From positions 1 to 64,000 of the forward strand of contig NZ_AP017558.1 of NCBI RefSeq assembly GCF_002355635.1: a stretch of 64,000 bases of DNA. The letters are read 5' to 3'. The notes under the pieces were generated by a model. The model made no database searches and was not told the DNA's origin. It was given only the letters and a program-made list of their open reading frames with translations. The position numbers and the translations under genes were made by a program. Every line of letters starts with the position of its first letter. The stretch's first letter is position 1. Source of the stretch: Halopenitus persicus. Its GTDB lineage: Archaea > Halobacteriota > Halobacteria > Halobacteriales > Haloferacaceae. Shown here in pieces: positions 1 to 64,000 of this stretch.

Positions 1-2
1 TG

Positions 3-1457
3 GACGCGACGGGTGACGAGCGAGAATCCCCGCGGACGGTGCGATCGTTCCGGGAGGCGGTCGAGAGCACCGGTCACTCGATATACTGGACGGACACGAC
101 CGGAACGATCGAATACGTCAACCCGGCGTTCGAGGAGCAAACGGGATATACCGCCGCGGAGGCGGTCGGCAACAACGCGAACATCCTCCAGTCCGGCGTC
201 CACGACGACCGGTTCTACGAGCGGCTCTGGGACACGATCCTCGCCGGGGAGACCTGGGAGGGCGAGATAATCAACCAGCGAAAGGACGGCGAGCGGTACG
301 CGGTCAAACAGACGATCTCCCCGGTCACGGACGAAACGGGCGATATCGTCCGCTTCGTCGCCATCAACGAGGACATCACCGACCTCAGGGAGTCGCAGGA
401 GCAGCTCAAACGGCAACGCGATCGCCTCGCCGACCTGCTCGACGCCGTTCCCGTGCCGCTGGTCCTCGTCGACCTCGAGGACGGCGATCCGGTCGTCAAG
501 CAGGTGAATCGACGGTTCACGGAGACGTTTGGGTACGCCGCCACGGAGCTTGGCGGGTCCTCGCTCGACGCGTTCATCGCCGACGCGTCCGACGCCGACC
601 GCGCCCGCGAGATCAACGACCGATTGCAACGGGGCGACCGGGTTCGCCGGGAGGTCACGCGAACCACCGCCGACGGGGATCGACGCACGTTCCTGTTCAC
701 CGGGTCGCCGCTCGGAGAGGAAGGCGACGAGGTCCTGGCGACCTACATCGACGTCACCGACCGGAAGCGGACGACGGAGGAACTCGAACGGAAGACGGAG
801 ACGCTCGAGGAGTTCGCGAGCATGGTGAGCCACGACCTACGGAACCCGTTGAACGTGGCGATGGGCCACCTCGACATCCTCGCGGCCGAGTACGACGACC
901 CACACATCGAGCCGGTCCGGCGGGCCCACGCGCGGATGCAGGAGCTGATCGAGAACCTCCTCATGCTGGCGAAGCAGGGCCGACGCGTCGACGAGGTGGA
1001 GACCGTCCCGCTGGCCGACTGCGCGACCGAGAGCTGGGACACGGTCGAGACGACGAACGCGGCCCTCCGGTTCGAGCGCTCGCGAACGGTCCGGGCCGAC
1101 CGAAACCGCCTGCGCCAACTGTTCGGAAACCTATTCCGGAACGCCGTCGAGCACAGCTCGACGAGCCCCCGCTCGCACGCTCGCGGGGACGCCGTCGAGC
1201 ACGGCGACGCGGACGTCACGATCACGGTCGGCGCCACCGACGACGGCTTCTACGTCGAGGACGACGGTCCCGGCATTCCGGAGGACGAGCGCGGCGAGGT
1301 CTTCGAGGCGGGCCACACGACCGCGGCTGACGGGACGGGACTGGGCCTCTCGATCGTCCAGGAGATCGTCGATGCACACGGCTGGACGATCGGGGTGACC
1401 GAGGGAACCGACGGCGGTGCCCGGTTCGAGATCACCGGCGTGGACTCGAATGCGTGA
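3..1457 (+). CDS. PAS-domain sensor histidine kinase, 5' end outside window
   Basis: The frame is open from base 3, so the true start and any N-terminal domains lie left of the window. The visible 484 residues contain a PAS domain with PAC tail (about 20-125, ending AINEDITDLR), a second PAS (about 135-255), a HisKA segment SHDLRNPL with the phospho-acceptor His near residue 277, and a HATPase_c domain with N box NLFRNAVEHS, G1 DDGPGIPEDE and G2 GTGLGLSIVQEIV. No membrane segment is visible, so it is probably a soluble cytoplasmic kinase that autophosphorylates and passes the phosphate to an unlinked response regulator. The signal cannot be read from sequence. Its stop codon lies inside a 22-bp direct duplication. 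Confidence 0.93.
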   Translation, partial: DATGDERESPRTVRSFREAVESTGHSIYWTDTTGTIEYVNPAFEEQTGYTAAEAVGNNANILQSGVHDDRFYERLWDTILAGETWEGEIINQRKDGERYAVKQTISPVTDETGDIVRFVAINEDITDLRESQEQLKRQRDRLADLLDAVPVPLVLVDLEDGDPVVKQVNRRFTETFGYAATELGGSSLDAFIADASDADRAREINDRLQRGDRVRREVTRTTADGDRRTFLFTGSPLGEEGDEVLATYIDVTDRKRTTEELERKTETLEEFASMVSHDLRNPLNVAMGHLDILAAEYDDPHIEPVRRAHARMQELIENLLMLAKQGRRVDEVETVPLADCATESWDTVETTNAALRFERSRTVRADRNRLRQLFGNLFRNAVEHSSTSPRSHARGDAVEHGDADVTITVGATDDGFYVEDDGPGIPEDERGEVFEAGHTTAADGTGLGLSIVQEIVDAHGWTIGVTEGTDGGARFEITGVDSNA

Positions 1458-1495
1458 GCGGTCGCCGGCGTGGTCGAATGCGTGAGCGGTCGCCG
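1446..1495. repeat. 22-bp direct duplication across the kinase stop codon
   Basis: Positions 1446-1467 and 1474-1495 are identical (tcgaatgcgtgagcggtcgc, then cg), period 28. The first copy contains the TGA stop of the histidine kinase at 1455-1457. Confidence 0.9.
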
Positions 1496-1674
1496 ACCGG
1501 AGCGGGAGAACGCATTCATCGCGAGCACGGGAAACGAGGTCACCGACCGAGGTGACGACCGAAAAACGACCGGTGATCGGCTACCTGGCGTTGTCTTCGC
1601 GATCCTGGTGGCGTTCGTTCGCCTTCGCGACGTCGTCCGCCTCGAACGAGGTCGTATGACGAGCCCGTTCGCCT

Positions 1675-1890
1675 TCAGACGGTCCACGTGATCCGTGTCC
1701 CCTCCTGGATCGGGGTCCTGTCGGACTCCTTGGCGGCCTCACCGTTCGAAAGTTGATCACGGTGGAGACAGCCGAGACAGCCGTGAACCTCGTCCTCGAC
1801 TCCGAAGACGCGGATGAATCGTCGACTCACCGCGGCGCCGCAGCGTCTACACCGTCGGTTCGGATCGGTCGAGCTCGTCTGGTCGGGCAT
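1675..1890 (-). CDS. small zinc-ribbon protein, DUF7563-like
   Basis: 71 residues with two CxxC knuckles (CRRC near residue 14 and CLGC near residue 38) separated by a segment RRFIRVFGVEDEV, the arrangement I associate with the haloarchaeal DUF7563 mini-proteins. One zinc ion is probably bound; the role is unknown (nucleic-acid or protein contact is a guess). The ATG at 1890 is about 33 bp after a TATA-like GGTTATAC (1921-1928 on this strand), which fits a leaderless transcript. It is a single gene, not joined to the kinase or to phnM. Confidence 0.75.
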   Translation of the reverse strand: MPDQTSSTDPNRRCRRCGAAVSRRFIRVFGVEDEVHGCLGCLHRDQLSNGEAAKESDRTPIQEGTRITWTV

Positions 1891-1920
1891 ACGCCGGGGA
1901 TGGGACGGGGAAACGTTTGA

Positions 1921-1928
1921 GTATAACC
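1921..1928 (-). promoter_or_regulatory. TATA element of the zinc-ribbon gene
   Basis: GGTTATAC on the minus strand, centred about 34 bp before the ATG at 1890. Spacing suggests a leaderless or near-leaderless mRNA. Confidence 0.5.
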
Positions 1929-2069
1929 CACATAACGTCCCGGTTCGAGCCGATCGGAACTCCCTACCCGTCCGTGCCGGCTTACCGTGGCTCCGGAAAC
2001 GTACCGGACTCCGGAACGCGGGATCGGCGCCCGAAAAAACGCACCGACCTCACGGGACAGCCGGGGCGA

Positions 2070-3257
2070 TCACGAGCCGACCGGTCGGGGCGATCGGGAG
2101 ACCGGTTGCGATGAATGGCCGGTTCGGATGGCCTCCGTGCCGTCGACGAAGACTCGCGTGACCGTGGGTGTCGGGTCCGGATCCACGACGATGAGGTCGG
2201 CGCGAGCCCCCACCTCGATGCGTCCCCGTTCGGTGAGCCCGACGGTGTCGGCCGGGTTTCTGGTCACTCGGTTCACGCGGGTCGCAAACGGTTCGCCGGT
2301 CTCGACGAACGGGGCGGCGAGGAGCGACGGCGGATGGTAATCGGAACAGAGCACGTCGACGAGGCCGTGTTCGACGGCGGTTCGGACGCTGAGGTTGTCC
2401 CAGAGGCTCCCGCCGCGGACGAGGTTCGGCGCCCCCATCGCGGTCACGAGCCCGAGGCTGGTCGCTCGGCGGGCTGCCTCGATCGTGATCGGGTACTCGC
2501 TGATCTCCACCCCGTGATCGAACATCGCTTCGACGTCGCCTGATGACTCGTCGTCGTGGGAGGCGACCGGGATGCCGCTTCGCCGTGCGAGCGAGACGAT
2601 CCGGTCGATACGATCTCGACGGGCGGTCGATTCTATCGACCCGCGTGTCCTCGCGATCTCCTCGACGGCTTCGGCGGGCCAGTTCCGGTCCTCGACGTAG
2701 TGGCGCTCGAACTCGTCCGCGTCGTACTGACCGTCCCCCGGCAGATGACACATCACCGAGAGCAGGTCGACGGCGACGGCGTCGTCCTCGACGAGTCGTT
2801 CGACGGCGCTCACGCTCGCGTCGGTCAGCTCGCAGCGCGCGTGGAACCGGTTGTCGCCGAGGGTATACTCCTCGCCGGCGAGCTCACGGGCGATCGATTC
2901 GGCACGCTCGAGGCTGCGGCCGTCGTCCGGCGCGTCCTCGAACGCGATCGCGTGGAACTTCGTCGTGACGCCGTTGAGCAGGTTCGTGCGGTCGGCGCTC
3001 GTCAGCGCGGTTCGAAGATCGACGTCCGCACCGGAACGCGGGGACCGGTGGTGCTCGATGTCGTCGCCGTGGAGGTCGATGAGACCCGGCATAACGAGCT
3101 GTCCGTTCGCGTCGATGGTCGTCGCGCCCGGAATCGCCCGATCGGGTGTTCGGCCGACCCGCGTGATCCGGTCTCCGTCAACGACGACGTGGCCGTTTTC
3201 GACGATGCCCGACGGCGTGACGACGCGACCGTTCCGAATCTCGGTGAGACGGGTCAT
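2070..3257 (-). CDS. phnM: alpha-D-ribose 1-methylphosphonate 5-triphosphate diphosphatase (PhnM)
   Basis: 395-residue amidohydrolase-superfamily enzyme. PhnM removes diphosphate from ribose 1-methylphosphonate 5-triphosphate in the C-P lyase pathway. Visible features are the N-terminal beta-sandwich strand ending in GLIDLHGDDIEHH (metal ligands), the DLRTALTSADRTNLLNGVTT segment typical of PhnM, CHLPGDGQYD, the ASHDDE ligand motif and SDYHPPSL near the C-terminus, followed by VGLTERGRIEVGARADLIVVD, the usual amidohydrolase tail. Family length is about 380 residues, so it is full length. No other phn genes are in the window, so it may serve a split pathway or act on another substrate. The ATG at 3257 overlaps the stop of a 30-codon leader ORF (ATGA). 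Confidence 0.88.
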   Translation of the reverse strand: MTRLTEIRNGRVVTPSGIVENGHVVVDGDRITRVGRTPDRAIPGATTIDANGQLVMPGLIDLHGDDIEHHRSPRSGADVDLRTALTSADRTNLLNGVTTKFHAIAFEDAPDDGRSLERAESIARELAGEEYTLGDNRFHARCELTDASVSAVERLVEDDAVAVDLLSVMCHLPGDGQYDADEFERHYVEDRNWPAEAVEEIARTRGSIESTARRDRIDRIVSLARRSGIPVASHDDESSGDVEAMFDHGVEISEYPITIEAARRATSLGLVTAMGAPNLVRGGSLWDNLSVRTAVEHGLVDVLCSDYHPPSLLAAPFVETGEPFATRVNRVTRNPADTVGLTERGRIEVGARADLIVVDPDPTPTVTRVFVDGTEAIRTGHSSQPVSRSPRPVGS

Positions 3258-3346
3258 CGGTCCGTGCTCCCGGGTCGTGGATGGATCCGGCGCGTCGCGA
3301 TGCCGGCACGGGTACTCATCGGTTTCGGGTCAGGAGGATGGATCAT
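3254..3346 (-). CDS. leaderless mini-ORF coupled to phnM
   Basis: ATG at 3346 opens a 30-codon frame (MIHPPDPKPM...PGSTDR) whose TGA at 3254-3256 overlaps the phnM ATG as ATGA. The start is about 33 bp after a TATA-like GTAACAAAG (3375-3383, minus strand) and no ATG lies between. By spacing, ribosomes on a leaderless mRNA would translate this frame first and re-initiate at phnM. The peptide resembles nothing I know. One of a series of such mini-ORFs in this window. Confidence 0.5.
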   Translation of the reverse strand: MIHPPDPKPMSTRAGIATRRIHPRPGSTDR

Positions 3347-3374
3347 TCTAACCCGACCCTATGAACAGCCGGGG

Positions 3375-3383
3375 CTTTGTTAC
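3375..3383 (-). promoter_or_regulatory. TAACAA-type TATA element, phnM leader
   Basis: GTAACAAAG on the minus strand, about 33 bp before the mini-ORF ATG at 3346. The same word recurs before the plus-strand DUF7344 gene at 16579. Confidence 0.45.
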
Positions 3384-3668
3384 TTCTTTGCTACCATGGG
3401 TCACGGATCGGCGTCGAAACGGGTAGGAGACGGTTACGCTCCGAACGACGCCTATAAATCGACTGATAGCGTCGGGGCGCGACGTCACGATGGCGTGAGG
3501 GAACCGGAGATCCTTTGAGAACGGGAATAGATACTGTCGGACGGACGGCGCTTGAACGAGCGAGCGGCTCGAGCGCCGACTCCGGCTCGTCGGATCGGCG
3601 ATCTCGTACGATGAACCTACTGGAAGGTAGAGCATTACTATGTCGTGTGCGATCCCTCCTCAGTGTAT

Positions 3669-3776
3669 ATGACGGAATTCCTGTCCGAAAGCGACCAGAA
3701 CCGGATCGACGAGTTCGCGACGACGCCGGCCTACAAGCGAGACCCCGAGATGCTCGTACCGAAGGACGACGATTGA
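3669..3776 (+). CDS. 35-residue conserved-looking small protein
   Basis: ATG at 3669 gives a 35-residue acidic peptide starting MTEFLSESDQNRIDEFATTP and ending KRDPEMLVPKDDD. It resembles the N-terminal segment (RIDEFATTPAYKRDPE) of haloarchaeal HTH-type proteins, so it may be a free-standing mini-protein or a truncated regulator. A TATA-like GCATTACTAT (3632-3641) lies about 32 bp upstream, fitting a leaderless gene. Codon use is haloarchaeal (Asp and Glu rich, GC third positions). Confidence 0.5.
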   Translation: MTEFLSESDQNRIDEFATTPAYKRDPEMLVPKDDD

Positions 3777-3813
3777 CGGTCCCCCTGCCACTCGCTCGCG
3801 GCGTCATCCCGCC

Positions 3814-3893
3814 CACGGTCTCCGATCACGGTGACGTCGGCTCACGGTCTCCGATCGCCGTGACGTCGGCCCACGGTCTCCGATCGCGGTGGC
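3814..3893. repeat. 29-bp tandem repeat, nearly 3 copies
   Basis: Unit starts cacggtctccgatcrc, then sgtgacgtcggc, at 3814, 3843 and 3872 (period 29). The third copy decays where it meets the 3' end of the glycosyltransferase gene at 3899. Confidence 0.85.
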
Positions 3894-3898
3894 GAACC

Positions 3899-4813
3899 TC
3901 ATTCGATCGCGCGTCGATACACGTCGAGGACGTCCTCGGTCACCGCCTCGAGGCTGAGATCCGCCACGTGACGCCGTCCGTCGGATCGTCGATCGCTCGC
4001 GAGGACGTCGCCGAGCCGATCCACGAGCTCGCGCTCCGAGTCGCAGACGTAGCTGCCGGTGACGTTCTCGAGCCGATCCCGGAGCTCGCCGACGTCCGTC
4101 GAAACGACCGGCAGGTTACAGGCCATCGCCTCCTTGACCGAGTTGGGAAATCCCTCGTGGCGTGACGTGAGCAGCAGCGCGTCGGCGGCGTTCATATACG
4201 CCGGCACGTCGTCGTGATCGACTCCATACACGACCTTGAGTTCGACCCGTTCGGACGTCTCCTCCCGGACCGCGTCCACGACGCGCTCGGCCATCGGGTG
4301 GCGTTTGACCTCCCGAGTCGGGTCGTACGGAAAGAGGACGTAGGTTCCGTCCGGGTCCCAGCCGACCGCCGTCCGCGCTTCCGTCCGGTCCATCGGCGTG
4401 AACTTCTCGAAGTCGATCCCGTGGGGTATCACGTGCGCGTCACGGCCGAGTTCACGGCGCATCTCCTCGCTCATCACGATGATCTCGTCACAGAACCTCG
4501 CGCTCCCCTTCGTCACCCAGTCGAGCGACCCCATAACGTCGGATCCCCATAACGACAGCACCACCGGCCGGTGGCGTTGTGCCAGCGCGAACGGCGCCGT
4601 CAGCCCGTAATTGGCGTGGACGACGTCGTACTGGTCGAACGTCCGGCCGAGGACGGCCAGATGGAACCGGAGATAGTCGATCACCGTCCTGGTGTCCTGC
4701 AGCGATTCCCGCCCGGGTACCTGGATGACGTCAACCGAGACGTGTCGCTTGAGCGACCGAACCTCCTCGTCGAAGAACGGCCGCGGGGACGTCACCAGGA
4801 TCAGCACTTTCAT
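3899..4813 (-). CDS. GT4-type (GT-B) glycosyltransferase
   Basis: 304 residues. The N-terminal lobe begins [18 protein letters not shown] and has [14 protein letters not shown] and [10 protein letters not shown], a donor-lobe hallmark of haloarchaeal GT4 proteins. The C-terminal lobe has the Glycos_transf_1 nucleotide-sugar motif ([25 protein letters not shown] as separate segments SRHEGFPNS and [17 protein letters not shown]) with the EX7E glutamates. It transfers a sugar from a nucleotide donor to a growing glycan at the cytoplasmic face. It is somewhat short for the family (usually 330-400). It is transcribed away from the DUF354 gene from a divergent promoter with a matching TATA box. Confidence 0.9.
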
Positions 4814-4842
4814 CGGTACGTATCCGACCCGTCCTCATCACG

Positions 4843-4852
4843 TTAAGTATAC
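4843..4852 (-). promoter_or_regulatory. TATA box GTATACTTAA of the GT4 gene
   Basis: GTATACTTAA on the minus strand, about 35 bp before the GT4 ATG at 4813. An identical decamer on the plus strand (4921-4930) serves the opposite gene, making a perfect 10-bp inverted repeat. Confidence 0.6.
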
Positions 4853-4920
4853 AGCAACTAACGGGGTGATGTGTGACGGTCCCCTCCGGTCGACGGTCGA
4901 CGTCCGTTGGAGAATGTAGC

Positions 4921-4930
4921 GTATACTTAA
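4921..4930 (+). promoter_or_regulatory. TATA box GTATACTTAA of the DUF354 transcript
   Basis: GTATACTTAA about 33 bp before the mini-ORF ATG at 4958, and a mirror image of the box at 4843-4852. A shared regulator binding both boxes would act on both transcripts. Confidence 0.6.
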
Positions 4931-4957
4931 TGCTCCATCCCGGCATTCTCGGGCCGG

Positions 4958-5080
4958 ATGGTTACTTCGACGACACGATCGATCGACGCCGGTCGGCTGC
5001 GCACACTCGCCGCCCCTGCCCCCGTCAGTAATACCCTTACCCCCGTCAGTAATATCCCTGCCCCCGTCAGTAATATATGA
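4958..5080 (+). CDS. leaderless 40-codon ORF coupled to the DUF354 gene
   Basis: ATG at 4958 opens MVTSTTRSIDAGRLRTLAAP and runs through the triplicated repeat (three PVSN units) to a TGA at 5078-5080 that overlaps the next ATG as ATGA. The start is about 33 bp after the GTATACTTAA box. It is Ala, Pro, Thr and Val rich with no recognisable domain. Probably a leader peptide or translational feeder for the downstream gene. An alternative is that only the downstream gene is translated from an SD-less 5' UTR. Confidence 0.5.
   Translation: MVTSTTRSIDAGRLRTLAAPAPVSNTLTPVSNIPAPVSNI
5014..5076. repeat. 20-22-bp tandem triplication ending at a start codon
   Basis: Three units of the type ccctgcccccgtcagtaata at 5014, 5034 and 5056. 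The last unit ends directly at the ATG at 5077. Each unit carries an agtaatat word; the middle one (about 5048-5055) lies 22-29 bp before the ATG and could act as a TATA box of its own. Confidence 0.9.
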
Positions 5081-6153
5081 GAGTCATCATTACGATCCAG
5101 CATCCGGCACACGTCCACTTCTTCCGACACACGATCCGGGCGCTGCAGGCGGCCGAGCACGACGTACACGTCCTCACACGGGAGCGCCCGATGGCGTTAC
5201 TGCTGCTGGACCACTACGGCATCGAATACGACGTCCTGACGGGGCCGTTCGATTCGCCGGTGAAGATGGTGGTCGGACAACTGCGGTACGAGTACAACGT
5301 GTTCAAGGCGGTCCGTCGTCTCGACCCCGACGTCATCACCGCCATCGGCGAACCGGCCATCGCGCATTCGTCCACGCTGTTCGACGTGGAGTCGGTTCTG
5401 TTCACCGACACCGAGCACGCGACGCTGGGGAACGCGCTCGCGTTCCCGTTCGCCAGGCGGGTGTACACGCCGGACTGTTACGAGGACGACATCGGTTCGA
5501 AACAGGTCCGATACCCGGGCTATCACGAGCTCGCCTACCTCCATCCGAACCGGTTCGAACCGGATCCGAGCGTCCTCTCCGACGTCGGCCTCGACCCGGC
5601 GGACCGGTTCGTCGTTCTCCGGTTGGTGGACTGGAACGCGGCACACGACGTGGGCGACAGCGGCTTCGAGGACGTTGCTGACGTCGTCGAGTCCCTCGAG
5701 GACACGGGCGTTCGCGTGTTCATTACGGCCGAGGGCGGCGTCCCCGAGGCGGTCGAGGACCATCGGCTGCCGGTCGAGCCACACCGCGTCCATCACCTGC
5801 TGTATTACGCGGACCTGTTCATCGGCGAGAGCGCAACGATGGCGACCGAAAGCGCGGTGCTCGGCACACCGGGGATCTTCGTCTCGACCAGCCGCCGCGG
5901 ATACACGAACGAACTCGAGGAGCGGTACGGGCTGGTGTTCAACTTCTCCGGGCAGGACAGACAGACGCAAGCCGTCACGCGGGGGATCTCGATCCTCGAC
6001 GACTACGATCAGGAAACGTGGGACGACCGCCGCGAGCGGATGCTGGCCGACAAGATCGACACGACGCAGTTCATCATCGGCCGGATAACCGAGGCGGCCG
6101 ACCGACGGGACCGGGTCGAGCGCTCTAGCAGGGATAGAGCAGCACGTTCGTGA
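5077..6153 (+). CDS. DUF354 family GT-B-like glycan protein
   Basis: 358 residues that match the archaeal DUF354 family throughout: N-terminal IQHPAHVHFFRHTIRALQ, DPDVITAIGEP, FTDTEHATLGNALAFPFA, the YPGYHELAYLHP segment, and a C-terminal donor-like lobe with FIGESATMATESAVLGTPG and SRRGYTNELEE. The fold is GT-B-like, related to UDP-GlcNAc 2-epimerase and glycosyltransferases; the reaction is not established. Neighbours suggest sugar transfer or nucleotide-sugar modification for surface glycan. The last 29 bp overlap the 3' end of the convergent gene (6125-6153), where the tail is Arg-Ser rich and looks like a late extension. Confidence 0.85.
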   Translation: MRVIITIQHPAHVHFFRHTIRALQAAEHDVHVLTRERPMALLLLDHYGIEYDVLTGPFDSPVKMVVGQLRYEYNVFKAVRRLDPDVITAIGEPAIAHSSTLFDVESVLFTDTEHATLGNALAFPFARRVYTPDCYEDDIGSKQVRYPGYHELAYLHPNRFEPDPSVLSDVGLDPADRFVVLRLVDWNAAHDVGDSGFEDVADVVESLEDTGVRVFITAEGGVPEAVEDHRLPVEPHRVHHLLYYADLFIGESATMATESAVLGTPGIFVSTSRRGYTNELEERYGLVFNFSGQDRQTQAVTRGISILDDYDQETWDDRRERMLADKIDTTQFIIGRITEAADRRDRVERSSRDRAARS

Positions 6154-7627
6154 CGTGCAGCTCCGGATCGGACGTGTACAACGCGATCTGGTCCGTCGTC
6201 CCGCCGTCGGGATCGCCCACGTCGGCCCGCGGGTGACCGAACGGCGTGCGGATCGTCGTCCAGTCACTGCCGACCTCGAAGGTGCGGTTTATCCGTTCGT
6301 CCGCCGTTTCGAGTTCGGAGAGGTCGTACCGGACGGTCGCGGTGACCCGTTCGTCCGCCGGCGACCTGACGTCCGCCTGAACCATAAACACGGGAAACAT
6401 CGGGTTCGTCCGGACCCGTCTGCCGTGCATCCCGCCGAAGTCGTCGTCGCCGAAGTCCGCTCCCATCCGCCAATACGCCCGATCCGCCGAGACCGCCGGC
6501 GCGTTTCCGAACGCTCCCCAGAACCCGTCCTCGAAGTCCTCGTAGTGGGGGGTGTTCTCGTTGACGATGTCGCCGTCCTCGAGGTCCCACGGGAGCAGCA
6601 ACCCGCCCGTCGCGCTTGCGACGTCGAGTTCGCCGTTCGCCCGCTTCTCGACGGCGTAATCCAGGATCTCCTCGATGGCCGTCCAGTCCTGAACGGAGTG
6701 GGAGTGGAAGAAGAACATCGCCCGGTCCGTCGTCCGCAGCAGGTCGTCGATGATCCCCTTCACCTCGTCGATCTCCGCTCGAGTGGTCACCTCGTCCAGC
6801 ACCGTCGACGCGTGGGTGTGTGGGGACGTCTTCGCGAAGACCGATTGGGGGTCCGCGCCCCTGAAGGCGGCCTGTACGCCCCCGTGACCGCTTCCCTGGA
6901 ACAACGAGCGGATCATGTACGACTTCGCCATATCCAGTTCGCCGAAGTTGATGGACGAGCCCTCGCGAGCGGTCATGAACGACACTGGAGCCCCGACCTT
7001 CTCCTCGACGTGTCGCTTCTGGCCGAGCAGGAGCCGCTCCAGCCGCTCGATGGTGGCGCCGTCGCGGTCGGGATCGAGTTGGCCGTCGTTTCCGCCGACG
7101 CCCCACTCCTCGTCGTCGAGGGCGTGATCCGACAGCTCGCTCGTGAGCTCCTGCACCTCGCCGGTGTAGATCCCGATCTCGCCCCCGTTGAACATGATCT
7201 CCCGGGCCTCGTCCGGACCGATCCTGTTCGCCTCCTGGAGTTCGTTCTGGAAGGCGGTGCTATCGCCGACGCCGATCTCCCACGGAAGGTTTCGGTCCAC
7301 CATCCGCGGCATCGCCTCGGTCAGCTCCACCGTGCGGCCGCCCTCCGAGTGGAACACGAGCGTCGGCTTCGTCTTCGCGACGGGGAACGAGGCGAGCGTC
7401 TGTTCCATCATCATCGTCCAACTCGCATAGCGGGAGCCGGCAATTCGTCCCGCGGCGAAGTCGTCACGATCGTGGCCGTACGTGAACGTGTGCCTGCTTC
7501 GAACCCTTTCCGCCTCGGCCGTCTCGGCATCGATCGGCCCGAGCCGTATCGGAACCGTTTCGTTCGTCTCGGTATCGATCGCGATCAGCGTACCGTCCCG
7601 GTTGATGAGTCGTATCTCGCCGGTCAT
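6125..7627 (-). CDS. large conserved protein of unknown function, deacetylase-like traits
   Basis: 500 residues without signal peptide or membrane segment. I do not recognise a family with certainty. A short beta N-terminus (GEIRLINRDGTLIAIDTETN) is followed by an alpha/beta region with TLVFHSEGG, GGEIGIYTGEVQEL and AMFFFHSHSVQDW, which recall NodB-type polysaccharide deacetylase strands, and a C-terminal beta domain ending TSDPELHVTNVLLYPC. I chose ATG 7627 because it forms an ATGA overlap with the preceding gene; a 23-codon extension upstream is Arg/Gly rich and lies over that gene. Possible roles are glycan hydrolysis or glycan binding. It probably works with the small exported protein before it. 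Confidence 0.65.
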   Translation of the reverse strand: MTGEIRLINRDGTLIAIDTETNETVPIRLGPIDAETAEAERVRSRHTFTYGHDRDDFAAGRIAGSRYASWTMMMEQTLASFPVAKTKPTLVFHSEGGRTVELTEAMPRMVDRNLPWEIGVGDSTAFQNELQEANRIGPDEAREIMFNGGEIGIYTGEVQELTSELSDHALDDEEWGVGGNDGQLDPDRDGATIERLERLLLGQKRHVEEKVGAPVSFMTAREGSSINFGELDMAKSYMIRSLFQGSGHGGVQAAFRGADPQSVFAKTSPHTHASTVLDEVTTRAEIDEVKGIIDDLLRTTDRAMFFFHSHSVQDWTAIEEILDYAVEKRANGELDVASATGGLLLPWDLEDGDIVNENTPHYEDFEDGFWGAFGNAPAVSADRAYWRMGADFGDDDFGGMHGRRVRTNPMFPVFMVQADVRSPADERVTATVRYDLSELETADERINRTFEVGSDWTTIRTPFGHPRADVGDPDGGTTDQIALYTSDPELHVTNVLLYPC

Positions 7628-7908
7628 GCGTCGTCGATACCCTCCAGAACGAGCGATCCGCCCGGTTCGATCGTGAGCGTTCCCCGATCCTCCCATCGGA
7701 TCATCCGATACGAACCGGCGTCGCCGGCGGAGACGACGTGCTCGCCTCCGGACGGGATGTGCAGCGTCTCCGACGCGGGCGGTACCGTCCGGTTCGATCC
7801 CCAGGATCCCGGATCGATCGGGAGATCCGATAGCATCGACCGCCCGACGAACGCACCGACGCCGACCGTCGCGACCGCCACGAGAACCGTCCTGCGGTCT
7901 ACCGGCAT
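7624..7908 (-). CDS. small exported beta protein with Tat-like signal
   Basis: 94 residues. The N-terminus MPVDRRTVLVAVATVGVGAF has a twin-arginine followed by a hydrophobic stretch, as in haloarchaeal Tat signals or anchors. The rest (ETLHIPSGGEHVVSAGD, GTLTIEPGGSLVLEG) is beta-rich and hydrophilic. It ends with an ATGA overlap to the 500-residue gene, so the two are one operon. The start codon sits in the first unit of an 18-20-bp tandem repeat, each unit of which carries its own ATGCCGGT. Confidence 0.65.
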   Translation of the reverse strand: MPVDRRTVLVAVATVGVGAFVGRSMLSDLPIDPGSWGSNRTVPPASETLHIPSGGEHVVSAGDAGSYRMIRWEDRGTLTIEPGGSLVLEGIDDA

Positions 7909-7974
7909 AGCGATCCAGTTACCGGCATCGGTCCAGTTACCGGCATCAGTCCAGTTACCGGCATCGGCCCAGTT
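7901..7974. repeat. 18-bp tandem repeat that multiplies a start codon
   Basis: Four units: 7901-7920 (20 bp), then 7921-7938, 7939-7956 and 7957-7974 (18 bp each), type accggcatcggtccagtt. On the minus strand each unit reads ATGCCGGT; the real gene begins in the unit nearest to it (ATG at 7908). The 18-bp units are in frame with each other (MPVTGP repeated) but the 20-bp unit shifts that frame out of the gene. Confidence 0.92.
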
Positions 7975-8289
7975 CCGGTTCGCGTCCGGACCGTATCCGT
8001 CCGATCGGCACTCGAACGGTTCGGATGGTTAACCGCCTCGTCAACGCCGGTTTCGGACGTCATCGGGGGGTCAGCGCTCCACGAGTCGCCGTCGGCGGGC
8101 CGATCCACGTCGGACACTCGTTCGACCGGGAGTGCTGCCGAGCGACCGCGAACCGAGCGTCATCTGTGGTGACTTCATTCCTGTATAGCTACGCGACCGG
8201 CGAGCATTTTGGAATGTGTACGTTACGCTCACGAAACCCGACCTTACTCGACGGGGCCACGTCGCCACGAGTCGACGGTTCTACGGGAA
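7975..8289. other. intergenic stretch without a supported gene
   Basis: Short frames are open on both strands but have no coding character and no recognisable product. One minus frame (up to 8117) runs through the 18-bp repeat and stops at 7899 just inside the next gene. An AT-richer patch near 8170-8215 (tgtatagctac, gcattttgg) may hold the promoter of the exported-protein gene. Confidence 0.4.
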
Positions 8290-8312
8290 GCCTCGGGGCT
8301 TGACCCCGAGGC
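8290..8312 (-). terminator. 9-bp perfect hairpin after the wHTH gene
   Basis: gcctcgggg, loop cttga, ccccgaggc. It lies directly 3' of the wHTH gene stop (8316, minus strand). It may end transcription, but the flanks (gggaagcc...gaggcagttcac) also resemble right ends of haloarchaeal IS200/IS605 TnpB elements, so it may be a solo element end. Confidence 0.45.
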
Positions 8313-8315
8313 AGT

Positions 8316-8591
8316 TCACGCGAGGTTCTGGGCTTCGATCGTCTTCCAGACCTCCTCCCCTCGATCGGTGATCCCGTACACGCGACCCTTTTGCCGGTTC
8401 TCCGAAACGAGCAGCTCGACGAGGTCGTGTTCCCGCAACCCCTGCAGCGAGCGCGAGACGTGGGTGATGGACCGGTCGGTGTCCGTGGCGATCCGGGAGG
8501 GGGTCGCGGGAGAGTCCGCGAGCCGCTGCAGAACGACGACGCGGTACGACGAGCTGATGACGTAGCTGACCTCGTCCCAATTATCCGCCAT
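8316..8591 (-). CDS. winged-helix DNA-binding regulator
   Basis: 91 residues, a single wHTH domain: helix 1 VISSSYRVVVLQRLAD, helix-turn-helix SPATPSRIATDTDRSITHVSRSLQGLREHDL, then the wing VELLVSENRQKGRVYGITDRGEEVW. This is the compact MarR/ArsR-like type common in haloarchaea. It overlaps the HAD gene by 11 bp and is the last gene of the run that starts upstream, so it may regulate this glycan operon or its own. No ligand domain is present. Confidence 0.8.
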   Translation of the reverse strand: MADNWDEVSYVISSSYRVVVLQRLADSPATPSRIATDTDRSITHVSRSLQGLREHDLVELLVSENRQKGRVYGITDRGEEVWKTIEAQNLA

Positions 8592-9297
8592 CGGTGCCCC
8601 CCATGTTCGTCCGATGTGGGACGGTTCCCGCCGTGGACGTCGCGGAGACGATCCCCGGCAGCTCGGTCAGATCCCGGATCTCGTGGTCGGGGACGTCGAC
8701 CCCGTCGGTCGGTTCGAGGTCGACGTATCGACCGCGGCGGAGCCGAACCGTGCACATTCCGAGTTCGTTCGGGACGCGGAAGTCGACGCGCGGGTCGTCG
8801 CCGACGTACGCCGCCGACTCCGGCGACACGGACAGCTCCGACAGGACGCGTTCGAACACGGCCGGGTCGCGCTTCGTCCGCCCGACGGTCGGCGTGACCA
8901 ACACCGTCTCGAAGTGATCGGTCAAGCCGAGTCGTCGGAGCTTGGCCTCGCCACCGCGGCCGTCGGTGACGAGGCCGAGACGGTACTCCTCACCCAGGCG
9001 CGACAGCACGCGGTCCGTTTCGGGATACGACGTGAGCTCCCCGTCGGCCCCGTGGTACGCCTCGACCAGCTCGTCGACGAGCTCCGCCGGGAGATCGTGT
9101 CGTTCCACGAGCACGTCGAAGCTCCCCTCGGTGACGTCGTCCGCGAAGTGGATCTCGCGAAGCTCCTCGTGGTGGCGCCGGCCGGTCCGGTCCTCGAGGC
9201 GGTCGGCGGCCGCCTCGAGCCCTGCCCGTGCGTATCTCCGATACGGGAAGAGCGTGTCGTCGAGGTCGAAGCAGATCGATTCGATCGGATGTGTCAT
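8581..9297 (-). CDS. HAD-family hydrolase
   Basis: 238 residues. HAD motif I is CFDLDDTLFPY (nucleophile and acid Asp), motif II VTDGRGG, motif III Lys in GRTKRDPAVF, and motif IV YVGDDPRVDF. A helical cap lies between residues 15 and 85. Such enzymes usually remove phosphate from small phosphorylated compounds; the context suggests a sugar phosphate or nucleotide sugar intermediate. ATG 9297 was chosen because it overlaps the ATP-grasp stop as ATGA. The last residues (TNMGGTDGG) overlap the wHTH start. Confidence 0.88.
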   Translation of the reverse strand: MTHPIESICFDLDDTLFPYRRYARAGLEAAADRLEDRTGRRHHEELREIHFADDVTEGSFDVLVERHDLPAELVDELVEAYHGADGELTSYPETDRVLSRLGEEYRLGLVTDGRGGEAKLRRLGLTDHFETVLVTPTVGRTKRDPAVFERVLSELSVSPESAAYVGDDPRVDFRVPNELGMCTVRLRRGRYVDLEPTDGVDVPDHEIRDLTELPGIVSATSTAGTVPHRTNMGGTDGG

Positions 9298-10427
9298 TGG
9301 AGCTGTGATCGTGAACGGCGGCCGGCCGATTCGTGGTCGAGGTGGAACGTTCGACCGTCGGCCGACCGGAAGAGTTCCCGCCAGTAGCGAACCATCCGCG
9401 TTCCCCACTCGACGTCCACCGGCGGTATCGACTCCCCGAGCGCGTGTTTCACGCCGAGATACGGCATGTTCGCCCCGGCACCGACGCACATCACGATCGT
9501 CCCGGAGACGCGAGGGTTGATCTCGATGACCTTCGGGACGCCGTCGGCGTCGTATCTGAACTGGACGTTGACGTTGTACTCGAGCCCCAACCCTCGGCAG
9601 ATCGCCGCGGCTTCGTCGATGAGGTCCTCGCGTTTCTCGACGACGCCCTCGAAGGAGATCCCTGCACGTGTTCGCGCCCGTGAGCGGGGAACGACCGGAC
9701 CGACGGTCTCGCCCATCGCGAGGACGTCGACGCTGTACTCCTCGCCGGGGAGGTACTCCATCACGGCCAGCTCCGGAAACGACTCCGCGGACGCGAGTAT
9801 CGGCCGTACCTCCGAAAGCGTCGTGACCGCGGCGTCGGGTTTCTCCTCCAGGAGGCGAGTCAGCCGGTCGGTCCGATCGTCCAGGACGCGGAACCCGCGC
9901 ATTCCGCTCGCGACCGGCGGCTTGAAACACACCGGCGTCTCCGGGTAGCCGAGCGACTCCACGGCGTCGACGAACTCGGCCTCGCTGTCGACCCGGTGGT
10001 ACGTCGGGGCCGACTCGAACCCCTCGTCGGCGAGGAATCGATACAGCTTCCCCTTGTCGTTCGCGACGCCGAGGGCGTCGGGATCCGAGACCATGATCGT
10101 GGCGTCGAACGCCTCGCGAGCGGCGGCAAGCGGTTCGATCTCGGCCGTGGTGAGCGGCAGGATCACGTCGGCGTCCTCCGCCGCCGCGACGTCGACCATC
10201 CGGGAGACGTACTCGTCGGACTCGCCCGGGGGGACGGTGTGTCCCGCATCGACGAGCGCGAATCCGTACGCCTCCGGATTCGTGTCGACGCCGACGATGC
10301 GAAAGCTTCGTTCATCGGTCAACCGAAGGCTCTCGATGATCCCGGATGCGCCCGGGGCACCCGCCCCCGTCATGAGCACCGTCAGATCCGCGTCGGGTCC
10401 CGACCGCATCGGCGTTCGTCGGCTCAT
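9294..10427 (-). CDS. ATP-grasp ligase, CarB-like
   Basis: 377 residues. An N-terminal Rossmann-like pre-ATP-grasp domain (TVLMTGAGAPGASGIIESLR) is followed by the ATP-grasp fold: NDKGKLYRFLADEGFE, CFKPPVASGMRGFRVL (ATP-binding Lys and glycine loop), AVMEYLPGEEYSVDVLA, and the Mg-binding EINPRVSGT. ATP-grasp proteins of this group join a carboxylate to an amine; in polysaccharide loci they often add amino acids to sugars, which is inference here. ATGA overlaps at both ends tie it to its neighbours. The N-terminal 15 residues are variable and the true start could be a little later. Confidence 0.85.
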   Translation of the reverse strand: MSRRTPMRSGPDADLTVLMTGAGAPGASGIIESLRLTDERSFRIVGVDTNPEAYGFALVDAGHTVPPGESDEYVSRMVDVAAAEDADVILPLTTAEIEPLAAAREAFDATIMVSDPDALGVANDKGKLYRFLADEGFESAPTYHRVDSEAEFVDAVESLGYPETPVCFKPPVASGMRGFRVLDDRTDRLTRLLEEKPDAAVTTLSEVRPILASAESFPELAVMEYLPGEEYSVDVLAMGETVGPVVPRSRARTRAGISFEGVVEKREDLIDEAAAICRGLGLEYNVNVQFRYDADGVPKVIEINPRVSGTIVMCVGAGANMPYLGVKHALGESIPPVDVEWGTRMVRYWRELFRSADGRTFHLDHESAGRRSRSQLQ

Positions 10428-10969
10428 CTACCCTCTCCCGACGTCGTGCGGTTTCCCGACGTCGTGCCGTTTCCCGACGTCGTGCCGTTTCCCGACGTCG
10501 TGCGGTTTTCCGTTTCGCCGGTCTCGGTCGGTGCGTTCGGTGGCGCCGATCGCGCGTCGAGGCGCCAGTTGCCGTTGCCCGGGGCATCCAGGTCGGCGAC
10601 GCGATCGTCGAAGCGGACGGACCCGTTTTCCTCGACGGTTCCCGCGTCGGGGCGGACGACGTCCCGCTCTCGGTCGGCGTCGTGACCCCGGCCGGCATCG
10701 GACTCGTCGTCGATCTGCGTCTCCAGATGAGCGTTGTCGTCCCGGTCGAGCATACTCGCATGTAACAGCGTCAGCGCTCCCACCGTGGCCGAGAGCATCC
10801 AGGACCCGCCGTCGTCGTCCCGGCTCCCCAGCGACTTTGCGAGACCGAGGGTGCCGGCGCTCAACACGGCCATTCCGAGGAGATACAGCGGCGCTATCGG
10901 GTTGTATCCGGTGAGGATATACTTTCGACGCAGCCGCCAGAGGAAGCTCCGAAACAGCATCACCGACAC
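10424..10969 (-). pseudogene. membrane C-terminal part of a frameshifted GT2
   Basis: 181 residues starting at a GTG. FRSFLWRLRRKYILTGYNPI followed by two hydrophobic segments (APLYLLGMAVLSAGTLGLA and WMLSATVGALTLLHASML) is the usual C-terminal membrane module of haloarchaeal DPM1-type GT2 enzymes. The preceding gene ends just before it in another frame. One extra C in the run at 10972-10975 would restore YIPRVSVMLFRSFLWRL. The hydrophilic tail ends in four TTSGN-type repeats. It could be translated separately from the GTG, so it is either a broken gene, a -1 frameshift product or a split protein. Confidence 0.65.
10437..10508. repeat. 18-bp tandem repeat, 4 copies, coding
   Basis: Units cccgacgtcgtgcsgttt at 10437, 10455, 10473 and 10491. 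On the minus strand they encode TTSGNG/TTSGNR repeats at the C-terminus of the membrane protein, ending about 10 bp before the ATG of the ATP-grasp gene. Confidence 0.92.
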
Positions 10970-11676
10970 TCGGGGATGTATTCGGTGTAGTCGATATGAC
11001 TCTTCCAGCCCTCGGTGTAGGCGTATTCCGAGGACCGTGGCACGTCCGCAACCCGTACGTCGGCCGCGTTGAGACGCACGAGCAGGTCGTTACAGTAGCC
11101 GTAATACTCGTACATCCCCTCGATGTCGGTTTCCTGAAGCGCCTGCAATGAGATTGCGGTGTAGCCGTTCTGCGAGTCCATCGTCCCCCAGTACCCGCTG
11201 GCGATCTTCGTGAGATACGAGAGGACCACGTTCCCGAGCAGCCGGAATCGAGGCATCCGCTCCCAGTGGTCGGACCGGGAGAACCGGTTCCCCTTGGTGT
11301 AGTCGGCGACGCCGTCGGCGATCGGGTCGATGTACTTCGTGAGCACCCGTGGATCCATCTGATCGTCGCCGCCCAGAACGGCGGTGGCGTCGATCTCCTC
11401 CTCGCGAGCACGCTGGTAGCCGGTCTTGATCGCGCCGCCGACGCCGCGGTTCGACTCGTGTCGGATCGGAACGACCAGGTCGTCGAAGCGTCCGTCGTGG
11501 GTCGCGTTGCGCGCGTCGGCGTGCTCACGGATCTCGTTCCAGGTCGCGTCGGTCGACCCGTCGTCGACGACGTAGGCCCGGTCGACGAACGCCGGGAGAT
11601 CGTCGATGACGTCCCCGACGAAACCCTCCTCGTTGTAGGCGGGAACGACCACGGCGACGGTCAAGTTTCTATACAT
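10960..11676 (-). CDS. GT2 family glycosyltransferase, DPM1-like catalytic part
   Basis: 238 residues. GT-A fold: VAVVVPAYNEEGFVGDVI at the start, AYVVDDGSTDATW (nucleotide-binding Asp pair), HESNRGVGGAIKTGYQRA, AVLGGDDQMDP (DXD-type metal site) and NGYTAISLQAL. Related enzymes make polyprenyl-phosphate sugars or extend lipid-linked glycans. It stops early at ...EYIPECR, exactly where homologues continue into a membrane module, which is found in the next frame at 10969. ATG 11676 is preferred because YRNLTVAVVVPAYNEE is the conserved beginning; upstream codons are only repeat sequence. Confidence 0.85.
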   Translation of the reverse strand: MYRNLTVAVVVPAYNEEGFVGDVIDDLPAFVDRAYVVDDGSTDATWNEIREHADARNATHDGRFDDLVVPIRHESNRGVGGAIKTGYQRAREEEIDATAVLGGDDQMDPRVLTKYIDPIADGVADYTKGNRFSRSDHWERMPRFRLLGNVVLSYLTKIASGYWGTMDSQNGYTAISLQALQETDIEGMYEYYGYCNDLLVRLNAADVRVADVPRSSEYAYTEGWKSHIDYTEYIPECR

Positions 11677-11818
11677 CGTCGTCCCCGTACGCCGGTCGGT
11701 CACCGGCCTCGTGCGCCGGTCGGTCGCCGGCCTCGTGCGCCGGTCGATCGTCGCCCCTGGTGCTCGCACTCGTTCGTCGCCGTCGTGGGTCGGTGGTGGC
11801 TGTCGCGGGACCGGTCAT
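11669..11818 (-). CDS. 49-codon spacer ORF between deacetylase and GT2
   Basis: ATG 11818 overlaps the stop of the deacetylase-like gene (ATGA) and the frame stops at 11669, just inside the GT2 start. The peptide is Thr/Arg rich, then three GDDRPAHEA-type units made by a 24-bp repeat. No domain. It may be a real coupling ORF that keeps ribosomes on the message between the two genes, or a by-product of repeat growth. Confidence 0.35.
   Translation of the reverse strand: MTGPATATTDPRRRRTSASTRGDDRPAHEAGDRPAHEAGDRPAYGDDDV
11690..11757. repeat. 24-bp tandem repeat, nearly 3 copies
   Basis: Unit begins cgccggtcggtcrccggcct and ends cgtg; copies at 11690, 11714 and 11738 (partial). It ends about 14 bp upstream of the GT2 ATG. 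Confidence 0.9.
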
Positions 11819-12552
11819 CTGGACTCCCCTCCGTCGATGAATTCGCTGCGCGTGTTTCGACCGGCGTGACGACAGGCGTCGGTGATGGCCTGTTCCACCC
11901 GGTTGACGAACCCCTCGTCGGTTTCGCTCCAGAGTCCCGGATGGGTGAGAAGCTGCAATGTCTCGGGAAGGGACTCGATGCGTGGGGGGTCCTCCCGCCA
12001 ACGCTGGCTGGAGTCGGCGACGTAGCCGATCTCGTCGAAATAGGCCGGCGCGTAGGCGTTCCGGAACCCGTCGAACTCCCGGTTGAGAACCCACGACGGC
12101 GGTCGATGGAACGACACCGTGTCGGTTGCGGGAACGATCCCCTCCAGCACGGAGCGTTCCTCCTGTACCCGTCGTTCGATCGCGTCGGCTCCGGGCGGAT
12201 GGTTCGCGGGCCAGTACTCGTGGGTACTGAAATGGAGACATACGTCCTGTCCCAGCGCTTTGATCGCGCGAAGGGCGTTCCGGTGTGCCCCCTCGAGCGG
12301 ATTGTACAGCGGCGACGTGAGCAGGACACAGTACGTCGATCGGATGCCGAGGTCGGCCTCGATCCGGGCCATCGTCACCGCGGCATCGACCGAGAGATCG
12401 ACGTCGTGCCGGAGGATCACGTCGCCGTCACCGACCCGATCCGAAAACGCACGAAAGTCGTAGCCCTCCGCCAGGAGACGTTGGAGAAACCGACGATACC
12501 AGTGATGCGTGAATTCGGCATCGCCGAGCGGTTGGTTGAGTTGTTCGGCCAT
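11815..12552 (-). CDS. polysaccharide deacetylase-like protein
   Basis: 245 residues. VILRHDVDLSVDAAVTMA near residue 45 holds an Asp pair typical of the metal site in NodB-like deacetylases of the archaeal type; LHFSTHEYW (His) and VSFHRPPSWVL follow in the right order. It likely removes an acetyl group from a sugar or glycan. No signal peptide, so it acts in the cytosol. ATG 12552 is preceded by a good Shine-Dalgarno sequence (GGAGGTGGG ATG), rare in this window, and an AT-rich promoter at 12582-12598. It heads the run towards GT2, ATP-grasp and HAD. Confidence 0.75.
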   Translation of the reverse strand: MAEQLNQPLGDAEFTHHWYRRFLQRLLAEGYDFRAFSDRVGDGDVILRHDVDLSVDAAVTMARIEADLGIRSTYCVLLTSPLYNPLEGAHRNALRAIKALGQDVCLHFSTHEYWPANHPPGADAIERRVQEERSVLEGIVPATDTVSFHRPPSWVLNREFDGFRNAYAPAYFDEIGYVADSSQRWREDPPRIESLPETLQLLTHPGLWSETDEGFVNRVEQAITDACRHAGRNTRSEFIDGGESR

Positions 12553-12581
12553 CCCACCTCCACGGAGGGGCTGGTTGCCGG

Positions 12582-12598
12582 TAGTAATTAATTGCTTA
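12582..12598 (-). promoter_or_regulatory. AT-rich promoter of the deacetylase-GT2-ATP-grasp run
   Basis: tagtaattaattgctta, centred about 36 bp before ATG 12552, with GGAGGT just before the start codon. The only clear SD-led start in this part of the window. Confidence 0.55.
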
Positions 12599-12629
12599 CC
12601 AGAACTGGATCGGTTCCTACCTGCGGTTC

Positions 12630-13220
12630 TCACGTGTCCCGCCGCAGCTCCCGATCCGGATCGAGGATGCGGACGACCACCCCGACGCCGGGTGCTCCGT
12701 CGTGGAGCCACAGTAGCGCCGTTCCCGCCGGAAGCAGCAGGTAGACCACGACCAGGGTGGCGGGATCCATCGACTGGAGGGTGACGAGAAAGTCCCCGAG
12801 GTACGCCACCCCGCGCCCGAGACCGAGATCCTGATCGTAGGGCGTACCGGGGACGAGCGGCCACAGGACCCGTTCCGGGGCGGGCCGGGCGCGGTAGCGA
12901 AGCGGATTCATCACGTCGGCGATCAGATGTGCCCAGTAGCCGACGACGAAGGCGACCGCGGCTCGCCTCCGAGCGGTGCAAACGCCTGCCGCGAGCACGA
13001 GCGCGCCGATCGGAAGCGCAACGAGAACCGAGTGTCCGAGCGCGTAGCCGGAGGGAAACACGCCCAGACCCCACGAGAGTGGCTTGTCGACGAGATCGGG
13101 AAGTTGCGTGCCGAACAGCAACAGGATCGTGCCGACGTCGGACGGCGGGTCCTTCCCCAGCGCACGGAGCGCGAGCGAGTACGCCAGATAGCCGACTGCC
13201 GCGTGTTCCCAGGGCCACAT
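12630..13220 (-). CDS. YdjM-type membrane-bound metal-dependent hydrolase
   Basis: 196 residues. The N-terminus MWPWEHAAVGYLAYSL with ExH and the later GHSVLVALP and YWAHLIADVMNP histidines match the YdjM/membrane metal-dependent hydrolase family. About four or five hydrophobic segments. The substrate is unknown. It starts 11 bp after the aminotransferase stop and so probably belongs to the operon that starts with the hexapeptide transferase. Confidence 0.8.
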   Translation of the reverse strand: MWPWEHAAVGYLAYSLALRALGKDPPSDVGTILLLFGTQLPDLVDKPLSWGLGVFPSGYALGHSVLVALPIGALVLAAGVCTARRRAAVAFVVGYWAHLIADVMNPLRYRARPAPERVLWPLVPGTPYDQDLGLGRGVAYLGDFLVTLQSMDPATLVVVYLLLPAGTALLWLHDGAPGVGVVVRILDPDRELRRDT

Positions 13221-13231
13221 TCAGTGAATCC

Positions 13232-14332
13232 TTATGGCGTCGTCCGGCTTCGTGCCGTCCGAACGCCCTCGACGATCCGATCGAGCTCCGAATCGGTCAG
13301 GGTGGGATGGACGGGCAGCGAGAGCACCTCCGTGGTGGCGCGCTCGGCGGCCGGCAGCTCCACGTCGAACCCGTCGTAGGCACCGAGCTGATGGATCGGA
13401 GTCGGGTAGTAGACGCCTGACTCCACGCCGGCGGTCGCGAGGCATTCGCGGAGCGCCTCGCGGTCCGAACATCGGACCGTATACTGGTGGTACGCGTGGG
13501 TGTGGCCGTCGGGCTCTACCGGTGCGTCGATCCCGACCACGTCGTCCAACGCGTTCGTCAGCCGACGTGCGTTCTCACGGCGCCGATCGATCCGGCCGGG
13601 CAATCGGTCGAGTTGAACGCGTCCGATCGCGGCGGCGATGCTCGTCATCCGGTAGTTGTGTCCCACGCGCGAGTGTGCATACGTCCCCTCGTCCTCGTCG
13701 GTCCGACCGTGGTTACAGTAACTGGAGACGCGGTCGGCGAGGTCGTCGTCGTCGGTGAGCACCATGCCGCCCTCCCCGGTCGTCATGTTCTTCGTCGGAT
13801 AAAACGAGAACGCGGCGGCGTCCCCGAACGTCCCGACCGATTCGCCCCGGTACCGGGCGCCGTGGGCCTGCGCGGCGTCCTCGACGAGCAGCACGTCCTC
13901 GTCGGCCGCGATGTCACGGAAGGCGTTCATTTCCGCCGGGAGTCCGTAGAGGTGGACGACGAGGATCGCGTCGGCGTCCGTTTCGCGAACCGCGCGTTCG
14001 GCGGCACGGGGATCGAGGTTGTACGTCACCGGATCGACGTCGGCGAAGACGGGCGTCGCACCGGCAAGCCGGATCGCGTTCGCGCTGGCGACGAACGACA
14101 GCGGCGTCGTCACGACGCGATCCCCCGGACCGATCCCGAGCGCCTCGAACGCCGCATGGAGCGCGACCGTCCCGTTCGCGGTTCCGACCGCGTTGTCGAC
14201 GCCGCAGTAGTCGGCGAACTCCGACTCGAAGCGGCGAACCTCGGGCCCATCCGCAACCATCCCGTTCTCGAGAACCGCCCGGACGGCGTCGATCTCCGGC
14301 TCCTCGAATCGGGGGTCGGCAAGCGGTATCAT
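13232..14332 (-). CDS. DegT/DnrJ/EryC1/StrS sugar aminotransferase
   Basis: 366 residues, full length for the family. PLP enzyme that converts a keto-sugar nucleotide to an amino sugar. Features: IPLADPRFEEPEIDAV start, AVGTANGTVALHAAFEALG, VEDAAQAHGARY (PLP ring contact), and the Schiff-base Lys in SFYPTKNMTTGEGGMV. Its neighbour downstream of the promoter is a hexapeptide acyltransferase (ATGA overlap), a pair that commonly makes N-acetylated dideoxy amino sugars. Confidence 0.93.
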   Translation of the reverse strand: MIPLADPRFEEPEIDAVRAVLENGMVADGPEVRRFESEFADYCGVDNAVGTANGTVALHAAFEALGIGPGDRVVTTPLSFVASANAIRLAGATPVFADVDPVTYNLDPRAAERAVRETDADAILVVHLYGLPAEMNAFRDIAADEDVLLVEDAAQAHGARYRGESVGTFGDAAAFSFYPTKNMTTGEGGMVLTDDDDLADRVSSYCNHGRTDEDEGTYAHSRVGHNYRMTSIAAAIGRVQLDRLPGRIDRRRENARRLTNALDDVVGIDAPVEPDGHTHAYHQYTVRCSDREALRECLATAGVESGVYYPTPIHQLGAYDGFDVELPAAERATTEVLSLPVHPTLTDSELDRIVEGVRTARSRTTP

Positions 14333-14913
14333 CTGCGCACGTTCTCCGGGGCGACGCCGTCGGGAAGCGCTCGGTGCTCGGCGGGAACCCCAACGGCGAG
14401 GGTTTCGGGAGGAACGTCCTCGTTGACGACGGCGCCGGCGGCGATGAACGCCCCCTCGCCGACGGTCACGTCGGGAAGGATCGTCGCGTTCGCCCCCACC
14501 GACGCGTCGTCGTGAAGGGTCGGTCCCCTGAGGTCACCGTCGACGCGGAGGGGATACGGGTCGTTCGTCAGGACCGCGTGCGGCCCGAGGAAGACCCGGT
14601 CCCCGATCTCCGTCTCCGGCGGGACGTAGACGCCGGTCTGGATGCTCACCGCCGATCCGATGCGTGCCGACCCATCGATCACCGACTTCGTTCCGAGAAC
14701 GACGTCCTCGCCGACGGTCGTGTGCTCGCGAACCAGGGCATCGTGGCCGGTCACGAATCCTCGATCCAACACCACGTCCGCGTAGATCGTTGTTCCCGAC
14801 CGGATGGTCGCGTCCGCACCGACGACGGTCGGCTCGACGTCGGAATCGTATTCGTAGCCCACGGTCGCTCCGTCGTCGATGTGAACGTTCGAGCCCAACT
14901 CGCGGTGGGTCAT
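14329..14913 (-). CDS. hexapeptide-repeat acyltransferase
   Basis: 194 residues of left-handed beta-helix repeats: PTVVGADATIRSGTTIYADV, HTTVGEDVVLGTKSVI, ARIGSAVSIQTGVYVPPET, then the loop FLGPHAVLTNDPYP and ASVGANATILPDVTVGEGAFIAAG as in WbbJ/PglD-like enzymes. Likely acetylates the amino sugar made by the DegT enzyme. Trimeric and cytosolic in known members. ATG 14913 overlaps the stop of a 20-codon ORF (ATGA) and has GGGGTGG just upstream. Confidence 0.88.
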   Translation of the reverse strand: MTHRELGSNVHIDDGATVGYEYDSDVEPTVVGADATIRSGTTIYADVVLDRGFVTGHDALVREHTTVGEDVVLGTKSVIDGSARIGSAVSIQTGVYVPPETEIGDRVFLGPHAVLTNDPYPLRVDGDLRGPTLHDDASVGANATILPDVTVGEGAFIAAGAVVNEDVPPETLAVGVPAEHRALPDGVAPENVRR

Positions 14914-14972
14914 CCGTCCACCCCGGCGAGGACGCGTGTCGTACGGTTCGTTCCGCTCTGTAGTGGTACCAT
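14910..14972 (-). CDS. possible 20-codon mini-ORF coupled to the acyltransferase
   Basis: ATG 14972 opens MVPLQSGTNRTTRVLAGVDG and the TGA at 14910-14912 overlaps the acyltransferase ATG. The frame is also open further upstream. The nearest TAACAA-type element (TGCATAACAA, 15041-15050, minus) is about 73 bp away, so leaderless initiation at this ATG is not supported by spacing. Confidence 0.3.
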   Translation of the reverse strand: MVPLQSGTNRTTRVLAGVDG

Positions 14973-15136
14973 TATTGCTGTCTCCGTTTCGAGGACTCCG
15001 ACGGCTGCTCCACGAACGGGAGGTAATCGCGATGTGGGTTTTGTTATGCATCGCCTTCACCGCCGTCCCGGAGCGGTCGATCCATCGACCTCGCCTCCGT
15101 TTTCGCAAGCGCTCCGGCTCTCGACACCTCCGGCTC

Positions 15137-15196
15137 TCGACGGTCGGTAGCAAATCTCGATGGTCGGTAGCAAATCTCGATGTCCAGTGGCAAATA
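15137..15196. repeat. 20-bp tandem repeat, 3 copies
   Basis: Units tcgacggtcggtagcaaatc at 15137, 15157 and 15177 (third diverged), just downstream of the DUF7344 stop at 15214. Confidence 0.88.
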
Positions 15197-15213
15197 GCGT
15201 CGTATTCGGAACG

Positions 15214-15867
15214 CTACTCGTTGCCGGGGTGCTCTGCGTCCGCACGGTTCGTCCAGATCCGATTGCCCGAGACGTATCCGTAGAGCAGGAGGACCACGAT
15301 GAGGGACACGATGGCGATGTCGACGATCGGGAGCGTCGTCATCGGGCGGAGTAGCAGGCTCGACCCGAGTACGGTTGCCCCCGCGAGCGAGAGCACCAAC
15401 GAGTACACGTGCCAGGGCTCGCCTTCCGGTTCCTCGGTCCGTTCCAGATACGTGTACAGTTCGTCCACGTTGTCCCCGAGCTCGATGATGCCGCGCGGCT
15501 TGTTGAACGAGACGACGTCCAACGCGTCCATCTTCGGGAGGTGACATTGATAGAGGCCCACGTAGACGCGTTTGCGCTCGCTCGAGGAGATCTGTGTGAC
15601 GTCCTTGTCGTTCTCCCAGGCGGCGATCTGTTCGGCGATCTCGCTCAACGAGACCGCCTCGTCGGCGTCGCTCAGATACTCCAGAACGTATCGGCGGCGT
15701 TGGTTCTTCAGTATGTCGAACATCTGGTCGAGCGGCAGCGCGTCCGCGCGTCGGTCCTCGGTTCGGTTCCCTTCGACCAGCTCCGACTCGATCTCGGCGT
15801 GCTCCTCGCGCAACTCGGCGGTGACGTCCTCCACATCGACCGACGAGTTATCCGCTGTTTGTGCCAT
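15214..15867 (-). CDS. DUF7344 membrane-anchored wHTH regulator
   Basis: 217 residues. An acidic N-terminus is followed by a wHTH of the DUF7344 type (LPLDQMFDILKNQRRRYVLEYL, SLSEIAEQIAAWEN, RKRVYVGLYQCHLPKMDALDVV) and two C-terminal hydrophobic segments (VYSLVLSLAGATVLGSSLLL and VDIAIVSLIVVLLLYGYV). Likely a membrane-bound transcription regulator. A paralogue faces it across a 0.7-kb gap. In the family, members often sit in glycosylation or archaellum regions, so control of the polysaccharide genes is plausible. Confidence 0.85.
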   Translation of the reverse strand: MAQTADNSSVDVEDVTAELREEHAEIESELVEGNRTEDRRADALPLDQMFDILKNQRRRYVLEYLSDADEAVSLSEIAEQIAAWENDKDVTQISSSERKRVYVGLYQCHLPKMDALDVVSFNKPRGIIELGDNVDELYTYLERTEEPEGEPWHVYSLVLSLAGATVLGSSLLLRPMTTLPIVDIAIVSLIVVLLLYGYVSGNRIWTNRADAEHPGNE

Positions 15868-15900
15868 TCACGTAGTCCCCCCGACTTCGGCCCACGTCAT
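15868..15900 (-). CDS. 10-codon mini-ORF abutting the DUF7344 start
   Basis: ATG 15900 encodes MTWAEVGGTT; its TGA (15868-15870) directly precedes the regulator ATG (TGA-ATG). A TGTACA element at 15923-15928 is 25 bp upstream. A second 10-codon frame, MYTNETGTVQ (15929 to 15897), ends with a TGA overlapping this ATG, so two mini-ORFs form a chain into the regulator gene. Confidence 0.45.
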   Translation of the reverse strand: MTWAEVGGTT

Positions 15901-15929
15901 TGGACCGTTCCTGTCTCGTTCGTGTACAT

Positions 15930-16490
15930 CTGATCGGCGAATTCGATGCCGTTGCGGCCCGCTTCGACCGGATATCGGCCCCTTTCTCGTTCTTTTAATT
16001 GGTATAAGCTGATCTTTTTAACTCTTGTGGACGATCGTTCGTCCAGGTCCCCAGTCACCCAACGTGGTCCCCGACGGCCGGACGATCCGACGGATGTCGG
16101 GGCGCCATCGCTCCGTCGGTCGGTCTCCGTTGGTCCCGGTCGATCGGTCCCCCTCGGTTCCGGGGTGGATCCGTGCTGTCTCCGCCGTGATAACGTCGGT
16201 TCGATCGATATGTCCATGTTTTTTATTTGTGTGCAGTGGGTCGCCCGATAGACGCTCGTTATCGGCGGTAGTGTCGATATTCGGGAGGGCGGACACGACC
16301 GCCTCACTCACTGCTCTCTGTTCCTTCCCCTTTGTTAACAACCTCCTACGAGGGTATGTTCCCGTCGTTTCGAACGATCCATTCGGACGGTTGATGCGTC
16401 TCCGGACGTGCTTCCCGTGGATCGGAGACGCAACGACGGGTCAATTCCATACTCCCAGTATGGTCGTTGTACTTCCAGTTATCTAGGCCG
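15930..16490. other. long divergent control region of two DUF7344 genes
   Basis: No gene supported. It holds AT-rich islands in GC-rich DNA: 15990-16023 (tcttttaattggtataagct and following atctttttaac) and 16212-16231 (ccatgttttttatttgtgtg). These probably contain further TATA/BRE elements or operators for the two membrane regulators. Confidence 0.45.
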
Positions 16491-16497
16491 TAACAAA
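16491..16497 (+). promoter_or_regulatory. TAACAA-type TATA element, plus-strand DUF7344
   Basis: gtaacaaag word, centred 29 bp before the mini-ORF ATG at 16523, identical to the word before the phnM leader. Confidence 0.5.
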
Positions 16498-16522
16498 GCA
16501 TACACGTCCTGTTCAACGCAGT

Positions 16523-16576
16523 ATGAGGGCCGCACCCCCAACCGTCGGTCTCGAGGACGGGCATCTAAATCAGTGA
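16523..16576 (+). CDS. 17-codon leaderless mini-ORF before DUF7344
   Basis: MRAAPPTVGLEDGHLNQ, ATG 16523 to TGA 16574-16576, two bases before the regulator ATG at 16579. First ATG after the TAACAA element at the leaderless distance. Confidence 0.45.
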   Translation: MRAAPPTVGLEDGHLNQ

Positions 16577-16578
16577 CT

Positions 16579-17139
16579 ATGAGTTCCGATTCTCCCTCCT
16601 CGACCGAGATGTCTCCGGACCTCGTTTTCGACATTCTTAGCAACACCCGTAGACGGATGGTGCTGTATTACCTCCGTCAGTACGGTGAACCGACCTCCGT
16701 CCAGAAACTCGCCGAGGAGATCGCCGCGTTGGAAAACGACGTGGCAGTCGACGAGTTGACGCAACAACAGCGAAAACGGGTGTACGTGTCGCTGTATCAA
16801 ACCCATCTTCCGAAACTCGAGGAGACCGGAGTCATCGAGTACGACGATGACCGGGACGAGGTCCACCTCACCGATCGTGTCGTCGAAATCGATACGTACC
16901 TCACGCCGACGACCGAATCGGAATATCCCTGGCAGCTCCATTATCTCGTGCTCGCGATCGTCGGCGGAGCGACTTTCGTCCTCTCCTCCCTCGGCGTCCC
17001 CGTCCTTGCTGCGGTCTCCACCGTCGAGTTGGGGAGCGTGCTCATCGTCGCGTTCGCCATCTCCGCGGTCGTACAGTACTGGCGATACCAACAGCGACAG
17101 CGGGAGATTCCGGCCGAGCTACTGGAACACGAAGGATAG
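16579..17139 (+). CDS. DUF7344 membrane-anchored wHTH regulator, paralogue
   Basis: 186 residues. The wHTH (SPDLVFDILSNTRRRMVLYYL, SVQKLAEEIAALEND, RKRVYVSLYQTHLPKLEETG) and two C-terminal membrane segments (WQLHYLVLAIVGGATFVLSSL; VELGSVLIVAFAISAVVQYW) parallel the gene at 15214, with a shorter N-terminus. ATG 16579 was chosen because the domain begins right after it and the longer frame upstream is Arg/Ser rich and lacks family similarity. The two divergent copies could form a hetero-oligomer or a regulatory switch. Confidence 0.85.
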   Translation: MSSDSPSSTEMSPDLVFDILSNTRRRMVLYYLRQYGEPTSVQKLAEEIAALENDVAVDELTQQQRKRVYVSLYQTHLPKLEETGVIEYDDDRDEVHLTDRVVEIDTYLTPTTESEYPWQLHYLVLAIVGGATFVLSSLGVPVLAAVSTVELGSVLIVAFAISAVVQYWRYQQRQREIPAELLEHEG

Positions 17140-17147
17140 GTCCCGAT

Positions 17148-17276
17148 CGACACGCATAGCCGACGTATCCAACGACACGCATAGCCGACGCAACTACCGA
17201 CACTCATCGAGCTGACCACAGCTATCGACACTCATCGAGCTGACCGCAGCTATCGACACTCATCGAGCCGACAGAT
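17148..17276. repeat. two adjacent tandem repeat families (25 bp and 28 bp)
   Basis: 25-bp unit beginning cgacacgcatagccgacg at 17148 and 17173; then a 28-bp unit beginning cgacactcatcgagctgacc at 17198, 17226 and 17254 (last partial). The stop codon of the next minus-strand gene (17250-17252) lies at the junction of the last two 28-bp units. Both families share the cgacac start. Confidence 0.92.
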
Positions 17277-17468
17277 GCTCCCCGGGTCGGCGATGATGAA
17301 CTCCTCGTCCAGGAGGTGATCCTCCGTCCCGGGAAGGATCATGTACTGTCCGCCCGTCTCCCCGTCGATCTTGACGACGGTCAGCGGCCGAAGGTCGTAA
17401 TCGAGATCGTCGTTCGGATCCGGGTCAGCTGCGACCTCCTCCCAGGCGTTGCTGATGGCGGAGCTCAC
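17250..17468 (-). CDS. small haloarchaeal protein of unknown function
   Basis: 72 residues, acidic, single domain: DYDLRPLTVVKIDGETGGQY followed by MILPGTEDHLLDEEFIIADP and a C-terminus with two Cys (SICRLDECR). It is a beta-rich mini-protein of the type common near HalOD1 genes; I cannot name the family. It starts at a GTG that overlaps the stop of a 48-codon ORF (GTGA). Confidence 0.6.
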   Translation of the reverse strand: MSSAISNAWEEVAADPDPNDDLDYDLRPLTVVKIDGETGGQYMILPGTEDHLLDEEFIIADPGSICRLDECR

Positions 17469-17611
17469 GCCGACGATGCTCCATTATGACTCGAGTAGGA
17501 GAGTCCTACCGGTTTGGCTGACCCGAACGCGACCCTCGTCTCGATGCCCGTCCGTTTCCGGGCGGGGTCCGCGGGTTTGATTCGGCCTACTGGATCGGTC
17601 TTCGTCTGCAT
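17465..17611 (-). CDS. 48-codon leaderless ORF coupled to the 72-residue gene
   Basis: ATG 17611 opens MQTKTDPVGRIKPADPARKR and ends SSHNGASSA at a TGA (17465-17467) overlapping the GTG start of the next gene. A GGTTAT element (17637-17642, minus strand) lies 28 bp upstream. Basic, without known domain. Confidence 0.45.
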   Translation of the reverse strand: MQTKTDPVGRIKPADPARKRTGIETRVAFGSAKPVGLSYSSHNGASSA

Positions 17612-17735
17612 AGTGGGTAAGTGATTCCTACCACGGATAACCGTTTTGTCGGGATGGTTACCAGGTTGTTGCACGTTGGAATCGTCGCTGACTGACGTCT
17701 CAGCGTTCGGATTCAACGGACGACGGATCACTTCG

Positions 17736-18056
17736 TTACTGCTCCGAGCCAGCTCGCTCTCTGATGGTTATCTCGCCGGCGGCCGTCGCCGTCACGTCGT
17801 ATCGTTCGACGGGAAACGTCACTTCGCCGTCGCCCCGTCGTCCGGAAACGGGCTGAAACAACCCGTCGAGCGAATCCGGGTCGACGTGTTCGAAGACGAC
17901 CGTCTCGCTGCTCTCGACGTCGAAGTCGGCGACCTCGTCGAGCGCCAGGAGTATGCTCGTGCTAAGTTCGGTGTCGTCTCGGACGTTGTGGCGGGACTGA
18001 TACACGATCGGGTTGGACCCCTCGTATCGGATCTCCGCCTTGCCGCATTGCGACAT
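17736..18056 (-). CDS. HalOD1 output-domain protein
   Basis: 106 residues consisting of one HalOD1 domain: VYQSRHNVRDDTELSTSILL, ALDEVADFDVESSETVVFEHV, DPDSLDGLFQPV and a final beta strand pair. HalOD1 is a haloarchaeal output domain of unknown activity often linked to signalling proteins. It is a stand-alone single-domain form. Promoter words ACTTTTGTA (about -28) and GTATAACAG (about -38) precede ATG 18056, so it is probably leaderless with no mini-ORF. Confidence 0.85.
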   Translation of the reverse strand: MSQCGKAEIRYEGSNPIVYQSRHNVRDDTELSTSILLALDEVADFDVESSETVVFEHVDPDSLDGLFQPVSGRRGDGEVTFPVERYDVTATAAGEITIRERAGSEQ

Positions 18057-18079
18057 TAGTGATCGCTCAGAGTGCCGGG

Positions 18080-18099
18080 TACAAAAGTACTGTTATACA
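18080..18099 (-). promoter_or_regulatory. promoter of the HalOD1 gene
   Basis: Minus-strand GTGTATAACAGTACTTTTGT. The inner ACTTTTGT is about 28 bp before ATG 18056; the outer TATAACA matches the recurring motif. Confidence 0.45.
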
Positions 18100-19097
18100 C
18101 CCGAGAGGGTTGATCCCGTATGGATCGGGCCCTCGATTACGACTTCGACCGCCTCGATCGGAAATGATTCGCGCGGGCGTGGCCGATCCCGCAGTCCGAT
18201 CGCGATGCCGACGATGCCAAGGAGTTGCTGGAGGACGAACTCGATCGCCCCGATGATCCCGCGTTCGGAGATCACGACGGCAACGGCGCCCATCGACAGC
18301 AGGACCCACGCGATCAGGGCGATCGACCCGGCGAGCAATGCGAGCACGCCGACGCAGAGCCACGCGAACGTGCCGATCCGGTACCGGAACCGGCTGATGT
18401 ACTTCCCCAACAGCTTCGGTGAGCGGACCGACCGCCGGAGAACCTGCCCCGGACCGAACGCGTAGCCCCGGGACCACCGTCGAAACGGCTCGTGTAACGT
18501 CGGCGGTTCGGGGTGACGGGCGGCCACCTCCGGCAGCCGCAGCAGCCGATATCCCGCGTCCGTGAGCAGAAATCCGAGATGAATGTCCTCGAGCGATCGC
18601 AGCTGCGGATCGAATCCGCCGACGGACCGAAGCGATGCGGCGTCGTACAGCGCGGTCCCCCTGACGGCGTCGACCTCGTGGATGGTCGTTTCGTCCGGGA
18701 GGCGGTTGAGATACCCGTCGACGGCGGCAACCCCGTTTCGAGCGATATACTCGCGCGCGTGGGAGAGCCAGTTCTTCTCCACCGTCATATCCCCGTCGAC
18801 GAACAATATCGACTCGCCGCGGGCAGCCTGCGTGCCGACGTATCGTCCCGCGCCGGGCGTCGTCAGGTCGTCCGACGGGATCCGGAGGACGGTGATCGGA
18901 TACTCGACCGCGTATTCGACCGTTCGATCGGTCGAGTTCGAGTCCACGAGGATGACCTCGAACTCCGAAAGCGAATCGCAGGCGTCGAGGACGGACTCGA
19001 TGCACGCACGGACCCGTTCCTCCTCGTTGTAGGTGACGATGACGACCGATAGCTCCGGGGTCTCCCCGCCGGTCTCCCTCGTGAATTCCACCGTCAT
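18093..19097 (-). CDS. GT2 family glycosyltransferase with membrane tail
   Basis: 334 residues. ELSVVIVTYNEEERVRACIESVL, FEVILVDSNSTDRTVEYA, ARGESILFVDGDMTV (DXD) and LRSLEDIHLGFLL (acceptor-side Glu-Asp) define a GT-A inverting enzyme of the haloarchaeal type. Residues about 235-300 have two or three membrane segments (FAWLCVGVLALLAGSIALIA; WVLLSMGAVAVVISERG). Works at the inner membrane face. The start ATG 19097 overlaps the stop of a 20-codon leaderless ORF. Its last codons overlap the promoter of the HalOD1 gene. Confidence 0.9.
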   Translation of the reverse strand: MTVEFTRETGGETPELSVVIVTYNEEERVRACIESVLDACDSLSEFEVILVDSNSTDRTVEYAVEYPITVLRIPSDDLTTPGAGRYVGTQAARGESILFVDGDMTVEKNWLSHAREYIARNGVAAVDGYLNRLPDETTIHEVDAVRGTALYDAASLRSVGGFDPQLRSLEDIHLGFLLTDAGYRLLRLPEVAARHPEPPTLHEPFRRWSRGYAFGPGQVLRRSVRSPKLLGKYISRFRYRIGTFAWLCVGVLALLAGSIALIAWVLLSMGAVAVVISERGIIGAIEFVLQQLLGIVGIAIGLRDRPRPRESFPIEAVEVVIEGPIHTGSTLSGV

Positions 19098-19156
19098 CTC
19101 CCGGCGATCACGTCGGTTGGGAACGGTCTCGAATCGACGGTGTGGTCCATAGTCAT
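19094..19156 (-). CDS. 20-codon leaderless mini-ORF coupled to GT2
   Basis: MTMDHTVDSRPFPTDVIAGR, ATG 19156 to TGA 19094-19096, overlapping the GT2 ATG as ATGA. CATAACAA (19180-19187, minus) is centred 27.5 bp upstream, an ideal leaderless spacing. Confidence 0.55.
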   Translation of the reverse strand: MTMDHTVDSRPFPTDVIAGR

Positions 19157-19179
19157 CGGATAGAGGACGATCGACCGAT

Positions 19180-19187
19180 TTGTTATG
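19180..19187 (-). promoter_or_regulatory. CATAACAA TATA element, GT2 leader
   Basis: Minus-strand CATAACAA, 27-28 bp before ATG 19156. Confidence 0.55.
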
Positions 19188-19231
19188 TGCCGGCTACCCG
19201 CGGAGCGCCCGTGCGTCCGTCGAGTCACGAC

Positions 19232-19290
19232 GCACGACCGCCGGCTTCCGGCACACGACCGCCGGCTCCGGCACACGACCGCCGGCTCCG
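19232..19290. repeat. 20-bp tandem repeat, 3 copies, intergenic
   Basis: gcacacgaccgccggctccg at 19251 and 19271, with a 19-bp variant at 19232. It lies between the divergent GT2 and flippase promoters. Confidence 0.9.
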
Positions 19291-19343
19291 TCGGACGTCA
19301 CGCCGTTGAAGGCTCCCGCCACCGAACCGACGATTACGAGAAC

Positions 19344-19351
19344 CATAACAA
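19344..19351 (+). promoter_or_regulatory. CATAACAA element upstream of the flippase
   Basis: About 60 bp before ATG 19409 of the coupled mini-ORF and 34 bp before an in-frame TTG (19382). Confidence 0.4.
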
Positions 19352-19408
19352 TGCGTCCGTAGTTACTCGGTCAACCAGAACTTGTCATCCATCGCCGGCT
19401 TCCCATCC

Positions 19409-19507
19409 ATGCGACGACCCGTCTTGAGACGGTCCATCACGACGACGAACGGCACCGTCGAGAGCCCGGGGGACGTCGCTGATCGAGGTCGGTTGAACGT
19501 ACCATGA
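19409..19507 (+). CDS. possible 32-codon mini-ORF coupled to the flippase
   Basis: ATG 19409 (MRRPVLRRSITTTNGTVESP...) to TGA 19505-19507 overlapping the flippase ATG. Spacing from the CATAACAA box fits only if translation begins at the in-frame TTG 19382, or if there is a short 5' UTR. Confidence 0.35.
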   Translation: MRRPVLRRSITTTNGTVESPGDVADRGRLNVP

Positions 19508-21027
19508 GGGGCCTCGACGACATCTACCGACGGTTTCTCTCGATCCTCGGCGCCGGAGTGACGACCATGATCATCGCGTTCCTCTCGACGCCGATCATCG
19601 TTCGACTTCTCGGTCCGGGCGGATACGGCGACTACGCCGTCCTGTTATCCATTTTTTCGCTGTACATGATCCCCGTGAGTTCCGGGATCACGGCGGGCGT
19701 GCAGAAGTTCGTCGCCGAGGAACGGGACGTGCCACACTGGCGCGAACACGTGATCCGCTTTTATGCCGTGCTCGCCTTCGTCACCGTCCTCGTCGGCGTG
19801 GTCGTGCTGCTGGCGTTCACGGTGCTGGGTGGGGCGGAGTACTTCTTCGGGGGATCGTTCACGCTGTATTTCTATTTGCTGTGTGGCTTCGTTCTCATCT
19901 CACAGTTCTACGCCCTGTGTAACCGGATCCTGCTCGGAATGAGCCTCGAGTTGCTTTCGGGACCGTTGGAGGTGGCAAAGAAGTTCCTCACCGTTTCGAT
20001 CGGCATCCTCCTGGTGCTCTCCGGCCGCCACGTCGAGGGGATGATCGCCGGCCACATCGTCGCGAACCTGGTGCTCGTGTGCGTGGCCGCCTACTGGATC
20101 GCCAAGCGGATCTCGCCGTCGACGCTGCTCCGGTCGCGCCCGGAGTCGTTTCCCTACGCCGACGTCGTCTCGTTTAACGCGCTCAACATCGTGTTGATCC
20201 TGCTCGTGATGTCGCTTTTTCACGTCGACGTCGTGATGCTTCGGGTCCTGTCGGACTCGGAGACGACCGGATTCTACAAGGCGGCGTTGGCGCTTGCGGA
20301 GTATCTCTGGATCGTGCCGATCGCCCTGAAGACGGTGTTGCTGCACTCGAGTTCCACGCTCTGGAGCAACGGTCACCTGGAGCGGATCACGAAACTGTCG
20401 GCGCGGATCACGCGCTATACGGTGTTGCTCGTCGTGTTGATGGCGATCGGCATCGCGGTGCTGGCGGACCGGTTCGTCCCGCTGTACTACGGCGAGGAGT
20501 TCGCCGTCTCCGTCGTCCCGCTGTTGCTGCTCCTGCCCGGTGCCATCGGCTTCGCCGCTGCCCGCCCGTTGAAATCGATCAGCCAGGGGTCGGGCCGGAT
20601 CCGGACGTTGATCGGCGTGACCGGCGTCGCGGCCACGATCAACCTGGTCCTGAACGCCGCGTTCATCCCCCTGTTCGGGATGAACGGCGCCGCGGTCGCC
20701 ACGAGCGTCAGCTACGGATCGATGTTCGTGCTCTACGTCTGGGCCGCCTGGCGCATCGGATACGACCCCCTCGACGATTTCCGCGGTCGGCGCATCGCTC
20801 TGACCGCGGTGATCGCGGCGCCGATCATCTGGGCCGTGGATCGCGCCATCGAATACGACCCGTTGGCGTTCGCGCTGGTGCCGGTCGTCGGCCTGCTCGT
20901 CTTCGGGAGCGCGGCGCTCGGTACCGGAGCCGTCGATACGGCCGAACTGGGACGGATCGCCGAGAAGCTGCCGGATCGGATCGAGGCGACCATCGCTCCC
21001 GTGTTGTCCCGGATCGAGAACCGGTAG
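19504..21027 (+). CDS. Wzx-like polysaccharide flippase (MOP/PST family)
   Basis: 507 residues, about 12-14 hydrophobic segments. N-terminal ILGAGVTTMIIAFLSTPIIVRLLGPGGYGDYAVL is the hallmark of polysaccharide exporters; FYKAALALAEYLWIVPIAL, ALTLSHPSLS-like loop replaced by LLHSSSTLWSN, and PRPLKSISQGSGRIRTLIGVT-like segment (ARPLKSISQGSGR) follow. It probably flips lipid-linked oligosaccharide across the membrane. The only exporter gene in the cluster, so central to the pathway. Confidence 0.9.
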   Translation: MRGLDDIYRRFLSILGAGVTTMIIAFLSTPIIVRLLGPGGYGDYAVLLSIFSLYMIPVSSGITAGVQKFVAEERDVPHWREHVIRFYAVLAFVTVLVGVVVLLAFTVLGGAEYFFGGSFTLYFYLLCGFVLISQFYALCNRILLGMSLELLSGPLEVAKKFLTVSIGILLVLSGRHVEGMIAGHIVANLVLVCVAAYWIAKRISPSTLLRSRPESFPYADVVSFNALNIVLILLVMSLFHVDVVMLRVLSDSETTGFYKAALALAEYLWIVPIALKTVLLHSSSTLWSNGHLERITKLSARITRYTVLLVVLMAIGIAVLADRFVPLYYGEEFAVSVVPLLLLLPGAIGFAAARPLKSISQGSGRIRTLIGVTGVAATINLVLNAAFIPLFGMNGAAVATSVSYGSMFVLYVWAAWRIGYDPLDDFRGRRIALTAVIAAPIIWAVDRAIEYDPLAFALVPVVGLLVFGSAALGTGAVDTAELGRIAEKLPDRIEATIAPVLSRIENR

Positions 21028-21096
21028 CCGGTCGTCCGTCCCGACCGTCGGACGACCGCAACCGGCACGCCGGGCGGATGGCCACTCGACTGCCGG

Positions 21097-22200
21097 TTAC
21101 GGTTCGGCGTCGAATGGGTTGCCGTTCCACCGTGTTTGTGGTGCACCGACGTTCTTCTTCGTCGACTCGTCCCTGCCGTAGTGGTTCGCCTCGAAATGAA
21201 CGTTCTCGTATCTGTTCGGCTGTCTGACCGCGCTCTCGCGGTCCTCGTGGTAGAACCAGTTCCGTTCGATCCACGCCCCCTCCGTCGGCGTTCCGCGAAT
21301 GTCGATCGCGTAGTACTTCCCGCCAGGATTCCGGCTCTTCGCCTCGACCGCGGTCGTCGCCTTGAACGTGTTCCGCTTGATGACGATCCGTTCGCCGGCG
21401 ATGCCTTTCATCCCCTCGGTGCCGTGCATATCGAACTGGGACCCAACCCACTGCTCGCCGACGACGTTGAACCGTGCGACGTACCCGACGTCCGCGCCGC
21501 CGGCTCCCGAGATGGAGTGCCGATTGTAATCGAAGTAGTTCGATTCGATGAGCGGTTGGTGGTTGCCCTCCGGGATCGCGACGCCGTATCCGAGCCCCTC
21601 CCAGGTGTTGTGGTGAATGTAGTTGTGATGGACGTGCGCGTTCCCGCGCGCGAAGACGGCGGTGTACGGCCATCCCGAGATCTCGTTGTTGTCGACGACC
21701 GCGTTTCGTTTCGCGGTGACGCCGCCGCCGCCCCTGTGGGCGTAGTAGTCGCCGTCGTGTGCCTCCTCGGCGTTCACGTACTCGTGGAAATGGCCTTTGA
21801 GTCGGAATCCGGTGAGCCGTGCGCCCTGCCCCAGGACCAGCTTTCGTTTGAACGTGTCCGACTCCGGGGTCCGGTCGCCGTCCGGCGACCGCAACACTGC
21901 ACCCGGCTCTCCATCCGTCCGCCCGCCCGCGAGGGTCACGCCCTGGGGAACGGTGAGCTCCCAAAGCCCCGTCAGATCGAGTTCCACGTCCGGCGGAACG
22001 GTAACGACGTCCCCCACGCTCGCGTCGGCGAGCGCCTCGACCAGCCGATCGACGGAATCGATCGGGGACGGTTCCGCGGTCGCAACCGTCACCTCCGGGG
22101 GATCCACGACGTCCTCCCCGGGGGATGGACCATCGTCGGACGTCGTACAGCCAGCCGCAAACACGCTTGTAGTGATCGCCAGATACGTCCGCCTATCCAT
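21097..22200 (-). CDS. beta-helix lipoprotein, possible polysaccharide lyase/hydrolase
   Basis: 367 residues. A lipobox (VFAAGCT, Cys near residue 18) suggests a lipid-anchored exported protein. Residues about 110-330 form a right-handed parallel beta-helix: ARLTGFRLKG, NAVVDNNEISGW, NAHVHHNYIHHNTWEGLGYG, IESNYFDYNRHSISG, IVIKRNTFKA and WIERNWFYHED. Homologous to the C-terminal part of the protein at 24695. Such proteins bind or cleave polysaccharide; catalytic residues cannot be assigned here. Leaderless: an ATACTAATAT element is centred 28 bp before ATG 22200. Confidence 0.82.
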   Translation of the reverse strand: MDRRTYLAITTSVFAAGCTTSDDGPSPGEDVVDPPEVTVATAEPSPIDSVDRLVEALADASVGDVVTVPPDVELDLTGLWELTVPQGVTLAGGRTDGEPGAVLRSPDGDRTPESDTFKRKLVLGQGARLTGFRLKGHFHEYVNAEEAHDGDYYAHRGGGGVTAKRNAVVDNNEISGWPYTAVFARGNAHVHHNYIHHNTWEGLGYGVAIPEGNHQPLIESNYFDYNRHSISGAGGADVGYVARFNVVGEQWVGSQFDMHGTEGMKGIAGERIVIKRNTFKATTAVEAKSRNPGGKYYAIDIRGTPTEGAWIERNWFYHEDRESAVRQPNRYENVHFEANHYGRDESTKKNVGAPQTRWNGNPFDAEP

Positions 22201-22223
22201 ACACCGAATACTGATCTAACCGG

Positions 22224-22233
22224 ATATTAGTAT
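22224..22233 (-). promoter_or_regulatory. TATA element of the beta-helix lipoprotein
   Basis: Minus-strand ATACTAATAT, centred 28 bp before ATG 22200. Confidence 0.55.
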
Positions 22234-22447
22234 GCGTCACCTATTCGCGCGGGCAGTGCCGGACGCCGTGACGATCCATCTCGGTCGTGGAACGCCGTCG
22301 TGGGGGAGCGGATGACCCATTCCTGATTCGACACGTCATATGGTGTATGGTAAGTCGATGTTGCATCCGTATCATCGAGATTACTCGAAAAATTACTTTA
22401 ATTACTTCTGGACACCTTGTTCATAACTAACCATCATAGAACTGTAC

Positions 22448-22480
22448 GTGCCGTCGCTGGGGACCCCAGCACGACGATGA
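22448..22480 (+). CDS. possible GTG-started 10-codon mini-ORF
   Basis: GTG CCG TCG ... CGA TGA (MPSLGTPARR) ends with TGA overlapping ATG 22477 of the ferritin-like gene. A TCATAACTA element (22421-22429) is about 23 bp upstream. Weak case. Confidence 0.25.
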   Translation: MPSLGTPARR

Positions 22481-23523
22481 CCGAACCAGAGACGACCATG
22501 ACAGAAGACGACACACACGCGCTCGCGAGACGGATCGCGACCTCCGTGACGGAACGGATCGAGACGGACGAAAGCTCCAGAAGGGGATTCCTGGGACGGA
22601 CGGCCCTGGCGGGCGGGACGCTGTTGGCGCTCGGCAGCGGCACCGGAGTCGGCTCGGCACAGGTGGCCGAAGACGACGAGACCGACGAGGACGAGGAGAT
22701 GGCGACGTTCGCCGATGTCCGGGGAACGGACGTCGACGTGCTGAACTACGCGCTTTCGCTTGAGCACCTCCAGGCCGCCTTCTATCGCGAGTCCCTCGAG
22801 ACGTTCGACGAGGAGGACTTCGTGGCGGCCGAGCCCCTGCAGACGTTCGACGAGGAGGTTCGCCGGGAGGTGTTCGGCTACGTGCAATCCGCCGGCACCC
22901 ACGAGGAGACCCACGTCGAGGTGCTGACCCGGGCGGTGGAGCTGCTCGGCGGGGAGCCCGCGACGGCGGCCACCTACGACTTCGGCGTCGAGAGCGTGGC
23001 CGATTTCCTCACGGTCGGACGGACGATCGAGAACCTCGGCGTCGGGGCCTACGCGGGTGCAGCGCCGTTCATGGAGAGTCCGGACCTCCTGAGCGCCGCG
23101 TTGTCCATCCACAGCGTCGAGGCGCGCCACGCCGCCGTACTGAACCACGTCACCGGGGAACCGCCGGCCCCGGACGCGTTCGACCCGGCCAGCTCTCAGC
23201 AGGACGTGCTCGACGCCGTGAGCCAGTTCATCGAGTCCGCTGACGGGGGTGAGGACGAGACGCCCTCGGATGAAGAGACGCCCTCGGATGAAGAGACGCC
23301 GACGGACGAGGAGACGCCGACGGACGAGGAGACGCCCTCGGATGAAGAGACGCCGACGGACGAGGAGACGCCGACGGATGAAGAGACGCCCTCGGATGAA
23401 GAGACGCCGACGGACGAGGAGACGCCCTCGGATGAAGGAACTCCGATCGACGGAGAGGATAACGAGACGGCGACGGAAAGCGCCGACAACGGCACGGTGA
23501 CGTCTGCGCTCTTCGGACGGTAG
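22477..23523 (+). CDS. exported ferritin-like protein with Thr/Ser-Pro repeat tail
   Basis: 348 residues. A Tat signal (SSRRGFLGRTALAGGTLLAL) at residues 31-50 is followed by a ferritin-like four-helix domain (about 75-225): VLNYALSLEHLQAAFYRESL, GYVQSAGTHEETHVEVLTRA and ALSIHSVEARHAAVLNHVTG supply the Glu and His residues of a di-iron-type site. The C-terminal third is a run of DEETPT/DEETPS repeats, a likely O-glycosylated spacer, without a PGF-CTERM anchor. ATG 22477 is chosen over the earlier TTG. The role may be iron or redox at the cell surface; the link to polysaccharide is unclear. Confidence 0.82.
   Translation: MTEPETTMTEDDTHALARRIATSVTERIETDESSRRGFLGRTALAGGTLLALGSGTGVGSAQVAEDDETDEDEEMATFADVRGTDVDVLNYALSLEHLQAAFYRESLETFDEEDFVAAEPLQTFDEEVRREVFGYVQSAGTHEETHVEVLTRAVELLGGEPATAATYDFGVESVADFLTVGRTIENLGVGAYAGAAPFMESPDLLSAALSIHSVEARHAAVLNHVTGEPPAPDAFDPASSQQDVLDAVSQFIESADGGEDETPSDEETPSDEETPTDEETPTDEETPSDEETPTDEETPTDEETPSDEETPTDEETPSDEGTPIDGEDNETATESADNGTVTSALFGR
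23265..23440. repeat. coding DEETP[ST] repeat array
   Basis: Fifteen-bp units (gatgaagagacgccctcg or gacgaggagacgccgacg types, 18 bp) repeated about ten times in frame, alternating Thr and Ser versions. Internally homogeneous, so likely variable in copy number. Confidence 0.9.
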
Positions 23524-23562
23524 CGTTCGAACCGCCGCCGTCCTTTCGGACGACTATTTTTC

Positions 23563-23596
23563 GGCGAGTTCCGTGTTCCGGCGAGTTCCGTGTTCC
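23563..23596. repeat. 17-bp direct duplication
   Basis: ggcgagttccgtgttcc at 23563 and 23580, immediately downstream of the minus-strand gene ending at 23598. Confidence 0.9.
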
Positions 23597-23597
23597 G

Positions 23598-24485
23598 CTA
23601 CCGAGTCGATCGGGGACTCCCGTCCGATCGGGCGGACGCGTCGGCCACGTCCACGAGGTCGGGGTGTAAGACGGGGTAATCGACGTCCTCGCCCGCGCTG
23701 ACCCGGTCCCGTGTGCGTTGCCAGTCCGCATGCCGCACCTTTACGAGAACCGGTATCTCGGGGATGTCGAGCACCTTTGCCAGCGCAAGTCGGTGTCTCC
23801 CGTTGGTGTGATGTAACAGCTCACCATCGCGCCCGATGTCGACGGTCACCTCGTCGAGTGCGGCGGCGCCGTCACTGCCGACGCCGACGGCGCCGTCCGA
23901 GTCGATTCGGGTCACCCGCCGATATCCCTTCGACGCCATCGACTTCTTGAGGTCCTCGAGGTACTCGAACCGCTCGTGGAGCTCCCCGACCGTCGAGCAG
24001 CCGTATATCGGATGTCCCCGTTCGATACACGCCACGAACTCCTCGTATACCGACGTCTCCGTCCAGGGGATCCCTTCCCCGAACCGCTCCGCAATGAGCG
24101 TCCATTCGACGAGGTCGGCGAACCGTACCTCGGCCGCGTCCCACGCCCCGTCAAGGACGTCCCCGTACTCCGCGCATCGATGATACCACGGGCGCCGGAC
24201 GTATTCCAGATGCCGTCCCGTCTCTCGCCGCTCGATCTCGAGTCCGGAGACGTACTCGATGTCACGCGGGTCGACCCGACGTATCGCGAACGGGTCCGCG
24301 TCGGTTCGTGCCGTGGGAGTGTGTCGATACCGGAACCGCGCGGCTCTCGTCTCCAGCACGTGGTACCCGCTGGACAGCACGCCGCGCATCCCTTCCGATT
24401 CGTATCGGTCCCGCACCCGATGAACGACGTCCGCGACGCCGATCGAGGGCAGCGCTGTCGGATCCGGTCCCATTGTGCCGATCAC
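23598..24485 (-). CDS. haloarchaeal protein with ParB-like GRHRLALAK motif
   Basis: 295 residues, no signal or membrane segment. The first part (SEGMRGVLSSGYHVLETRAARFRYRH) is typical of a family next to haloarchaeal glycan genes that I cannot name. The C-terminal part DIGRDGELLHHTNGRHRLAL, AKVLDIPEIPVLVKVRH resembles the ParB/Srx-type fold where GRHRL contacts a nucleotide phosphate. It may bind or hydrolyse a nucleotide, possibly to regulate or prime glycan synthesis. CATAACTA/TAGTTATG box at 24511-24518 lies 30 bp before the GTG at 24485; ATG 24473 is the alternative start. Confidence 0.65.
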   Translation of the reverse strand: MIGTMGPDPTALPSIGVADVVHRVRDRYESEGMRGVLSSGYHVLETRAARFRYRHTPTARTDADPFAIRRVDPRDIEYVSGLEIERRETGRHLEYVRRPWYHRCAEYGDVLDGAWDAAEVRFADLVEWTLIAERFGEGIPWTETSVYEEFVACIERGHPIYGCSTVGELHERFEYLEDLKKSMASKGYRRVTRIDSDGAVGVGSDGAAALDEVTVDIGRDGELLHHTNGRHRLALAKVLDIPEIPVLVKVRHADWQRTRDRVSAGEDVDYPVLHPDLVDVADASARSDGSPRSTR

Positions 24486-24510
24486 GTCTCCCCGAGGCGG
24501 CGGAGCCGCG

Positions 24511-24518
24511 TAGTTATG
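24511..24518 (-). promoter_or_regulatory. CATAACTA TATA element
   Basis: Minus strand, centred about 30 bp before GTG 24485. Direct leaderless start without a mini-ORF. Confidence 0.5.
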
Positions 24519-24543
24519 CGGGGCTTATCCGCCGATCGCTTCG

Positions 24544-24710
24544 CGGCGGCGTGCGCTGTGACGCGGATCTACGGCGGCGTGCGCTGTGACGCGGATCCGC
24601 TCCAACGTCCGACGTCACGGGGTTCTGACGTCCGCTGCCGCGGGTGACGAGCTGGGCCTGCGGACTACCGCGGGTGACGAGCCGGGCCTGCGGACTACCG
24701 CGGGTGCCCC
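24544..24710. repeat. two tandem duplications (28 bp and 30 bp)
   Basis: cggcggcgtgcgctgtgacg-type unit at 24544 and 24572 (period 28), and ccgcgggtgacgagctgggc-type unit at 24638, 24668 and partial 24698 (period 30). The stop codon of the next gene (24695-24697) lies at the end of the second 30-bp unit. Confidence 0.9.
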
Positions 24711-27091
24711 ACGTCAGCCGACGGTTCGCTGCTCCCGTAGTGGTTTCCGGACCACTCGACGTTGGTCCAGTCGTCCACGTCGGTCTGAATGATGGCCGCT
24801 CGTGTGGACCACCCGTCCGGAGTGTCCAGCGGTTCGTCGGGGTTGTAGAACCAGTTGTCGTAGATCGTGGCCACGTCGTCCGGGACGCCCCGCACCGCGA
24901 CGGCGGGCCGTTGATCGCCGTCCTGGGCCCCCTCGACGGCCTCGACGGTGTTGTTGTAGATCTCCATACGGGTACCACCCGGCTGGTGGACGTCGATGAC
25001 GTGACTGAAGGTCTCGGTCCCGAAGTGGTTGTATCGGACGGTGTAGCCGCTCTCGCCGCCGCCGTTGATCGAGTGGCGGTTGGCGTTGAAGGTGTTCCAC
25101 TCGACGGTCGGGTGGCCGCCGATACAGGAGACGCCGTATCCGAGGCCGTCACGGGGATTGTGGTGGACGTCGTTGTGGTGGATGTGCGCGTTCTCCCCAC
25201 GCGAGGCGACGGAGGCGTAGGCGAAGCCCCACATCTCACAGTTGTCGACCTCGCAGTCGTCCCCGCGAACGTTCACGCCGGCACCGTCGGCGTAGAAGTC
25301 CGGGCTGAAGTAGTCGTAGTACGGGCCCTGGAGGCGGACGCCGGTGAGACGCGCCCCGCGGGACAGCTCGAGGGACGACGTGTGGTAATCCGGCTTCCAG
25401 TCCGTGTACAGGCGGCCGCCGGGAGCGCCGTCGATCCCCCGGTTCGACGCCAGCGTCACGCCCGCGGGGACGGTGTGCGTGTCGGACCCGAGATCGATGT
25501 CCGCGTCGCCGTCCACGTAGACGACGTCGCCGGACGACGCCGACGAGAGCGCGTCTCGGAACTCGCTTCGGGTGCTGACGACGACGTCAGCCTGGTCGGA
25601 ACTGATCGTGTTCGCGTACCCCTCTCCGCCGCCGATGGGTCCGCCATCCACGGACTCGCTGCCGGACGCCTGGTGGTCGTCGTCCTGCCAGGGGAACCCG
25701 GTCTTCCAGCCGTCCCCGGTGGCGGAGTCGCGGGGGTAATAGTAGAGGTTCGACTCGTTGCCGTTGACGATGGGGTCGGCCTCGCCCTCGATCGTGACGT
25801 CGGCCACGAGGGTGTCGAACGCGTAGGCGTGCGTCTCACCCGGATGGATGCGACCCGCCGCCTTCGTCCCGTCGTCGCTGATCCAGAAGTACTCGTAGTC
25901 GATCTGGGCGCCATTGATCGTCGACGGTATCACGTCGCCGCCGTCCTCGACCTCGATGTAGTAGTCGGCGTACTCCTCGCCCGTCGCCTCGAAGGAGTAC
26001 CAGTGTTCGCGTTCCTCGCCGGCGATGTGCCACGGGAAGTACCCCTTCCAGTGGTCACCGCTGGCGGCGTCGCGAGGGTAGTAGTCGAGGTTCGACTCGT
26101 TGCCGTTGACGATGGGGTCGGCCTCGCCCTCGATCGTGACGTCGGCCACGAGGGTGTCGAACGCGTAGGCGTGCGTCTCGCCCGGATGAACGCGACCCGC
26201 CGCCTTCGTCCCGTCGTCGTTGATCCAGTGATAGTCGTTCTCGATGACGGCGTCGTCGACCGTCGAGGGGACCATGTTCCCACCGTCCTCGACCTCGATG
26301 TAGTAGTCGGCGTACTCCTCGCCCGTCGCCGTAACGGAATACCAGTGTTCACGGTCGGGCGTCGATCCGTCGGTCCCGTCCTCGGACGCCTCCTGTCCGG
26401 TCAGCTCCGTGACCGTCGTCTCCTCGCCGTTGAGGAAGAGGGTGAACTCGCCCGTCACGGGCTCGAACCGATCGATCCCGTCCTGGAAATCGTAGGTGTC
26501 GCCGCTTCCGGTCCGGGTCGATCCGTCGACGAGCCAGGTTCCGTCCTCGGTTTCCGTGACGTCGTCCGAGAGGTCGGTGGACCGATCGCCGTTGTCCAGC
26601 ACCTTCGTGACGGGGCCTGAGCTCGTGATCTCGTAGTCCACCTCGCCGTCGCTCGCGGCGACGATCTCCAGCCTGTCCGTCCCCGACCCCCCGTCGTCAC
26701 CATATCGGAGCGACACTTCGGCGGGGCCGTCGACGTCGAGATACGACAGCGTCCCGCTGAACTGGTACGCGTGTGTTTCCTGGCCGATCTCCCCGGCCAC
26801 GTGGCTGCCGTTCACGTTCTCGAGCTCGTTCGACCCGACGTCGGGATGTGCCGCCACCGATCCCGAGGCCAACAGCTCGTAAGCCGTCGTTTCCGAGGTG
26901 CCGGTCCCGTCCAGTACGATGCTGTTCGGATGGTCGTCGCTTGCGGCCCCGATCCCGGCGCCAGCCGCACCGAGAGCGCCGATTATGCCGATGCTACTGA
27001 CCTGTAACACGCGTCGCCGACTGAGTGACGTCGCGGTCGGGAGGCGTTTCCTCGGCTCGTCTGCAGTAGGCTCGTCATGCCGTTCTGGCAT
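24695..27091 (-). CDS. large Tat-exported beta-helix protein with duplicated domain
   Basis: 798 residues. Tat signal (SLSRRRVLQVSSIGIIGALG) at about 23-45. Residues about 60-235 are beta-rich, then a 114-residue domain occurs twice (EHWYSVTATGEEYADYYIEV near 248 and EHWYSFEATGEEYADYYIEV near 362). From about 500 a right-handed beta-helix resembles the lipoprotein at 21097 (ARLTGVRLQG, CEVDNCEMWGFAYASVASRG, NAHIHHNDVHHNPRDGLGYG, WNTFNANRHSINGG). Possibly an extracellular polysaccharide-binding or -cleaving protein. ATG 27091 is set by a strong TATA box 25 bp upstream; a longer frame exists but lacks a signal in the right place. Confidence 0.82.
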   Translation of the reverse strand: MPERHDEPTADEPRKRLPTATSLSRRRVLQVSSIGIIGALGAAGAGIGAASDDHPNSIVLDGTGTSETTAYELLASGSVAAHPDVGSNELENVNGSHVAGEIGQETHAYQFSGTLSYLDVDGPAEVSLRYGDDGGSGTDRLEIVAASDGEVDYEITSSGPVTKVLDNGDRSTDLSDDVTETEDGTWLVDGSTRTGSGDTYDFQDGIDRFEPVTGEFTLFLNGEETTVTELTGQEASEDGTDGSTPDREHWYSVTATGEEYADYYIEVEDGGNMVPSTVDDAVIENDYHWINDDGTKAAGRVHPGETHAYAFDTLVADVTIEGEADPIVNGNESNLDYYPRDAASGDHWKGYFPWHIAGEEREHWYSFEATGEEYADYYIEVEDGGDVIPSTINGAQIDYEYFWISDDGTKAAGRIHPGETHAYAFDTLVADVTIEGEADPIVNGNESNLYYYPRDSATGDGWKTGFPWQDDDHQASGSESVDGGPIGGGEGYANTISSDQADVVVSTRSEFRDALSSASSGDVVYVDGDADIDLGSDTHTVPAGVTLASNRGIDGAPGGRLYTDWKPDYHTSSLELSRGARLTGVRLQGPYYDYFSPDFYADGAGVNVRGDDCEVDNCEMWGFAYASVASRGENAHIHHNDVHHNPRDGLGYGVSCIGGHPTVEWNTFNANRHSINGGGESGYTVRYNHFGTETFSHVIDVHQPGGTRMEIYNNTVEAVEGAQDGDQRPAVAVRGVPDDVATIYDNWFYNPDEPLDTPDGWSTRAAIIQTDVDDWTNVEWSGNHYGSSEPSADVGHPR
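25740..26180. repeat. recent 342-bp in-frame domain duplication
   Basis: The stretch at about 25749-25838 recurs almost without change at about 26091-26180 (offset 342 bp, 114 codons). The near-identity at DNA level points to a young duplication or gene conversion. Confidence 0.85.
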
Positions 27092-27110
27092 AGTCGAGTA
27101 TGTCGGACTT

Positions 27111-27122
27111 ACTTTTATATGG
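27111..27122 (-). promoter_or_regulatory. strong TATA box CCATATAAAAGT
   Basis: Minus strand CCATATAAAAGT, about 25 bp before ATG 27091. The best canonical archaeal TATA box in the window. Confidence 0.75.
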
Positions 27123-27467
27123 CTTTTCGCAGCATTGCCATCGGATCGCCTCGATAACTGACCGGAAGCCGATCGAATACGTGAGAGATACATACCGGAT
27201 ACGGATCGCTTACGCTCGTTCGTTTCACGGCCGGTAATTCGACGGTAAGCACCGAATACAGCAGTTAGGACCATCCTAACGGCCCGTTTCGTTCACGAAC
27301 GCGGAGCGGAGAACGACCGCCGGATATCTCGCCCGCGGTCCGTCGTCGAGCCGCCGTTCGGGCTCGACCGGATGGCCGTCGCCCGCGCTGTCGGACTCGA
27401 TCGATGACCGTCACCGCTAGGCCTGGCGTGACCGATGACCGCTGAGCGGGCGGGTAGGAGCCCCATA
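27123..27467. other. divergent intergenic region without a gene
   Basis: Between the beta-helix gene and the aminotransferase. Open frames here have no coding signature. The plus-strand promoter is probably the catacctttgcaaac patch (27467-27481). Confidence 0.4.
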
Positions 27468-27498
27468 CCTTTGCAAACGGCATCGAACGTCACAGAGG

Positions 27499-28767
27499 AT
27501 GGAGCAGGACGACGCGTCACGGGCCGACCATCGCGGCGAGCTCCCGCCGTGGTCTCGACGAGCGAGCCGCAATCGACGACGGTGGCGACGGGTTCCCCCG
27601 GCCATCACGCCGGTCCGTCTCGCCGACATCGCGGCCGGAATCGCGGGGCAGCGTGCCGGGACCGGCCGTGACGAGTTTCGAACGGAGTTCACATCGTTCC
27701 TCGATGCGGAGAGCGCCGCAAGCTACACCTCGTATCGTCGCGCCCTCTGTGCGTGTCTCCTGGAGCTCTCGTCGCGAACGGACGACGGCCGGAGCGAGGT
27801 ATACGTGCCGGCGTTTTGTAGCTCGGATTTCGCCGATGCCATCGAGGGCGCCGGACTGACCGTCTCGCGGTACGACGTGGACCCGGAGACGATGGCCCTC
27901 GATCCGGCGTCGTTGGAGGGACTGCCGACGGAGACCGCGCTCGCCGTGGTCGTCGTCAACGTGCTGGGATACGGCTCCCCGATGGATCGGGTCACGGAAT
28001 ACTGTCGCGAGAACGACATCTATCTGGTCGAGGCGCTGGGCTATTCGATAGGCTCCGAATACGGGTCCGAACGGCTCGGAACCTTCGGGGACTGTTCGGT
28101 GGTGAACTTCCAGCAGGGAAAGCCGATCCCCGTGGGCGGCGGGATGGTCGTTTCCCAGGACGCCGACCTCGAGTTCTCCGACGAGGGACGTCCCGCGGTG
28201 GCCCCGAACCTCGACACCCTGACCGGATACGCCGTCTTCGGTCATCCGCGGCCGTATTTCCTGTATTCGCGGATCGCCGACTGGTTCGATCGGATCGACG
28301 TGTCGACCGCTCGGTACAGCACCCACCCCGAATCCAAGTTCGACGTGTCCTACGCACCGCCGTTCGCGACCATCTCGAACTTTCAAGGGACGGTCGCACG
28401 GCGGCTATTCGGCCGGCTCGAGACGCACCGTCGCCGTCGAGAGCACACGGCCGCGGTGTACGCGACCGAGCTGGCCGACTGTCCGCACGTCCGACACGTG
28501 CGGCCGGTTTCGGGGCTTTCGAACCACCAACACGTCAGATATCCCCTTCTCATCGATGCTCCCGATCTGCGGGACGAGCTGCGGGAAGCGCTCTCCGGCG
28601 TGGGGGTCGAGGCCGTCGCGCTGTACGATTGGCCGCCGATCGACGACGCGGCGTTTCCCGGCGCGGCCCGACTCCAGCGCGGCATCATCACGTTGCCAAC
28701 CCATCCGTACGTTGACGAAGCCGACCGGCGATTAATCGTTCGGACGGTTCGGGACGTATTAAGGTAA
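27499..28767 (+). CDS. DegT/DnrJ/EryC1-like aminotransferase, divergent
   Basis: 422 residues. PLP-type fold: ASYTSYRRALCACLLELSSR, EVYVPAFCSSDFADAIEGAG, VEALGYSIGSEYG and a Schiff-base Lys in NFQQGKPIPVGGGMVV. The Lys motif and long C-terminal half differ from the enzyme at 13232, so the substrate is probably different. The N-terminal 35 residues are Arg rich and variable; a later start is possible but a TATA-like patch about 25 bp upstream supports ATG 27499. The stop codon lies inside a 20-bp tandem repeat. Confidence 0.82.
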   Translation: MEQDDASRADHRGELPPWSRRASRNRRRWRRVPPAITPVRLADIAAGIAGQRAGTGRDEFRTEFTSFLDAESAASYTSYRRALCACLLELSSRTDDGRSEVYVPAFCSSDFADAIEGAGLTVSRYDVDPETMALDPASLEGLPTETALAVVVVNVLGYGSPMDRVTEYCRENDIYLVEALGYSIGSEYGSERLGTFGDCSVVNFQQGKPIPVGGGMVVSQDADLEFSDEGRPAVAPNLDTLTGYAVFGHPRPYFLYSRIADWFDRIDVSTARYSTHPESKFDVSYAPPFATISNFQGTVARRLFGRLETHRRRREHTAAVYATELADCPHVRHVRPVSGLSNHQHVRYPLLIDAPDLRDELREALSGVGVEAVALYDWPPIDDAAFPGAARLQRGIITLPTHPYVDEADRRLIVRTVRDVLR

Positions 28768-28820
28768 CAAGCGTGTCGGGAACGTAACAAACGTGTCGGG
28801 AACGTAACAAGCGTGTCAGG
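28764..28820. repeat. 20-bp tandem repeat, 3 copies, over a stop codon
   Basis: gtaacaagcgtgtcgggaac at 28764, 28784 and 28804 (partial). The TAA stop of the aminotransferase (28765-28767) is in the first unit. Confidence 0.92.
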
Positions 28821-29024
28821 AGATCGTGGTGCGGTCGCGGGCGGAGCGGAGAACACGTCGAAGTTGGCTTCGGGGTACGAGCGGATCGTGTGGACGACAC
28901 GTCGCGAGCGAATGGAGCACGGGATCGGTCGCATACCGCCCGACGCCTCGACGACTTCGGGCCCTGCGTCTGCCGGGTCTCGCACGGCGCGGGGTATGAG
29001 ACCCCTATGCTGCACAAGCATACT

Positions 29025-29032
29025 ATAACAAT
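29025..29032 (+). promoter_or_regulatory. TATAACAA TATA element
   Basis: Centred 29-30 bp before ATG 29058. Confidence 0.6.
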
Positions 29033-29057
29033 ACGTCTTACCGACGAGACAGCAACT

Positions 29058-29246
29058 ATGTTACACCGAGACGCCGAATACGTCGACCGTATCCCGACGC
29101 GCTCGACCGGGCGGCCCCGAGTAATCCCGGCTTACGTGAGTCGGGACGCCCGCGGAACCCTCCAGCGTGCCGGAACGACGCCAGGGAAGCAGTGCCACCG
29201 GGACCACCGGCGCGAATCCGAGTCGGGGAACTCGACGGACAGATGA
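29058..29246 (+). CDS. 62-codon leaderless ORF coupled to the dehydrogenase
   Basis: MLHRDAEYVDRIPTRSTGRP..., basic and disordered, ATG 29058 to TGA 29244-29246 overlapping ATG 29243. The TATAACAA box is at the leaderless distance and no other ATG intervenes. No family recognised. The longest of the mini-ORF series. Confidence 0.5.
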   Translation: MLHRDAEYVDRIPTRSTGRPRVIPAYVSRDARGTLQRAGTTPGKQCHRDHRRESESGNSTDR

Positions 29247-30229
29247 GCGAGTCCAGCGCACGACCGACGCGGCTCGCCGCCGGCGTGATCGGCGTCGGGT
29301 CCATGGGTCAACATCACGCGAGAGTGTACAACGAGCTGCCCGACTCCGAACTCATTGGCGTCAGCGACGTTGACGAGGAACGGGCAGCGGCGGTCGCAGC
29401 GAACCACGGGACGCGACCGATGGGTCGGTCGGAGCTGCTGGACGCGGCCGACGTGGTTTCGGTGGTCGTCCCGACGCAACATCACTACGAGACGGTGCTG
29501 CAGTGCATCGAGCACGACGTCGACGTGCTCGTCGAGAAGCCGTTCGTCGACGACGTCGACCAGGGTCGAGAGCTCGCCGAGCGGGCCGCCGAGGCCGGCG
29601 TTACGCTTCAAGTCGGCTTCATCGAGCGGTTCAACCCCGCAACGCGGGTGCTCGCGGACATCGTCCCCGACCTCGACGTCGTCGCGATCGACGTCGACCG
29701 GCTCGGCCCGCCGGTGGACCGCGACGGCAGCGACAGCGTCGTGATGGACCTGATGGTTCACGACATCGACATCCTGCTGTCGCTCGTCAAAAGCGACATC
29801 GAGTCGCTGTCGGCGGCCGCCCACGACGAGGGCCACGCCGCGGTGCAGTTCCGGTTCGAGGACGGGAGCATCGCCGCGTTGACGGCCAGCCGACTGACCC
29901 AGCAGAAGGTCCGAACGCTCTCGGTCACCGCGATGTCCTGTCGCGTGAACGTCGACTTCATCAGTCAGACCGTCGAGATCCACCGTCATTCGATCCCCGA
30001 GTACATCGAGTCCGACGGGGACATCCGCTACCGTCACGAGAGCGTGGTCGAACGGCCGATCGTCGAGAACGGCGAACCGCTCAAGGCCGAGCTCGAATCG
30101 TTCGTGACTGCCGCCCGCGAGGGAACCGAACCCCTGGTCACCGCCGAGGACGCGCTCCGCGTTCTCGAGGTCGCCACCCGGATCGAGGACCTGGCGCTGG
30201 CGCCGAAAGCGGTGGTGAACTCGCCGTGA
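29243..30229 (+). CDS. Gfo/Idh/MocA oxidoreductase, UDP-GlcNAc 3-dehydrogenase-like
   Basis: 328 residues. N-terminal Rossmann fold AGVIGVGSMGQHHARVYNEL, catalytic-region EKPF (VLVEKPFVDD), then the C-terminal sheet domain with DLMVHDIDILLSLVKSD, where Asp/His are usual catalytic residues. Closest to archaeal UDP-N-acetylglucosamine 3-dehydrogenases that make 3-keto and then 3-amino sugars, which fits a DegT aminotransferase just upstream and a UDP-ManNAc-type dehydrogenase just downstream (GTGA overlap). Confidence 0.88.
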   Translation: MSESSARPTRLAAGVIGVGSMGQHHARVYNELPDSELIGVSDVDEERAAAVAANHGTRPMGRSELLDAADVVSVVVPTQHHYETVLQCIEHDVDVLVEKPFVDDVDQGRELAERAAEAGVTLQVGFIERFNPATRVLADIVPDLDVVAIDVDRLGPPVDRDGSDSVVMDLMVHDIDILLSLVKSDIESLSAAAHDEGHAAVQFRFEDGSIAALTASRLTQQKVRTLSVTAMSCRVNVDFISQTVEIHRHSIPEYIESDGDIRYRHESVVERPIVENGEPLKAELESFVTAAREGTEPLVTAEDALRVLEVATRIEDLALAPKAVVNSP

Positions 30230-31593
30230 GCCGGTCGACCGGCGAGCGCGTGAGACCGTACGGCTCCTCGGCGGACGAGACGGCCCAGCGAGCCGCGTTC
30301 ACGGACGGGAACGTTCCGGTTGCCGTCTACGGGCTCGGGAAGATGGGGCTCCCTTTGGCGGCGGTGTATGCAGCCGTCTCCGGCAACACGACCGGGGTGG
30401 ACGTCGATGAAACCGTCGTTCGCACGATCAACGACGGGGAGTGTCACATCAAGCGCGAGCCCGGTCTCTCGGAACTCGTCTCCGAGATGGTCGATGCCGG
30501 CGCGTTTCGGGCGACGTCGAACGCAGAAGCGGCCGCCGCGGAAGCCGCCGTTCACGTGCTCATGGTTCCGACGCTGCTTACCGACGACCGGGAGCCGGAC
30601 CTCTCGATGCTCCTGTCCGCGGTCCGAGACGTGGGCGCCGGTCTCTCCGCCGGCGATCTCGTGATCGTCGAATCGACCGTCCCGCCACGAACCACGGTCG
30701 ATCGCGTGCTGCCGCTGTTGGCCGAGACGAGCGGCCTCGATCCCGGGACGTTCGGCGTGGCCGCCTGTCCGGAACGGACCGTCAGCGGGGAGGCGCTCGC
30801 CGACATCCGCGGGACGCATCCGAAGGTCGTCGGCGGCGTCGACGACGACAGCACGCGCGCCGCGGCCCTGATATACGACGAGATCAGCGACAACGAGGTC
30901 ATCGAAACCGTCGATTCGACGGCGGCGGAGGCGGTCAAGGTCTTCGAGGGCGTCTACCGGGACGTCAACATCGCGCTCGCAAACCAGCTCGCGACGTACG
31001 CCCGGTCGATGGACGTCGACGTGAACGAGGCCATCGACGTCGCCAACACCCAGCCGTTCTGTGATCTCCACACGCCCGGTCCCGGCGTTGGCGGCCACTG
31101 CATTCCGGTGTATCCGTACTTCCTCACCGGGGCGTTCGACGTCGACGGATCGCTGCTCACGACCGCTCGCGAGGTCAACGACGGGATGCCCGAGTATACG
31201 GTTTCGATGGTTCGACACGTCCTCGACGTTCACGGCGTCGACCGACCCGACCCGCACGTCCTGCTGGTCGGGATGACCTACAAGGCGAACATCGAGGAGC
31301 TTCGGAACGCCCCGGCGGTACCCATCGCGCGATCCCTCTCGGAGGGTGGCGCGACGGTGCTCGGGATCGACCCGCTGCTGGACGACTGGAGCGAGCTCGA
31401 CGACGTCGAACGCGTCACGTTGCCGGAGGTGTATGGCCGTGACGTCGACGCCGTCGTCGTGGTGACGCCGCACGACGAGTTCGCCGACCTCGAGTGGGAC
31501 GCCTTCGACGCGCCGATCCTCGACGGACGCCGGGCGATCGATGCGGACGCGGTCGATGGGCCGGTGTACTCGATCGGCGGGAGGTGGCCGTAG
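30226..31593 (+). CDS. nucleotide-sugar dehydrogenase (UDP-ManNAc dehydrogenase-like)
   Basis: 455 residues starting at a GTG that overlaps the previous stop. Four-electron oxidation of a UDP-sugar C6 to uronic acid. NAD site PVAVYGLGKMGLPLAAVYAA, PERTVSGEALADIRGTHPKV, central EAVKVFEGVYRDVNIALANQ helix, and the catalytic Cys in PGVGGHCIPVYPYF; the C-terminal UDP-binding domain has LLVGMTYKANIEELRNAPA. The first 30 residues precede the conserved part. Likely makes an acidic amino sugar for the polysaccharide. Confidence 0.9.
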   Translation: MSRSTGERVRPYGSSADETAQRAAFTDGNVPVAVYGLGKMGLPLAAVYAAVSGNTTGVDVDETVVRTINDGECHIKREPGLSELVSEMVDAGAFRATSNAEAAAAEAAVHVLMVPTLLTDDREPDLSMLLSAVRDVGAGLSAGDLVIVESTVPPRTTVDRVLPLLAETSGLDPGTFGVAACPERTVSGEALADIRGTHPKVVGGVDDDSTRAAALIYDEISDNEVIETVDSTAAEAVKVFEGVYRDVNIALANQLATYARSMDVDVNEAIDVANTQPFCDLHTPGPGVGGHCIPVYPYFLTGAFDVDGSLLTTAREVNDGMPEYTVSMVRHVLDVHGVDRPDPHVLLVGMTYKANIEELRNAPAVPIARSLSEGGATVLGIDPLLDDWSELDDVERVTLPEVYGRDVDAVVVVTPHDEFADLEWDAFDAPILDGRRAIDADAVDGPVYSIGGRWP

Positions 31594-31700
31594 CGATGGC
31601 ACGGACCATCGGACCCCGCGCAGCCGGTCGATCCGGACGGTCGAGGTCGGAGGTTGAACGTGGCGCTCGAGGTCGGAATCGAACCGATCAACGTGCGAGA

Positions 31701-31706
31701 TACATA
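31701..31706 (+). promoter_or_regulatory. TATA-like element TACATA
   Basis: Within gatacatacgc, 33 bp before ATG 31736. Confidence 0.4.
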
Positions 31707-31724
31707 CGCAAAAACGGATCATAA

Positions 31725-31770
31725 CCGATCGAGACATGACCGATCGAGACATGACCGATCGAGATCACGA
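31725..31770. repeat. 15-bp tandem repeat that multiplies a start codon
   Basis: ccgatcgagacatga at 31725 and 31740, partial at 31755. Each full unit carries an in-frame ATG (31736 and 31751), giving the protein start MTDRDMTDRD. Confidence 0.92.
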
Positions 31771-32065
31771 TGAAGAGAACCCCGACCGGACGGACCGTCC
31801 GACCGAGGCGACGGCTTCCGAACCACCATCGGACGAGGCGTGGCGGGTGACGATCCCCGACCACGTCGGAGGGAAGATAGCAAACCGGCTGTCGGAAACG
31901 GACTTCGATTCCGTCGACGAGTACGTGACGTTCGTGCTGGAGTCGCTGCTTCGTGAACTGGCCGAACAGGACGACGACGTCAGCATTGCGGTCGTCACTG
32001 ACGACGACACGTCCGAGAACTCGGAGGCGATCCAGGGTCGTCTGGAGTCGCTCGGCTACCTGTGA
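31736..32065 (+). CDS. small acidic protein with RHH-like helix, sulfatase partner
   Basis: 109 residues. The disordered acidic N-terminus has the in-frame duplicated start. Residues about 45-75, WRVTIPDHVGGKIANRLSET and DFDSVDEYVTFVLESLLREL, resemble ribbon-helix-helix-type small proteins found beside haloarchaeal sulfatases; the C-terminus EAIQGRLESLGYL matches the usual tail of sulfatase proteins. Converges with the sulfatase gene. It may regulate or assist it; function unknown. Start may be ATG 31736 or 31751. Confidence 0.65.
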   Translation: MTDRDMTDRDHDEENPDRTDRPTEATASEPPSDEAWRVTIPDHVGGKIANRLSETDFDSVDEYVTFVLESLLRELAEQDDDVSIAVVTDDDTSENSEAIQGRLESLGYL

Positions 32066-32159
32066 GTCCACTCCGTCCGTTGGCTGAGTCGCCCCGCAGC
32101 CACGCGGCGTCGTGTGCCGAGCCGTTCTCGAGACACGGCGACGGCCGTCCGATCCCCTT

Positions 32160-33464
32160 CTAGACGTTTCCGCGGGACGCGAGCGTCTTCGTGGCACGGT
32201 GGAGCCGATTCGTTACCGAAAGCTGCCGCTCGAACCGGTCCAGTTGTCGCCGGAGTTCCCGACATCGATCCGGGTAGATGTGGGAGAGGTCAGTCAGCTC
32301 GTCGGGATCCCGATCGAGATCGAAGAGGAACCGGTCGTCGCCGTGCTCGACGAGCTTGTACCGGCGGCCGCTGACGGACCGATTGGTACCGCTCTCGCTC
32401 GTGGCGATCGCGTATGGGGTGGCGTCGGGCGTGGGATCGAAGGTCCCGTCGCGGGCAATGCGCAACGCGGTGTCGTAGATCGTCGTCAGCGACGTCGGCG
32501 CGTCGACGTCCCCGCTCACCCCGGCGTTGTGGACGAAGTACGGAACGTGGACGTTCTCCTGATACACCCGTCTGTGGTGGTGGCCGTACTCGCCGTGATC
32601 GCCGAAGGACTCCCCGTGGTCGGCGTGGACCATCAACACCGGATCGTCGGCGACGAGATCCGACTGCAGCCGGTCGATGAACGCATCGCTCGCGCGAACC
32701 GTATCGCGGTAGCTTCGCTCGACCGATCTCCGGACGCGGTCCGACATACTGCCGCCGTTTCCGCGCATCGGATCGGAGGACCGATACGCGCTGTAATACG
32801 CCCCCAGCAGGGACTGTTCCCGTCTGTGAGCGCGGCCGGGGAGGAACGGAAAGTGGGTGTCGAGGATGAACACCCAGAGGAAGTACGGCTCGGAGAGCCG
32901 CTCGCGGGTCCGCTGGATGTCCCCGTAGAGGGCCTCCCACTGGGCGAAAAACTCGCTTCCGGACAGCATGTTCAACACCAGCTCCACCGGCCGTGCGTCG
33001 GTATCGATGCCCGGGACGTGCTCGGCGATGGTTCGGGGCCAGCTCCCGGGCTCCGCCCCGGAGCAGTCGAGGAACCGGTCGAAGCCACGATCGAAGCCGG
33101 ACGCCGTTGACGTCCACGGATTGGGCGTGACTCCGGCCGTGTCGTATCCCCGTTCCCGCAGCCGTTCCGACAGCAGGGCGTATCGACCGAGATGTTCGTC
33201 GATGGCGGCCAGTCGCCGCTCCCAGTGGCTATCCTGGGGATAGCGTTCGAGCGTGGTCGGCGTCCGGGGTCGTCCGGTGAACACCGCCGGCATCGACGAG
33301 AACGTCTGCGGCCCGGGGGCCACGGCGTGCTCGTACGCGACCCCCTCCTCCGCGAGGGCGTCCATCGTCGGGGTGAGTCCACGATCGTCGCCGAGAAACC
33401 CACAGTGGTCCGCGCGAAGACTGTCGATCGAAACCAGGACGATGTTCGGACTGGCCGTGCTCAT
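32160..33464 (-). CDS. sulfatase / alkaline phosphatase superfamily hydrolase
   Basis: 434 residues. N-terminal NIVLVSIDSLRADHCGFLG has the first metal Asp and the nucleophile region with a Ser (SLRADH), later VLMVHADHGESFGDHGEYGHH carries the second metal Asp-His pair, and YKLVEHGDDRFLFDLDRDPDEL closes the family pattern. Without a CxPxR motif it may need no formylglycine or act as a phosphoesterase. Could desulfate or transfer phosphate-type groups in the glycan pathway. ATG 33464 overlaps the stop of a 13-codon mini-ORF. Confidence 0.88.
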   Translation of the reverse strand: MSTASPNIVLVSIDSLRADHCGFLGDDRGLTPTMDALAEEGVAYEHAVAPGPQTFSSMPAVFTGRPRTPTTLERYPQDSHWERRLAAIDEHLGRYALLSERLRERGYDTAGVTPNPWTSTASGFDRGFDRFLDCSGAEPGSWPRTIAEHVPGIDTDARPVELVLNMLSGSEFFAQWEALYGDIQRTRERLSEPYFLWVFILDTHFPFLPGRAHRREQSLLGAYYSAYRSSDPMRGNGGSMSDRVRRSVERSYRDTVRASDAFIDRLQSDLVADDPVLMVHADHGESFGDHGEYGHHHRRVYQENVHVPYFVHNAGVSGDVDAPTSLTTIYDTALRIARDGTFDPTPDATPYAIATSESGTNRSVSGRRYKLVEHGDDRFLFDLDRDPDELTDLSHIYPDRCRELRRQLDRFERQLSVTNRLHRATKTLASRGNV

Positions 33465-33502
33465 CGGCTTCGTTCGGGGACGTTCCGCGTGTTCGATGGC
33501 AT
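33461..33502 (-). CDS. 13-codon leaderless mini-ORF coupled to the sulfatase
   Basis: MPSNTRNVPERSR, ATG 33502 to TGA 33461-33463 overlapping the sulfatase ATG. A CTAACAAAG-type box (33531-33538, minus) is 33 bp upstream. Confidence 0.5.
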   Translation of the reverse strand: MPSNTRNVPERSR

Positions 33503-33530
33503 TTTCGTCTCCACGTCCGTCCGGCGGAAT

Positions 33531-33538
33531 CTTTGTTA
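33531..33538 (-). promoter_or_regulatory. TAACAAAG TATA element, sulfatase leader
   Basis: Minus strand TAACAAAG within CCTAACAAAG, about 33 bp before ATG 33502. Confidence 0.5.
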
Positions 33539-33681
33539 GGAAGGGGGTAACCGCTCCGAAGCGTCGGACCCACCGATCGAAAACACCCGTGCGGGCGACG
33601 GGTCGGACGGTTCGGCCGCCACCCTCTCCTCCGCTTCCGCGCATCCACCCTGTTTCGGCGGCCGTGGGACGTTATGGCGAA

Positions 33682-33689
33682 CATAACAA
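33682..33689 (+). promoter_or_regulatory. CATAACAA element upstream of the membrane-protein operon
   Basis: About 55 bp before ATG 33740 of the coupled mini-ORF; implies a 25-nt 5' UTR. Confidence 0.4.
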
Positions 33690-33739
33690 TCCGTCTCTTG
33701 GTGGTACCGAAACCAGGCCGACCGACCTGAGAACGCATA

Positions 33740-33847
33740 ATGTATCCATATCACACCACTCCCCACGACCGGCATCGGCATCGATCCGCCCGGCCGACCA
33801 GCCCGGCGGAGCGAGCCGACGTGGAACGACCGTACCGAGACCGATGA
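33740..33847 (+). CDS. 35-codon mini-ORF coupled to the large membrane protein
   Basis: ATG 33740 (MYPYHTTPHDRHRHRSARPT...) to TGA 33845-33847, overlapping ATG 33844. An in-frame stop lies just upstream (33728-33730), so this ATG is the only start of the frame. His and Arg rich, no domain. Confidence 0.4.
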   Translation: MYPYHTTPHDRHRHRSARPTSPAERADVERPYRDR

Positions 33848-35808
33848 GTCATCAGAACGTGCTTCGACGGTGGTTGTCGATCGACCGTCTCGACCTCACG
33901 GTGGCACGGATCGGCGTCGTCGCCTCCGTGCTCCTGCTCGGGCTCCGTCTGTTGACCGCGCAGGTCCTGCTCGTCGTCATTCCCACCGCGACGGGGCTCG
34001 CCTGTGCGCTCTATCTCGGGGTCCAATCCCGACGATCGCCGGCGTTCGCGTATCCGACGCTTCCACGGATCGTCATCGGCTACCTGCCGGCGGCCGTCTT
34101 CGTGGGGCTCGCCGCGCTCGTTGCCCTGGTGTTCGTGACGGGCGAACGAACCGGCCCGATCTACCTGCTGACCGGCGCGATCGGGACCGCCATCCTCGCA
34201 CAGACGCTGCTCATCGCCGACGACGAGCTCGCGCCCGCCCTGGTGCTCGCGCAGATCATCATCGCCGGGGTCGTGATCCGGCTCACCGTGCTGTTCGTGA
34301 CGCCCGGGTTGATCGGCGTCGACGCGTGGACGCACGTGCCGAGCTACGTCGCGGGGATCGCCGAGACGGGATCCCTCTCGGCCATCTCGGACAGCAAGTA
34401 CGTGATGGCGCCGCTGTATCACGCCATCGGCGCCATCGGGGCTCTCGTGTTCGGCTCGGCACGCACCGGGGTGTATCTCTCGGTCGGTCTGTTGGTTCCG
34501 TTGTCGGCACTGTTCGTCTACGCCGCCGGGAAACTCCTCGTTCCCGTCCGGTGGGCGTTGCTCGCGACGGCGCTGTACGTGTTCGCCGATCAGTTCATCC
34601 GCTGGGGGATCCACGTCATCCCGACGAGCCTCGGACTGGTGTTCTTCCTCGGCGCGTTGTACTGCGTCACCGCGTCGTTCTACACCGACGACCTGTGGGT
34701 GGTCGGCCTGCTTCCCGTGTTCAGTCTCGCGATCGTGTTTACCCATCAGGTTTCGACCGCGATCGTGCTCGTGCTCCTCGGCATCGCGTCGGCGTCCGTC
34801 CTCGTGGTTCGGCTCCTCGGAGGGGGGACGCAAGGGAGTTCCGTACGGACCGTCGTCGGGATCGTCGGGACGTTCCTCCTCACCCTCGTCACGACCGTCG
34901 TCTCGTGGATGCACACCCCGTGGTACGCCGACGACCCCTTCCTCTGGGAGATGGTGGACACGCTCGAGGGAACGATGACCGAGGAGGCCGGATTCCTCAA
35001 CCTCGTCGGCGGGAGCGGCGCCGGAGGCGGTGCGGCCGGCGAAAGCGTGGGGCTGTTCGCGGAGCTGCTGCCGTTCATCGAGTGGTTCGGCTTCGGGTTG
35101 CTGCTTTCGGCCGCGATCGTCGGCGGGTTGGCCATGCTTCGGATGCGGAACCCGCCCGACGTCACCGTCACCTATCTCGTGAGTGCGGCAACGATGTTCG
35201 TGATCGTGTTCGGGTTCTCACTGTTCGGCATCCGCGACCTGCTCCCCGGCCGCTGGATAGCGTTCATGTACGCGCCGTTCGTGGTCATCGCCGCGGTCGG
35301 CCTGTATCACCTCTCAGAGAACGGTTCCCGCCGGGTGATACTGGCCGTGTTCGTCATCGTCGCGCTCAGCTACCCGGCGACGATGATCGTCGCCGAGAAG
35401 GCGACGCTCGATAGTCCGGCCTTCGAGAACGAGAACCCGCGGATCTCCTACACGGAATCCGAGATCGCGGCGGTCGAGACGATCAGCACGGTGTACGCTC
35501 CGGAGACCGACCGACGCGTCTACTCCGACCACCCGTACCAGTCCCTGTTCGGACGGCTGGGCGGCTACTCGTCACGGGTGGTGGTGGTGGACGAGGGCGG
35601 CGTCACGACGTCCGACCCCGTCATCGTGCGGGAGTATCAGACGTCCGGCCCGGTGACGTTCTACGAGGCGGGCGATCCGCCACGTCAGATCTCGAGTCGG
35701 ACCGTCGCTCCCGACCGGGTGTGTACGCCGGGTCGGAACCACGTGTACGCGAACGACGAGGTCAGAATGTGTACCTCGCCCGCGGCGGAACTCGAGGTGG
35801 GCGCATGA
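33844..35808 (+). CDS. polytopic membrane protein, GT-C/DUF2206-like
   Basis: 654 residues with about 13 hydrophobic segments up to residue 520, then a soluble C-terminal domain. A first loop carries LIGVDAWTHVPSYVAGIAET, an Asp-rich stretch typical of GT-C-type glycosyltransferases and polymerase-like proteins of haloarchaea. Probably handles lipid-linked sugar at the outer membrane face or polymerises the glycan; the activity is inference. It overlaps the DUF1616 gene (ATGA), and both are in a four-gene operon with deacetylase and acetyltransferase. Confidence 0.7.
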   Translation: MSHQNVLRRWLSIDRLDLTVARIGVVASVLLLGLRLLTAQVLLVVIPTATGLACALYLGVQSRRSPAFAYPTLPRIVIGYLPAAVFVGLAALVALVFVTGERTGPIYLLTGAIGTAILAQTLLIADDELAPALVLAQIIIAGVVIRLTVLFVTPGLIGVDAWTHVPSYVAGIAETGSLSAISDSKYVMAPLYHAIGAIGALVFGSARTGVYLSVGLLVPLSALFVYAAGKLLVPVRWALLATALYVFADQFIRWGIHVIPTSLGLVFFLGALYCVTASFYTDDLWVVGLLPVFSLAIVFTHQVSTAIVLVLLGIASASVLVVRLLGGGTQGSSVRTVVGIVGTFLLTLVTTVVSWMHTPWYADDPFLWEMVDTLEGTMTEEAGFLNLVGGSGAGGGAAGESVGLFAELLPFIEWFGFGLLLSAAIVGGLAMLRMRNPPDVTVTYLVSAATMFVIVFGFSLFGIRDLLPGRWIAFMYAPFVVIAAVGLYHLSENGSRRVILAVFVIVALSYPATMIVAEKATLDSPAFENENPRISYTESEIAAVETISTVYAPETDRRVYSDHPYQSLFGRLGGYSSRVVVVDEGGVTTSDPVIVREYQTSGPVTFYEAGDPPRQISSRTVAPDRVCTPGRNHVYANDEVRMCTSPAAELEVGA

Positions 35809-36764
35809 GCGGATACGGGTCCACCGGGGACGACTGGGCGCTCGATCTCGCGATCGTGAGCGTGCTGGCCGTGGTCACCGCCGGCATCCTGCTTGCCCCG
35901 TGGCGATTGACCGCGGTGGCGTGGATCGTCGGCGTTCCGTTCCTGCTGTTCCTGCCCGGATACGCCGTCGTCTCCGCGCTGTTCCCCGAGCAGTCCGCGG
36001 AGAGACGACCCAGGTACGTTCACGCGCCCGTCTCGACGGCCCCCGACTGGACCGTGCGGATCGCCCTCTCGTTCGGGCTCAGTGCCGTCGTCGTCTCCGT
36101 CGTCGGCGTGGCGTTGAGCCGGGTCGCGACCATCCGTCTCGTTCCCGTCGTCGTGACCATCGCCGCCGTCACGCTCGTGGCCGTCGCGATCGCGGCGGTT
36201 CGCCGTCTCCAACTGTCGCCGGGGCGCCGCGCCAACCCGGTCTCCGGACGGACGTTCCGGGTCGGGACGTCGCGACAGACGGGCGCCTTCGTGCTCGCGC
36301 TCGTCCTGCTTCTCGGGACCGTCGCCGCCGTCGGCGTGGTGCAGCCGGAGGGGGAGGCCTACACCGAATCGTATCTGCTCACCGAGGGCGAGAACGGCGA
36401 TCTCGTCGCCGAGGGCTATCCGACGACGTTCGTCGCCGGCGAGGGCCACCCGCTGTACGTCGCCCTCGAGAACCACGAACACGAATCCATGTCCTACGAG
36501 GTCGTGGTTCTCGCTCAGGCGGTCGATTCGGGCGGGTCGGTCACCTCCCAACGGCAGGTCGATCGCTTCTCGGTCGACCTGGATCACACGGACCGGGCCG
36601 TCGTGGAACGCACCATCGCTCCCACGACGCCGGGCGAGGGAGTTCGGTTACGGTTCCTCGTCTACAAGGGCGCCGCCCCGAGCGACGTCGACGCCGCCAA
36701 TGCTGCCGACGCCGACCAGACGCTCCAGATCTGGATCGACGTCGTGGAGGGGGCGGACGCGTGA
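35805..36764 (+). CDS. DUF1616 membrane protein
   Basis: 319 residues. Four N-terminal membrane segments with the DUF1616 pattern LTAVAWIVGVPFLLFLPGYA, VVSALFPE and VRIALSFGLSAVVVSVVGVA, and a beta-sandwich-like exported C-terminal part (YVALENHEHESMSYEVVVLA; VVERTIAPTTPGEGVRLRFL). DUF1616 proteins often stand next to haloarchaeal glycosylation genes; function unknown. ATG 35805 overlaps the previous stop. Its stop is inside a 33-bp duplication. Confidence 0.82.
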   Translation: MSGYGSTGDDWALDLAIVSVLAVVTAGILLAPWRLTAVAWIVGVPFLLFLPGYAVVSALFPEQSAERRPRYVHAPVSTAPDWTVRIALSFGLSAVVVSVVGVALSRVATIRLVPVVVTIAAVTLVAVAIAAVRRLQLSPGRRANPVSGRTFRVGTSRQTGAFVLALVLLLGTVAAVGVVQPEGEAYTESYLLTEGENGDLVAEGYPTTFVAGEGHPLYVALENHEHESMSYEVVVLAQAVDSGGSVTSQRQVDRFSVDLDHTDRAVVERTIAPTTPGEGVRLRFLVYKGAAPSDVDAANAADADQTLQIWIDVVEGADA

Positions 36765-36826
36765 TCAGGGGTCGATCAACGTGATCGGAGGATGGACGCG
36801 TGATCGGGGGTCGATCAACGTGATCG
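36755..36826. repeat. 33-bp direct duplication over a stop codon
   Basis: ggacgcgtgatcaggggtcg-type unit at 36755-36787 and 36794-36826 (period 39). The DUF1616 TGA (36762-36764) is in the first copy. Further degenerate gtgaccgggg words lead up to the next start. Confidence 0.9.
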
Positions 36827-36877
36827 AAGCGAGCTTCCGTGACCGGGGTGGACCAGCGTGACCGGGAGCGAGCCGGT

Positions 36878-37810
36878 ATGTCGGTGAGCGGGACCGTCGT
36901 CCTCTCGTTGGACGCCGAGTTGAACTGGGGATTCCACGATCTGGCGTCCGTTCCGATCGACCGGACGTCGGCCGCGCGAGAGTCGTGGCTTGACGTTCTC
37001 GACCTGCTCGACGAGCACGGGATCCCGGCGACCTGGGCGGTCGTCGGGCGGCTGTTCTCCGAGGCCAGCGTCGACGCCGACTTCGACCATCCCGTCGGCG
37101 GGAAGTGGGTCGGACGGTCGAAGCGCGACGCACTCCCCGATGCCGGCTGGGAGGGACGGGATCTGATCGACGCCGTTCACGACAGCGACGTCGACCACGA
37201 GATCGGGTCCCACTCCTACACCCACGTCGAGTTCGGCGACCCGGAAACCTCCAGGGAGATCGCCGCGACGGAGCTGCAACGCAGCGTCATCGCCGCCGAA
37301 CGCTACGGCATCGACCTGGAGTCGTTCGTCTTTCCCAGAAACGACGTCGGCCACCGGGACCTGCTGGCCGACCACGGGTTCACCACCTATCGAGGCCGCG
37401 CTCCCGACCGCTGGTACGAGGCAACCCCTCTGAGACGACTCGGGAAGCTTGCGGCCTTCACGATCGGAACCGCTCCCCCGCCGATCGTCGACCCGGTCGT
37501 CGACGAACACGGGTTGGTGAACGTTCCGGCGTCAATGTACCTGTTCACGTTCGAGGGCCCGGTGCGGAACGCCGTCGGGACGGCGTTCGGCGATCCCGTC
37601 GTCCGACAGGTCGAACTCGGACTCGAACGACTGCGGACCCGGAACCGGGGAGTGCTCCACCTGTGGTTGCATCCCAACAACGTCACGACGGAACGGGACC
37701 GAACGCGAATGCGCGAGATCGTCTCGCTGATCGCCGACTACCGCGATCGAGACGCCCTCGCGGTCGAACCGATGCGCGGGATCGCCCGTCGGGTACGAAC
37801 CGATGAGTGA
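36878..37810 (+). CDS. polysaccharide deacetylase (NodB-type)
   Basis: 310 residues. VVLSLDAELNWGF carries the catalytic-base and metal Asp region (in place of TFDDG), and IGSHSYTHVEFGD has the metal-binding H-x3-H. RGRAPDRWYEA and LHLWLHPNN complete the later motifs. Removes acetyl from N-acetyl sugars in the chain or precursor; no signal peptide, so likely cytosolic. ATG 36878 was chosen because the conserved part begins there. GTGA-type overlap with the acetyltransferase gene. Confidence 0.88.
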   Translation: MSVSGTVVLSLDAELNWGFHDLASVPIDRTSAARESWLDVLDLLDEHGIPATWAVVGRLFSEASVDADFDHPVGGKWVGRSKRDALPDAGWEGRDLIDAVHDSDVDHEIGSHSYTHVEFGDPETSREIAATELQRSVIAAERYGIDLESFVFPRNDVGHRDLLADHGFTTYRGRAPDRWYEATPLRRLGKLAAFTIGTAPPPIVDPVVDEHGLVNVPASMYLFTFEGPVRNAVGTAFGDPVVRQVELGLERLRTRNRGVLHLWLHPNNVTTERDRTRMREIVSLIADYRDRDALAVEPMRGIARRVRTDE

Positions 37811-38895
37811 CGACGATGGGTGACTACGAGATCCGTCGCTACGGGACCGGCGATAGGGACGAGTTCCTCTCGCTGTATGCAACTGTTATGGGGGAACGGA
37901 AGGGGACGGAGTGGTTCGACTGGAAGTACGGAGCGAACCCCTACGTCGATCACGTGGCCATGTTCGTCGCCGTTACCGACGGAACGATCGTCGGAGCACG
38001 ACCGTTCGTGGCGCTCCCGGTCCGAATCGACGGGGAACGCGACGTCGTACTGCAACCGGCGGACGCGATCGTCCACCCGGATCACCGCCGCCGGGGGCTG
38101 TTCACGCGGATGACCGAACACGCGATCGAGCGATACGCCGGCGATCACCCGTTCTTCTTCAACTTCCCGAACCACCGGTCGTTGCCGGGGAACCTCGATC
38201 TCGGCTGGCGGATCGTCTCCGAACGATCGGCCTACTACCGGATCGCGAACCCGGTCCGCGTCGTGCGAGCCCGAACCGACCGGACCGGCGTCCAGGTCGC
38301 GAGCAGGATCGGTGCCCCGATCGCCCGGGGATACTACGGACTTCGGGATCTCACCGCGTCGACGCCGCCGACGGCCGCCATCAGAACGGTCACCGAGCCG
38401 CCTGCGGCGGCGCTCGCGGCCCTGTATCGACGGTCCGTTCCCGCGGGGATCCACGCCGTTCGCGACGAGGAGTTCTACCGGTGGCGCCTCGACAACCCCG
38501 ACTGGGAGTACACGACCTACGTCGCGGAAGAACGGGGGGAACCACGGGCGGCCATCGTCACCGGAACGGCGGTCGAGTCGTCGCTGCGGACGACGAAGCT
38601 CACCGACGTCGTTCCGCTCGGGACCGCGCCGAAGCCCCTCCTCGAAACCTTGATCCACCGGATCCTTCAGGATCGGGCGGAGACGGATCTGTTCGTCGCA
38701 CCCTCGCAGGGGATCCCGGCCTCCGTGCTCGGAACCTTCGGCTTCCACCCGGACGCCGCGCCGCCGCTGTCGTTCGTATCGACCCGAACGACTCACGTCG
38801 TGCGATCCCTCGCCGACGATCGGGAACGGACCGGGACGGACCTGGGCCGACCGGACAGTTGGCTGATGACGTTTATCGAGCGTGACACGAGCTAG
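37807..38895 (+). CDS. GNAT-family N-acetyltransferase
   Basis: 362 residues. N-terminal GNAT fold: YEIRRYGTGDRDEFLSLYAT, AMFVAVTDGTIVGARPFVAL, and the acetyl-CoA loop ADAIVHPDHRRRGLFTRMTE. A second, diverged domain follows (residues 200-355). Such two-domain acyltransferases in polysaccharide loci may acylate an amino sugar. It pairs with the deacetylase just upstream. GTG 37807 overlaps the previous stop; ATG 37816 is the alternative. Confidence 0.82.
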   Translation: MTTMGDYEIRRYGTGDRDEFLSLYATVMGERKGTEWFDWKYGANPYVDHVAMFVAVTDGTIVGARPFVALPVRIDGERDVVLQPADAIVHPDHRRRGLFTRMTEHAIERYAGDHPFFFNFPNHRSLPGNLDLGWRIVSERSAYYRIANPVRVVRARTDRTGVQVASRIGAPIARGYYGLRDLTASTPPTAAIRTVTEPPAAALAALYRRSVPAGIHAVRDEEFYRWRLDNPDWEYTTYVAEERGEPRAAIVTGTAVESSLRTTKLTDVVPLGTAPKPLLETLIHRILQDRAETDLFVAPSQGIPASVLGTFGFHPDAAPPLSFVSTRTTHVVRSLADDRERTGTDLGRPDSWLMTFIERDTS

Positions 38896-39171
38896 CTTAA
38901 CTGGAATTAGGCGCTAAGTCCCCTTCCTACTGCGCTACTCGCTTCGCTGCGTTGCTCCTTGAGGGTGGGGTAGTTCACACAGCGAGGCACGGACACGAGC
39001 AAGCCCAACCGAGTCCGTCCGGTAATTAACGATTCTCGTCCGGCAGCCAAGGGTCCCCGTCCGGCAGCCAAGGATCCGTCGTCGCCGATTCCGGTCGCCC
39101 GCCGTGGGAAGCCGACCGACGACCGTTACGGAAACGTCGGGGACGGACCATCCGACCGGCGTCGGCGGCGC
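38896..39171. other. intergenic region with possible IS200/IS605 right end
   Basis: aggcgctaagtccccttcct (38924 onward) and gagggtggggtagttcacac later are like tails of haloarchaeal TnpB elements, but no tnpB remains. A 20-bp direct repeat (cgtccggcagccaagggtcc, 39037 and 39058) follows. Confidence 0.35.
39037..39077. repeat. 20-bp direct duplication
   Basis: cgtccggcagccaagggtcc at 39037-39056 and cgtccggcagccaaggatcc at 39058-39077. Confidence 0.88.
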
Positions 39172-40983
39172 TCACTCGACGGTCACGCTTTTGGCGAGGT
39201 TTCGTGGTTTGTCGATGGAGCGGTCCATCTCGTCGGCGGCGTGATAGGCGATGAGCTGGAGCTGGACGTTGGCGAGGATCGCCACGAGATCCGGATGCGT
39301 CGCGGGAACGGGGAGGAACTCGTCGGCGGTGTCCGCGAGCTCCGTCGCGTTTCGCGGCGCGATCGCGATGACGGGAGCGCCCCGGGTTTGGATCTCGTTG
39401 ATGTTGCTCTCGAGCCGATTCCGGTGCTCCCCGGTTCCGACCGCGAAGACCGGCGTCTCCGGCGTCACGAGCGCGAGCGGACCGTGTTTCAGCTCGCCGG
39501 CGGCGAACCCCTCGGCGTGCTCGTAGGTTATCTCCTTGAACTTCAGTGCGCCCTCCAGCGCCACGGAGTAGGCGTTTCCGCGCCCGATGAAGAAGTGCCC
39601 GCTCTCACCCAGCCATCGTCGGCTGATGGCGGTCGCGAGCGTGTCCTGGGTCACCATCTCGACGTGTTCCGGGAGCGACTCGAGCGCGTCCAGCCGTTGT
39701 CGATGGTCCTCGGTCGGCTCGCCGGTGACGTCCCGAACGAGCCGCTCCCCGAGGAGGACGAGCGACGCGACCTGCGAGGAGAACGTCTTGGTGGCGGCGA
39801 CGCCGATCTCGGGACCAGCACGGATGAACAGCGCGTCATCGCACGTTCGCGCCGCGGTCGATCCGATGACGTTGGTGAGCGCGAGCGTGCGTGCGCCGCG
39901 GCGTCGTGCGCTCGCCAACGCCTCCAGCGTGTCCGCGGTCTCTCCGCTCTGCGTGACGCCGATCACCAGCGTGTTCTCGTCGACCGGTGCCGGGTAGGCG
40001 GCGTACTCGCTGGCGATGTGGGTGTCGGCGTCGATCCCCCAGTTGGAGAGGAGCCACTCGCCGTACATCCCGGCGTGGTAGGACGTCCCGCAGGCGACCA
40101 ACTGGACGCGCGAGACGTCGTCGAACGTCCCGGACGGGAACTCCTCGAGCACGACGTCGTCGTCGTCGATGCGCCCGTGGAGCGTCTGCCGGAGGGCCAT
40201 CGGCTGCTCGTGGATCTCCTTGAGCATGTAGTGGTCGTAGCTGCCCTTCTCGGCGTCTTCGGGATCCCAGTCGACCGTCTCGATCGAGCGGGAGATCGGG
40301 TCCCCCGTCGCGTCGGTTATGCGATGGCCGTCGACCGTGACGGCGACGACGTCGTCGTCCTCCAGGTACACGACCCGGTCCGTGAACTCCAGGAACGCCG
40401 GCACGTCGCTCGCGAGGTAGTTCGCGGTCTCCCCGACGCCGACCACGAGCGGCGACCCGTTGCGCGTCGCGTATATCGTCGGATCGTCGTCGACGATCAT
40501 CGCGATCGCGTAACTCCCCTCGAGCCGGTCGATGGCCCGGCGGAAGGCGGTCTCCGCGTCCCGGCCGGCCCCCAGCTCCTCCTCGACGAGATGGGGGATC
40601 ACCTCGGTGTCGGTGTCGCTCGTGAACTCGTGACCACGCGTCCGCAGCTCCTCGCGAAGCTCGGCGTAGTTCTCGATGATTCCGTTGTGAACGACCGCCA
40701 CCCGCCCGTGACAGCCGGTGTGCGGATGCGCGTTCTCGTCCGTCGGGGGACCGTGCGTACTCCAACGCGTGTGGCCGATCCCGACCCGCCCGTTCTGCCC
40801 GGTGAACGCGAGCTCCGATCGGAGATCCGACACCTCCCCCTCACACTTGCTGATCGCGAGTTCGGATCCGTTCTGCATCGCGATGCCGGCCGAATCGTAC
40901 CCACGGTACTCGAGGTTTTCGAGGCTTCCCAGCAGCGCTTCGAGGGAGTCGTCGTCGCCGACCCGGGCAGTGATGCCACACAT
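39172..40983 (-). CDS. glmS: glutamine--fructose-6-phosphate aminotransferase
   Basis: 603 residues. Makes glucosamine 6-phosphate, the entry to UDP-GlcNAc. N-terminal glutaminase domain with Cys1 after Met (MCGITARVG), VAVVHNGIIENYAEL, GTSDTEVIPHLVEEE-like SDTDTEVIPHLVEEELG; two SIS isomerase domains follow (VACGTSYHAGMYGEWLLSNW; VIGVTQSGETADTLEAL; FFIGRGNAYSVALEGALKFK) and the C-terminal DKPRNLAKSVTVE. Full length. ATG 40983 gives Cys1, required for activity. It supplies precursor for the whole cluster. Its start shares one base with the stop of a 38-codon leaderless ORF. Confidence 0.97.
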   Translation of the reverse strand: MCGITARVGDDDSLEALLGSLENLEYRGYDSAGIAMQNGSELAISKCEGEVSDLRSELAFTGQNGRVGIGHTRWSTHGPPTDENAHPHTGCHGRVAVVHNGIIENYAELREELRTRGHEFTSDTDTEVIPHLVEEELGAGRDAETAFRRAIDRLEGSYAIAMIVDDDPTIYATRNGSPLVVGVGETANYLASDVPAFLEFTDRVVYLEDDDVVAVTVDGHRITDATGDPISRSIETVDWDPEDAEKGSYDHYMLKEIHEQPMALRQTLHGRIDDDDVVLEEFPSGTFDDVSRVQLVACGTSYHAGMYGEWLLSNWGIDADTHIASEYAAYPAPVDENTLVIGVTQSGETADTLEALASARRRGARTLALTNVIGSTAARTCDDALFIRAGPEIGVAATKTFSSQVASLVLLGERLVRDVTGEPTEDHRQRLDALESLPEHVEMVTQDTLATAISRRWLGESGHFFIGRGNAYSVALEGALKFKEITYEHAEGFAAGELKHGPLALVTPETPVFAVGTGEHRNRLESNINEIQTRGAPVIAIAPRNATELADTADEFLPVPATHPDLVAILANVQLQLIAYHAADEMDRSIDKPRNLAKSVTVE

Positions 40984-41099
40984 CAGACCGTCACCTCCGA
41001 CGCGTCGTCGGTCGACCGTCCGGTCCACCGGGCGTGCTTGCGCGGACGCGTCGAGGAGCGGTCGGTCCCCTCCACACAATGCGGGTTTGTGAATCGCAT
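40983..41099 (-). CDS. 38-codon leaderless ORF coupled to glmS
   Basis: ATG 41099 opens MRFTNPHCVEGTDRSSTRPR and ends ASEVTV at a TGA (40983-40985) that shares its A with the glmS ATG (TGATG). GTATAACAAAG (41123-41133, minus) is centred 29-30 bp upstream. The ORF holds a His-Cys pair but no domain. A leader that could tune GlmS output, where bacteria use a ribozyme. Confidence 0.6.
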   Translation of the reverse strand: MRFTNPHCVEGTDRSSTRPRKHARWTGRSTDDASEVTV

Positions 41100-41122
41100 A
41101 CCGCCAGAAGGGTCGAGACTAC

Positions 41123-41133
41123 CTTTGTTATAC
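41123..41133 (-). promoter_or_regulatory. GTATAACAAAG TATA element of glmS
   Basis: Minus strand, 29-30 bp before ATG 41099. Confidence 0.65.
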
Positions 41134-41223
41134 AGCGACTGGCACAGCCGGGGGTGGAACGACCCCCGGTAACGACCTGCTACTCCCGCCGCTCGACGTC
41201 GATCCGATGGTTTCGAGTTCTAG

Positions 41224-41365
41224 CCCAACGATTTCCGGGTTCCAGTCCAATCGGTTTCGGGTCCCAACCCAACGGTTTCCGGGTTCCAGTCCAATCGGTT
41301 TCGGGTCCCAACCCAACGACTTCCGGTCCCAACCCAACGACTTCCGGTCCAACCCAACGATTTTT
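41224..41365. repeat. 44-bp tandem duplication with smaller satellite units
   Basis: A 44-bp unit starting cccaacgatttccgggttcc at 41224 and 41268, followed by 20-21-bp units cccaacgacttccggtccca from 41312. All share the cccaacg start, so the array grew in steps. Confidence 0.9.
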
Positions 41366-41466
41366 GATCCGGTTTCAAGCGGTTCGGCTCCGGGTTCGAC
41401 GATCCGAAGCCATCACGAACGCGTTCCGAACCGTGATGCGGGGACGACCGGCGCGAAGTCAGGCGT

Positions 41467-41646
41467 TCACCGCCAGGTGGCCAACGAGACGTACGCCCCC
41501 TGCTTCGCCGTTATCCACTCGGTCGTGTGTCGATCCTCCCCGGGATCGACCGGATGAAGCGTACATTCCTCGGAACCATCGTCGTATCTCACGATCGTCG
41601 CCTCGATCACCGACCCCCGCGTTCCGGATCCGTCAGTCGTTCTCAT
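41467..41646 (-). CDS. DUF7511-type mini-protein
   Basis: 59 residues. ATIVRYDDGSEECTLHPVDP and EWITAKQGAYVSLATWR match the haloarchaeal DUF7511 pattern. Function unknown. GTG 41649 or ATG 41646 can start; CATAACAA (41677-41684, minus) is about 31 bp upstream of 41649, so it is leaderless without a mini-ORF. Confidence 0.8.
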   Translation of the reverse strand: MRTTDGSGTRGSVIEATIVRYDDGSEECTLHPVDPGEDRHTTEWITAKQGAYVSLATWR

Positions 41647-41676
41647 CACGGGTGATAGCTGATGGCCTTGCTCGCA

Positions 41677-41684
41677 TTGTTATG
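41677..41684 (-). promoter_or_regulatory. CATAACAA TATA element of the DUF7511 gene
   Basis: Minus strand CATAACAA within GCGCATAACAATGCG, about 31 bp upstream of the start. Confidence 0.55.
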
Positions 41685-41689
41685 CGCTT

Positions 41690-41955
41690 CCTACCGGTCG
41701 GTTCCGGACGGGTCGTCGAACCTCGTCCAACCGATCGGGTGCTGGCGTGACGGTTACCGACTCACCGTGGGATGGTGGCCAGCTGTCGTTCGGGATCATA
41801 CAATTACAACTATATTATTGTAATATAACGGCGGGTAACAGACGACATCGTTCATCACAGTTCGCCACGATTCACCATCGTTCGTCATCACGGGCGATCG
41901 CGGAGAGCGTCGTCGTGGGAGTGAGTGGTCCCCGACGACGAGTAGCCGCCGTCTA
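41690..41955. other. divergent intergenic region without a gene
   Basis: An AT-rich patch (caattacaactatattattg, 41801-41820, then taatataac) stands out in GC-rich DNA and may be an operator or upstream promoter. The epimerase TATA is probably ctactaat (41954-41961), about 30 bp before its ATG. Confidence 0.4.
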
Positions 41956-41988
41956 CTAATCCTCCAGTCCGTCCAATCCCGACCCGGT

Positions 41989-42885
41989 ATGAATGCACAG
42001 CGCGTACTCGTTACGGGTGGATCGGGCTTCATCGGGGGAGCGATCGTCGAGTCCCTTCGGGGCAGAACGGACCTCCGGATACTTGACGTCGATCCCGGGC
42101 CCGATCCGCCGGCCGACGTTCGCCTGATCGAGGGGGACGTTCGTGATCAGCACACCGTCGACGAGGCTGCCGCCGGCGTCGACGTGATCTTTCATCAGGC
42201 GGCGCTCGTCAGCGTCGAGGCATCGATCGCCGACCCGACGGAAAGCAACGCGATCAACGCCGCCGGCACGCTCCGGGTGCTCGAGGCGGCCCGCCGACAC
42301 GACGCACGGGTCGTCGTGGCCTCGAGCGCGGCGATCTACGGCGAGCCCGAGCGCGTTCCCGTCGTGGAGACGGACCCGCTCGTTCCGACCTCGCCGTACG
42401 GACTGGACAAGCTCGCGGCGGACCACTACGTACGGCTGTATCACGAGCTGTACGGTCTCGAGACGGTCGCGCTTCGATACTTCAACGCCTACGGACCGGG
42501 ACAGTCGGGCGAGTACGCCGGCGTCATCTCCGCGTTCCTCGAGCAGGCTCGAAACGGGGATCCGATAACGGTTCACGGGGACGGCGAGCAGACGCGTGAC
42601 TTCGTTCACGTCGACGACGTCGTTCGAGCGAACCGTCTGGCCGCGGGGACGGACGACGTCGGCGCCGCATACAACGTCGGGACGGGCGAGTCGGTGAGCA
42701 TCACCCGGCTCGCGGAACTCGTCAGGGACGTCGTCGGGAGCGACTCCCCCATCGTGTACGAGGACGCCCGTGACGGGGACATCCGCCACAGTCGTGCCGA
42801 CCTCTCCCGGTCCCGCGATCGACTGGAGTATGAACCCGCCATCGGACTCGCGGACGGGCTCGAAACGCTCGCTGGAACCGGCTAG
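41989..42885 (+). CDS. NAD-dependent epimerase/dehydratase (UDP-sugar 4-epimerase-like)
   Basis: 298 residues. Extended SDR: VLVTGGSGFIGGAIVESLRG (NAD loop), SSAAIYGEPERVPVVE (catalytic Ser region), YGLDKLAAD (Tyr-x3-Lys), LRYFNAYGPGQ and DFVHVDDVVRA. Typical of UDP-glucose/UDP-GlcNAc 4-epimerases. Completes the nucleotide-sugar set. Stands alone on the plus strand at the right end of the polysaccharide region. Confidence 0.92.
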   Translation: MNAQRVLVTGGSGFIGGAIVESLRGRTDLRILDVDPGPDPPADVRLIEGDVRDQHTVDEAAAGVDVIFHQAALVSVEASIADPTESNAINAAGTLRVLEAARRHDARVVVASSAAIYGEPERVPVVETDPLVPTSPYGLDKLAADHYVRLYHELYGLETVALRYFNAYGPGQSGEYAGVISAFLEQARNGDPITVHGDGEQTRDFVHVDDVVRANRLAAGTDDVGAAYNVGTGESVSITRLAELVRDVVGSDSPIVYEDARDGDIRHSRADLSRSRDRLEYEPAIGLADGLETLAGTG

Positions 42886-43016
42886 CGGCGCGGGTGGTGG
42901 ACCCGGTACCGAGACGGATACTGGAACCGAGTAAGCGTCGTCATCTGGTAACCACGTCGCGGCCACGCTGACAGTACGTTCATCCCCCTTCGTCGAAGAC
43001 AGGACATCATCCCACG

Positions 43017-43268
43017 ATGCTCCATACCTTCCTGAAACGGCTCCCGACGTCCGACGGCAAACTCCTCGATCAGATCGCCGGGATCACCGGGCTCGGGTGG
43101 ACGGCCTCGGTGCTCGGATATCTCGCCACGGTGCTCGGTTACGGAAACGTCCTCGTCACCCGCCTCGCCGTCGATCCGAAATCGTTCCTGTACGTTGGAG
43201 CCTCGCTGTTCGTCGCCACGTTCGGTCTCGATCGGCTTCGACGGAGGATCACGAACGGGGAACAGTGA
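43017..43268 (+). CDS. small two-helix membrane protein
   Basis: 83 residues with hydrophobic segments at about 22-45 (IAGITGLGWTASVLGYLATV) and 58-75 (FLYVGASLFVATFGL), basic C-terminus. No family recognised with confidence. Ends 14 bp before the TnpB remnant. Confidence 0.55.
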   Translation: MLHTFLKRLPTSDGKLLDQIAGITGLGWTASVLGYLATVLGYGNVLVTRLAVDPKSFLYVGASLFVATFGLDRLRRRITNGEQ

Positions 43269-43281
43269 CTTCCTCCCCACC

Positions 43282-43530
43282 CTACTCTCTCACGGCTGAC
43301 GCCGTTCGCTGCTTAAGGGTGTCGTCAGAACTCTCCAAGTTCTGACTGTTAACCAGAAGGCTTCGACTGCTGGTGATGGGGCTTCCTGTTTCCACGACGC
43401 GCTTTGCAGGAACCGAATGAGTTCTCGTAGGGAGCGCAGTCTCCGCAGGCGTTGATTCGGGACAGCCCGTCCCTACTTGCTTCAGGCCGCGTACCAAGAT
43501 GTTGTAGGCCGCGTTCCAGTCCCAATTTTT
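43282..43530 (-). pseudogene. tnpB: 3' remnant of an IS200/IS605 tnpB
   Basis: The frame reads NWDWNAAYNILVRGLKQVG..., then CPESTPAETALPTRTHSVPAKRVVETGSP, the C-terminal tail of haloarchaeal TnpB RNA-guided nucleases; the Asp of DWNAA is the third RuvC residue. Everything before it (other RuvC motifs, zinc ribbon) is missing; the frame meets an AT-rich break (aattttttaaac) at 43530. The stop is TAG at 43282. The 3' end would overlap the omega-RNA gene and the element right end, which are partly preserved. Confidence 0.85.
43324..43346 (-). ncRNA. possible omega-RNA / right-end hairpin of the tnpB remnant
   Basis: gtcagaac, loop of 7, gttctgac inside the tnpB tail. In related elements the 3' end of tnpB encodes the guide-RNA scaffold that ends at the transposon right end. 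Whether it is still expressed is unknown. Confidence 0.4.
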
Positions 43531-43604
43531 TAAACTAAGTGGAAACTTAAACTATCGATAGCGTGGGTCTGCGGATCTGCTGTAGAACAGTGTAAGAAAG
43601 ATGA

Positions 43605-43634
43605 GCGGCGCTAATGCCCCTTCCTCAGCGAGCG
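43605..43634. other. IS200/IS605-like end fragment with 7-bp stem
   Basis: cggcgct...agcgccg around aatgccccttcctcagcg. The same words (ggcgctaa, ccccttcct) occur at 38924, so both may be ends of related elements. Confidence 0.35.
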
Positions 43635-43675
43635 CCGAATTCACTCGTTGGTCGTCGCGGCAACCGAACCGGTCG

Positions 43676-43981
43676 TCAAAACGAGACGTTCTCCTCGTCC
43701 CGTCGGTCCTCGCGGGTTTCGAGCGGGGGACTGCCGCGGTCGTCGTAGAACTTCCGCCCGATGTAGTCCTCGTTCACGTTTCCGTATATCGTTTCGAACA
43801 GGGCCTCCTGGGAGTCGAACCGGTCCGTGCCGAGGGGACGAAGGACCGTCGCGAGCGTCTCGGATTCGGTGGCGTTTGGGCCCTCGATCCGCAGATCCCC
43901 GATCTCATCGATGACGGTGTTCAGTTCGACCGGGTAGGAGAACGCGTTCTCGAGGTACGCCGGCAGGTCCGTGATCAACAT
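43676..43981 (-). CDS. small acidic protein, DUF5789-like
   Basis: 101 residues: DLPAYLENAFSYPVELNTVI, GDLRIEGPNATESETLATVL and RFDSQEALFETIYGNV fit the pattern of the haloarchaeal DUF5789 mini-proteins (helix, YPV, hairpin, helix). Function unknown. Leaderless: CTAAAATAC is about 29 bp before ATG 43981. Confidence 0.6.
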   Translation of the reverse strand: MLITDLPAYLENAFSYPVELNTVIDEIGDLRIEGPNATESETLATVLRPLGTDRFDSQEALFETIYGNVNEDYIGRKFYDDRGSPPLETREDRRDEENVSF

Positions 43982-44064
43982 ACACCGTAGAGACGCCGCT
44001 CGTATTTTAGTAGCATCCGCTTACGGTGAGTAGCGTCGTCGGAGCGATTTCTCCGAACTCGGGG

Positions 44065-44103
44065 CCGGTCAGCGGTGGGCGCCCCCGGTCAGCGGTGGGC
44101 GCC
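44065..44103. repeat. 19-bp direct duplication
   Basis: ccggtcagcggtgggcgcc at 44065 and 44085. The last tandem duplication of the series in this window. Confidence 0.9.
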
Positions 44104-44258
44104 GTCGTCGACGGGGAACCGTCCCGGGGAGTACGCTCGGAAGCGACCACGTCGTCGTGGTGGTCGGCGGCGAATTCCCCGTGATCCTCCCGCTCGTTCC
44201 GGCCGGGACGCGTATCGTGGCCGCCACGTTCGGACGACCGTCCCGGTCCGGGAGACGG

Positions 44259-45698
44259 TCAGGTTCGACGGTTGCCGCGTCTCCCAACCAAGGCGGCAAC
44301 GAGTAATGCCACCAGGGCCGCGACGACGCCGAACCCGGGGATCGACTGTTCGCTCGGGTCCATCGCCGCGGTCGACTCGTCCGTTGCGGTCGATGCGTTC
44401 GCGTCCGTCGTGCTCGAGGCATCCGACCCGGACGTCGAGGGGGAGGTTGCCGTCGGCATCGGCGTGTCCGTCGCGGTTGGCGCGTCCGTCGGCGTCTCCG
44501 TCGCCGCTTGCTCCTCCGTTTGGTCGGCCGTTCCGCCGGTCGTGATCGCGAACACCGAGAATCCGGGCGTCTCCGCCTCGATGGTCATCCCGCCGTCCTC
44601 GGTTGCCGCCGTCTCCGCGTCGAGCTCGGTCCATTCCTCGCCGGTCCAGTACACGACGTCGACCGCGTCGGGGTCGACGTCATCGAGTGCCCACGCCGGA
44701 AGGGCGAACTCGATCGTGGCGTCGTGGTTCGTGAGTTCGTCGGGGACGTCGATGCGGTATATCCGCAGCAGATCGTCGACGCCCGCCACCCCGTCGGGAA
44801 CGGTGTGCAGACGATTGACGAGGACGAGACCGGTCACGTCGTCATCGTTCTCGACGGTGATCCGCTCCACGTCGCTGCCCGTGACCTGCGCGGAACCGTC
44901 CCGTGTCAACAGGGCGGAGTTCCGTTCGGCGACGTTCGCCGGGGGCGTCCCGCCGGAGGATGATCCGGAGGATGATCCGGAGTCGGTCGATCGGTTCGGG
45001 GTCTCGACCACGATGGTCGTCGTCTCCCGTTCGTCGGCCACCGTCGCGACGAGCGTCCGTTCACCCGCGTGGCTCGCGTTACTCTCCCAGGTGAGCGTGA
45101 CCGCTGTCGACTCACCCGGATCGAGGTCGATCTCCCGTTCGTCGGCGGTCGACCCATTGACCGCGAGCCGGGCGCGGGCCGTTTCGGTCCCGTTCCCCGC
45201 GTTCGTCACGGTGATCGGCACGGTCAGCGTCTCGCCAGCCGTGATCGGCGACTCGACGTCGCCGATCGATAGCTCGAGGGACGGTCCCGGTTGCACGTCG
45301 ATCGATCGACGAGTGACGTCGTCGTTGCTTTGAACGCTGAACTCCTGGGATCCGGCGTCTCCCCGTTCCATCCGCCACGTGAGCGTCACGCGTTTGCGTT
45401 CTCCGGGTGCGAGCGTCACCGGCGGTTGAGCGACCGACGCAACGATCTCGTCGGCGTCGTTCTTCAAGTGGATCTGTTGGCTGTCCTCGACGGTGCCGGT
45501 GTTCGTGACGGTGGCAGTGACGACGAACCGCTCACCCTCCGACACGGAATCGTTCATCCCCGTGATTTCGACCTCGAAAAACGCCTCATCCGCGGATTCG
45601 GCTGCGCCGCCGCCCAGGCCCATCGTGAGGACGGACAGAACCAGGAGCACAACCAGGAAGCTACTGACGAACGGACACCTACTACGGATCGGATGCAT
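44259..45698 (-). CDS. CARDB-like surface protein with PGF-CTERM anchor
   Basis: 479 residues. Signal peptide (FVSSFLVVLLVLSVLTMGLG), two CARDB-type Ig-like domains (about 30-130 and 130-225: VTNTGTVEDSQQIHLKN, LAPGERKRVTLTW; TVPITVTNAGNGTETARARL), a further domain, a Thr/Ser-rich spacer (TPTDAPTATDTPMPTATSPS) and the C-terminal IPGFGVVAALVALLVAALVG RRG, the PGF-CTERM signal processed by archaeosortase A and lipid attached. Likely an adhesin or S-layer partner. ATG 45698 is set by a TCATACT element about 32 bp upstream; a longer frame (45749) is AT-rich and unlikely. Confidence 0.9.
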   Translation of the reverse strand: MHPIRSRCPFVSSFLVVLLVLSVLTMGLGGGAAESADEAFFEVEITGMNDSVSEGERFVVTATVTNTGTVEDSQQIHLKNDADEIVASVAQPPVTLAPGERKRVTLTWRMERGDAGSQEFSVQSNDDVTRRSIDVQPGPSLELSIGDVESPITAGETLTVPITVTNAGNGTETARARLAVNGSTADEREIDLDPGESTAVTLTWESNASHAGERTLVATVADERETTTIVVETPNRSTDSGSSSGSSSGGTPPANVAERNSALLTRDGSAQVTGSDVERITVENDDDVTGLVLVNRLHTVPDGVAGVDDLLRIYRIDVPDELTNHDATIEFALPAWALDDVDPDAVDVVYWTGEEWTELDAETAATEDGGMTIEAETPGFSVFAITTGGTADQTEEQAATETPTDAPTATDTPMPTATSPSTSGSDASSTTDANASTATDESTAAMDPSEQSIPGFGVVAALVALLVAALVGRRGNRRT

Positions 45699-45914
45699 GG
45701 CTAGTAGAACGACCAAATGTGAGTAAAGTATGATTAGATTATTGAACACGGATCCGCGGCGACCGTGTCGGACGAGGCCGTAAGGAGCGTATACTCGGCG
45801 CCATCCACCTCTCGCCCTCGTCGGCGACGACGATGTATTCAGCCATTGTCACGGAGGCTCGTTGATCGTTGTCCTGCCGCCCAGTCACTCGTCGTTCCGG
45901 AGGCCGACAACGTT

Positions 45915-46073
45915 TCACCCGCGAACCGGTGATCCGCCCCGTCGTCGTTCGGTATCGACGAGATCCTCGATCGGCGTTTCTTCAGCAGCTCCGTCCCGCA
46001 AGTGGTGAATGTGCCGTCGTCGCCGCCCATCCAAGAGAAATTTCAGAGACGCGTCAAGATCGTCCGTACTCAT
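45915..46073 (-). pseudogene. truncated DUF7344-type regulator
   Basis: ATG 46073 gives 52 residues, MSTDDLDASLKFLLDGRRRR then HIHHLRDGAAEETPIEDLVD, matching the first helix and turn of DUF7344 wHTH domains, then leaves the pattern and stops. The rest of the domain is absent. It borders the decayed IS6 copy, which probably disrupted it. Confidence 0.6.
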
Positions 46074-46083
46074 AGCACCACAA

Positions 46084-46750
46084 TGGTCGCGTTTCGTTTG
46101 TGGCGTGCTGCTAGAATGCGGCGGTGTGGACCCACGTTTCAGCCGTGCGTGGATCGACGTGGGGTGAAACAGTTTGCAAAAAAATAGGTGTTCCGTTTTA
46201 TAATATAAGAGATATATTCGGTGCTGTTTGGATTTCCGTGCCGGTCGTAATGGAAACCGAGGCCGTGTGGTTGCAGCGCGGTTGGGAGCCACTCCCCATC
46301 AGCAACGAGAACCAGCGCGGTACCGAGACGCGATGCGTCTCGTGCGCCCGTCAGCACGCAGTGCGTTCTGGCGGGCGGCCTCAACGTCGCGTGTCTCACG
46401 ACGCTCTCGGTGGAATCTCTCGACGAGCGCGGTCGTATACGTGGAGAAGCCGAATCTGACGGCAGTGGTTTGCTGCCGGATCGGCTTTCCGTCCCCGGTC
46501 GTGGACGACTGTTCGGCCATATGGTGCCCGAAATATAAATTATATATAATCTATACATAATATATTTAAAATTTATATATTTTCGGCGTGGCGCTGACTA
46601 TCGAGCTTCATCACCGATCGGGGGCGTCCGCTCACGCTCCACAACGTCCACAGCGATCCAGTCGCGACCACCGCTGCGGCGTGTGATCTCGGGCAGAGAG
46701 CACGCAGAACTCATCACGCCTCACGTGTCATCCGTAACGAAACACGACTC
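46084..46750 (-). mobile_element. decayed IS6-family (ISH-type) copy
   Basis: About 670 bp homologous along its length to the intact element next to it: shared words include cacgtttcagc, gcgaggccgtgtggttg-type stretches, cgtatacgtggagaagccgaat, cttcatc-ccgatcggg and catcacgcctca. The transposase frame is broken and two AT-rich patches have entered, including a 59-bp palindromic one. Its outer end (aacgaaacacgact) is a mutated terminal repeat. Confidence 0.8.
46528..46586. repeat. AT-rich palindromic insert in the decayed IS6
   Basis: 59 bp, only the ends have G or C: ccgaaatataaat on the left and atttatatattttcgg on the right are imperfect inverted repeats. It replaces about 40 bp that are present in the intact copy. 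Confidence 0.7.
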
Positions 46751-46760
46751 CACAGCACCA

Positions 46761-47456
46761 GTCGTGTTTAGTTTGTAGCATTGTGCCAGACGGCGAAGGT
46801 GTGTAACCACGTTTCAGCTGTGCTTGGATCAACGTGGCTAAAACAGTTTGAGAACGAAGAGGTGCGTCGTTTTATTTCACGGAAGATACGTTCGACGCTG
46901 TTACGATTTCCGTGGCGTTCGTATCTGAAATCGAGGCCGTGTCGTTGGAGCGCGGTTTGCAACCAATCCGCATCATCGACAAGAAATAGCGTGTCATCAA
47001 CATCGTGTTTCTCACGGAGCTCTCTGAGAAAGATCTCAGTTAATGCAGTCGTATACGTGGAAAAGAGCCGAATATGAAGGAAGTGGTTTGTAGATGGATC
47101 GACCGCCGCGTACAACCAGTACTGCTGATCATTGATTCGGATCACGCTCTCATCAACCGCCACTTGTTCCGGATTGGCACCTCCGTCAAGTTGCAGATCG
47201 GCTTTCTGTACCCAATCGTGGACGGCTTTTCGGCTGCGTGTGACACCCAACTTATCAAGAATCGAGATGGTATTCGAAAGTGAGAGACCAGCAACGTGAA
47301 GTTGAATACCAAGCTTCATCGCCGATCGGGGTGTCCGATCGCGCTCCACAAAATCCACATCGATCCAGTCGCAACCACCGCTGAGGCGTGTGATTTCGGG
47401 CATAGACCACTCAGAAATCATCACGCCTCACTTTTCATAGTTAACTAAACACGACT
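46761..47456 (-). mobile_element. intact IS6-family (ISH-type) insertion sequence
   Basis: 696 bp with perfect 14-bp terminal inverted repeats (agtcgtgtttagtt at 46761-46774 and its complement at 47443-47456), flanked by an 8-bp direct repeat acagcacc (46753-46760 and 47457-47464), the size typical of IS6 target duplications. It landed about 40 bp before the tautomerase start and beside an older copy in the same orientation. Confidence 0.95.
46768..47403 (-). CDS. IS6-family transposase
   Basis: 211 residues. MPEITRLSGGCDWIDVDFVE start and TPRSAMKLGIQLHVAGLSLS-type helix-turn-helix, then the DDE core: first Asp in QVAVDESVI, second in FLVDDADWL, Glu in NSVERIFREIKRRT. The C-terminus (HTFAVWHNATN) is as in relatives. 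Leads cointegrate-forming transposition. ATG 47403 is the conserved start; seven extra codons upstream are possible. Confidence 0.95.
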   Translation of the reverse strand: MPEITRLSGGCDWIDVDFVERDRTPRSAMKLGIQLHVAGLSLSNTISILDKLGVTRSRKAVHDWVQKADLQLDGGANPEQVAVDESVIRINDQQYWLYAAVDPSTNHFLHIRLFSTYTTALTEIFLRELREKHDVDDTLFLVDDADWLQTALQRHGLDFRYERHGNRNSVERIFREIKRRTSSFSNCFSHVDPSTAETWLHTFAVWHNATN

Positions 47457-47469
47457 ACAGCACCCGTGC

Positions 47470-47478
47470 CAATGTACA
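47470..47478 (+). promoter_or_regulatory. TATA-like element between IS6 and tautomerase
   Basis: aatgtacaa, about 30 bp before ATG 47504 and only 6 bp from the target duplication; the IS replaced the DNA upstream of this promoter. Confidence 0.4.
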
Positions 47479-47503
47479 AGACCGACGCGACGGAAGTCAT
47501 CCT

Positions 47504-47878
47504 ATGCCGTTGTTACAGTTCGATACGACGCTCGCGCTGTCGCCCGCGGAGAAAACCTCGGTGGCGGAGACGGTCACGGAGCTGTATACGACCTCGATGG
47601 CGACGACGCGAGGTCACGTCGCCGTGACGATCCGCGACCGTGAGCCGGCCGACCTCCACCTCGGCCGCGCCGTCGAGGGACCGCTGTTGTTCCTGGACGC
47701 GGAGATCCGGCAGGGCAGGCCCTTCGAGCGCAAACGGGAGTTTGCGCTTGCGGTGATGGAGCACGTTGGAACCACGTTCGACGTTCCCGATGAGAACATG
47801 AAGACGGTCTTCACCGAGCATCCGGGCGACGCGATGATGGGCGTCGACCGCGTCGGCGGCGAGTGGAACGAAGAGTGA
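47504..47878 (+). CDS. tautomerase-superfamily protein (4-OT/MIF-like)
   Basis: 124 residues. Pro2 after Met (MPLLQFDTTLALSP) is the catalytic base of the tautomerase superfamily; HVAVTIRDREP and GPLLFLDAEIRQGRP fit the two beta-alpha-beta units. Substrate unknown. Leaderless from a promoter just next to the IS6 element. Confidence 0.85.
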   Translation: MPLLQFDTTLALSPAEKTSVAETVTELYTTSMATTRGHVAVTIRDREPADLHLGRAVEGPLLFLDAEIRQGRPFERKREFALAVMEHVGTTFDVPDENMKTVFTEHPGDAMMGVDRVGGEWNEE

Positions 47879-47929
47879 CGCCGACGAGAACCGTCCTGCC
47901 GAAGGTTCGAGCGCCGTGGACCCCCGCTG

Positions 47930-49012
47930 TTACTCCCTGATACTTCGTTGGGCAATGTATTCGCGCGTGTCTCCCTGCAACACGTAGTTCGTCCGCTGAA
48001 GGTCCGTTATCGACTTCGAGCCAGTGACAAACATTGCTGTTCGCAACTCGGCGACCAGATCCTCAACGCGTTCAATGACGGCGTCCGGTCCGGTAGTAGC
48101 CGGTTTCAGAAACGGTTTCGCCAGTCCGCCGGCGAGTGCGCCTAACGCGATCGCTTTTGCCACGTCCAATCCCGTCCGTACACCGCCACTCGCAATCACG
48201 CAGTCGTGTTCGGCGACACACTCGATCGTGCTTGCAGCGGTTGGAATTCCCCATGCCCGGAACAGGGAACCGATTCGCTTCTGTCGCGGTTCATTCGCTG
48301 CAGCCGCGCGGTAGGCTTCGATCCCCGACCACGTTGTGCCGCCTTTTCCAGCGACATCGATCGCGTCAACCCCCGCCTCGGACAGCGTTCGGGCGGTCTC
48401 TCCAGAAATTCCGTTCCCCGTCTCCTTGACGATGAGAGGAACCGAGAGCTCCGCAGCGACTCGTTCGATAGCAGCCAGACAGTCCCGCCCATCAACGTCG
48501 CCCTCGGGTTGAACGGCTTCCTGGAGGAAGTTCAAGTGGACTGCAAGTGCGTCCGCCTCAATCATCTCGACTGCGCGCTCGACCGTTTCGATGGTGTACT
48601 CCCGAAGCTGCGCAGCACCGAGATTTCCGTAGATGAATGCGTTGGGCGCGGCATCACGGACGACGGTATACGATTCGAGAACGCCGTCATCGTCGAGCTC
48701 GAGGCCGGCTCGCTGGCTTCCGACCCCCATTGCGATGCCGAGCTCGCCGGCAGCACGGGCCAGTGCCCGATTGATTTCCGTGGTATTGTCATGGCCCCCG
48801 GTCATACTCTCGATGAAGAGTGGGGCGGATAGCTCGTGTCCCAGAAATTCGACGGACGTGTCAATAGCGTCGTAATGGAGTTCCGGAAGCGCTTCGTGGA
48901 CGAGCTGTACGTCTTCAAAGCCCGTTCCCGTGGTTTCGACGTCTCGGTCCTGCACGATCCGAATGTGGTCGTCTTTTCGGTCCTCCGTTTCCGATGAACG
49001 CTGTTTCGTCAC
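47930..49012 (-). CDS. fni: type 2 isopentenyl-diphosphate delta-isomerase
   Basis: 360 residues, FMN/NADPH-dependent. Converts IPP to DMAPP, the first step to archaeal isoprenoid lipids. [50 protein letters not shown] (phosphate and substrate loop), [32 protein letters not shown] and [19 protein letters not shown] are family hallmarks. I chose GTG 49012 ([15 protein letters not shown]) because a TATA-type palindromic element is at the right distance; the earlier TTG at 49039 lies inside that element. Confidence 0.95.
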
Positions 49013-49037
49013 TACTTTGACTTGGCAAATGGACCGC

Positions 49038-49053
49038 AAAACAGTACTGTTTT
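49038..49053 (-). promoter_or_regulatory. fni: perfect 16-bp palindrome at the fni promoter
   Basis: aaaacagtactgtttt, a perfect palindrome 26-41 bp before GTG 49012. It covers the expected TATA/BRE position, so a dimeric regulator bound here would block initiation. Confidence 0.6.
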
Positions 49054-49059
49054 ACGGAT

Positions 49060-49450
49060 TTGCGGTTGCCATGGATTTCTCCGACACGGAGGGAAGTCAC
49101 AGCGATCAGTTCGCAGCCGTACCAACAGCTACGTACCAGCGTCTGCGCCCAGTGCCAGAATGAAAATTGGCATCCTCACGCGCCGAAACGTGCGGATAGT
49201 CCCCATATTCGGTAGAAACCGTACTGAAATCAAAGTTAATCCGTCTCAAATTCCGTTTGGTGGAAGAAGGGGTCGTCGACGGACCGAAGGCCGGTCAGTG
49301 ACACGGGGAAGACTAGCCAGACCGACGTCGAAGATCACCCAAGGGGTTGTATTCAGCACCGAACGGACCCGTATTCCATCGTGGCCGAATGACTGGTATA
49401 GCGGTAGGAGAACTCCGATCCTCCGTCGGTTTCCTCCCCCGAGTTCGCCG
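49060..49450. other. intergenic region without a supported gene
   Basis: Frames on both strands are short and lack coding character. AT-richer than the neighbours in 49215-49260. Nothing recognised. Confidence 0.4.
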
Positions 49451-49453
49451 GAT

Positions 49454-49882
49454 CTACGCGTCTCCCTCGAGTTGCTGCATGACAGTCTGCCCGTCACTGT
49501 ATGCCCACATTTCGGCTAATTTCCCCTCCTCAAACCGGAGGAGAGCGACACTCGTTGACTCCACCCGGTTTCCCGTGGGTTCGACACCCATGAACTCTCC
49601 GTCGTGAGTTCCGCTCCAACGATACTGAACGGCAGCCTCGTCTCCATCGGTGACGAAGAACGCCAATTCCTTGTGGAAGTCGGGGAACGCGGTCCGCATA
49701 CCACGGATCCGTTCCTTATAGCCCTCCGAACCCTCCACTGACATACCGCCGGTCAAGTGACAAACAAAGTCCTCCGTGAAGACCCCGTCAATCCGGTCAG
49801 GGTCACCTTCATTGAAGGCCTCCATAATCGCCGTGTTCACTGTCTCTGCGACAGTTTCCTGATGGTTCTGTGTGGCTGTCAT
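49454..49882 (-). CDS. SnoaL-like polyketide-cyclase family protein
   Basis: 142 residues. NTF2-like fold with AIMEAFNEGDPDRIDGVFTE, DFVCHLTGGMSVEGSEGYKE, WSGTHDGEFMGVEPTGNRVE and FEEGKLAEMWAYSD, typical of SnoaL-like ester cyclases and hydrolases. Substrate unknown. Start ATG 49882 begins the conserved part. Confidence 0.85.
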   Translation of the reverse strand: MTATQNHQETVAETVNTAIMEAFNEGDPDRIDGVFTEDFVCHLTGGMSVEGSEGYKERIRGMRTAFPDFHKELAFFVTDGDEAAVQYRWSGTHDGEFMGVEPTGNRVESTSVALLRFEEGKLAEMWAYSDGQTVMQQLEGDA

Positions 49883-50050
49883 CGCTAATGCACCGAAGGT
49901 ACATACGTTGGAAAACATAATGAATATATATTATGAAATTTCCGACATAAGTCGTCATTTCTCAGTGACTTCTCCACGACTACAGTCGCGGCTTTCTCCT
50001 CGATCGCAACAGCGTTTCTTTGGTTTATCAGAGAATAAGTGGATTTTATG

Positions 50051-50860
50051 TTAAAATATTGTAACATATACCAGTGAGAGAGCTAAGAGTGGGATATGAA
50101 ACGTTATGTGCGCGATCATCGCCGCCTCGAGACTTCGTTGCCAGTAGAGCCAGCCTAAGAGGATGCCGGCAATCGCGTTCAGGAGCACCGTTCGGGTTAT
50201 CAGCGCTGGGGTGAGTCCGACAGACTGCTCGAGTGCAGGGAGGTGGCCTACACCGAATAGCACCGCCGAGATCACTATAGCGGGCCACATCACTTTGCCG
50301 TCAGGACCATCCGATGGCCGGCCGGTGACGTACCATCCGACGACCGCCAGTGCGGACATCAGGCCGAATCGGAGCAGTAGCTCTTCAGTGATACCGCCGT
50401 AGAGAAACCGGACGGGCGCGAAGGCGAGCACCTCAAACACGCTCTGCCTGACTTCACCGATGGCGGACGCTGGCAGGTCTACACCGACGAATGGCGCGAG
50501 CAGGAGATCCAGAATCAAGATTACGATAGAACCAAAGAGGCCGATACGGGTAGCGAGCTTGGCCTCGTGACGGAGCTGTGGCCAGATTCGCTCGCCCGTT
50601 GAGACACGTTCGAGTAGATACGAACGCAGTTTCGTTCGTGGGGTCGCGACAACACCGACCAGACACGCGACGGCTAGAAGTACCAACGGATTGATTCCGG
50701 ATACAATCGCAAGAAGCGGGAGCGTCAGGCCAGCTGGGACGGCACTCGGCGGCGTCGTGAGATAGATGTAGCCGACGAGGGCGACGATGCCAGGGATACC
50801 GGCCAGCAGCGTCACCCCGAACCGCCGCACGAAGGAGCGTCTGCGTTCGGGCTCTCGCAT
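50051..50860 (-). CDS. CPBP-family intramembrane protease
   Basis: 269 residues, about seven or eight membrane segments. Abi/CPBP motifs: ITEELLLRFGLM (EExxxR), AVLFGVGHLPAL (FxxxH) and IAHITFHIPLL (HxxxH-like). May cleave or process membrane proteins, or modify prenylated products. TATA element CTATTTTTTG about 27 bp upstream of ATG 50860. Pairs with a second CPBP gene at 51314. Confidence 0.9.
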   Translation of the reverse strand: MREPERRRSFVRRFGVTLLAGIPGIVALVGYIYLTTPPSAVPAGLTLPLLAIVSGINPLVLLAVACLVGVVATPRTKLRSYLLERVSTGERIWPQLRHEAKLATRIGLFGSIVILILDLLLAPFVGVDLPASAIGEVRQSVFEVLAFAPVRFLYGGITEELLLRFGLMSALAVVGWYVTGRPSDGPDGKVMWPAIVISAVLFGVGHLPALEQSVGLTPALITRTVLLNAIAGILLGWLYWQRSLEAAMIAHITFHIPLLALSLVYVTIF

Positions 50861-51061
50861 ACTGAAGTGTTTCCTTGAATCTCAAAAAATAGTTCCGTCA
50901 ACTCCAGTGTTCCTCACTACTGGGGCGCTGAACGGTCTCGACGTCGTGACTTGATGTTCGGGGAACTGTGACAACAATTGCTCCCTTGCTGGTCAGTCGT
51001 ACCGGCCCATTCCTCCGTGGAGTTGCCCATCGACCGCAATCGGGGACGAGTTCCCGGTTCG

Positions 51062-51238
51062 TCATTCAGTCTGCCACTTGATGAACTTCTCGAACCCGTA
51101 CGTGAATCCGAGAAAGATGACTGCAAACACGAACCATCGGAAGACATTGAAGGTGCCTGTGAAAGCGAGGACGTTGAAAATGTACGATAGCGACGCGCCG
51201 ACAAACGCGGCTACGTAGAGATTGCGTCGAATGTCCAT
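51062..51238 (-). CDS. 58-residue two-helix membrane protein
   Basis: MDIRRNLYVAAFVGASLSYI, then NVLAFTGTFNVFRWFVFAVI and a basic-aromatic end (YGFEKFIKWQTE). Two membrane segments. Not recognised. Located between the two CPBP proteases, same strand, so it may be their partner or substrate. GTTATTC-type TATA about 24 bp before ATG 51238. Confidence 0.6.
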   Translation of the reverse strand: MDIRRNLYVAAFVGASLSYIFNVLAFTGTFNVFRWFVFAVIFLGFTYGFEKFIKWQTE

Positions 51239-51313
51239 ACGCGCTATTCAACGAATAACACGTTAATTCTTTGTCCACTCGTATGAAGCGGCAGGACTCT
51301 GCGTTGGCGCCTC

Positions 51314-52213
51314 TCACTGAGCTCCTGTCGATTGAGATTCTGGTGGGAGGCCAGCATCTTGGGGCGTTGGTGGCTCCCGATTGGCGAGGCGATCGCTCCC
51401 GTGGATGACTACCAAGAGAGCGGCGATCAGCACGAGCGGGACAGCCCCTGTCACTTCAGCGAGCAGGTTCAACCAGGGATCTGGCACGCCGTTCGGAATG
51501 AGCGCCTCTGGATCGGCGGGGTGGAAGATTCCCATCGCATTGACGCCGGCGTGGAACACCGCGACGGCGAGGACGCTGCCGCCGGTGCTGTTGTACATCC
51601 ACGTCCAGAGAATCGAGCCAGCAAGTATAGAGACCATCCAGAGAAGCTGCTGGGAGAGCGGCCAGCCGCCGTGGGTGGTCGTGGCATTCAGGAACAGCGG
51701 GAGGTGCCAAGCGGCCCACGTGACCCCCACGATGACACTCGAGGTCAGTGCGCTGTAGGAGTCCTGGAGGATGGGCAGCATGAAGCCACGCCAGCCGAGG
51801 TCTTCTTGACCGCCACCCCACACGGTCCCCCACGCCATCGCGAAGAGGTAGATGAGTGGTGATTCAAACTCGGTGAGGTCGATTGGGCCACCGGCCAAGA
51901 CGAACAGCAGGACGCCGAGCGAGAGGATAACGAACGGAAGTCCAAGCGCAAGTGTCCACCATTTCGCACCGATACGCCACTTGAACATCTGGCCGACCCA
52001 GGTGCGGAGGCTGCCCCCGGAGGCCCAGATGACGACGGCCGCACCGATTGGGGGGCCGAACCCACCGAATCCGATCAGGATCGAGTGCGTCCAAGAAGCT
52101 TCCATACCTGAATAGGCGAGCGCGCCTTGGATCGTCCACGTGAACGCATATGCGATTGCGACGAAGCTTAGGAGACGATGCTGATCGATCCAGCGACGAA
52201 GACTGTACTTCAT
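51314..52213 (-). CDS. CPBP-family intramembrane protease
   Basis: 299 residues, about eight membrane segments. GGGQEDLGWRGFMLPIL (EExxxR variant, QEDLGWR), VGVTWAAWHLPLFL and AVFHAGVNAMGIF are the CPBP glutamic protease motifs. The diverged EE pair is QED here. ATG 52213 fits a leaderless start with GTTAAGTAG about 27 bp upstream; the codons before it (TTG GTA) are unlikely. Confidence 0.9.
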   Translation of the reverse strand: MKYSLRRWIDQHRLLSFVAIAYAFTWTIQGALAYSGMEASWTHSILIGFGGFGPPIGAAVVIWASGGSLRTWVGQMFKWRIGAKWWTLALGLPFVILSLGVLLFVLAGGPIDLTEFESPLIYLFAMAWGTVWGGGQEDLGWRGFMLPILQDSYSALTSSVIVGVTWAAWHLPLFLNATTTHGGWPLSQQLLWMVSILAGSILWTWMYNSTGGSVLAVAVFHAGVNAMGIFHPADPEALIPNGVPDPWLNLLAEVTGAVPLVLIAALLVVIHGSDRLANREPPTPQDAGLPPESQSTGAQ

Positions 52214-52307
52214 TACCAAATTTGTGATCGAGACTCTACTTAACGGTAGGCCTAGACGTTGACCCTGGACAGTACACTCTTTTCGGGTCGGCTCGAATCT
52301 GGGTCAT

Positions 52308-52736
52308 ATGCCTCCCAACATTCTGGTCGCTTTTGATGGGTCTCCGCTTGCCGAGCGTGCATTGACGTACGCTATCGAGACGTTCCCGGATGCGACTATC
52401 ACGACGATATACGTCATCAACCCTATTGACTCGGTGATCGACGTCGAGGCTGGTGGCTTGCCAGTCGCTGAGGACTGGTACGAGAACGCACAGGAACGCG
52501 CAGCACATATCCAAACGACGGCCGTAGACCTCGCGGCAGAACACGGTCGCGACATCGACACCGTCACGGAAGTTGGCAGACCTCCACGGACGATCATCGA
52601 CTATGCTGACGGCCATAACGTCGATCAGATCGTTATGGGGAGTCACGGCCGTTCAGGGATCGACCGGACACTCCTCGGCAGCGTTGCCGAGATAGTCACC
52701 CGTCGGGCACATATTCCAGTGACGATCGTCGGATGA
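52308..52736 (+). CDS. universal stress protein (UspA family)
   Basis: 142 residues. NILVAFDGSPLAERALTYAI at the start, and the ATP loop IVMGSHGRSGIDRTLLGSVA (GxxGx9GS) near the end. ATP-binding cytosolic stress protein. Leaderless; TACACTCTTTT about 33 bp before ATG 52308. Precedes the metal ATPase. Confidence 0.93.
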   Translation: MPPNILVAFDGSPLAERALTYAIETFPDATITTIYVINPIDSVIDVEAGGLPVAEDWYENAQERAAHIQTTAVDLAAEHGRDIDTVTEVGRPPRTIIDYADGHNVDQIVMGSHGRSGIDRTLLGSVAEIVTRRAHIPVTIVG

Positions 52737-52796
52737 CCCGACCGTCTCAGAGAAGGTACATATCAGTGGTCCCTACGGGCTCGAAGCTCCGAAATC

Positions 52797-55046
52797 GTGT
52801 GCGAACGGACGGATGCTCGCAAGCATTCCAAAAAGGTGAACGCCAATCAAACCAGAGAACTAGAGAACGTGGCCGTTACTGAATCCCCCTCGCTGTCCAT
52901 CTGTACCATCTCAATAGAACGCCGAGGCGGTCGTGGTGAGGCGGGAGCACGGGCACTCGAGCGCCATCTCCAGAACCTTTCCGGCGTCCACGATGTTGAG
53001 GTCTCCTTCCGAACGGGAAGCGCTCGGATCACTTATGATGGGAGCGTCACATCCGAAACCAAGATTCGAGACGCAGTCCGTGACCGCGCCGTCTCGATCC
53101 GGGATGAGGCCGAGTCGGACACGGGCGACGAAAGCATCCGCTCGGAACTTCGACGGGAGGCGGTGTTTGTTGGGCTGACGCTGCTCGGGATGGTGACCGG
53201 CCTTGCAACGGGCTGGCTTGACGGACCGACACTCCTCATATGGGCCGGCTACGGCGTCGCGTACACCTTTGGCGGCTGGTACGGGCTCAAAGGCGCAATC
53301 GAGACACTTCGCGACCACCGTGTCGATATCGACTTATTGATGATCGTCGCTGCGCTCGGTGCGCTCTCGATTGGCGCACCGTTCGAGGGCGCGATGCTCC
53401 TCTTTTTGTTTTCGCTGTCGAACGCCCTCCAACACTACGCGATCGGTCGGTCGCGGCGGGCGATCAAGTCCCTCGTCGAGATGCGGCCGGACGAAGCGCA
53501 GGTCCTCCGCGATGGGGAAGAGGTTATCGTCCCGATCGACGACGTCGCCGTCGGTGACGTGTTCATCGTCCGCCCCGGTGACAAAATTCCGCTGGACGGC
53601 ACCGTGACAGCCGGCGAGGGGACAGTCGACCAAGCGTCGCTCACCGGCGAGTCCGTCCCCGTGCCGAAGGAACCAGGCGACGAAGTCTTCGGGGGAACGA
53701 TCAATGAGAGCGGAAGTCTCGAGATCGAAGTCACTCGGCAGGCTCACGAGTCGGCTATCAGTCGACTCATCGATATGGTCGAGAACGTTCAGAGTGAGAA
53801 AGCCCCGACGCAGCGGCTCATCGACCGTCTCGAACAGCCGTACGTCCTCGGCGTGTTCGGGCTCACGGTCGCCGCAATTGCGATTCCATTGGCGCTCGGT
53901 GGCGAGTTCACGAGTACGTTCTACCGTGCGATGACCCTGATGGTTGCCGCCTCGCCGTGTGCGGTCATCATCTCGACGCCGGCAGCCGTTCTGTCGGCGA
54001 TTGCCTCTGCGGGGAGACAGGGCGTTCTGTTCAAGGGTGGCGAGCACGTCGAGACAGCAGCGAACATCGACGCGGTCGCCTTCGACAAGACGGGGACGCT
54101 CACGCAGGGTAATACACAGCTAACGGACGTCTTTGTCCGCGAGACAGCAGACGTGCCACTTACTGACGACGGGCTGCTCGCGCTCGGCGCTGCAGTACAG
54201 GCCCGCTCGGAGCACCACCTCGCTCGTGCGACGGTGACAGCGGCAGAAGAACGGGCACTCGATATTCCCAACGCACAGCGCTTTCAGTCAGCTGCGGGGA
54301 AGGGCGTCCGGGCTGCCGTCGAAGACAGCACCATTCACATCGGAAATCGGAGTTACTTCGGGACTATCCTCGACGGCGCAGCGATCGAGGGACTCGACCC
54401 CGGCTTGGACCGACTCCAGTCGCTCGAGTCGGAGGGGAAAACGAGCGTTATCGTCGCTCGAGAAAACGGCGACGGGGCCACCGTGTTGGGGTGGCTTGCG
54501 TTTACCGACACGGTCCGCTCTGGCGCCGCGGAGATGATCGAGGACCTCCGTTCGCTCGGTGTGGAACACATCGTTATGCTGACGGGCGACAACGAGCGCG
54601 TCGCCCAGCGGATCGCCGAGGAGGTCGGCATCGACGAGGTCCAGGCCGAACTGCTACCGGAGGAGAAGGTGGCGACCATCGAGGCCTTGGTCGACCAGCA
54701 CGAGAACGTGGCGATGGTCGGCGACGGCGTCAACGACGCCCCGGCGCTGGCGACGGCGACGCTCGGCATCGCGATGGGCGGCGCTGGAACCGACGTCGCG
54801 CTCGACACTGCCGACGTGGTATTGATGGGCGACGATCTGAGCAAGATCCCCTACGTTCTCGGTTTAGGCCGCACAACCCGACGAACGCTTTCAGTCAATC
54901 TCGCGATCGCGTTCGGTGCGATCGCGCTGATGGTCGGCACAATCCTGCTACGGGGTATCCCCTTGCCGCTGGCGGTGGTCGGTCACGAGGGATCCACAGT
55001 GCTCGTTTCTCTGAACGGTCTTCGGTTACTTGGCTACCGCAAGTGA
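52797..55046 (+). CDS. P1B-type heavy-metal ATPase, SPC class
   Basis: 749 residues. A degenerate HMA-like N-terminal domain (SLSICTISIERRGGRGEAG; LSGVHDVEVSFRTGSARITY) lacks the CxxC pair. The core has TGESVPVPKEPGDEV, the intramembrane SPC (MVAASPCAVIIS), the phosphorylated Asp in FDKTGTLTQG, MLTGDNERVA and GDGVNDAPALA, and a final HEGST (VVGHEGSTVLVSLNG) typical of Zn/Co/Cd (P1B-4-like) exporters. Probably exports divalent metals. GTG 52797 is the longest start; a later start is possible. Confidence 0.93.
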   Translation: MCERTDARKHSKKVNANQTRELENVAVTESPSLSICTISIERRGGRGEAGARALERHLQNLSGVHDVEVSFRTGSARITYDGSVTSETKIRDAVRDRAVSIRDEAESDTGDESIRSELRREAVFVGLTLLGMVTGLATGWLDGPTLLIWAGYGVAYTFGGWYGLKGAIETLRDHRVDIDLLMIVAALGALSIGAPFEGAMLLFLFSLSNALQHYAIGRSRRAIKSLVEMRPDEAQVLRDGEEVIVPIDDVAVGDVFIVRPGDKIPLDGTVTAGEGTVDQASLTGESVPVPKEPGDEVFGGTINESGSLEIEVTRQAHESAISRLIDMVENVQSEKAPTQRLIDRLEQPYVLGVFGLTVAAIAIPLALGGEFTSTFYRAMTLMVAASPCAVIISTPAAVLSAIASAGRQGVLFKGGEHVETAANIDAVAFDKTGTLTQGNTQLTDVFVRETADVPLTDDGLLALGAAVQARSEHHLARATVTAAEERALDIPNAQRFQSAAGKGVRAAVEDSTIHIGNRSYFGTILDGAAIEGLDPGLDRLQSLESEGKTSVIVARENGDGATVLGWLAFTDTVRSGAAEMIEDLRSLGVEHIVMLTGDNERVAQRIAEEVGIDEVQAELLPEEKVATIEALVDQHENVAMVGDGVNDAPALATATLGIAMGGAGTDVALDTADVVLMGDDLSKIPYVLGLGRTTRRTLSVNLAIAFGAIALMVGTILLRGIPLPLAVVGHEGSTVLVSLNGLRLLGYRK

Positions 55047-55052
55047 GCAGTT

Positions 55053-55263
55053 TTTGACATCCTCCTCCGCGTTCACGCGGAGGAATCCTGAGCGTTGGAG
55101 ATGTCAGGTTTGCAGTTCCACCGAACCCCGACGCGGTGAGAATCCGTGTGGGGTTCACGGACTGTGGCGGGTGGGACTGCTGGGAGTGCCAAGCCCCCGG
55201 TACTCCTATCCTCCATCATATACGGACTCCCTGAGTTGTTTTAGCCTCAAGGAGTCCGGCAGA
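55053..55263. other. IS200/IS605-like right end and hairpins
   Basis: ttgacatcctcctccgcg with the hairpin cctccgcg-ttca-cgcggagg (55064-55083) is typical of TnpB-element ends. Second stem gaacccc...ggggttc (about 55123 and 55151); third near-perfect 12-bp stem ggactccctgag/ctcaaggagtcc (55224-55235, 55246-55257). No tnpB remains. Confidence 0.45.
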
Positions 55264-55264
55264 C

Positions 55265-56194
55265 TTGGCTCTGTAGGTTCGCTAGACGCAACGGCGACGA
55301 CTGGGTTATTGCTGTAGAAAGCGAAGAGACGGATCGGTGTGACATCCGAAATCCGTCTCTTCACGCGTGTTACGGTGGCGAAGGCTAAATCAGTTGTCGC
55401 TAATCCAGACGAACCCGCCGACCCCGAAGGGGGAGGCGGGTTCGCCGAATGGGCGATGCTCACCGTGCACGCACTCCGCATTGAACTGGGCAAATCCTAC
55501 CGTGTCGCGGTCGATTTGCTCTCGGAAATGCCCGGCGTCCTTGAGGAGATCGGCCTCACCAGACTTCCGCACTACACCGTGCTCCGCACGTGGTTTGAAC
55601 GGATTCCCACTACGACGTGGCGTGCGTTTCTCGGCGCGTCAGCCGAGAAACGCACCGGCCACGCCGCCATCGATTCGACTGACTTCGACCGTGACCAGCC
55701 CAGCCGCCATTACGCCACCCGCACGAACTACCGCGTTCGAGCGCTGAAAGTCACCGCTCTCGGTGATGTCGAAACGCTGTACATCACCGACATCCACTCA
55801 CCCACCTCGAAAAAACACGATGCGAAGATCGGCCCGCAGGTCGCTCGGCGCAACGCCGGCGACCTGCGGAGCCTCGCTGCTGATCGCGGCTACGACGCGA
55901 AAGCCTTCCGCGACGAACTTCGTGAAAACGGCATCAGACCGCTGATCAAACACCGGATTATGAACCCACTAGATCACGCCCATAACGCCCGTCTGGACGG
56001 TGATCGCTACCACCAGCGATCGATGTCTGAAACCGTCTTCTCGTCGATTAAGCGCTCGCTCGGCTCCGCCGTGCGTGCGCGAAACTGGTGGCTCGAGTTC
56101 CGTGAAATGCTGCTGAAAGCCACCGTCTACAACCTTCGCCGGAGCGTCCGATATCCGTGAAATCGACCGCAGTGTACCGAAACTACAGAGCCAA
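55265..56194 (+). mobile_element. IS5-like insertion sequence
   Basis: 930 bp with 17-bp terminal inverted repeats that differ at one base (ttggctctgtaggttcg at 55265; complement of ttggctctgtagtttcg at 56178-56194) around an intact transposase gene. No clear target duplication is visible (flanks cagac and ctatt), so an end may have shifted or the site recombined. Confidence 0.88.
55339..56160 (+). CDS. IS5-family DDE transposase
   Basis: 273 residues from GTG 55339. DDE residues: Asp in HAAIDSTDFDRD, Asp in SLAADRGYDAKAF, Glu in QRSMSETVFSSIKRSLGSA. N-terminal helical region with LTVHALRIELGKSYRVAVDL. Full length, so probably functional. Confidence 0.93.
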   Translation: MTSEIRLFTRVTVAKAKSVVANPDEPADPEGGGGFAEWAMLTVHALRIELGKSYRVAVDLLSEMPGVLEEIGLTRLPHYTVLRTWFERIPTTTWRAFLGASAEKRTGHAAIDSTDFDRDQPSRHYATRTNYRVRALKVTALGDVETLYITDIHSPTSKKHDAKIGPQVARRNAGDLRSLAADRGYDAKAFRDELRENGIRPLIKHRIMNPLDHAHNARLDGDRYHQRSMSETVFSSIKRSLGSAVRARNWWLEFREMLLKATVYNLRRSVRYP

Positions 56195-56354
56195 CTATTC
56201 TAAGATATTTTTTGTACGCAAAACCCGGTGAATTAGCCGTGAGAATGAGCGTGCGAACTGACCGTCGGTACTCCTACTAGTTTCAGATGATGTTTGGATT
56301 GCGGTGCAAGATACAGGGCGCGTATTCATCAGGCCTGATGGCAACTAGGAATAG

Positions 56355-56362
56355 TTAACAAT
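56355..56362 (+). promoter_or_regulatory. TTAACAAT TATA element of the cupin gene
   Basis: About 27 bp before ATG 56384. Confidence 0.5.
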
Positions 56363-56383
56363 AGCCACGGTAAAGAGGATAAT

Positions 56384-56962
56384 ATGGCTCTTCCGACGAA
56401 GATTGTCAATCCGGAGACTGGTGAGGAAATCGTGTTCGATGAATCTGCCTCCACCGAGGAGCGATTGGTCTGGGACGAAGTGCGACCGGCACATATTGAG
56501 CCACCGCCAGTACACTACCATCCCGACACTGAGGAACGGTTTGAGGTAAGTGAGGGGCGGCTGGTTGTAGAAATCGATGGAGAGGTCCACCAGATTGGCG
56601 CGGATGAGGAAGTCGTTATTCCGCCAGCAACGCCCCACGTGTCGTATACGGAGGCGGAATCGGCCCGGTTCAGACGCGCAGTGACACCCTCCGGGCAGTG
56701 GCGAGCGTTCCTGACCGCACGGTTTGCCGCCGTCCACGCGGTCGGTGAACTCTCGGGCGTCACCGGCCTCCTTCAGACGGTCCTTCTGGTCCGAGCGTAC
56801 CCGAATGTGGTCGTTCCCGCGCAACCGCCACGGGCCCTCCAGCGTGTCATGTTTCCGATTCTCGCCGTAGTCGCTCGAATTGTCGGACTGAAATCACATC
56901 ACCAGTACCCACGAGACGTCACGGGCGCGAGGGAGGAACGCTCCCCTGAAACAACCCCATGA
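56384..56962 (+). CDS. cupin-domain protein
   Basis: 192 residues. Cupin motif 1 in PPPVHYHPDTEERFEVSEGR (metal HxH and Glu) and motif 2 in IPPATPHVSYTEAES. The C-terminal half (FAAVHAVGELSGVTGLLQTV; MFPILAVVARIVGL) has a hydrophobic patch. Metal-binding enzyme or sensor; substrate unknown. Confidence 0.9.
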   Translation: MALPTKIVNPETGEEIVFDESASTEERLVWDEVRPAHIEPPPVHYHPDTEERFEVSEGRLVVEIDGEVHQIGADEEVVIPPATPHVSYTEAESARFRRAVTPSGQWRAFLTARFAAVHAVGELSGVTGLLQTVLLVRAYPNVVVPAQPPRALQRVMFPILAVVARIVGLKSHHQYPRDVTGAREERSPETTP

Positions 56963-57107
56963 CCGGCGTGATGAATCCACGCTCTGTATCTTGCACCCGT
57001 ATCTTACCAGTTGGTGGATAGTTCGGGGTGTTCCACGTTAGATCGTTCACTTGTACTGACCGATCAATAATAGCGGTGAATCAGGTCTACGAACTGTTCT
57101 ATGATAT

Positions 57108-57517
57108 CTATGTTATATCCGCACCCTCGTCAAGCAATTGTTGAGGAAGTTCTGCTCCCTGATCGACTAATTCAGAGTCAAACGAGACGAGCGTTGCGTC
57201 GGCAGCGTCAGCTGCTGCAAGGATCATCGCGTCCATCGGGTACAACAGCGTTTTCGATTGGAGGCGGTTCGCTGCCATCACATCTGAGGCATCGGGGAAA
57301 GTCACAGTCATTCGGGACGTTATTCGATCCTCGATCGCATCAATTCGATCCCGTTCGAACTGTTTCTTTTTGCTCAGAACGCTCCGCAGTTCCATCAGGC
57401 TGAGAACGGAAACGAGTGGATCGTCGGCGTGATCAAGTAGCTCGATCGCTTCGTCAGACCGATCAGTATCCCGAGTGACTGCTGCGACGAGGACGTTGGG
57501 TCGAGGAGGATCCTCAT
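57108..57517 (-). pseudogene. vapC: VapC toxin (PIN domain) with frameshift
   Basis: ATG 57517 reads MRILLDP, while the downstream frame continues NVLVAAVTRDTDRSDEAIEL and on to the end. One missing base near 57499 separates them; restoring it gives MRILLDTNVLVAAVT, the PIN start with the first catalytic Asp. Later acidic residues (SLMELRSVLSKKK; YPMDAMILAAADA; LVSFDSEL) are intact. Either a broken toxin or a sequence error. The start overlaps the antitoxin stop as ATGA. Confidence 0.8.
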
Positions 57518-57666
57518 AACCGTTCGCGGATGTCACGAACGGCCTCAACGGAGTCGACCTCAACATCAAGACCCAACTCTGACAACGCCTGTCCGAGCGG
57601 GACCGTCTCGTCATCATCAGGATCCGAGGAAACGAACTCCTCGAAGTCGTCCGAGGTGAGACTCAT
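57514..57666 (-). CDS. vapB: VapB-type antitoxin
   Basis: 50 residues: MSLTSDDFEEFVSSDPDDDE then TVPLGQALSELGLDVEVDSV and EAVRDIRERL. Short acidic antitoxin, in the usual order before a PIN toxin gene, overlapping it by 4 bp. No DNA-binding domain is obvious. Confidence 0.75.
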   Translation of the reverse strand: MSLTSDDFEEFVSSDPDDDETVPLGQALSELGLDVEVDSVEAVRDIRERL

Positions 57667-57737
57667 ACCAAATCTTACCTACCGATTCGCAAAAGGTTAC
57701 TGGTGGGACGTATCGCCCGAGCAATAGAGGTGCCGTT

Positions 57738-58736
57738 TTGTTTAATAAATCGGAACTCTCTGAACGTGGCGGAGAAGATCAAGAGTTTGAGACATGGTAT
57801 GCTCACTGGTGTCCTCGGAATCCCGGAAGATTTGAGAGAACGAAGATAGTCTTTGGTCAGATCGTCAAACAAGGAGAGGTAGCATATGATTCGGAAGGAG
57901 ATCTTTATTATTCAAATATGGTCTACAGCCCGAGCTTGCCCTCTAAGATTGATCCATACCCAGTAGTTGGTCTTCTTAACTCAACACTTGTCTGGTATTA
58001 TATAACGAGAACTAGTAATGTTCTTCGAGGTGGTTACTATCGGTATACAAAGGATTATGTCAAGTCAATAGGGATCCCAGTAGACCGGATACCAGCTACT
58101 CTGTCTGAAGAAGTAGAAAAATTGATCCAGTACCGGAGCAATCGTGACTCTCTCAACCTCAGCCTTCTTGATTATCTTGGCAACTATATTGAAGGCCCTA
58201 ACCTCCCCGATATTGGCTTCTTCCAACCAAACACAAAAAATATTCTAGACTCTACTACTGAAGATTACGAGAAGCTCCAAGTCGAGCGCGTCCGCGTTGA
58301 GCGTGATGGTCGAGCTGTCACAATAGAGGCGACAGCACGCTACAAACCAGAAGAGGAAGACCGATTTGAGACGGATTCCTACGGATACACAGAGACGGAC
58401 TATTTCAAGGCATTCACGCTTACAGATTTAAGCAACGAAGAGGCGGCGCTCGTGGAGGCATTCGTCCCCGTCGCCGTCGATAACGAGATCGGCGGGTTCC
58501 GCGATAACGCGACGAAGACCAACTCTCTGATCGACCGCCTGAAGGCGATCACCCTGCCCGATCCCAACGATGTCGCCGACGATCTGAATCGGTTCATCGA
58601 GACGAAGGACCGTGCCGACGAGCTCGACGAGAAAATAGCGAAGACCGACCAACTCATCGACGAGATCGTCTACGACCTCTACGACCTCACCGATGAGGAG
58701 ATCGCGATCGTCGAGGACGCGGTTCAGGATGACTGA
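57738..58736 (+). pseudogene. C-terminal fragment of an Eco57I/PglX-type DNA methylase
   Basis: 332 residues from a TTG, without methyltransferase motifs. KIVFGQIVKQGEVAYDSEGD, LYYSNMVYSPSLPSKIDPYP, VVGLLNSTLVWYYITRTSNV and LRGGYYRYTKDYVKSIGIPV match the TaqI-like target-recognition part; the end IDEIVYDLYDLTDEEIAIVE is typical of PglX/DrmMI-type enzymes. The first 530 bp are AT-rich, the last 300 bp GC-rich. The frame KGYWWDVSPEQ just upstream (to 57727) may be more of the same gene in another frame. Overlaps the helicase gene by 8 bp. Confidence 0.75.
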
Positions 58737-61656
58737 CTACGAGGTCGGCGATCACGTCACGTTTGCCGGTGGGAAAGGCGAGATCACAAAGATTGAGGAC
58801 CGGCCAAACGGGAGCTACCTGCTCCACGTCTACACGACTGAGGGCGAACTCCGCAAGCTCCCGAGCGGCCTCCCCCATATCGAGAAACTCGATTCGATCG
58901 TCGACCGCCTCGCAGCAACACAGATCGACGATCCCCTCCACCACGACCTTCGAGAGCGTGCAACCCGCCTCGACCTCGCGTATCGATACGACCGCTTCCT
59001 CTCGCTCACGAACAACCGCATCGAGATCGAACCGTACCAGGTCCAGGCCGCCTACGAGATCCTGAACTCCTACGACCACCGCTACCTCATTGGCGACGAG
59101 GTCGGGCTCGGGAAGACGATCGAGGCTGGCATCGTCATCGAAGAGCTCATCGCCCGCGGTCGCGCCGATCGCGTGCTCATCGTCGCGCCCGCACCGCTCA
59201 CCGTCCAGTGGCAGGCGGAGATGCGCGAGAAGTTCGACCGCAACTTCGTGGTCTACGACCGCGAGACGGTCCGAACGCACCGTAAATCCCACCCGAATCA
59301 GAACGTCTGGGCCCAAGAGGACCTCATCATCACTTCCGTCGACTTCGCCAAGCAGGACGACGTCCTCGAAGCCCTCCGGAACCTCGAACCCGAGTGGGAC
59401 GTCGCCGTCTTCGACGAGGCACACCATCTCACCGCCCGCCGGTCGAGCGACGATTCGATGGAACGCACCCAGCGCTACCAGGTGGGTGAGGCCGTTGCGA
59501 CCAACTCCGACGCGCTCCTGCTGCTCACCGGCACGCCGCACAAGGGCAAATCCGACCAGTTCTACTTCCTGATCGGCCTGCTTGACCCGTACCGATTCGG
59601 CCACGAGTCCCAGATCTCTCCCGACGCCCTCGACGACCTGATGATCCGCCGGCTGAAGGACGATATGCACGACACCGACGGGACCCGTATGTTCCCCGAG
59701 AAGAACATCGAGGCCCTCGGCGTCGATATGTCCCCGGCCGAGCGCAAGCTGTACGACGACGTCACCGAGTACATCCGCGAGTACTACAACCTCGCCCGCC
59801 AGGAAGACAACCAAGCCGCCGGGTTCACGATGGTGATCTACCAGAAGCGGCTGGTGTCGAGCATCTATGCCATCCGAAAGTCGCTTGAAAACCGGATGCG
59901 GGCCATCCAAAACGACGGGGTCGGCCAAACCCTCCCGGACGACGTCCAGGAACTCATCCCTAGATACCGAACCGAGCCCGAGACCCTCACCGACGCCGAG
60001 CGCTCCCGCGTCGAGGAGGCCCTCGAAACGGTCACAGTCACACAGAACCCCGAGCAGGTGCAGGAGGAACTCGAACGCGTCACGCGGCTCTGGGAACAAG
60101 CGAAGGCGATAGAGACCGACTCGAAAGCCAGTCTCCTCAAGCAGTTCGTCGACCGCATCCTGCGGGAGGACCCCGACGAGAAGATCCTCATCTTCACCGA
60201 ATACACGGACACTCTCGAATACCTTCGCGACCAGATATTCGCGGACCACGACGTCGCCCAAGTGTACGGCGACCTCGACCAAGCGCGGCGGCGCCGAGAG
60301 ATGGAGAAGTTCGAGGAGGAGGCGAACCTTATGCTCGCGACTGACGCCGCTCAGGAGGGGCTCAACCTCCAGTTCGCCCACATTATGGTGAACTACGACC
60401 TTCCGTGGAATCCCATCCGGATCGACCAGCGTATGGGACGTCTCCACCGGTACGGCCAGGAACACACCGTCGAGATACGCAACCTCTTCTTCAAGGACAC
60501 GCGAGAAAGCGAGATCCTCTCGCTGCTCATCGAGAAGACCGACCAGATCGAGTCCGACCTCGGGATGCGCTCGGACGTGATGGGTCGCGTTCTGGAGGAT
60601 ATCGACCTTGACGAAACGATTATGTCCGCGATCGCGGACGGGACGCCGACCGACGAGGTCGTCGCGGACGTCGAGGCGACCATAGAGGAACGCAGGGAGG
60701 CGCTCACGACCGTCGAGAAGGAGTTCCTCATCCGCGACCGATTCGACCTCTCGGAGGGCGACGAGGAGATCCTCGACGTCATCGAGCGCAGCCAACACGG
60801 CGAGGTGAGCGAGGACGACATCGAAGTTCTCGTTCGCGAGTTCTTCGACGCGTTCGGCGGTTCGATCAAGGGCGTTCGTCCGGGACCTGCCCGTTCGGGT
60901 GGGGACGTCTACCAGCTGGACGTCCCGAACGTCCTCTCGGGTGACCGGGTCGACGGGCGCTACGAACGGGCGACGTTCACGAAGGACGTCGCGATGGAGG
61001 CCGACGACGTCGAGTTCATCGCTCTCGACCACCCCCTCGTCCAGTCGCTCATCGACTTCTGTCTCAACTCCGACCGGGTCGACGGGCGGATCACCGCCAC
61101 CGTCGCGGCTGATCCGGAGACCACCCCAGGTATCCTCTTCACGTATCGACTCGGATACGTGTCGGGTGCCGGCGACGTCGTGACGGAGAAGCTCGTCCCA
61201 CTGTACGTCACGGAAGACGCCGACGTCACGACTGAGGAACCGGAGATCGCGGACACGGTATCTCCCGATGACGTCGCAAACGACTCCGGCCTCAGCCGCC
61301 TCGCGTCACGGGCAGAACAGCTCCACAACGTCGCACAGATGGAAGCGTGGGACCAGGTCGAATCGTTTGCCGAGGAGGCCCGCGAGGAACGGGAGCGGGA
61401 AGTCGAAATCAAACAGACCCACGCGGAACGGCACTTCGAGGAGGAGATTGCGGACTGGGAAGAGCGTCTGGCGACCTACGAACAGCAGGCCGAACATGGG
61501 AAGGATATGTCCGCGCCGATCGGAAACGCCAAACAGCAACTGGAGTCGCTCCGCCGTGAGCGAAGGGCAGAGCTGGAGCGACTCGAGGAGGAACAGCACG
61601 TCACCCCGGAAGAACCGGAGTTAGTCACGGCCGCGTTCGTGCTTCGCACGGACTGA
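58729..61656 (+). CDS. SNF2-family helicase, defence-system type (DrmD/BrxHII-like)
   Basis: 975 residues. N-terminal SH3-like start (YEVGDHVTFAGGKGEITKIE), then SF2 motifs: Walker A GDEVGLGKTIEAGI, DEAHH in VAVFDEAHHLTA, LLLLTGTPHKGK, and in the second half LIFTEYTDTLEYL, LATDAAQEGLNLQ and DQRMGRLHRYGQ. A coiled-coil C-terminus (about 850-960). Large SNF2 helicases next to an Eco57I-type methylase occur in DISARM class 1 and BREX type 5. Intact, while the methylase is truncated. Confidence 0.88.
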   Translation: MTDYEVGDHVTFAGGKGEITKIEDRPNGSYLLHVYTTEGELRKLPSGLPHIEKLDSIVDRLAATQIDDPLHHDLRERATRLDLAYRYDRFLSLTNNRIEIEPYQVQAAYEILNSYDHRYLIGDEVGLGKTIEAGIVIEELIARGRADRVLIVAPAPLTVQWQAEMREKFDRNFVVYDRETVRTHRKSHPNQNVWAQEDLIITSVDFAKQDDVLEALRNLEPEWDVAVFDEAHHLTARRSSDDSMERTQRYQVGEAVATNSDALLLLTGTPHKGKSDQFYFLIGLLDPYRFGHESQISPDALDDLMIRRLKDDMHDTDGTRMFPEKNIEALGVDMSPAERKLYDDVTEYIREYYNLARQEDNQAAGFTMVIYQKRLVSSIYAIRKSLENRMRAIQNDGVGQTLPDDVQELIPRYRTEPETLTDAERSRVEEALETVTVTQNPEQVQEELERVTRLWEQAKAIETDSKASLLKQFVDRILREDPDEKILIFTEYTDTLEYLRDQIFADHDVAQVYGDLDQARRRREMEKFEEEANLMLATDAAQEGLNLQFAHIMVNYDLPWNPIRIDQRMGRLHRYGQEHTVEIRNLFFKDTRESEILSLLIEKTDQIESDLGMRSDVMGRVLEDIDLDETIMSAIADGTPTDEVVADVEATIEERREALTTVEKEFLIRDRFDLSEGDEEILDVIERSQHGEVSEDDIEVLVREFFDAFGGSIKGVRPGPARSGGDVYQLDVPNVLSGDRVDGRYERATFTKDVAMEADDVEFIALDHPLVQSLIDFCLNSDRVDGRITATVAADPETTPGILFTYRLGYVSGAGDVVTEKLVPLYVTEDADVTTEEPEIADTVSPDDVANDSGLSRLASRAEQLHNVAQMEAWDQVESFAEEAREEREREVEIKQTHAERHFEEEIADWEERLATYEQQAEHGKDMSAPIGNAKQQLESLRRERRAELERLEEEQHVTPEEPELVTAAFVLRTD

Positions 61657-63900
61657 TCAGAAGTCGTCGAGCCGCGTCCCGCGGGTGAACTCAGTCTCTC
61701 CGCCGTCGCCGTTTCGTGGGGTAACCGGCCCGGAAGCCTGTTCGCGATACTCGTCGCCGATGCTACCGCTTTCGACGAACTCACGGAGTCGTTCGGCCGT
61801 CTTGTCACCGATCCCACCAACGTTCCCGCGGAGCGTATCCTCGAAGAACTCCGCCGATCCGACGCTCTCACGGAACTGAACCAGCATCTCCCAGAGGGAG
61901 CCCTCAAGCTGACCGTCGATTCCGGGAATGTCCGACCGTTCCAAGTACTGCCGAAGCATCCGTACCCGATATCGTCCGAGTCCCCGCACGTTCTCGACGA
62001 AGGGAACTTCGTCGCGACGGACGCCCCGCTTGATGCGGAAGACGTGGGTGTCGAACCACTCCGGTTGTCGGGCATTCGGCGCTGCCTCGGTCAGGTACTT
62101 GGTCGCATCCACGGCATCCGAGAGCTTCCGCGCGGTACTGGAGATATACGCCGCGTCGACGTTCGTCCGGTCCTCTATCTCGCGGTTGTCCATATTCTGC
62201 ATCCAGTACCAGCAGATGACGCCTGCGGTTATCGCCGGCTGCTCCGGTTGGAGGTCGTGCTCTTGGAGGTGGCCCGTGAGCTCGCTCGATGCACTCGTCG
62301 CACTCAGCGTCTCGTCGAACAACCGCGCGACCGTCTCCGTCAACGTAAGCGGCGTGACGCCGTCGTGTGGCGTCTCCTCAACCCAGCGGTAGAATGCCTT
62401 CACCGTCGAGAGCGGCGCGCTCACAAACGAGTTGAACGCGAACGAGACGGCCCCCTCCCCGAGTGTGGTCGCCAGAAACTGTCGGGCGGTCTGTTTCTCG
62501 TCGATGAAGTCCTCGGTGTCGAGCCAATCCGCGGTTGATCGAAGGCGGTCGTTCAGTCGCTCGTCACGCGGCTCGTGTTGTCGACCCCACGCACCGATCT
62601 GCGTCATCTGTTCCCAGTACAGGAGTTCCTTGACGAACGCCTCGATCTCGTGGGGCGTATCCCAGCCGGTAACGACCAGCTGTAACAGCAGCCAACGGAA
62701 CTGCTCCCTGTTCTCGAAGTGGGTCCGGACGGGCTCGAGCTTGCGATGCGGCTCGAGGTACCGTTCGGTCGTCTCCTGGGGCTCGTCGGTCAGCGTATAG
62801 GCGTAGCCGACATCGTAGCCGTAGCCAGGACGAGCGGCTCGTCCGATCCACTGGACGTATTCCCAGACACCCACATCTCTCGGGCCTCGGGTGATATCCG
62901 CGACGAGCACGCTTTGCACCGGTGCATCAAAGCCGTATGCGATGGTCGTCGTCGCGAACAGACACAGGATCTCGCCCTCCTTGTAGAGGTCGATGATCCA
63001 CTCTTGAATGTCACGCGGCAGGTCGGCGTGGTGGAACGCGACGCCGGCGTTCATCATCGCGCCGAGGTCCTCGAGCGTCTCGGTTACCTCGCCGTTGACC
63101 CGATGACGCATTTCCTGGCGGTAGTCCCGGTCGGAGTCGGTCTCGAACATCCGCGTCTGCGCTGTGCGCTTCGCTCTCGACTCCGTCCAGGGTTTCGCGT
63201 AGTTGAAGACGAGAAACGGGGCCTTCTCCCGCTCCTGGCGAAGCACATCGACGATCGCCTCCTTCTTCTCCCGTCCACCCACGTCAATAACCCGTTCCTT
63301 GATTTCGATCTGGCGTCCTTCTGGACTGACCGTGTAATCGGCATCCATCCAACTCGCCAGCTCCTCGGGGTTCCCTACCGTGGCACTCATCGCGAACACC
63401 TCGATCCCCTCGTACATCGCGGCCCCGATCGACTTCTCGATGTCGGGACCGCGGAAATTCCCGTATATCTCGTGAAAGTCGTCGAGAACGACCAGGTCGA
63501 GGTTCCGTGCTCGCCCCGTATTGTTGAGGATCGCCCGGTAGAAGGAGTCGAACGTGGCGACGATGACGTCGGAGCGATGATAGGCACCGTCCCAGTATCC
63601 GATGTCGTAGTCGTCGCCGCCCCACGTCGAGATCGTCTCCGCCTTTGCCCGAACGAGCTGTCGTGACGGGACGAGGTAGGCAACTCTCCCACCTTCCTGT
63701 AGCGTTTTCTTCGTCACAGCCTCCGCACAGAGCGTTTTCCCGTTCCCGGTTTCCGCAACGAGGAGGTGATTTCCCGGGTCCAGAATGCCATCCCGGAACG
63801 CTAATCGTTGGGTCTCCTTCAGTGAGTCAAACCCGTGAGCATCCATCACCTCACGGAGGAGGACCGTGTCGTCTTCAGAGAGAAATCCGAGGTCATCCAT
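61657..63900 (-). CDS. Ski2/Hel308-like SF2 helicase
   Basis: 747 residues. Walker A VAETGNGKTLCAEA, Q-like and TxGx parts VIVATFDSFYRAI, DEAH box variant LVVLDDFHEIYG, AMSATVGNPEELA, second domain LCLFATTTIAYGFDAPV and QWIGRAARPGYG. A C-terminal helix-hairpin-helix (GRYRVRMLRQYLERSDIPGI; NVGGIGDKTAERLREFVES) fits Hel308-type DNA repair helicases. Stops back to back with the SNF2 gene (TGA|TCA). ATG 63900 fits the TATA element; a GTG nine bases earlier is possible. Confidence 0.88.
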   Translation of the reverse strand: MDDLGFLSEDDTVLLREVMDAHGFDSLKETQRLAFRDGILDPGNHLLVAETGNGKTLCAEAVTKKTLQEGGRVAYLVPSRQLVRAKAETISTWGGDDYDIGYWDGAYHRSDVIVATFDSFYRAILNNTGRARNLDLVVLDDFHEIYGNFRGPDIEKSIGAAMYEGIEVFAMSATVGNPEELASWMDADYTVSPEGRQIEIKERVIDVGGREKKEAIVDVLRQEREKAPFLVFNYAKPWTESRAKRTAQTRMFETDSDRDYRQEMRHRVNGEVTETLEDLGAMMNAGVAFHHADLPRDIQEWIIDLYKEGEILCLFATTTIAYGFDAPVQSVLVADITRGPRDVGVWEYVQWIGRAARPGYGYDVGYAYTLTDEPQETTERYLEPHRKLEPVRTHFENREQFRWLLLQLVVTGWDTPHEIEAFVKELLYWEQMTQIGAWGRQHEPRDERLNDRLRSTADWLDTEDFIDEKQTARQFLATTLGEGAVSFAFNSFVSAPLSTVKAFYRWVEETPHDGVTPLTLTETVARLFDETLSATSASSELTGHLQEHDLQPEQPAITAGVICWYWMQNMDNREIEDRTNVDAAYISSTARKLSDAVDATKYLTEAAPNARQPEWFDTHVFRIKRGVRRDEVPFVENVRGLGRYRVRMLRQYLERSDIPGIDGQLEGSLWEMLVQFRESVGSAEFFEDTLRGNVGGIGDKTAERLREFVESGSIGDEYREQASGPVTPRNGDGGETEFTRGTRLDDF

Positions 63901-63920
63901 ATACGACACATCCCGTTATC

Positions 63921-63928
63921 TATTAAAA
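63921..63928. promoter_or_regulatory. shared divergent TATA element
   Basis: tattaaaa lies almost exactly midway (about 25 bp) between ATG 63900 (minus) and ATG 63949 (plus), so one AT patch can serve two leaderless promoters. Confidence 0.6.
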
Positions 63929-63948
63929 TCGACACACTATCACGAGAG

Positions 63949-64000
63949 ATGAGCGTTGAGTTCGAACAGCGGAATCACGTCGCCCGCTGCATAATCCGTC
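63949..64000 (+). CDS. start of a gene continuing beyond the window
   Basis: ATG 63949 reads MSVEFEQRNHVARCIIR up to the edge, open to the end. TATA spacing is right for a leaderless gene. Too short to identify. Confidence 0.5.
   Translation, partial: MSVEFEQRNHVARCIIR

Follow-up and report, generated by a model that had tools for sequence, protein, structure and literature searches.

Two paralogous genes for winged-helix proteins face away from each other in a polysaccharide region of Halopenitus persicus, and the question raised by this locus is whether the pair, together with the short reading frames in front of each gene, is the regulatory hub of that region, as the original prediction held. 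The sequence analysed, here called the window, is a stretch of 64,000 nucleotides, and the genes of the region encode glycosyltransferases, DegT aminotransferases, a Wzx-type flippase, a polysaccharide deacetylase, a GFO/IDH/MocA oxidoreductase, GlmS and an epimerase. The features between and including the two genes, L and R, are as follows.

15214..15867, minus strand: L, DUF7344 winged-helix protein of 217 aa with C-terminal hydrophobic stretches (PF24035, E 1e-30)
15868..15900, minus strand: left mini-ORF 2, MTWAEVGGTT, whose TGA stop abuts the ATG of L
15897..15929, minus strand: left mini-ORF 1, MYTNETGTVQ, with an ATGA overlap with mini-ORF 2; frame open to 16307
16454..16525, plus strand: R promoter, with TA steps at intervals of roughly a helical turn (from an alignment of 22 promoters), ending at the uORF ATG
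16478..16499, plus strand: GTTATCTAGGCCGTAACAAAGC, with an RTAACWA box at 16490-16496; 20 of 22 bases identical in three genera
16523..16576, plus strand: 17-codon uORF, MRAAPPTVGLEDGHLNQ, its ATG 33 nt after the box start and its stop 2 nt before the ATG of R
16579..17139, plus strand: R, DUF7344 winged-helix protein of 186 aa with two predicted membrane helices (PF24035, E 4.4e-31)

Pfam comparison confirmed the back-to-back arrangement of two paralogous genes over 0.7 kb: both proteins match PF24035 (L 106.3 bits, R 107.5 bits) above the curated gathering cut-off of 27.8, and the divergent genes are separated by 711 bp (15868-16578). AT-rich islands had been described between them; the G + C content falls to 0.57 at 16001-17000 versus mostly 0.63-0.68 in the rest of the first 41 kb. 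Two membrane helices had been assigned to each protein. An AlphaFold2 model of R contains a winged-helix domain followed by two C-terminal helices (117-137 and 148-175), the helices being of low confidence in a model with a mean pLDDT of 73 built from a three-sequence alignment; the two hydrophobic stretches in L were recognised by inspection of the alignment only. The best Foldseek match of the R model was the ArsR-type protein SrnR, with an E-value (0.018) that is not significant. A third, truncated DUF7344 piece had been placed at 45915-46073, but this piece has no Pfam match at E 0.01 and its likeness to R is weak (BLASTP, 29% identity over 41 columns, E 0.010 in a single comparison). The segment from 46001 to 59000 has a lower G + C content (0.50-0.64), carries a DDE transposase gene (55456-56160) and is probably a mobile insertion adjoining the polysaccharide region. 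Short direct repeats, GACACGCATAGCCGACG and TATCGACACTCATCGAGC, lie directly downstream of R (17150-17265), and GGTCGGTAGCAAATCTCGATG occurs in tandem directly downstream of L (15140-15190).

The pairing of L with R is conserved in polysaccharide loci, where the two are arranged divergently or in tandem. A tree with 71 rows placed every one of the 28 R genes from the loci compared in a single clade (SH-aLRT 97) and 31 L genes in one group (support 87). An L-type gene was found within the fetched stretch in 25 of the 28 loci with an R-type gene; since the window and 12 of those loci had been picked for a visible L/R pair, the fair figure for pairing is the 12 of 15 found among loci picked by R alone. 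The home genome (3.1 Mb, two contigs) has, besides R, five more places resembling L, and no close R or L was found in the two other genomes of the genus. In L075 and L076, from two genomes of one genus, the R-type homologues have one internal TGA in the aligned stretch and are possibly decaying copies.

Alignment of the intergenic region in G000, G289 (another family of the same order) and G225 (Halorubrum xinjiangense) revealed that conservation is confined mainly to GTTATnnAGGCCGTAACAAAGC and the part following it. With up to two mismatches, GTTATnnAGGCCGTAACAAAGC was found as a single copy in three of the 293 genomes representing the order, upstream of R every time. Scanning a genome contig collection with the exact pattern also gave three matches, in Halorubrum xinjiangense, a Nostoc and an Oligoflexia MAG, the latter two of which were taken as chance. 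More distant R genes carry a degenerate form of the element. RTAACWA stands 32-34 nt before an ATG in 22 of the 28 R genes, and these 22 form one subclade (support 91) with the other six as its sister (82); five of the six have the box but no ATG at 32-34 nt, and one has neither. In the alignment of the 22 promoters, invariant or nearly invariant TA steps recur at columns 10-11, 21-22, about 32 and 42-43, that is, about every helical turn. The model built from these promoters (R1) has a single match in the whole home genome (E 4.2e-10). A scan for sigma-70 promoters and intrinsic terminators, which follow a bacterial consensus of little meaning for this archaeon, found none in the region.

The R model also matched, more weakly, ahead of neighbouring genes, which prompted a simple count of RTAACWA over the loci. 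It occurs 186 times in the 28 loci (580 kb), 65 times with an ATG at 32-34 nt versus a background of 6.9 for three positions; eleven permuted boxes in the same loci had an ATG at this distance in 26 of 454 occurrences. These counts are fixed at 32-34 nt, and pairs at 35-37 nt, several of them in the window, lie outside both counts and training. Apart from the 22 R promoters, most of the other 43 pairs stand ahead of polysaccharide-type genes, directly or via a uORF, including genes for GlmS, flippases, metal-dependent hydrolases, deacetylases and DegT proteins, as well as phosphodiesterase-like and FG-GAP-looking repeat proteins (recognised by eye rather than by Pfam). Besides that of R, the following boxes of the window have an ATG or GTG near this distance or match the model described below.

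3254..3395, minus strand: box 3383, ATG at 37 nt, 30-codon uORF with an ATGA overlap with the amidohydrolase gene 2070-3257
15029..15070, minus strand: box 15047, ahead of a hexapeptide acyltransferase gene; R2 match, no coupled uORF resolved
19094..19209, minus strand: box 19186, ATG at 36 nt, 18-codon uORF with an ATGA overlap with the family 2 glycosyltransferase gene 18093-19097
24485..24529, minus strand: box 24517, with an in-frame GTG of gene 23598-24473 at 32 nt
28999..29246, plus strand: box promoter (box 29025), 62-codon uORF with an ATGA overlap with the GFO/IDH/MocA gene 29243-30229
40983..41157, minus strand: box promoter (box 41131), 38-codon uORF with a one-base overlap with the GlmS gene 39172-40983
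41467..41695, minus strand: box 41683 and a small DUF7511 gene, with a GTG at 34 nt and an ATG at 37 nt

No ATG or GTG lies 31-37 nt from any remaining RTAACWA box of the window. The box-bearing genes span 3.4 to 41.7 kb, near the limits of 4-43 kb originally given for the region. The simple pattern is not commoner in the home genome than its reversed control (10 versus 9 occurrences); three of the ten exact matches are inside the window, which is 2% of the genome. Three tandem copies of the 20-bp GTAACAARCGTGTCGGGAAC, each with RTAACAA, are located at 28753-28823, at the end of an aminotransferase gene; the box promoter at 29025 follows some 240 bp downstream.

Two of the 65 pairs were dropped for want of a plausible gene, leaving 41 non-R promoters, which have an A at -9 in 95% and an A 11 nt before the ATG in 59%. 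The latter coincides with the position of the -10 WW element proposed for haloarchaea in the parts of PMC4983044 available to us. As outlined there, the canonical haloarchaeal basal promoter (BRE CGAAA, TATA element TTWT, -10 WW) shares with the box promoters the position of the box and the A at -11 from the presumed start, but has TTWT where these have RTAACWA. No TTWT stood at the expected place and RTAACWA was present in all aligned promoters, which speaks for this promoter set only, as its members were chosen by the RTAACWA box. The literature searched, consisting of open-licence papers, held no description of the element.

For a second model, R2, 37 of the 41 non-R promoters were used, the other four (one in L080, two in L082, one in L087) being left out because in our judgement no clear polysaccharide gene lay behind them. 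Searching 170 genomes of the family with R2, 11 of which had contributed to training, gave a match at E 1 or better in 120, and many of the matches listed lie close together on one contig. The R2 matches of the window at 15029-15070 and 19164-19209 are outside the training set. Among the annotated CDS of seven named plasmid loci, likewise outside training, 16 of 210 have a box at the predicted distance (9 directly, 7 via a uORF), while eleven permuted boxes together gave 4 (2 and 2). The 16 include glmM in two Halobaculum plasmids, GlmS and R of Haloarcula sp. GH36, R of Haloarcula hispanica pHH400, an epimerase gene of Halorubrum lacusprofundi, two HTH genes and one hypothetical gene. In Haloarcula hispanica ATCC 33960, R is HAH_RS18910 and is preceded by the box and a 16-codon uORF. 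The promoter class extends beyond R, and together with its coupled mini-ORFs it is the main finding, R being one member. Its recurrence ahead of surface-polysaccharide genes in many related species points to a shared control system not described in the literature searched.

The best correlate of box number was a third winged-helix gene of the window:

8316..8591, minus strand: W, small winged-helix protein of 91 aa (PF25213, HVO_A0261_N)

W passes the gathering score of PF25213 (44.4 bits, cut-off 35). It is present in 27 of 35 R loci, in one of them cut by the contig end; of the eight R loci lacking it, six Halorubrum-type ones have W 32-35 kb away on the same contig, that of G396 has it on another contig, and in the 40-kb stretch of Haloarcula hispanica pHH400 the R device occurs without W. 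Taking genomes with W at E 1e-26 or better as W-positive (60 of 170), R2 matches averaged 8.75 per genome (minimum 3) versus 1.96 in the 110 W-negative genomes (p 2e-22), figures to be read with the W and R cut-offs having been chosen after the lists were seen and the genomes being related rather than independent. At least five matches were found in 55 of the 60 W-positive and 19 of the 110 W-negative genomes (up to 18), and the 49 W-positive genomes outside training had a mean of 8.59. In each of the ten genera mapped with both states, W-positive genomes stood above W-negative ones. G299 and G300, of the same family, have 18 and 16 R2 matches and no W at E 1e-8 among the matches listed; this exception could reveal another reader of the box.

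A rival explanation, in the sense of the original prediction, would be that R and/or L bind the box themselves as master regulators of the island. R does carry the best-conserved version of the element, which occurs once in its genome; L accompanies R in most loci picked by R alone; and genomes with a strong R homologue are richer in R2 matches (means 8.9, n=16, versus 3.2, n=45; p 4e-6). However, among sampled genomes without a strong R, W-positive ones averaged 8.45 matches (n=11) and W-negative ones 1.44 (n=34; p 5e-7), whereas among sampled W-positive genomes R made no clear difference (means 9.5 and 8.5, p 0.14). Mastery of the box by DUF7344 alone is weakened by these data and seems unlikely; as box number tracks W better than R, R looks like a member of the regulon rather than its master. 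W is the best candidate for the reader, rather than a shown regulator, given the post hoc cut-offs, the relatedness of the genomes and the chance that another island gene might predict box number as well; W, R and the boxes may co-vary only through common membership of the island.

It is similarly improbable that the box is a core promoter variant for a particular TBP/TFB pair, with no dedicated regulator and with clustering due to the shared descent of island genes. Such a variant would fit the location of the box at the expected TATA position and the many matches in W-negative genomes such as G299 and G300, but the box tracks W in ten of ten genera and precedes unrelated gene families.

The 17-codon frame ahead of R, noted in the original prediction, is present at 16523-16576 (plus strand), is clearly above chance and is a conserved device of R genes. 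Among the 22 R promoters the uORF has 10-22 codons, stops within -15..+10 nt of the R start in 20 and is fused in frame to R in none. Over all box loci, 39 of 51 uORFs stop within this range of a gene start, compared with 102 of the 402 ATGs that lie upstream of genes elsewhere (a chance of about 25% for each such ATG), and six uORFs had no gene found behind them. Substitutions in the R uORFs are even across codon positions (142/143/130 and 61/44/58); the peptide is apparently not selected, and a coding role for it was rejected. A 13-codon arginine-rich uORF (like MIRIEPRRRGRFR) precedes a phosphodiesterase-like gene in L088, L089, L091, L115 and L116, with a four-base ATGA or GTGA overlap in four of the five and, unlike R uORFs, a third-position substitution bias (20/18/38). 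It is quite doubtful that the R uORF is a chance frame, preserved only for an ATG close to where the transcript begins, for instance because that ATG fixes the start site: the even codon positions, the quarter of arbitrary ATGs ending near a gene start and the commonness of ATGA (many genes start ATGA) would suit it, yet 20 of 22 R uORFs end near R, none is fused in frame, and the 13-codon uORF has a codon-position bias.

The constant spacing of 32-34 nt between box and ATG suggests a leaderless transcript, and the most economical reading, we infer, would be a leaderless uORF with reinitiation at R. Leaderless transcripts are given as the rule in haloarchaea, with 72% of protein-coding transcripts in Haloferax volcanii, in the portion of PMC4983044 consulted. 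In the same species, the sections of PMC6728339 at hand report strict coupling in nine of nine overlapping or adjoining gene pairs tested, ATGA overlaps among them. The close or overlapping stops and starts found here, including the 2 nt between uORF and R, are those of such termination-reinitiation pairs (ATGA/TGATG). As described there, the upstream partner is a full gene, whereas in the present case a uORF of some 10-70 codons takes that place, probably at the beginning of the transcript.

On the left side, the chained frames with their ATGA overlap and TGA-ATG junction are real, but the start that gives mini-ORF 1 ten codons is only one of those possible, as its frame is open for 136 codons upstream (15897-16307, minus strand); this longer frame has no Pfam match. 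Neither G289 nor G225, two close relatives, has a coupled uORF ahead of L. Some coupled uORF precedes 16 of the 24 L genes examined, that of the window included, and five of six Halorubrum-type tandem loci have one with ATGA. With coupling by chance at about 25% per ATG, the left pair is not shown to be above chance, and its conservation, not seen in G289 or G225, was rejected; it is on the right side that the mini-ORF matters.

Known archaeal regulators offer partial parallels, as far as they are described in the parts of PMC6396743 and PMC13286277 available. ArnR and ArnR1 of Sulfolobus acidocaldarius are, like L and R, a paralogous pair of membrane-anchored HTH factors, for a cell-surface structure, and act through boxes just upstream of the core promoter (PMC6396743, PMC13286277). 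These boxes are described as inverted repeats, whereas here a run of TA steps is combined with RTAACWA in the core promoter position (PMC6396743, PMC13286277). R has the N-terminal HTH domain and, with low confidence in the membrane part of its AlphaFold2 model, the helices. ArnR is credited with a putative HAMP and a sensory domain (PMC6396743, PMC13286277), whereas R has 186 aa in all, and Pfam found neither domain in L or R; with these domains missing we do not claim ArnR/ArnR1 membership, but by analogy L and R probably work like that pair. EarA of Euryarchaeota resembles the proposed system in being a winged-helix activator that uses repeated short sites near a weak promoter and is said to help TFB recruitment, but differs in its target genes and its site, TACATA (PMC6396743, PMC13286277), and W, at 18.9 bits, is under the Pfam EarA cut-off of 22.

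That the locus is a regulatory point of the polysaccharide region is supported by a box common to R and other polysaccharide promoters and by a conserved L/R pair, but the DUF7344 pair itself is less well supported as the hub, since box number tracks W. The best explanation, to which we give a probability of about 0.6, is that the right half of the L-R gap would be one copy of a promoter class common to haloarchaeal polysaccharide-island genes, leaderless and uORF-coupled, with W as reader and L and R as level-setters. Its core, GTA-N8-RTAACAAW (RTAACWA in R promoters), would stand where a TATA element is usually found, at 32-34 nt from an ATG downstream, and transcription would probably begin at or next to that ATG. 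As the geometry shows, the ATG opens either the gene itself or a short uORF stopping at the gene start, in which case the gene may be read by termination-reinitiation. R would be the regulon member with the most elaborate promoter, its extra helically spaced TA steps looking like a tandem operator. W, encoded in the same island and correlated with box number, would most likely read the box, and L and R, with their predicted membrane anchors, may set the level of the regulon on an envelope signal.

On the control of polysaccharide coats in archaea, the literature searched records little. With one recognisable promoter class and candidate regulators that can be named, this control becomes directly testable, the genes that belong together can be predicted and start sites can be corrected. 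More tentatively, polysaccharide islands may have their own expression system, in which GTA-N8-RTAACAAW stands for TATA, an island-encoded winged-helix activator is needed, leaderless mRNAs often start with an obligatory mini-ORF and a membrane DUF7344 pair serves as envelope-linked modulators. If true, this would provide a natural example, in archaea, of a leaderless mRNA on which translation of the uORF is obligatory.
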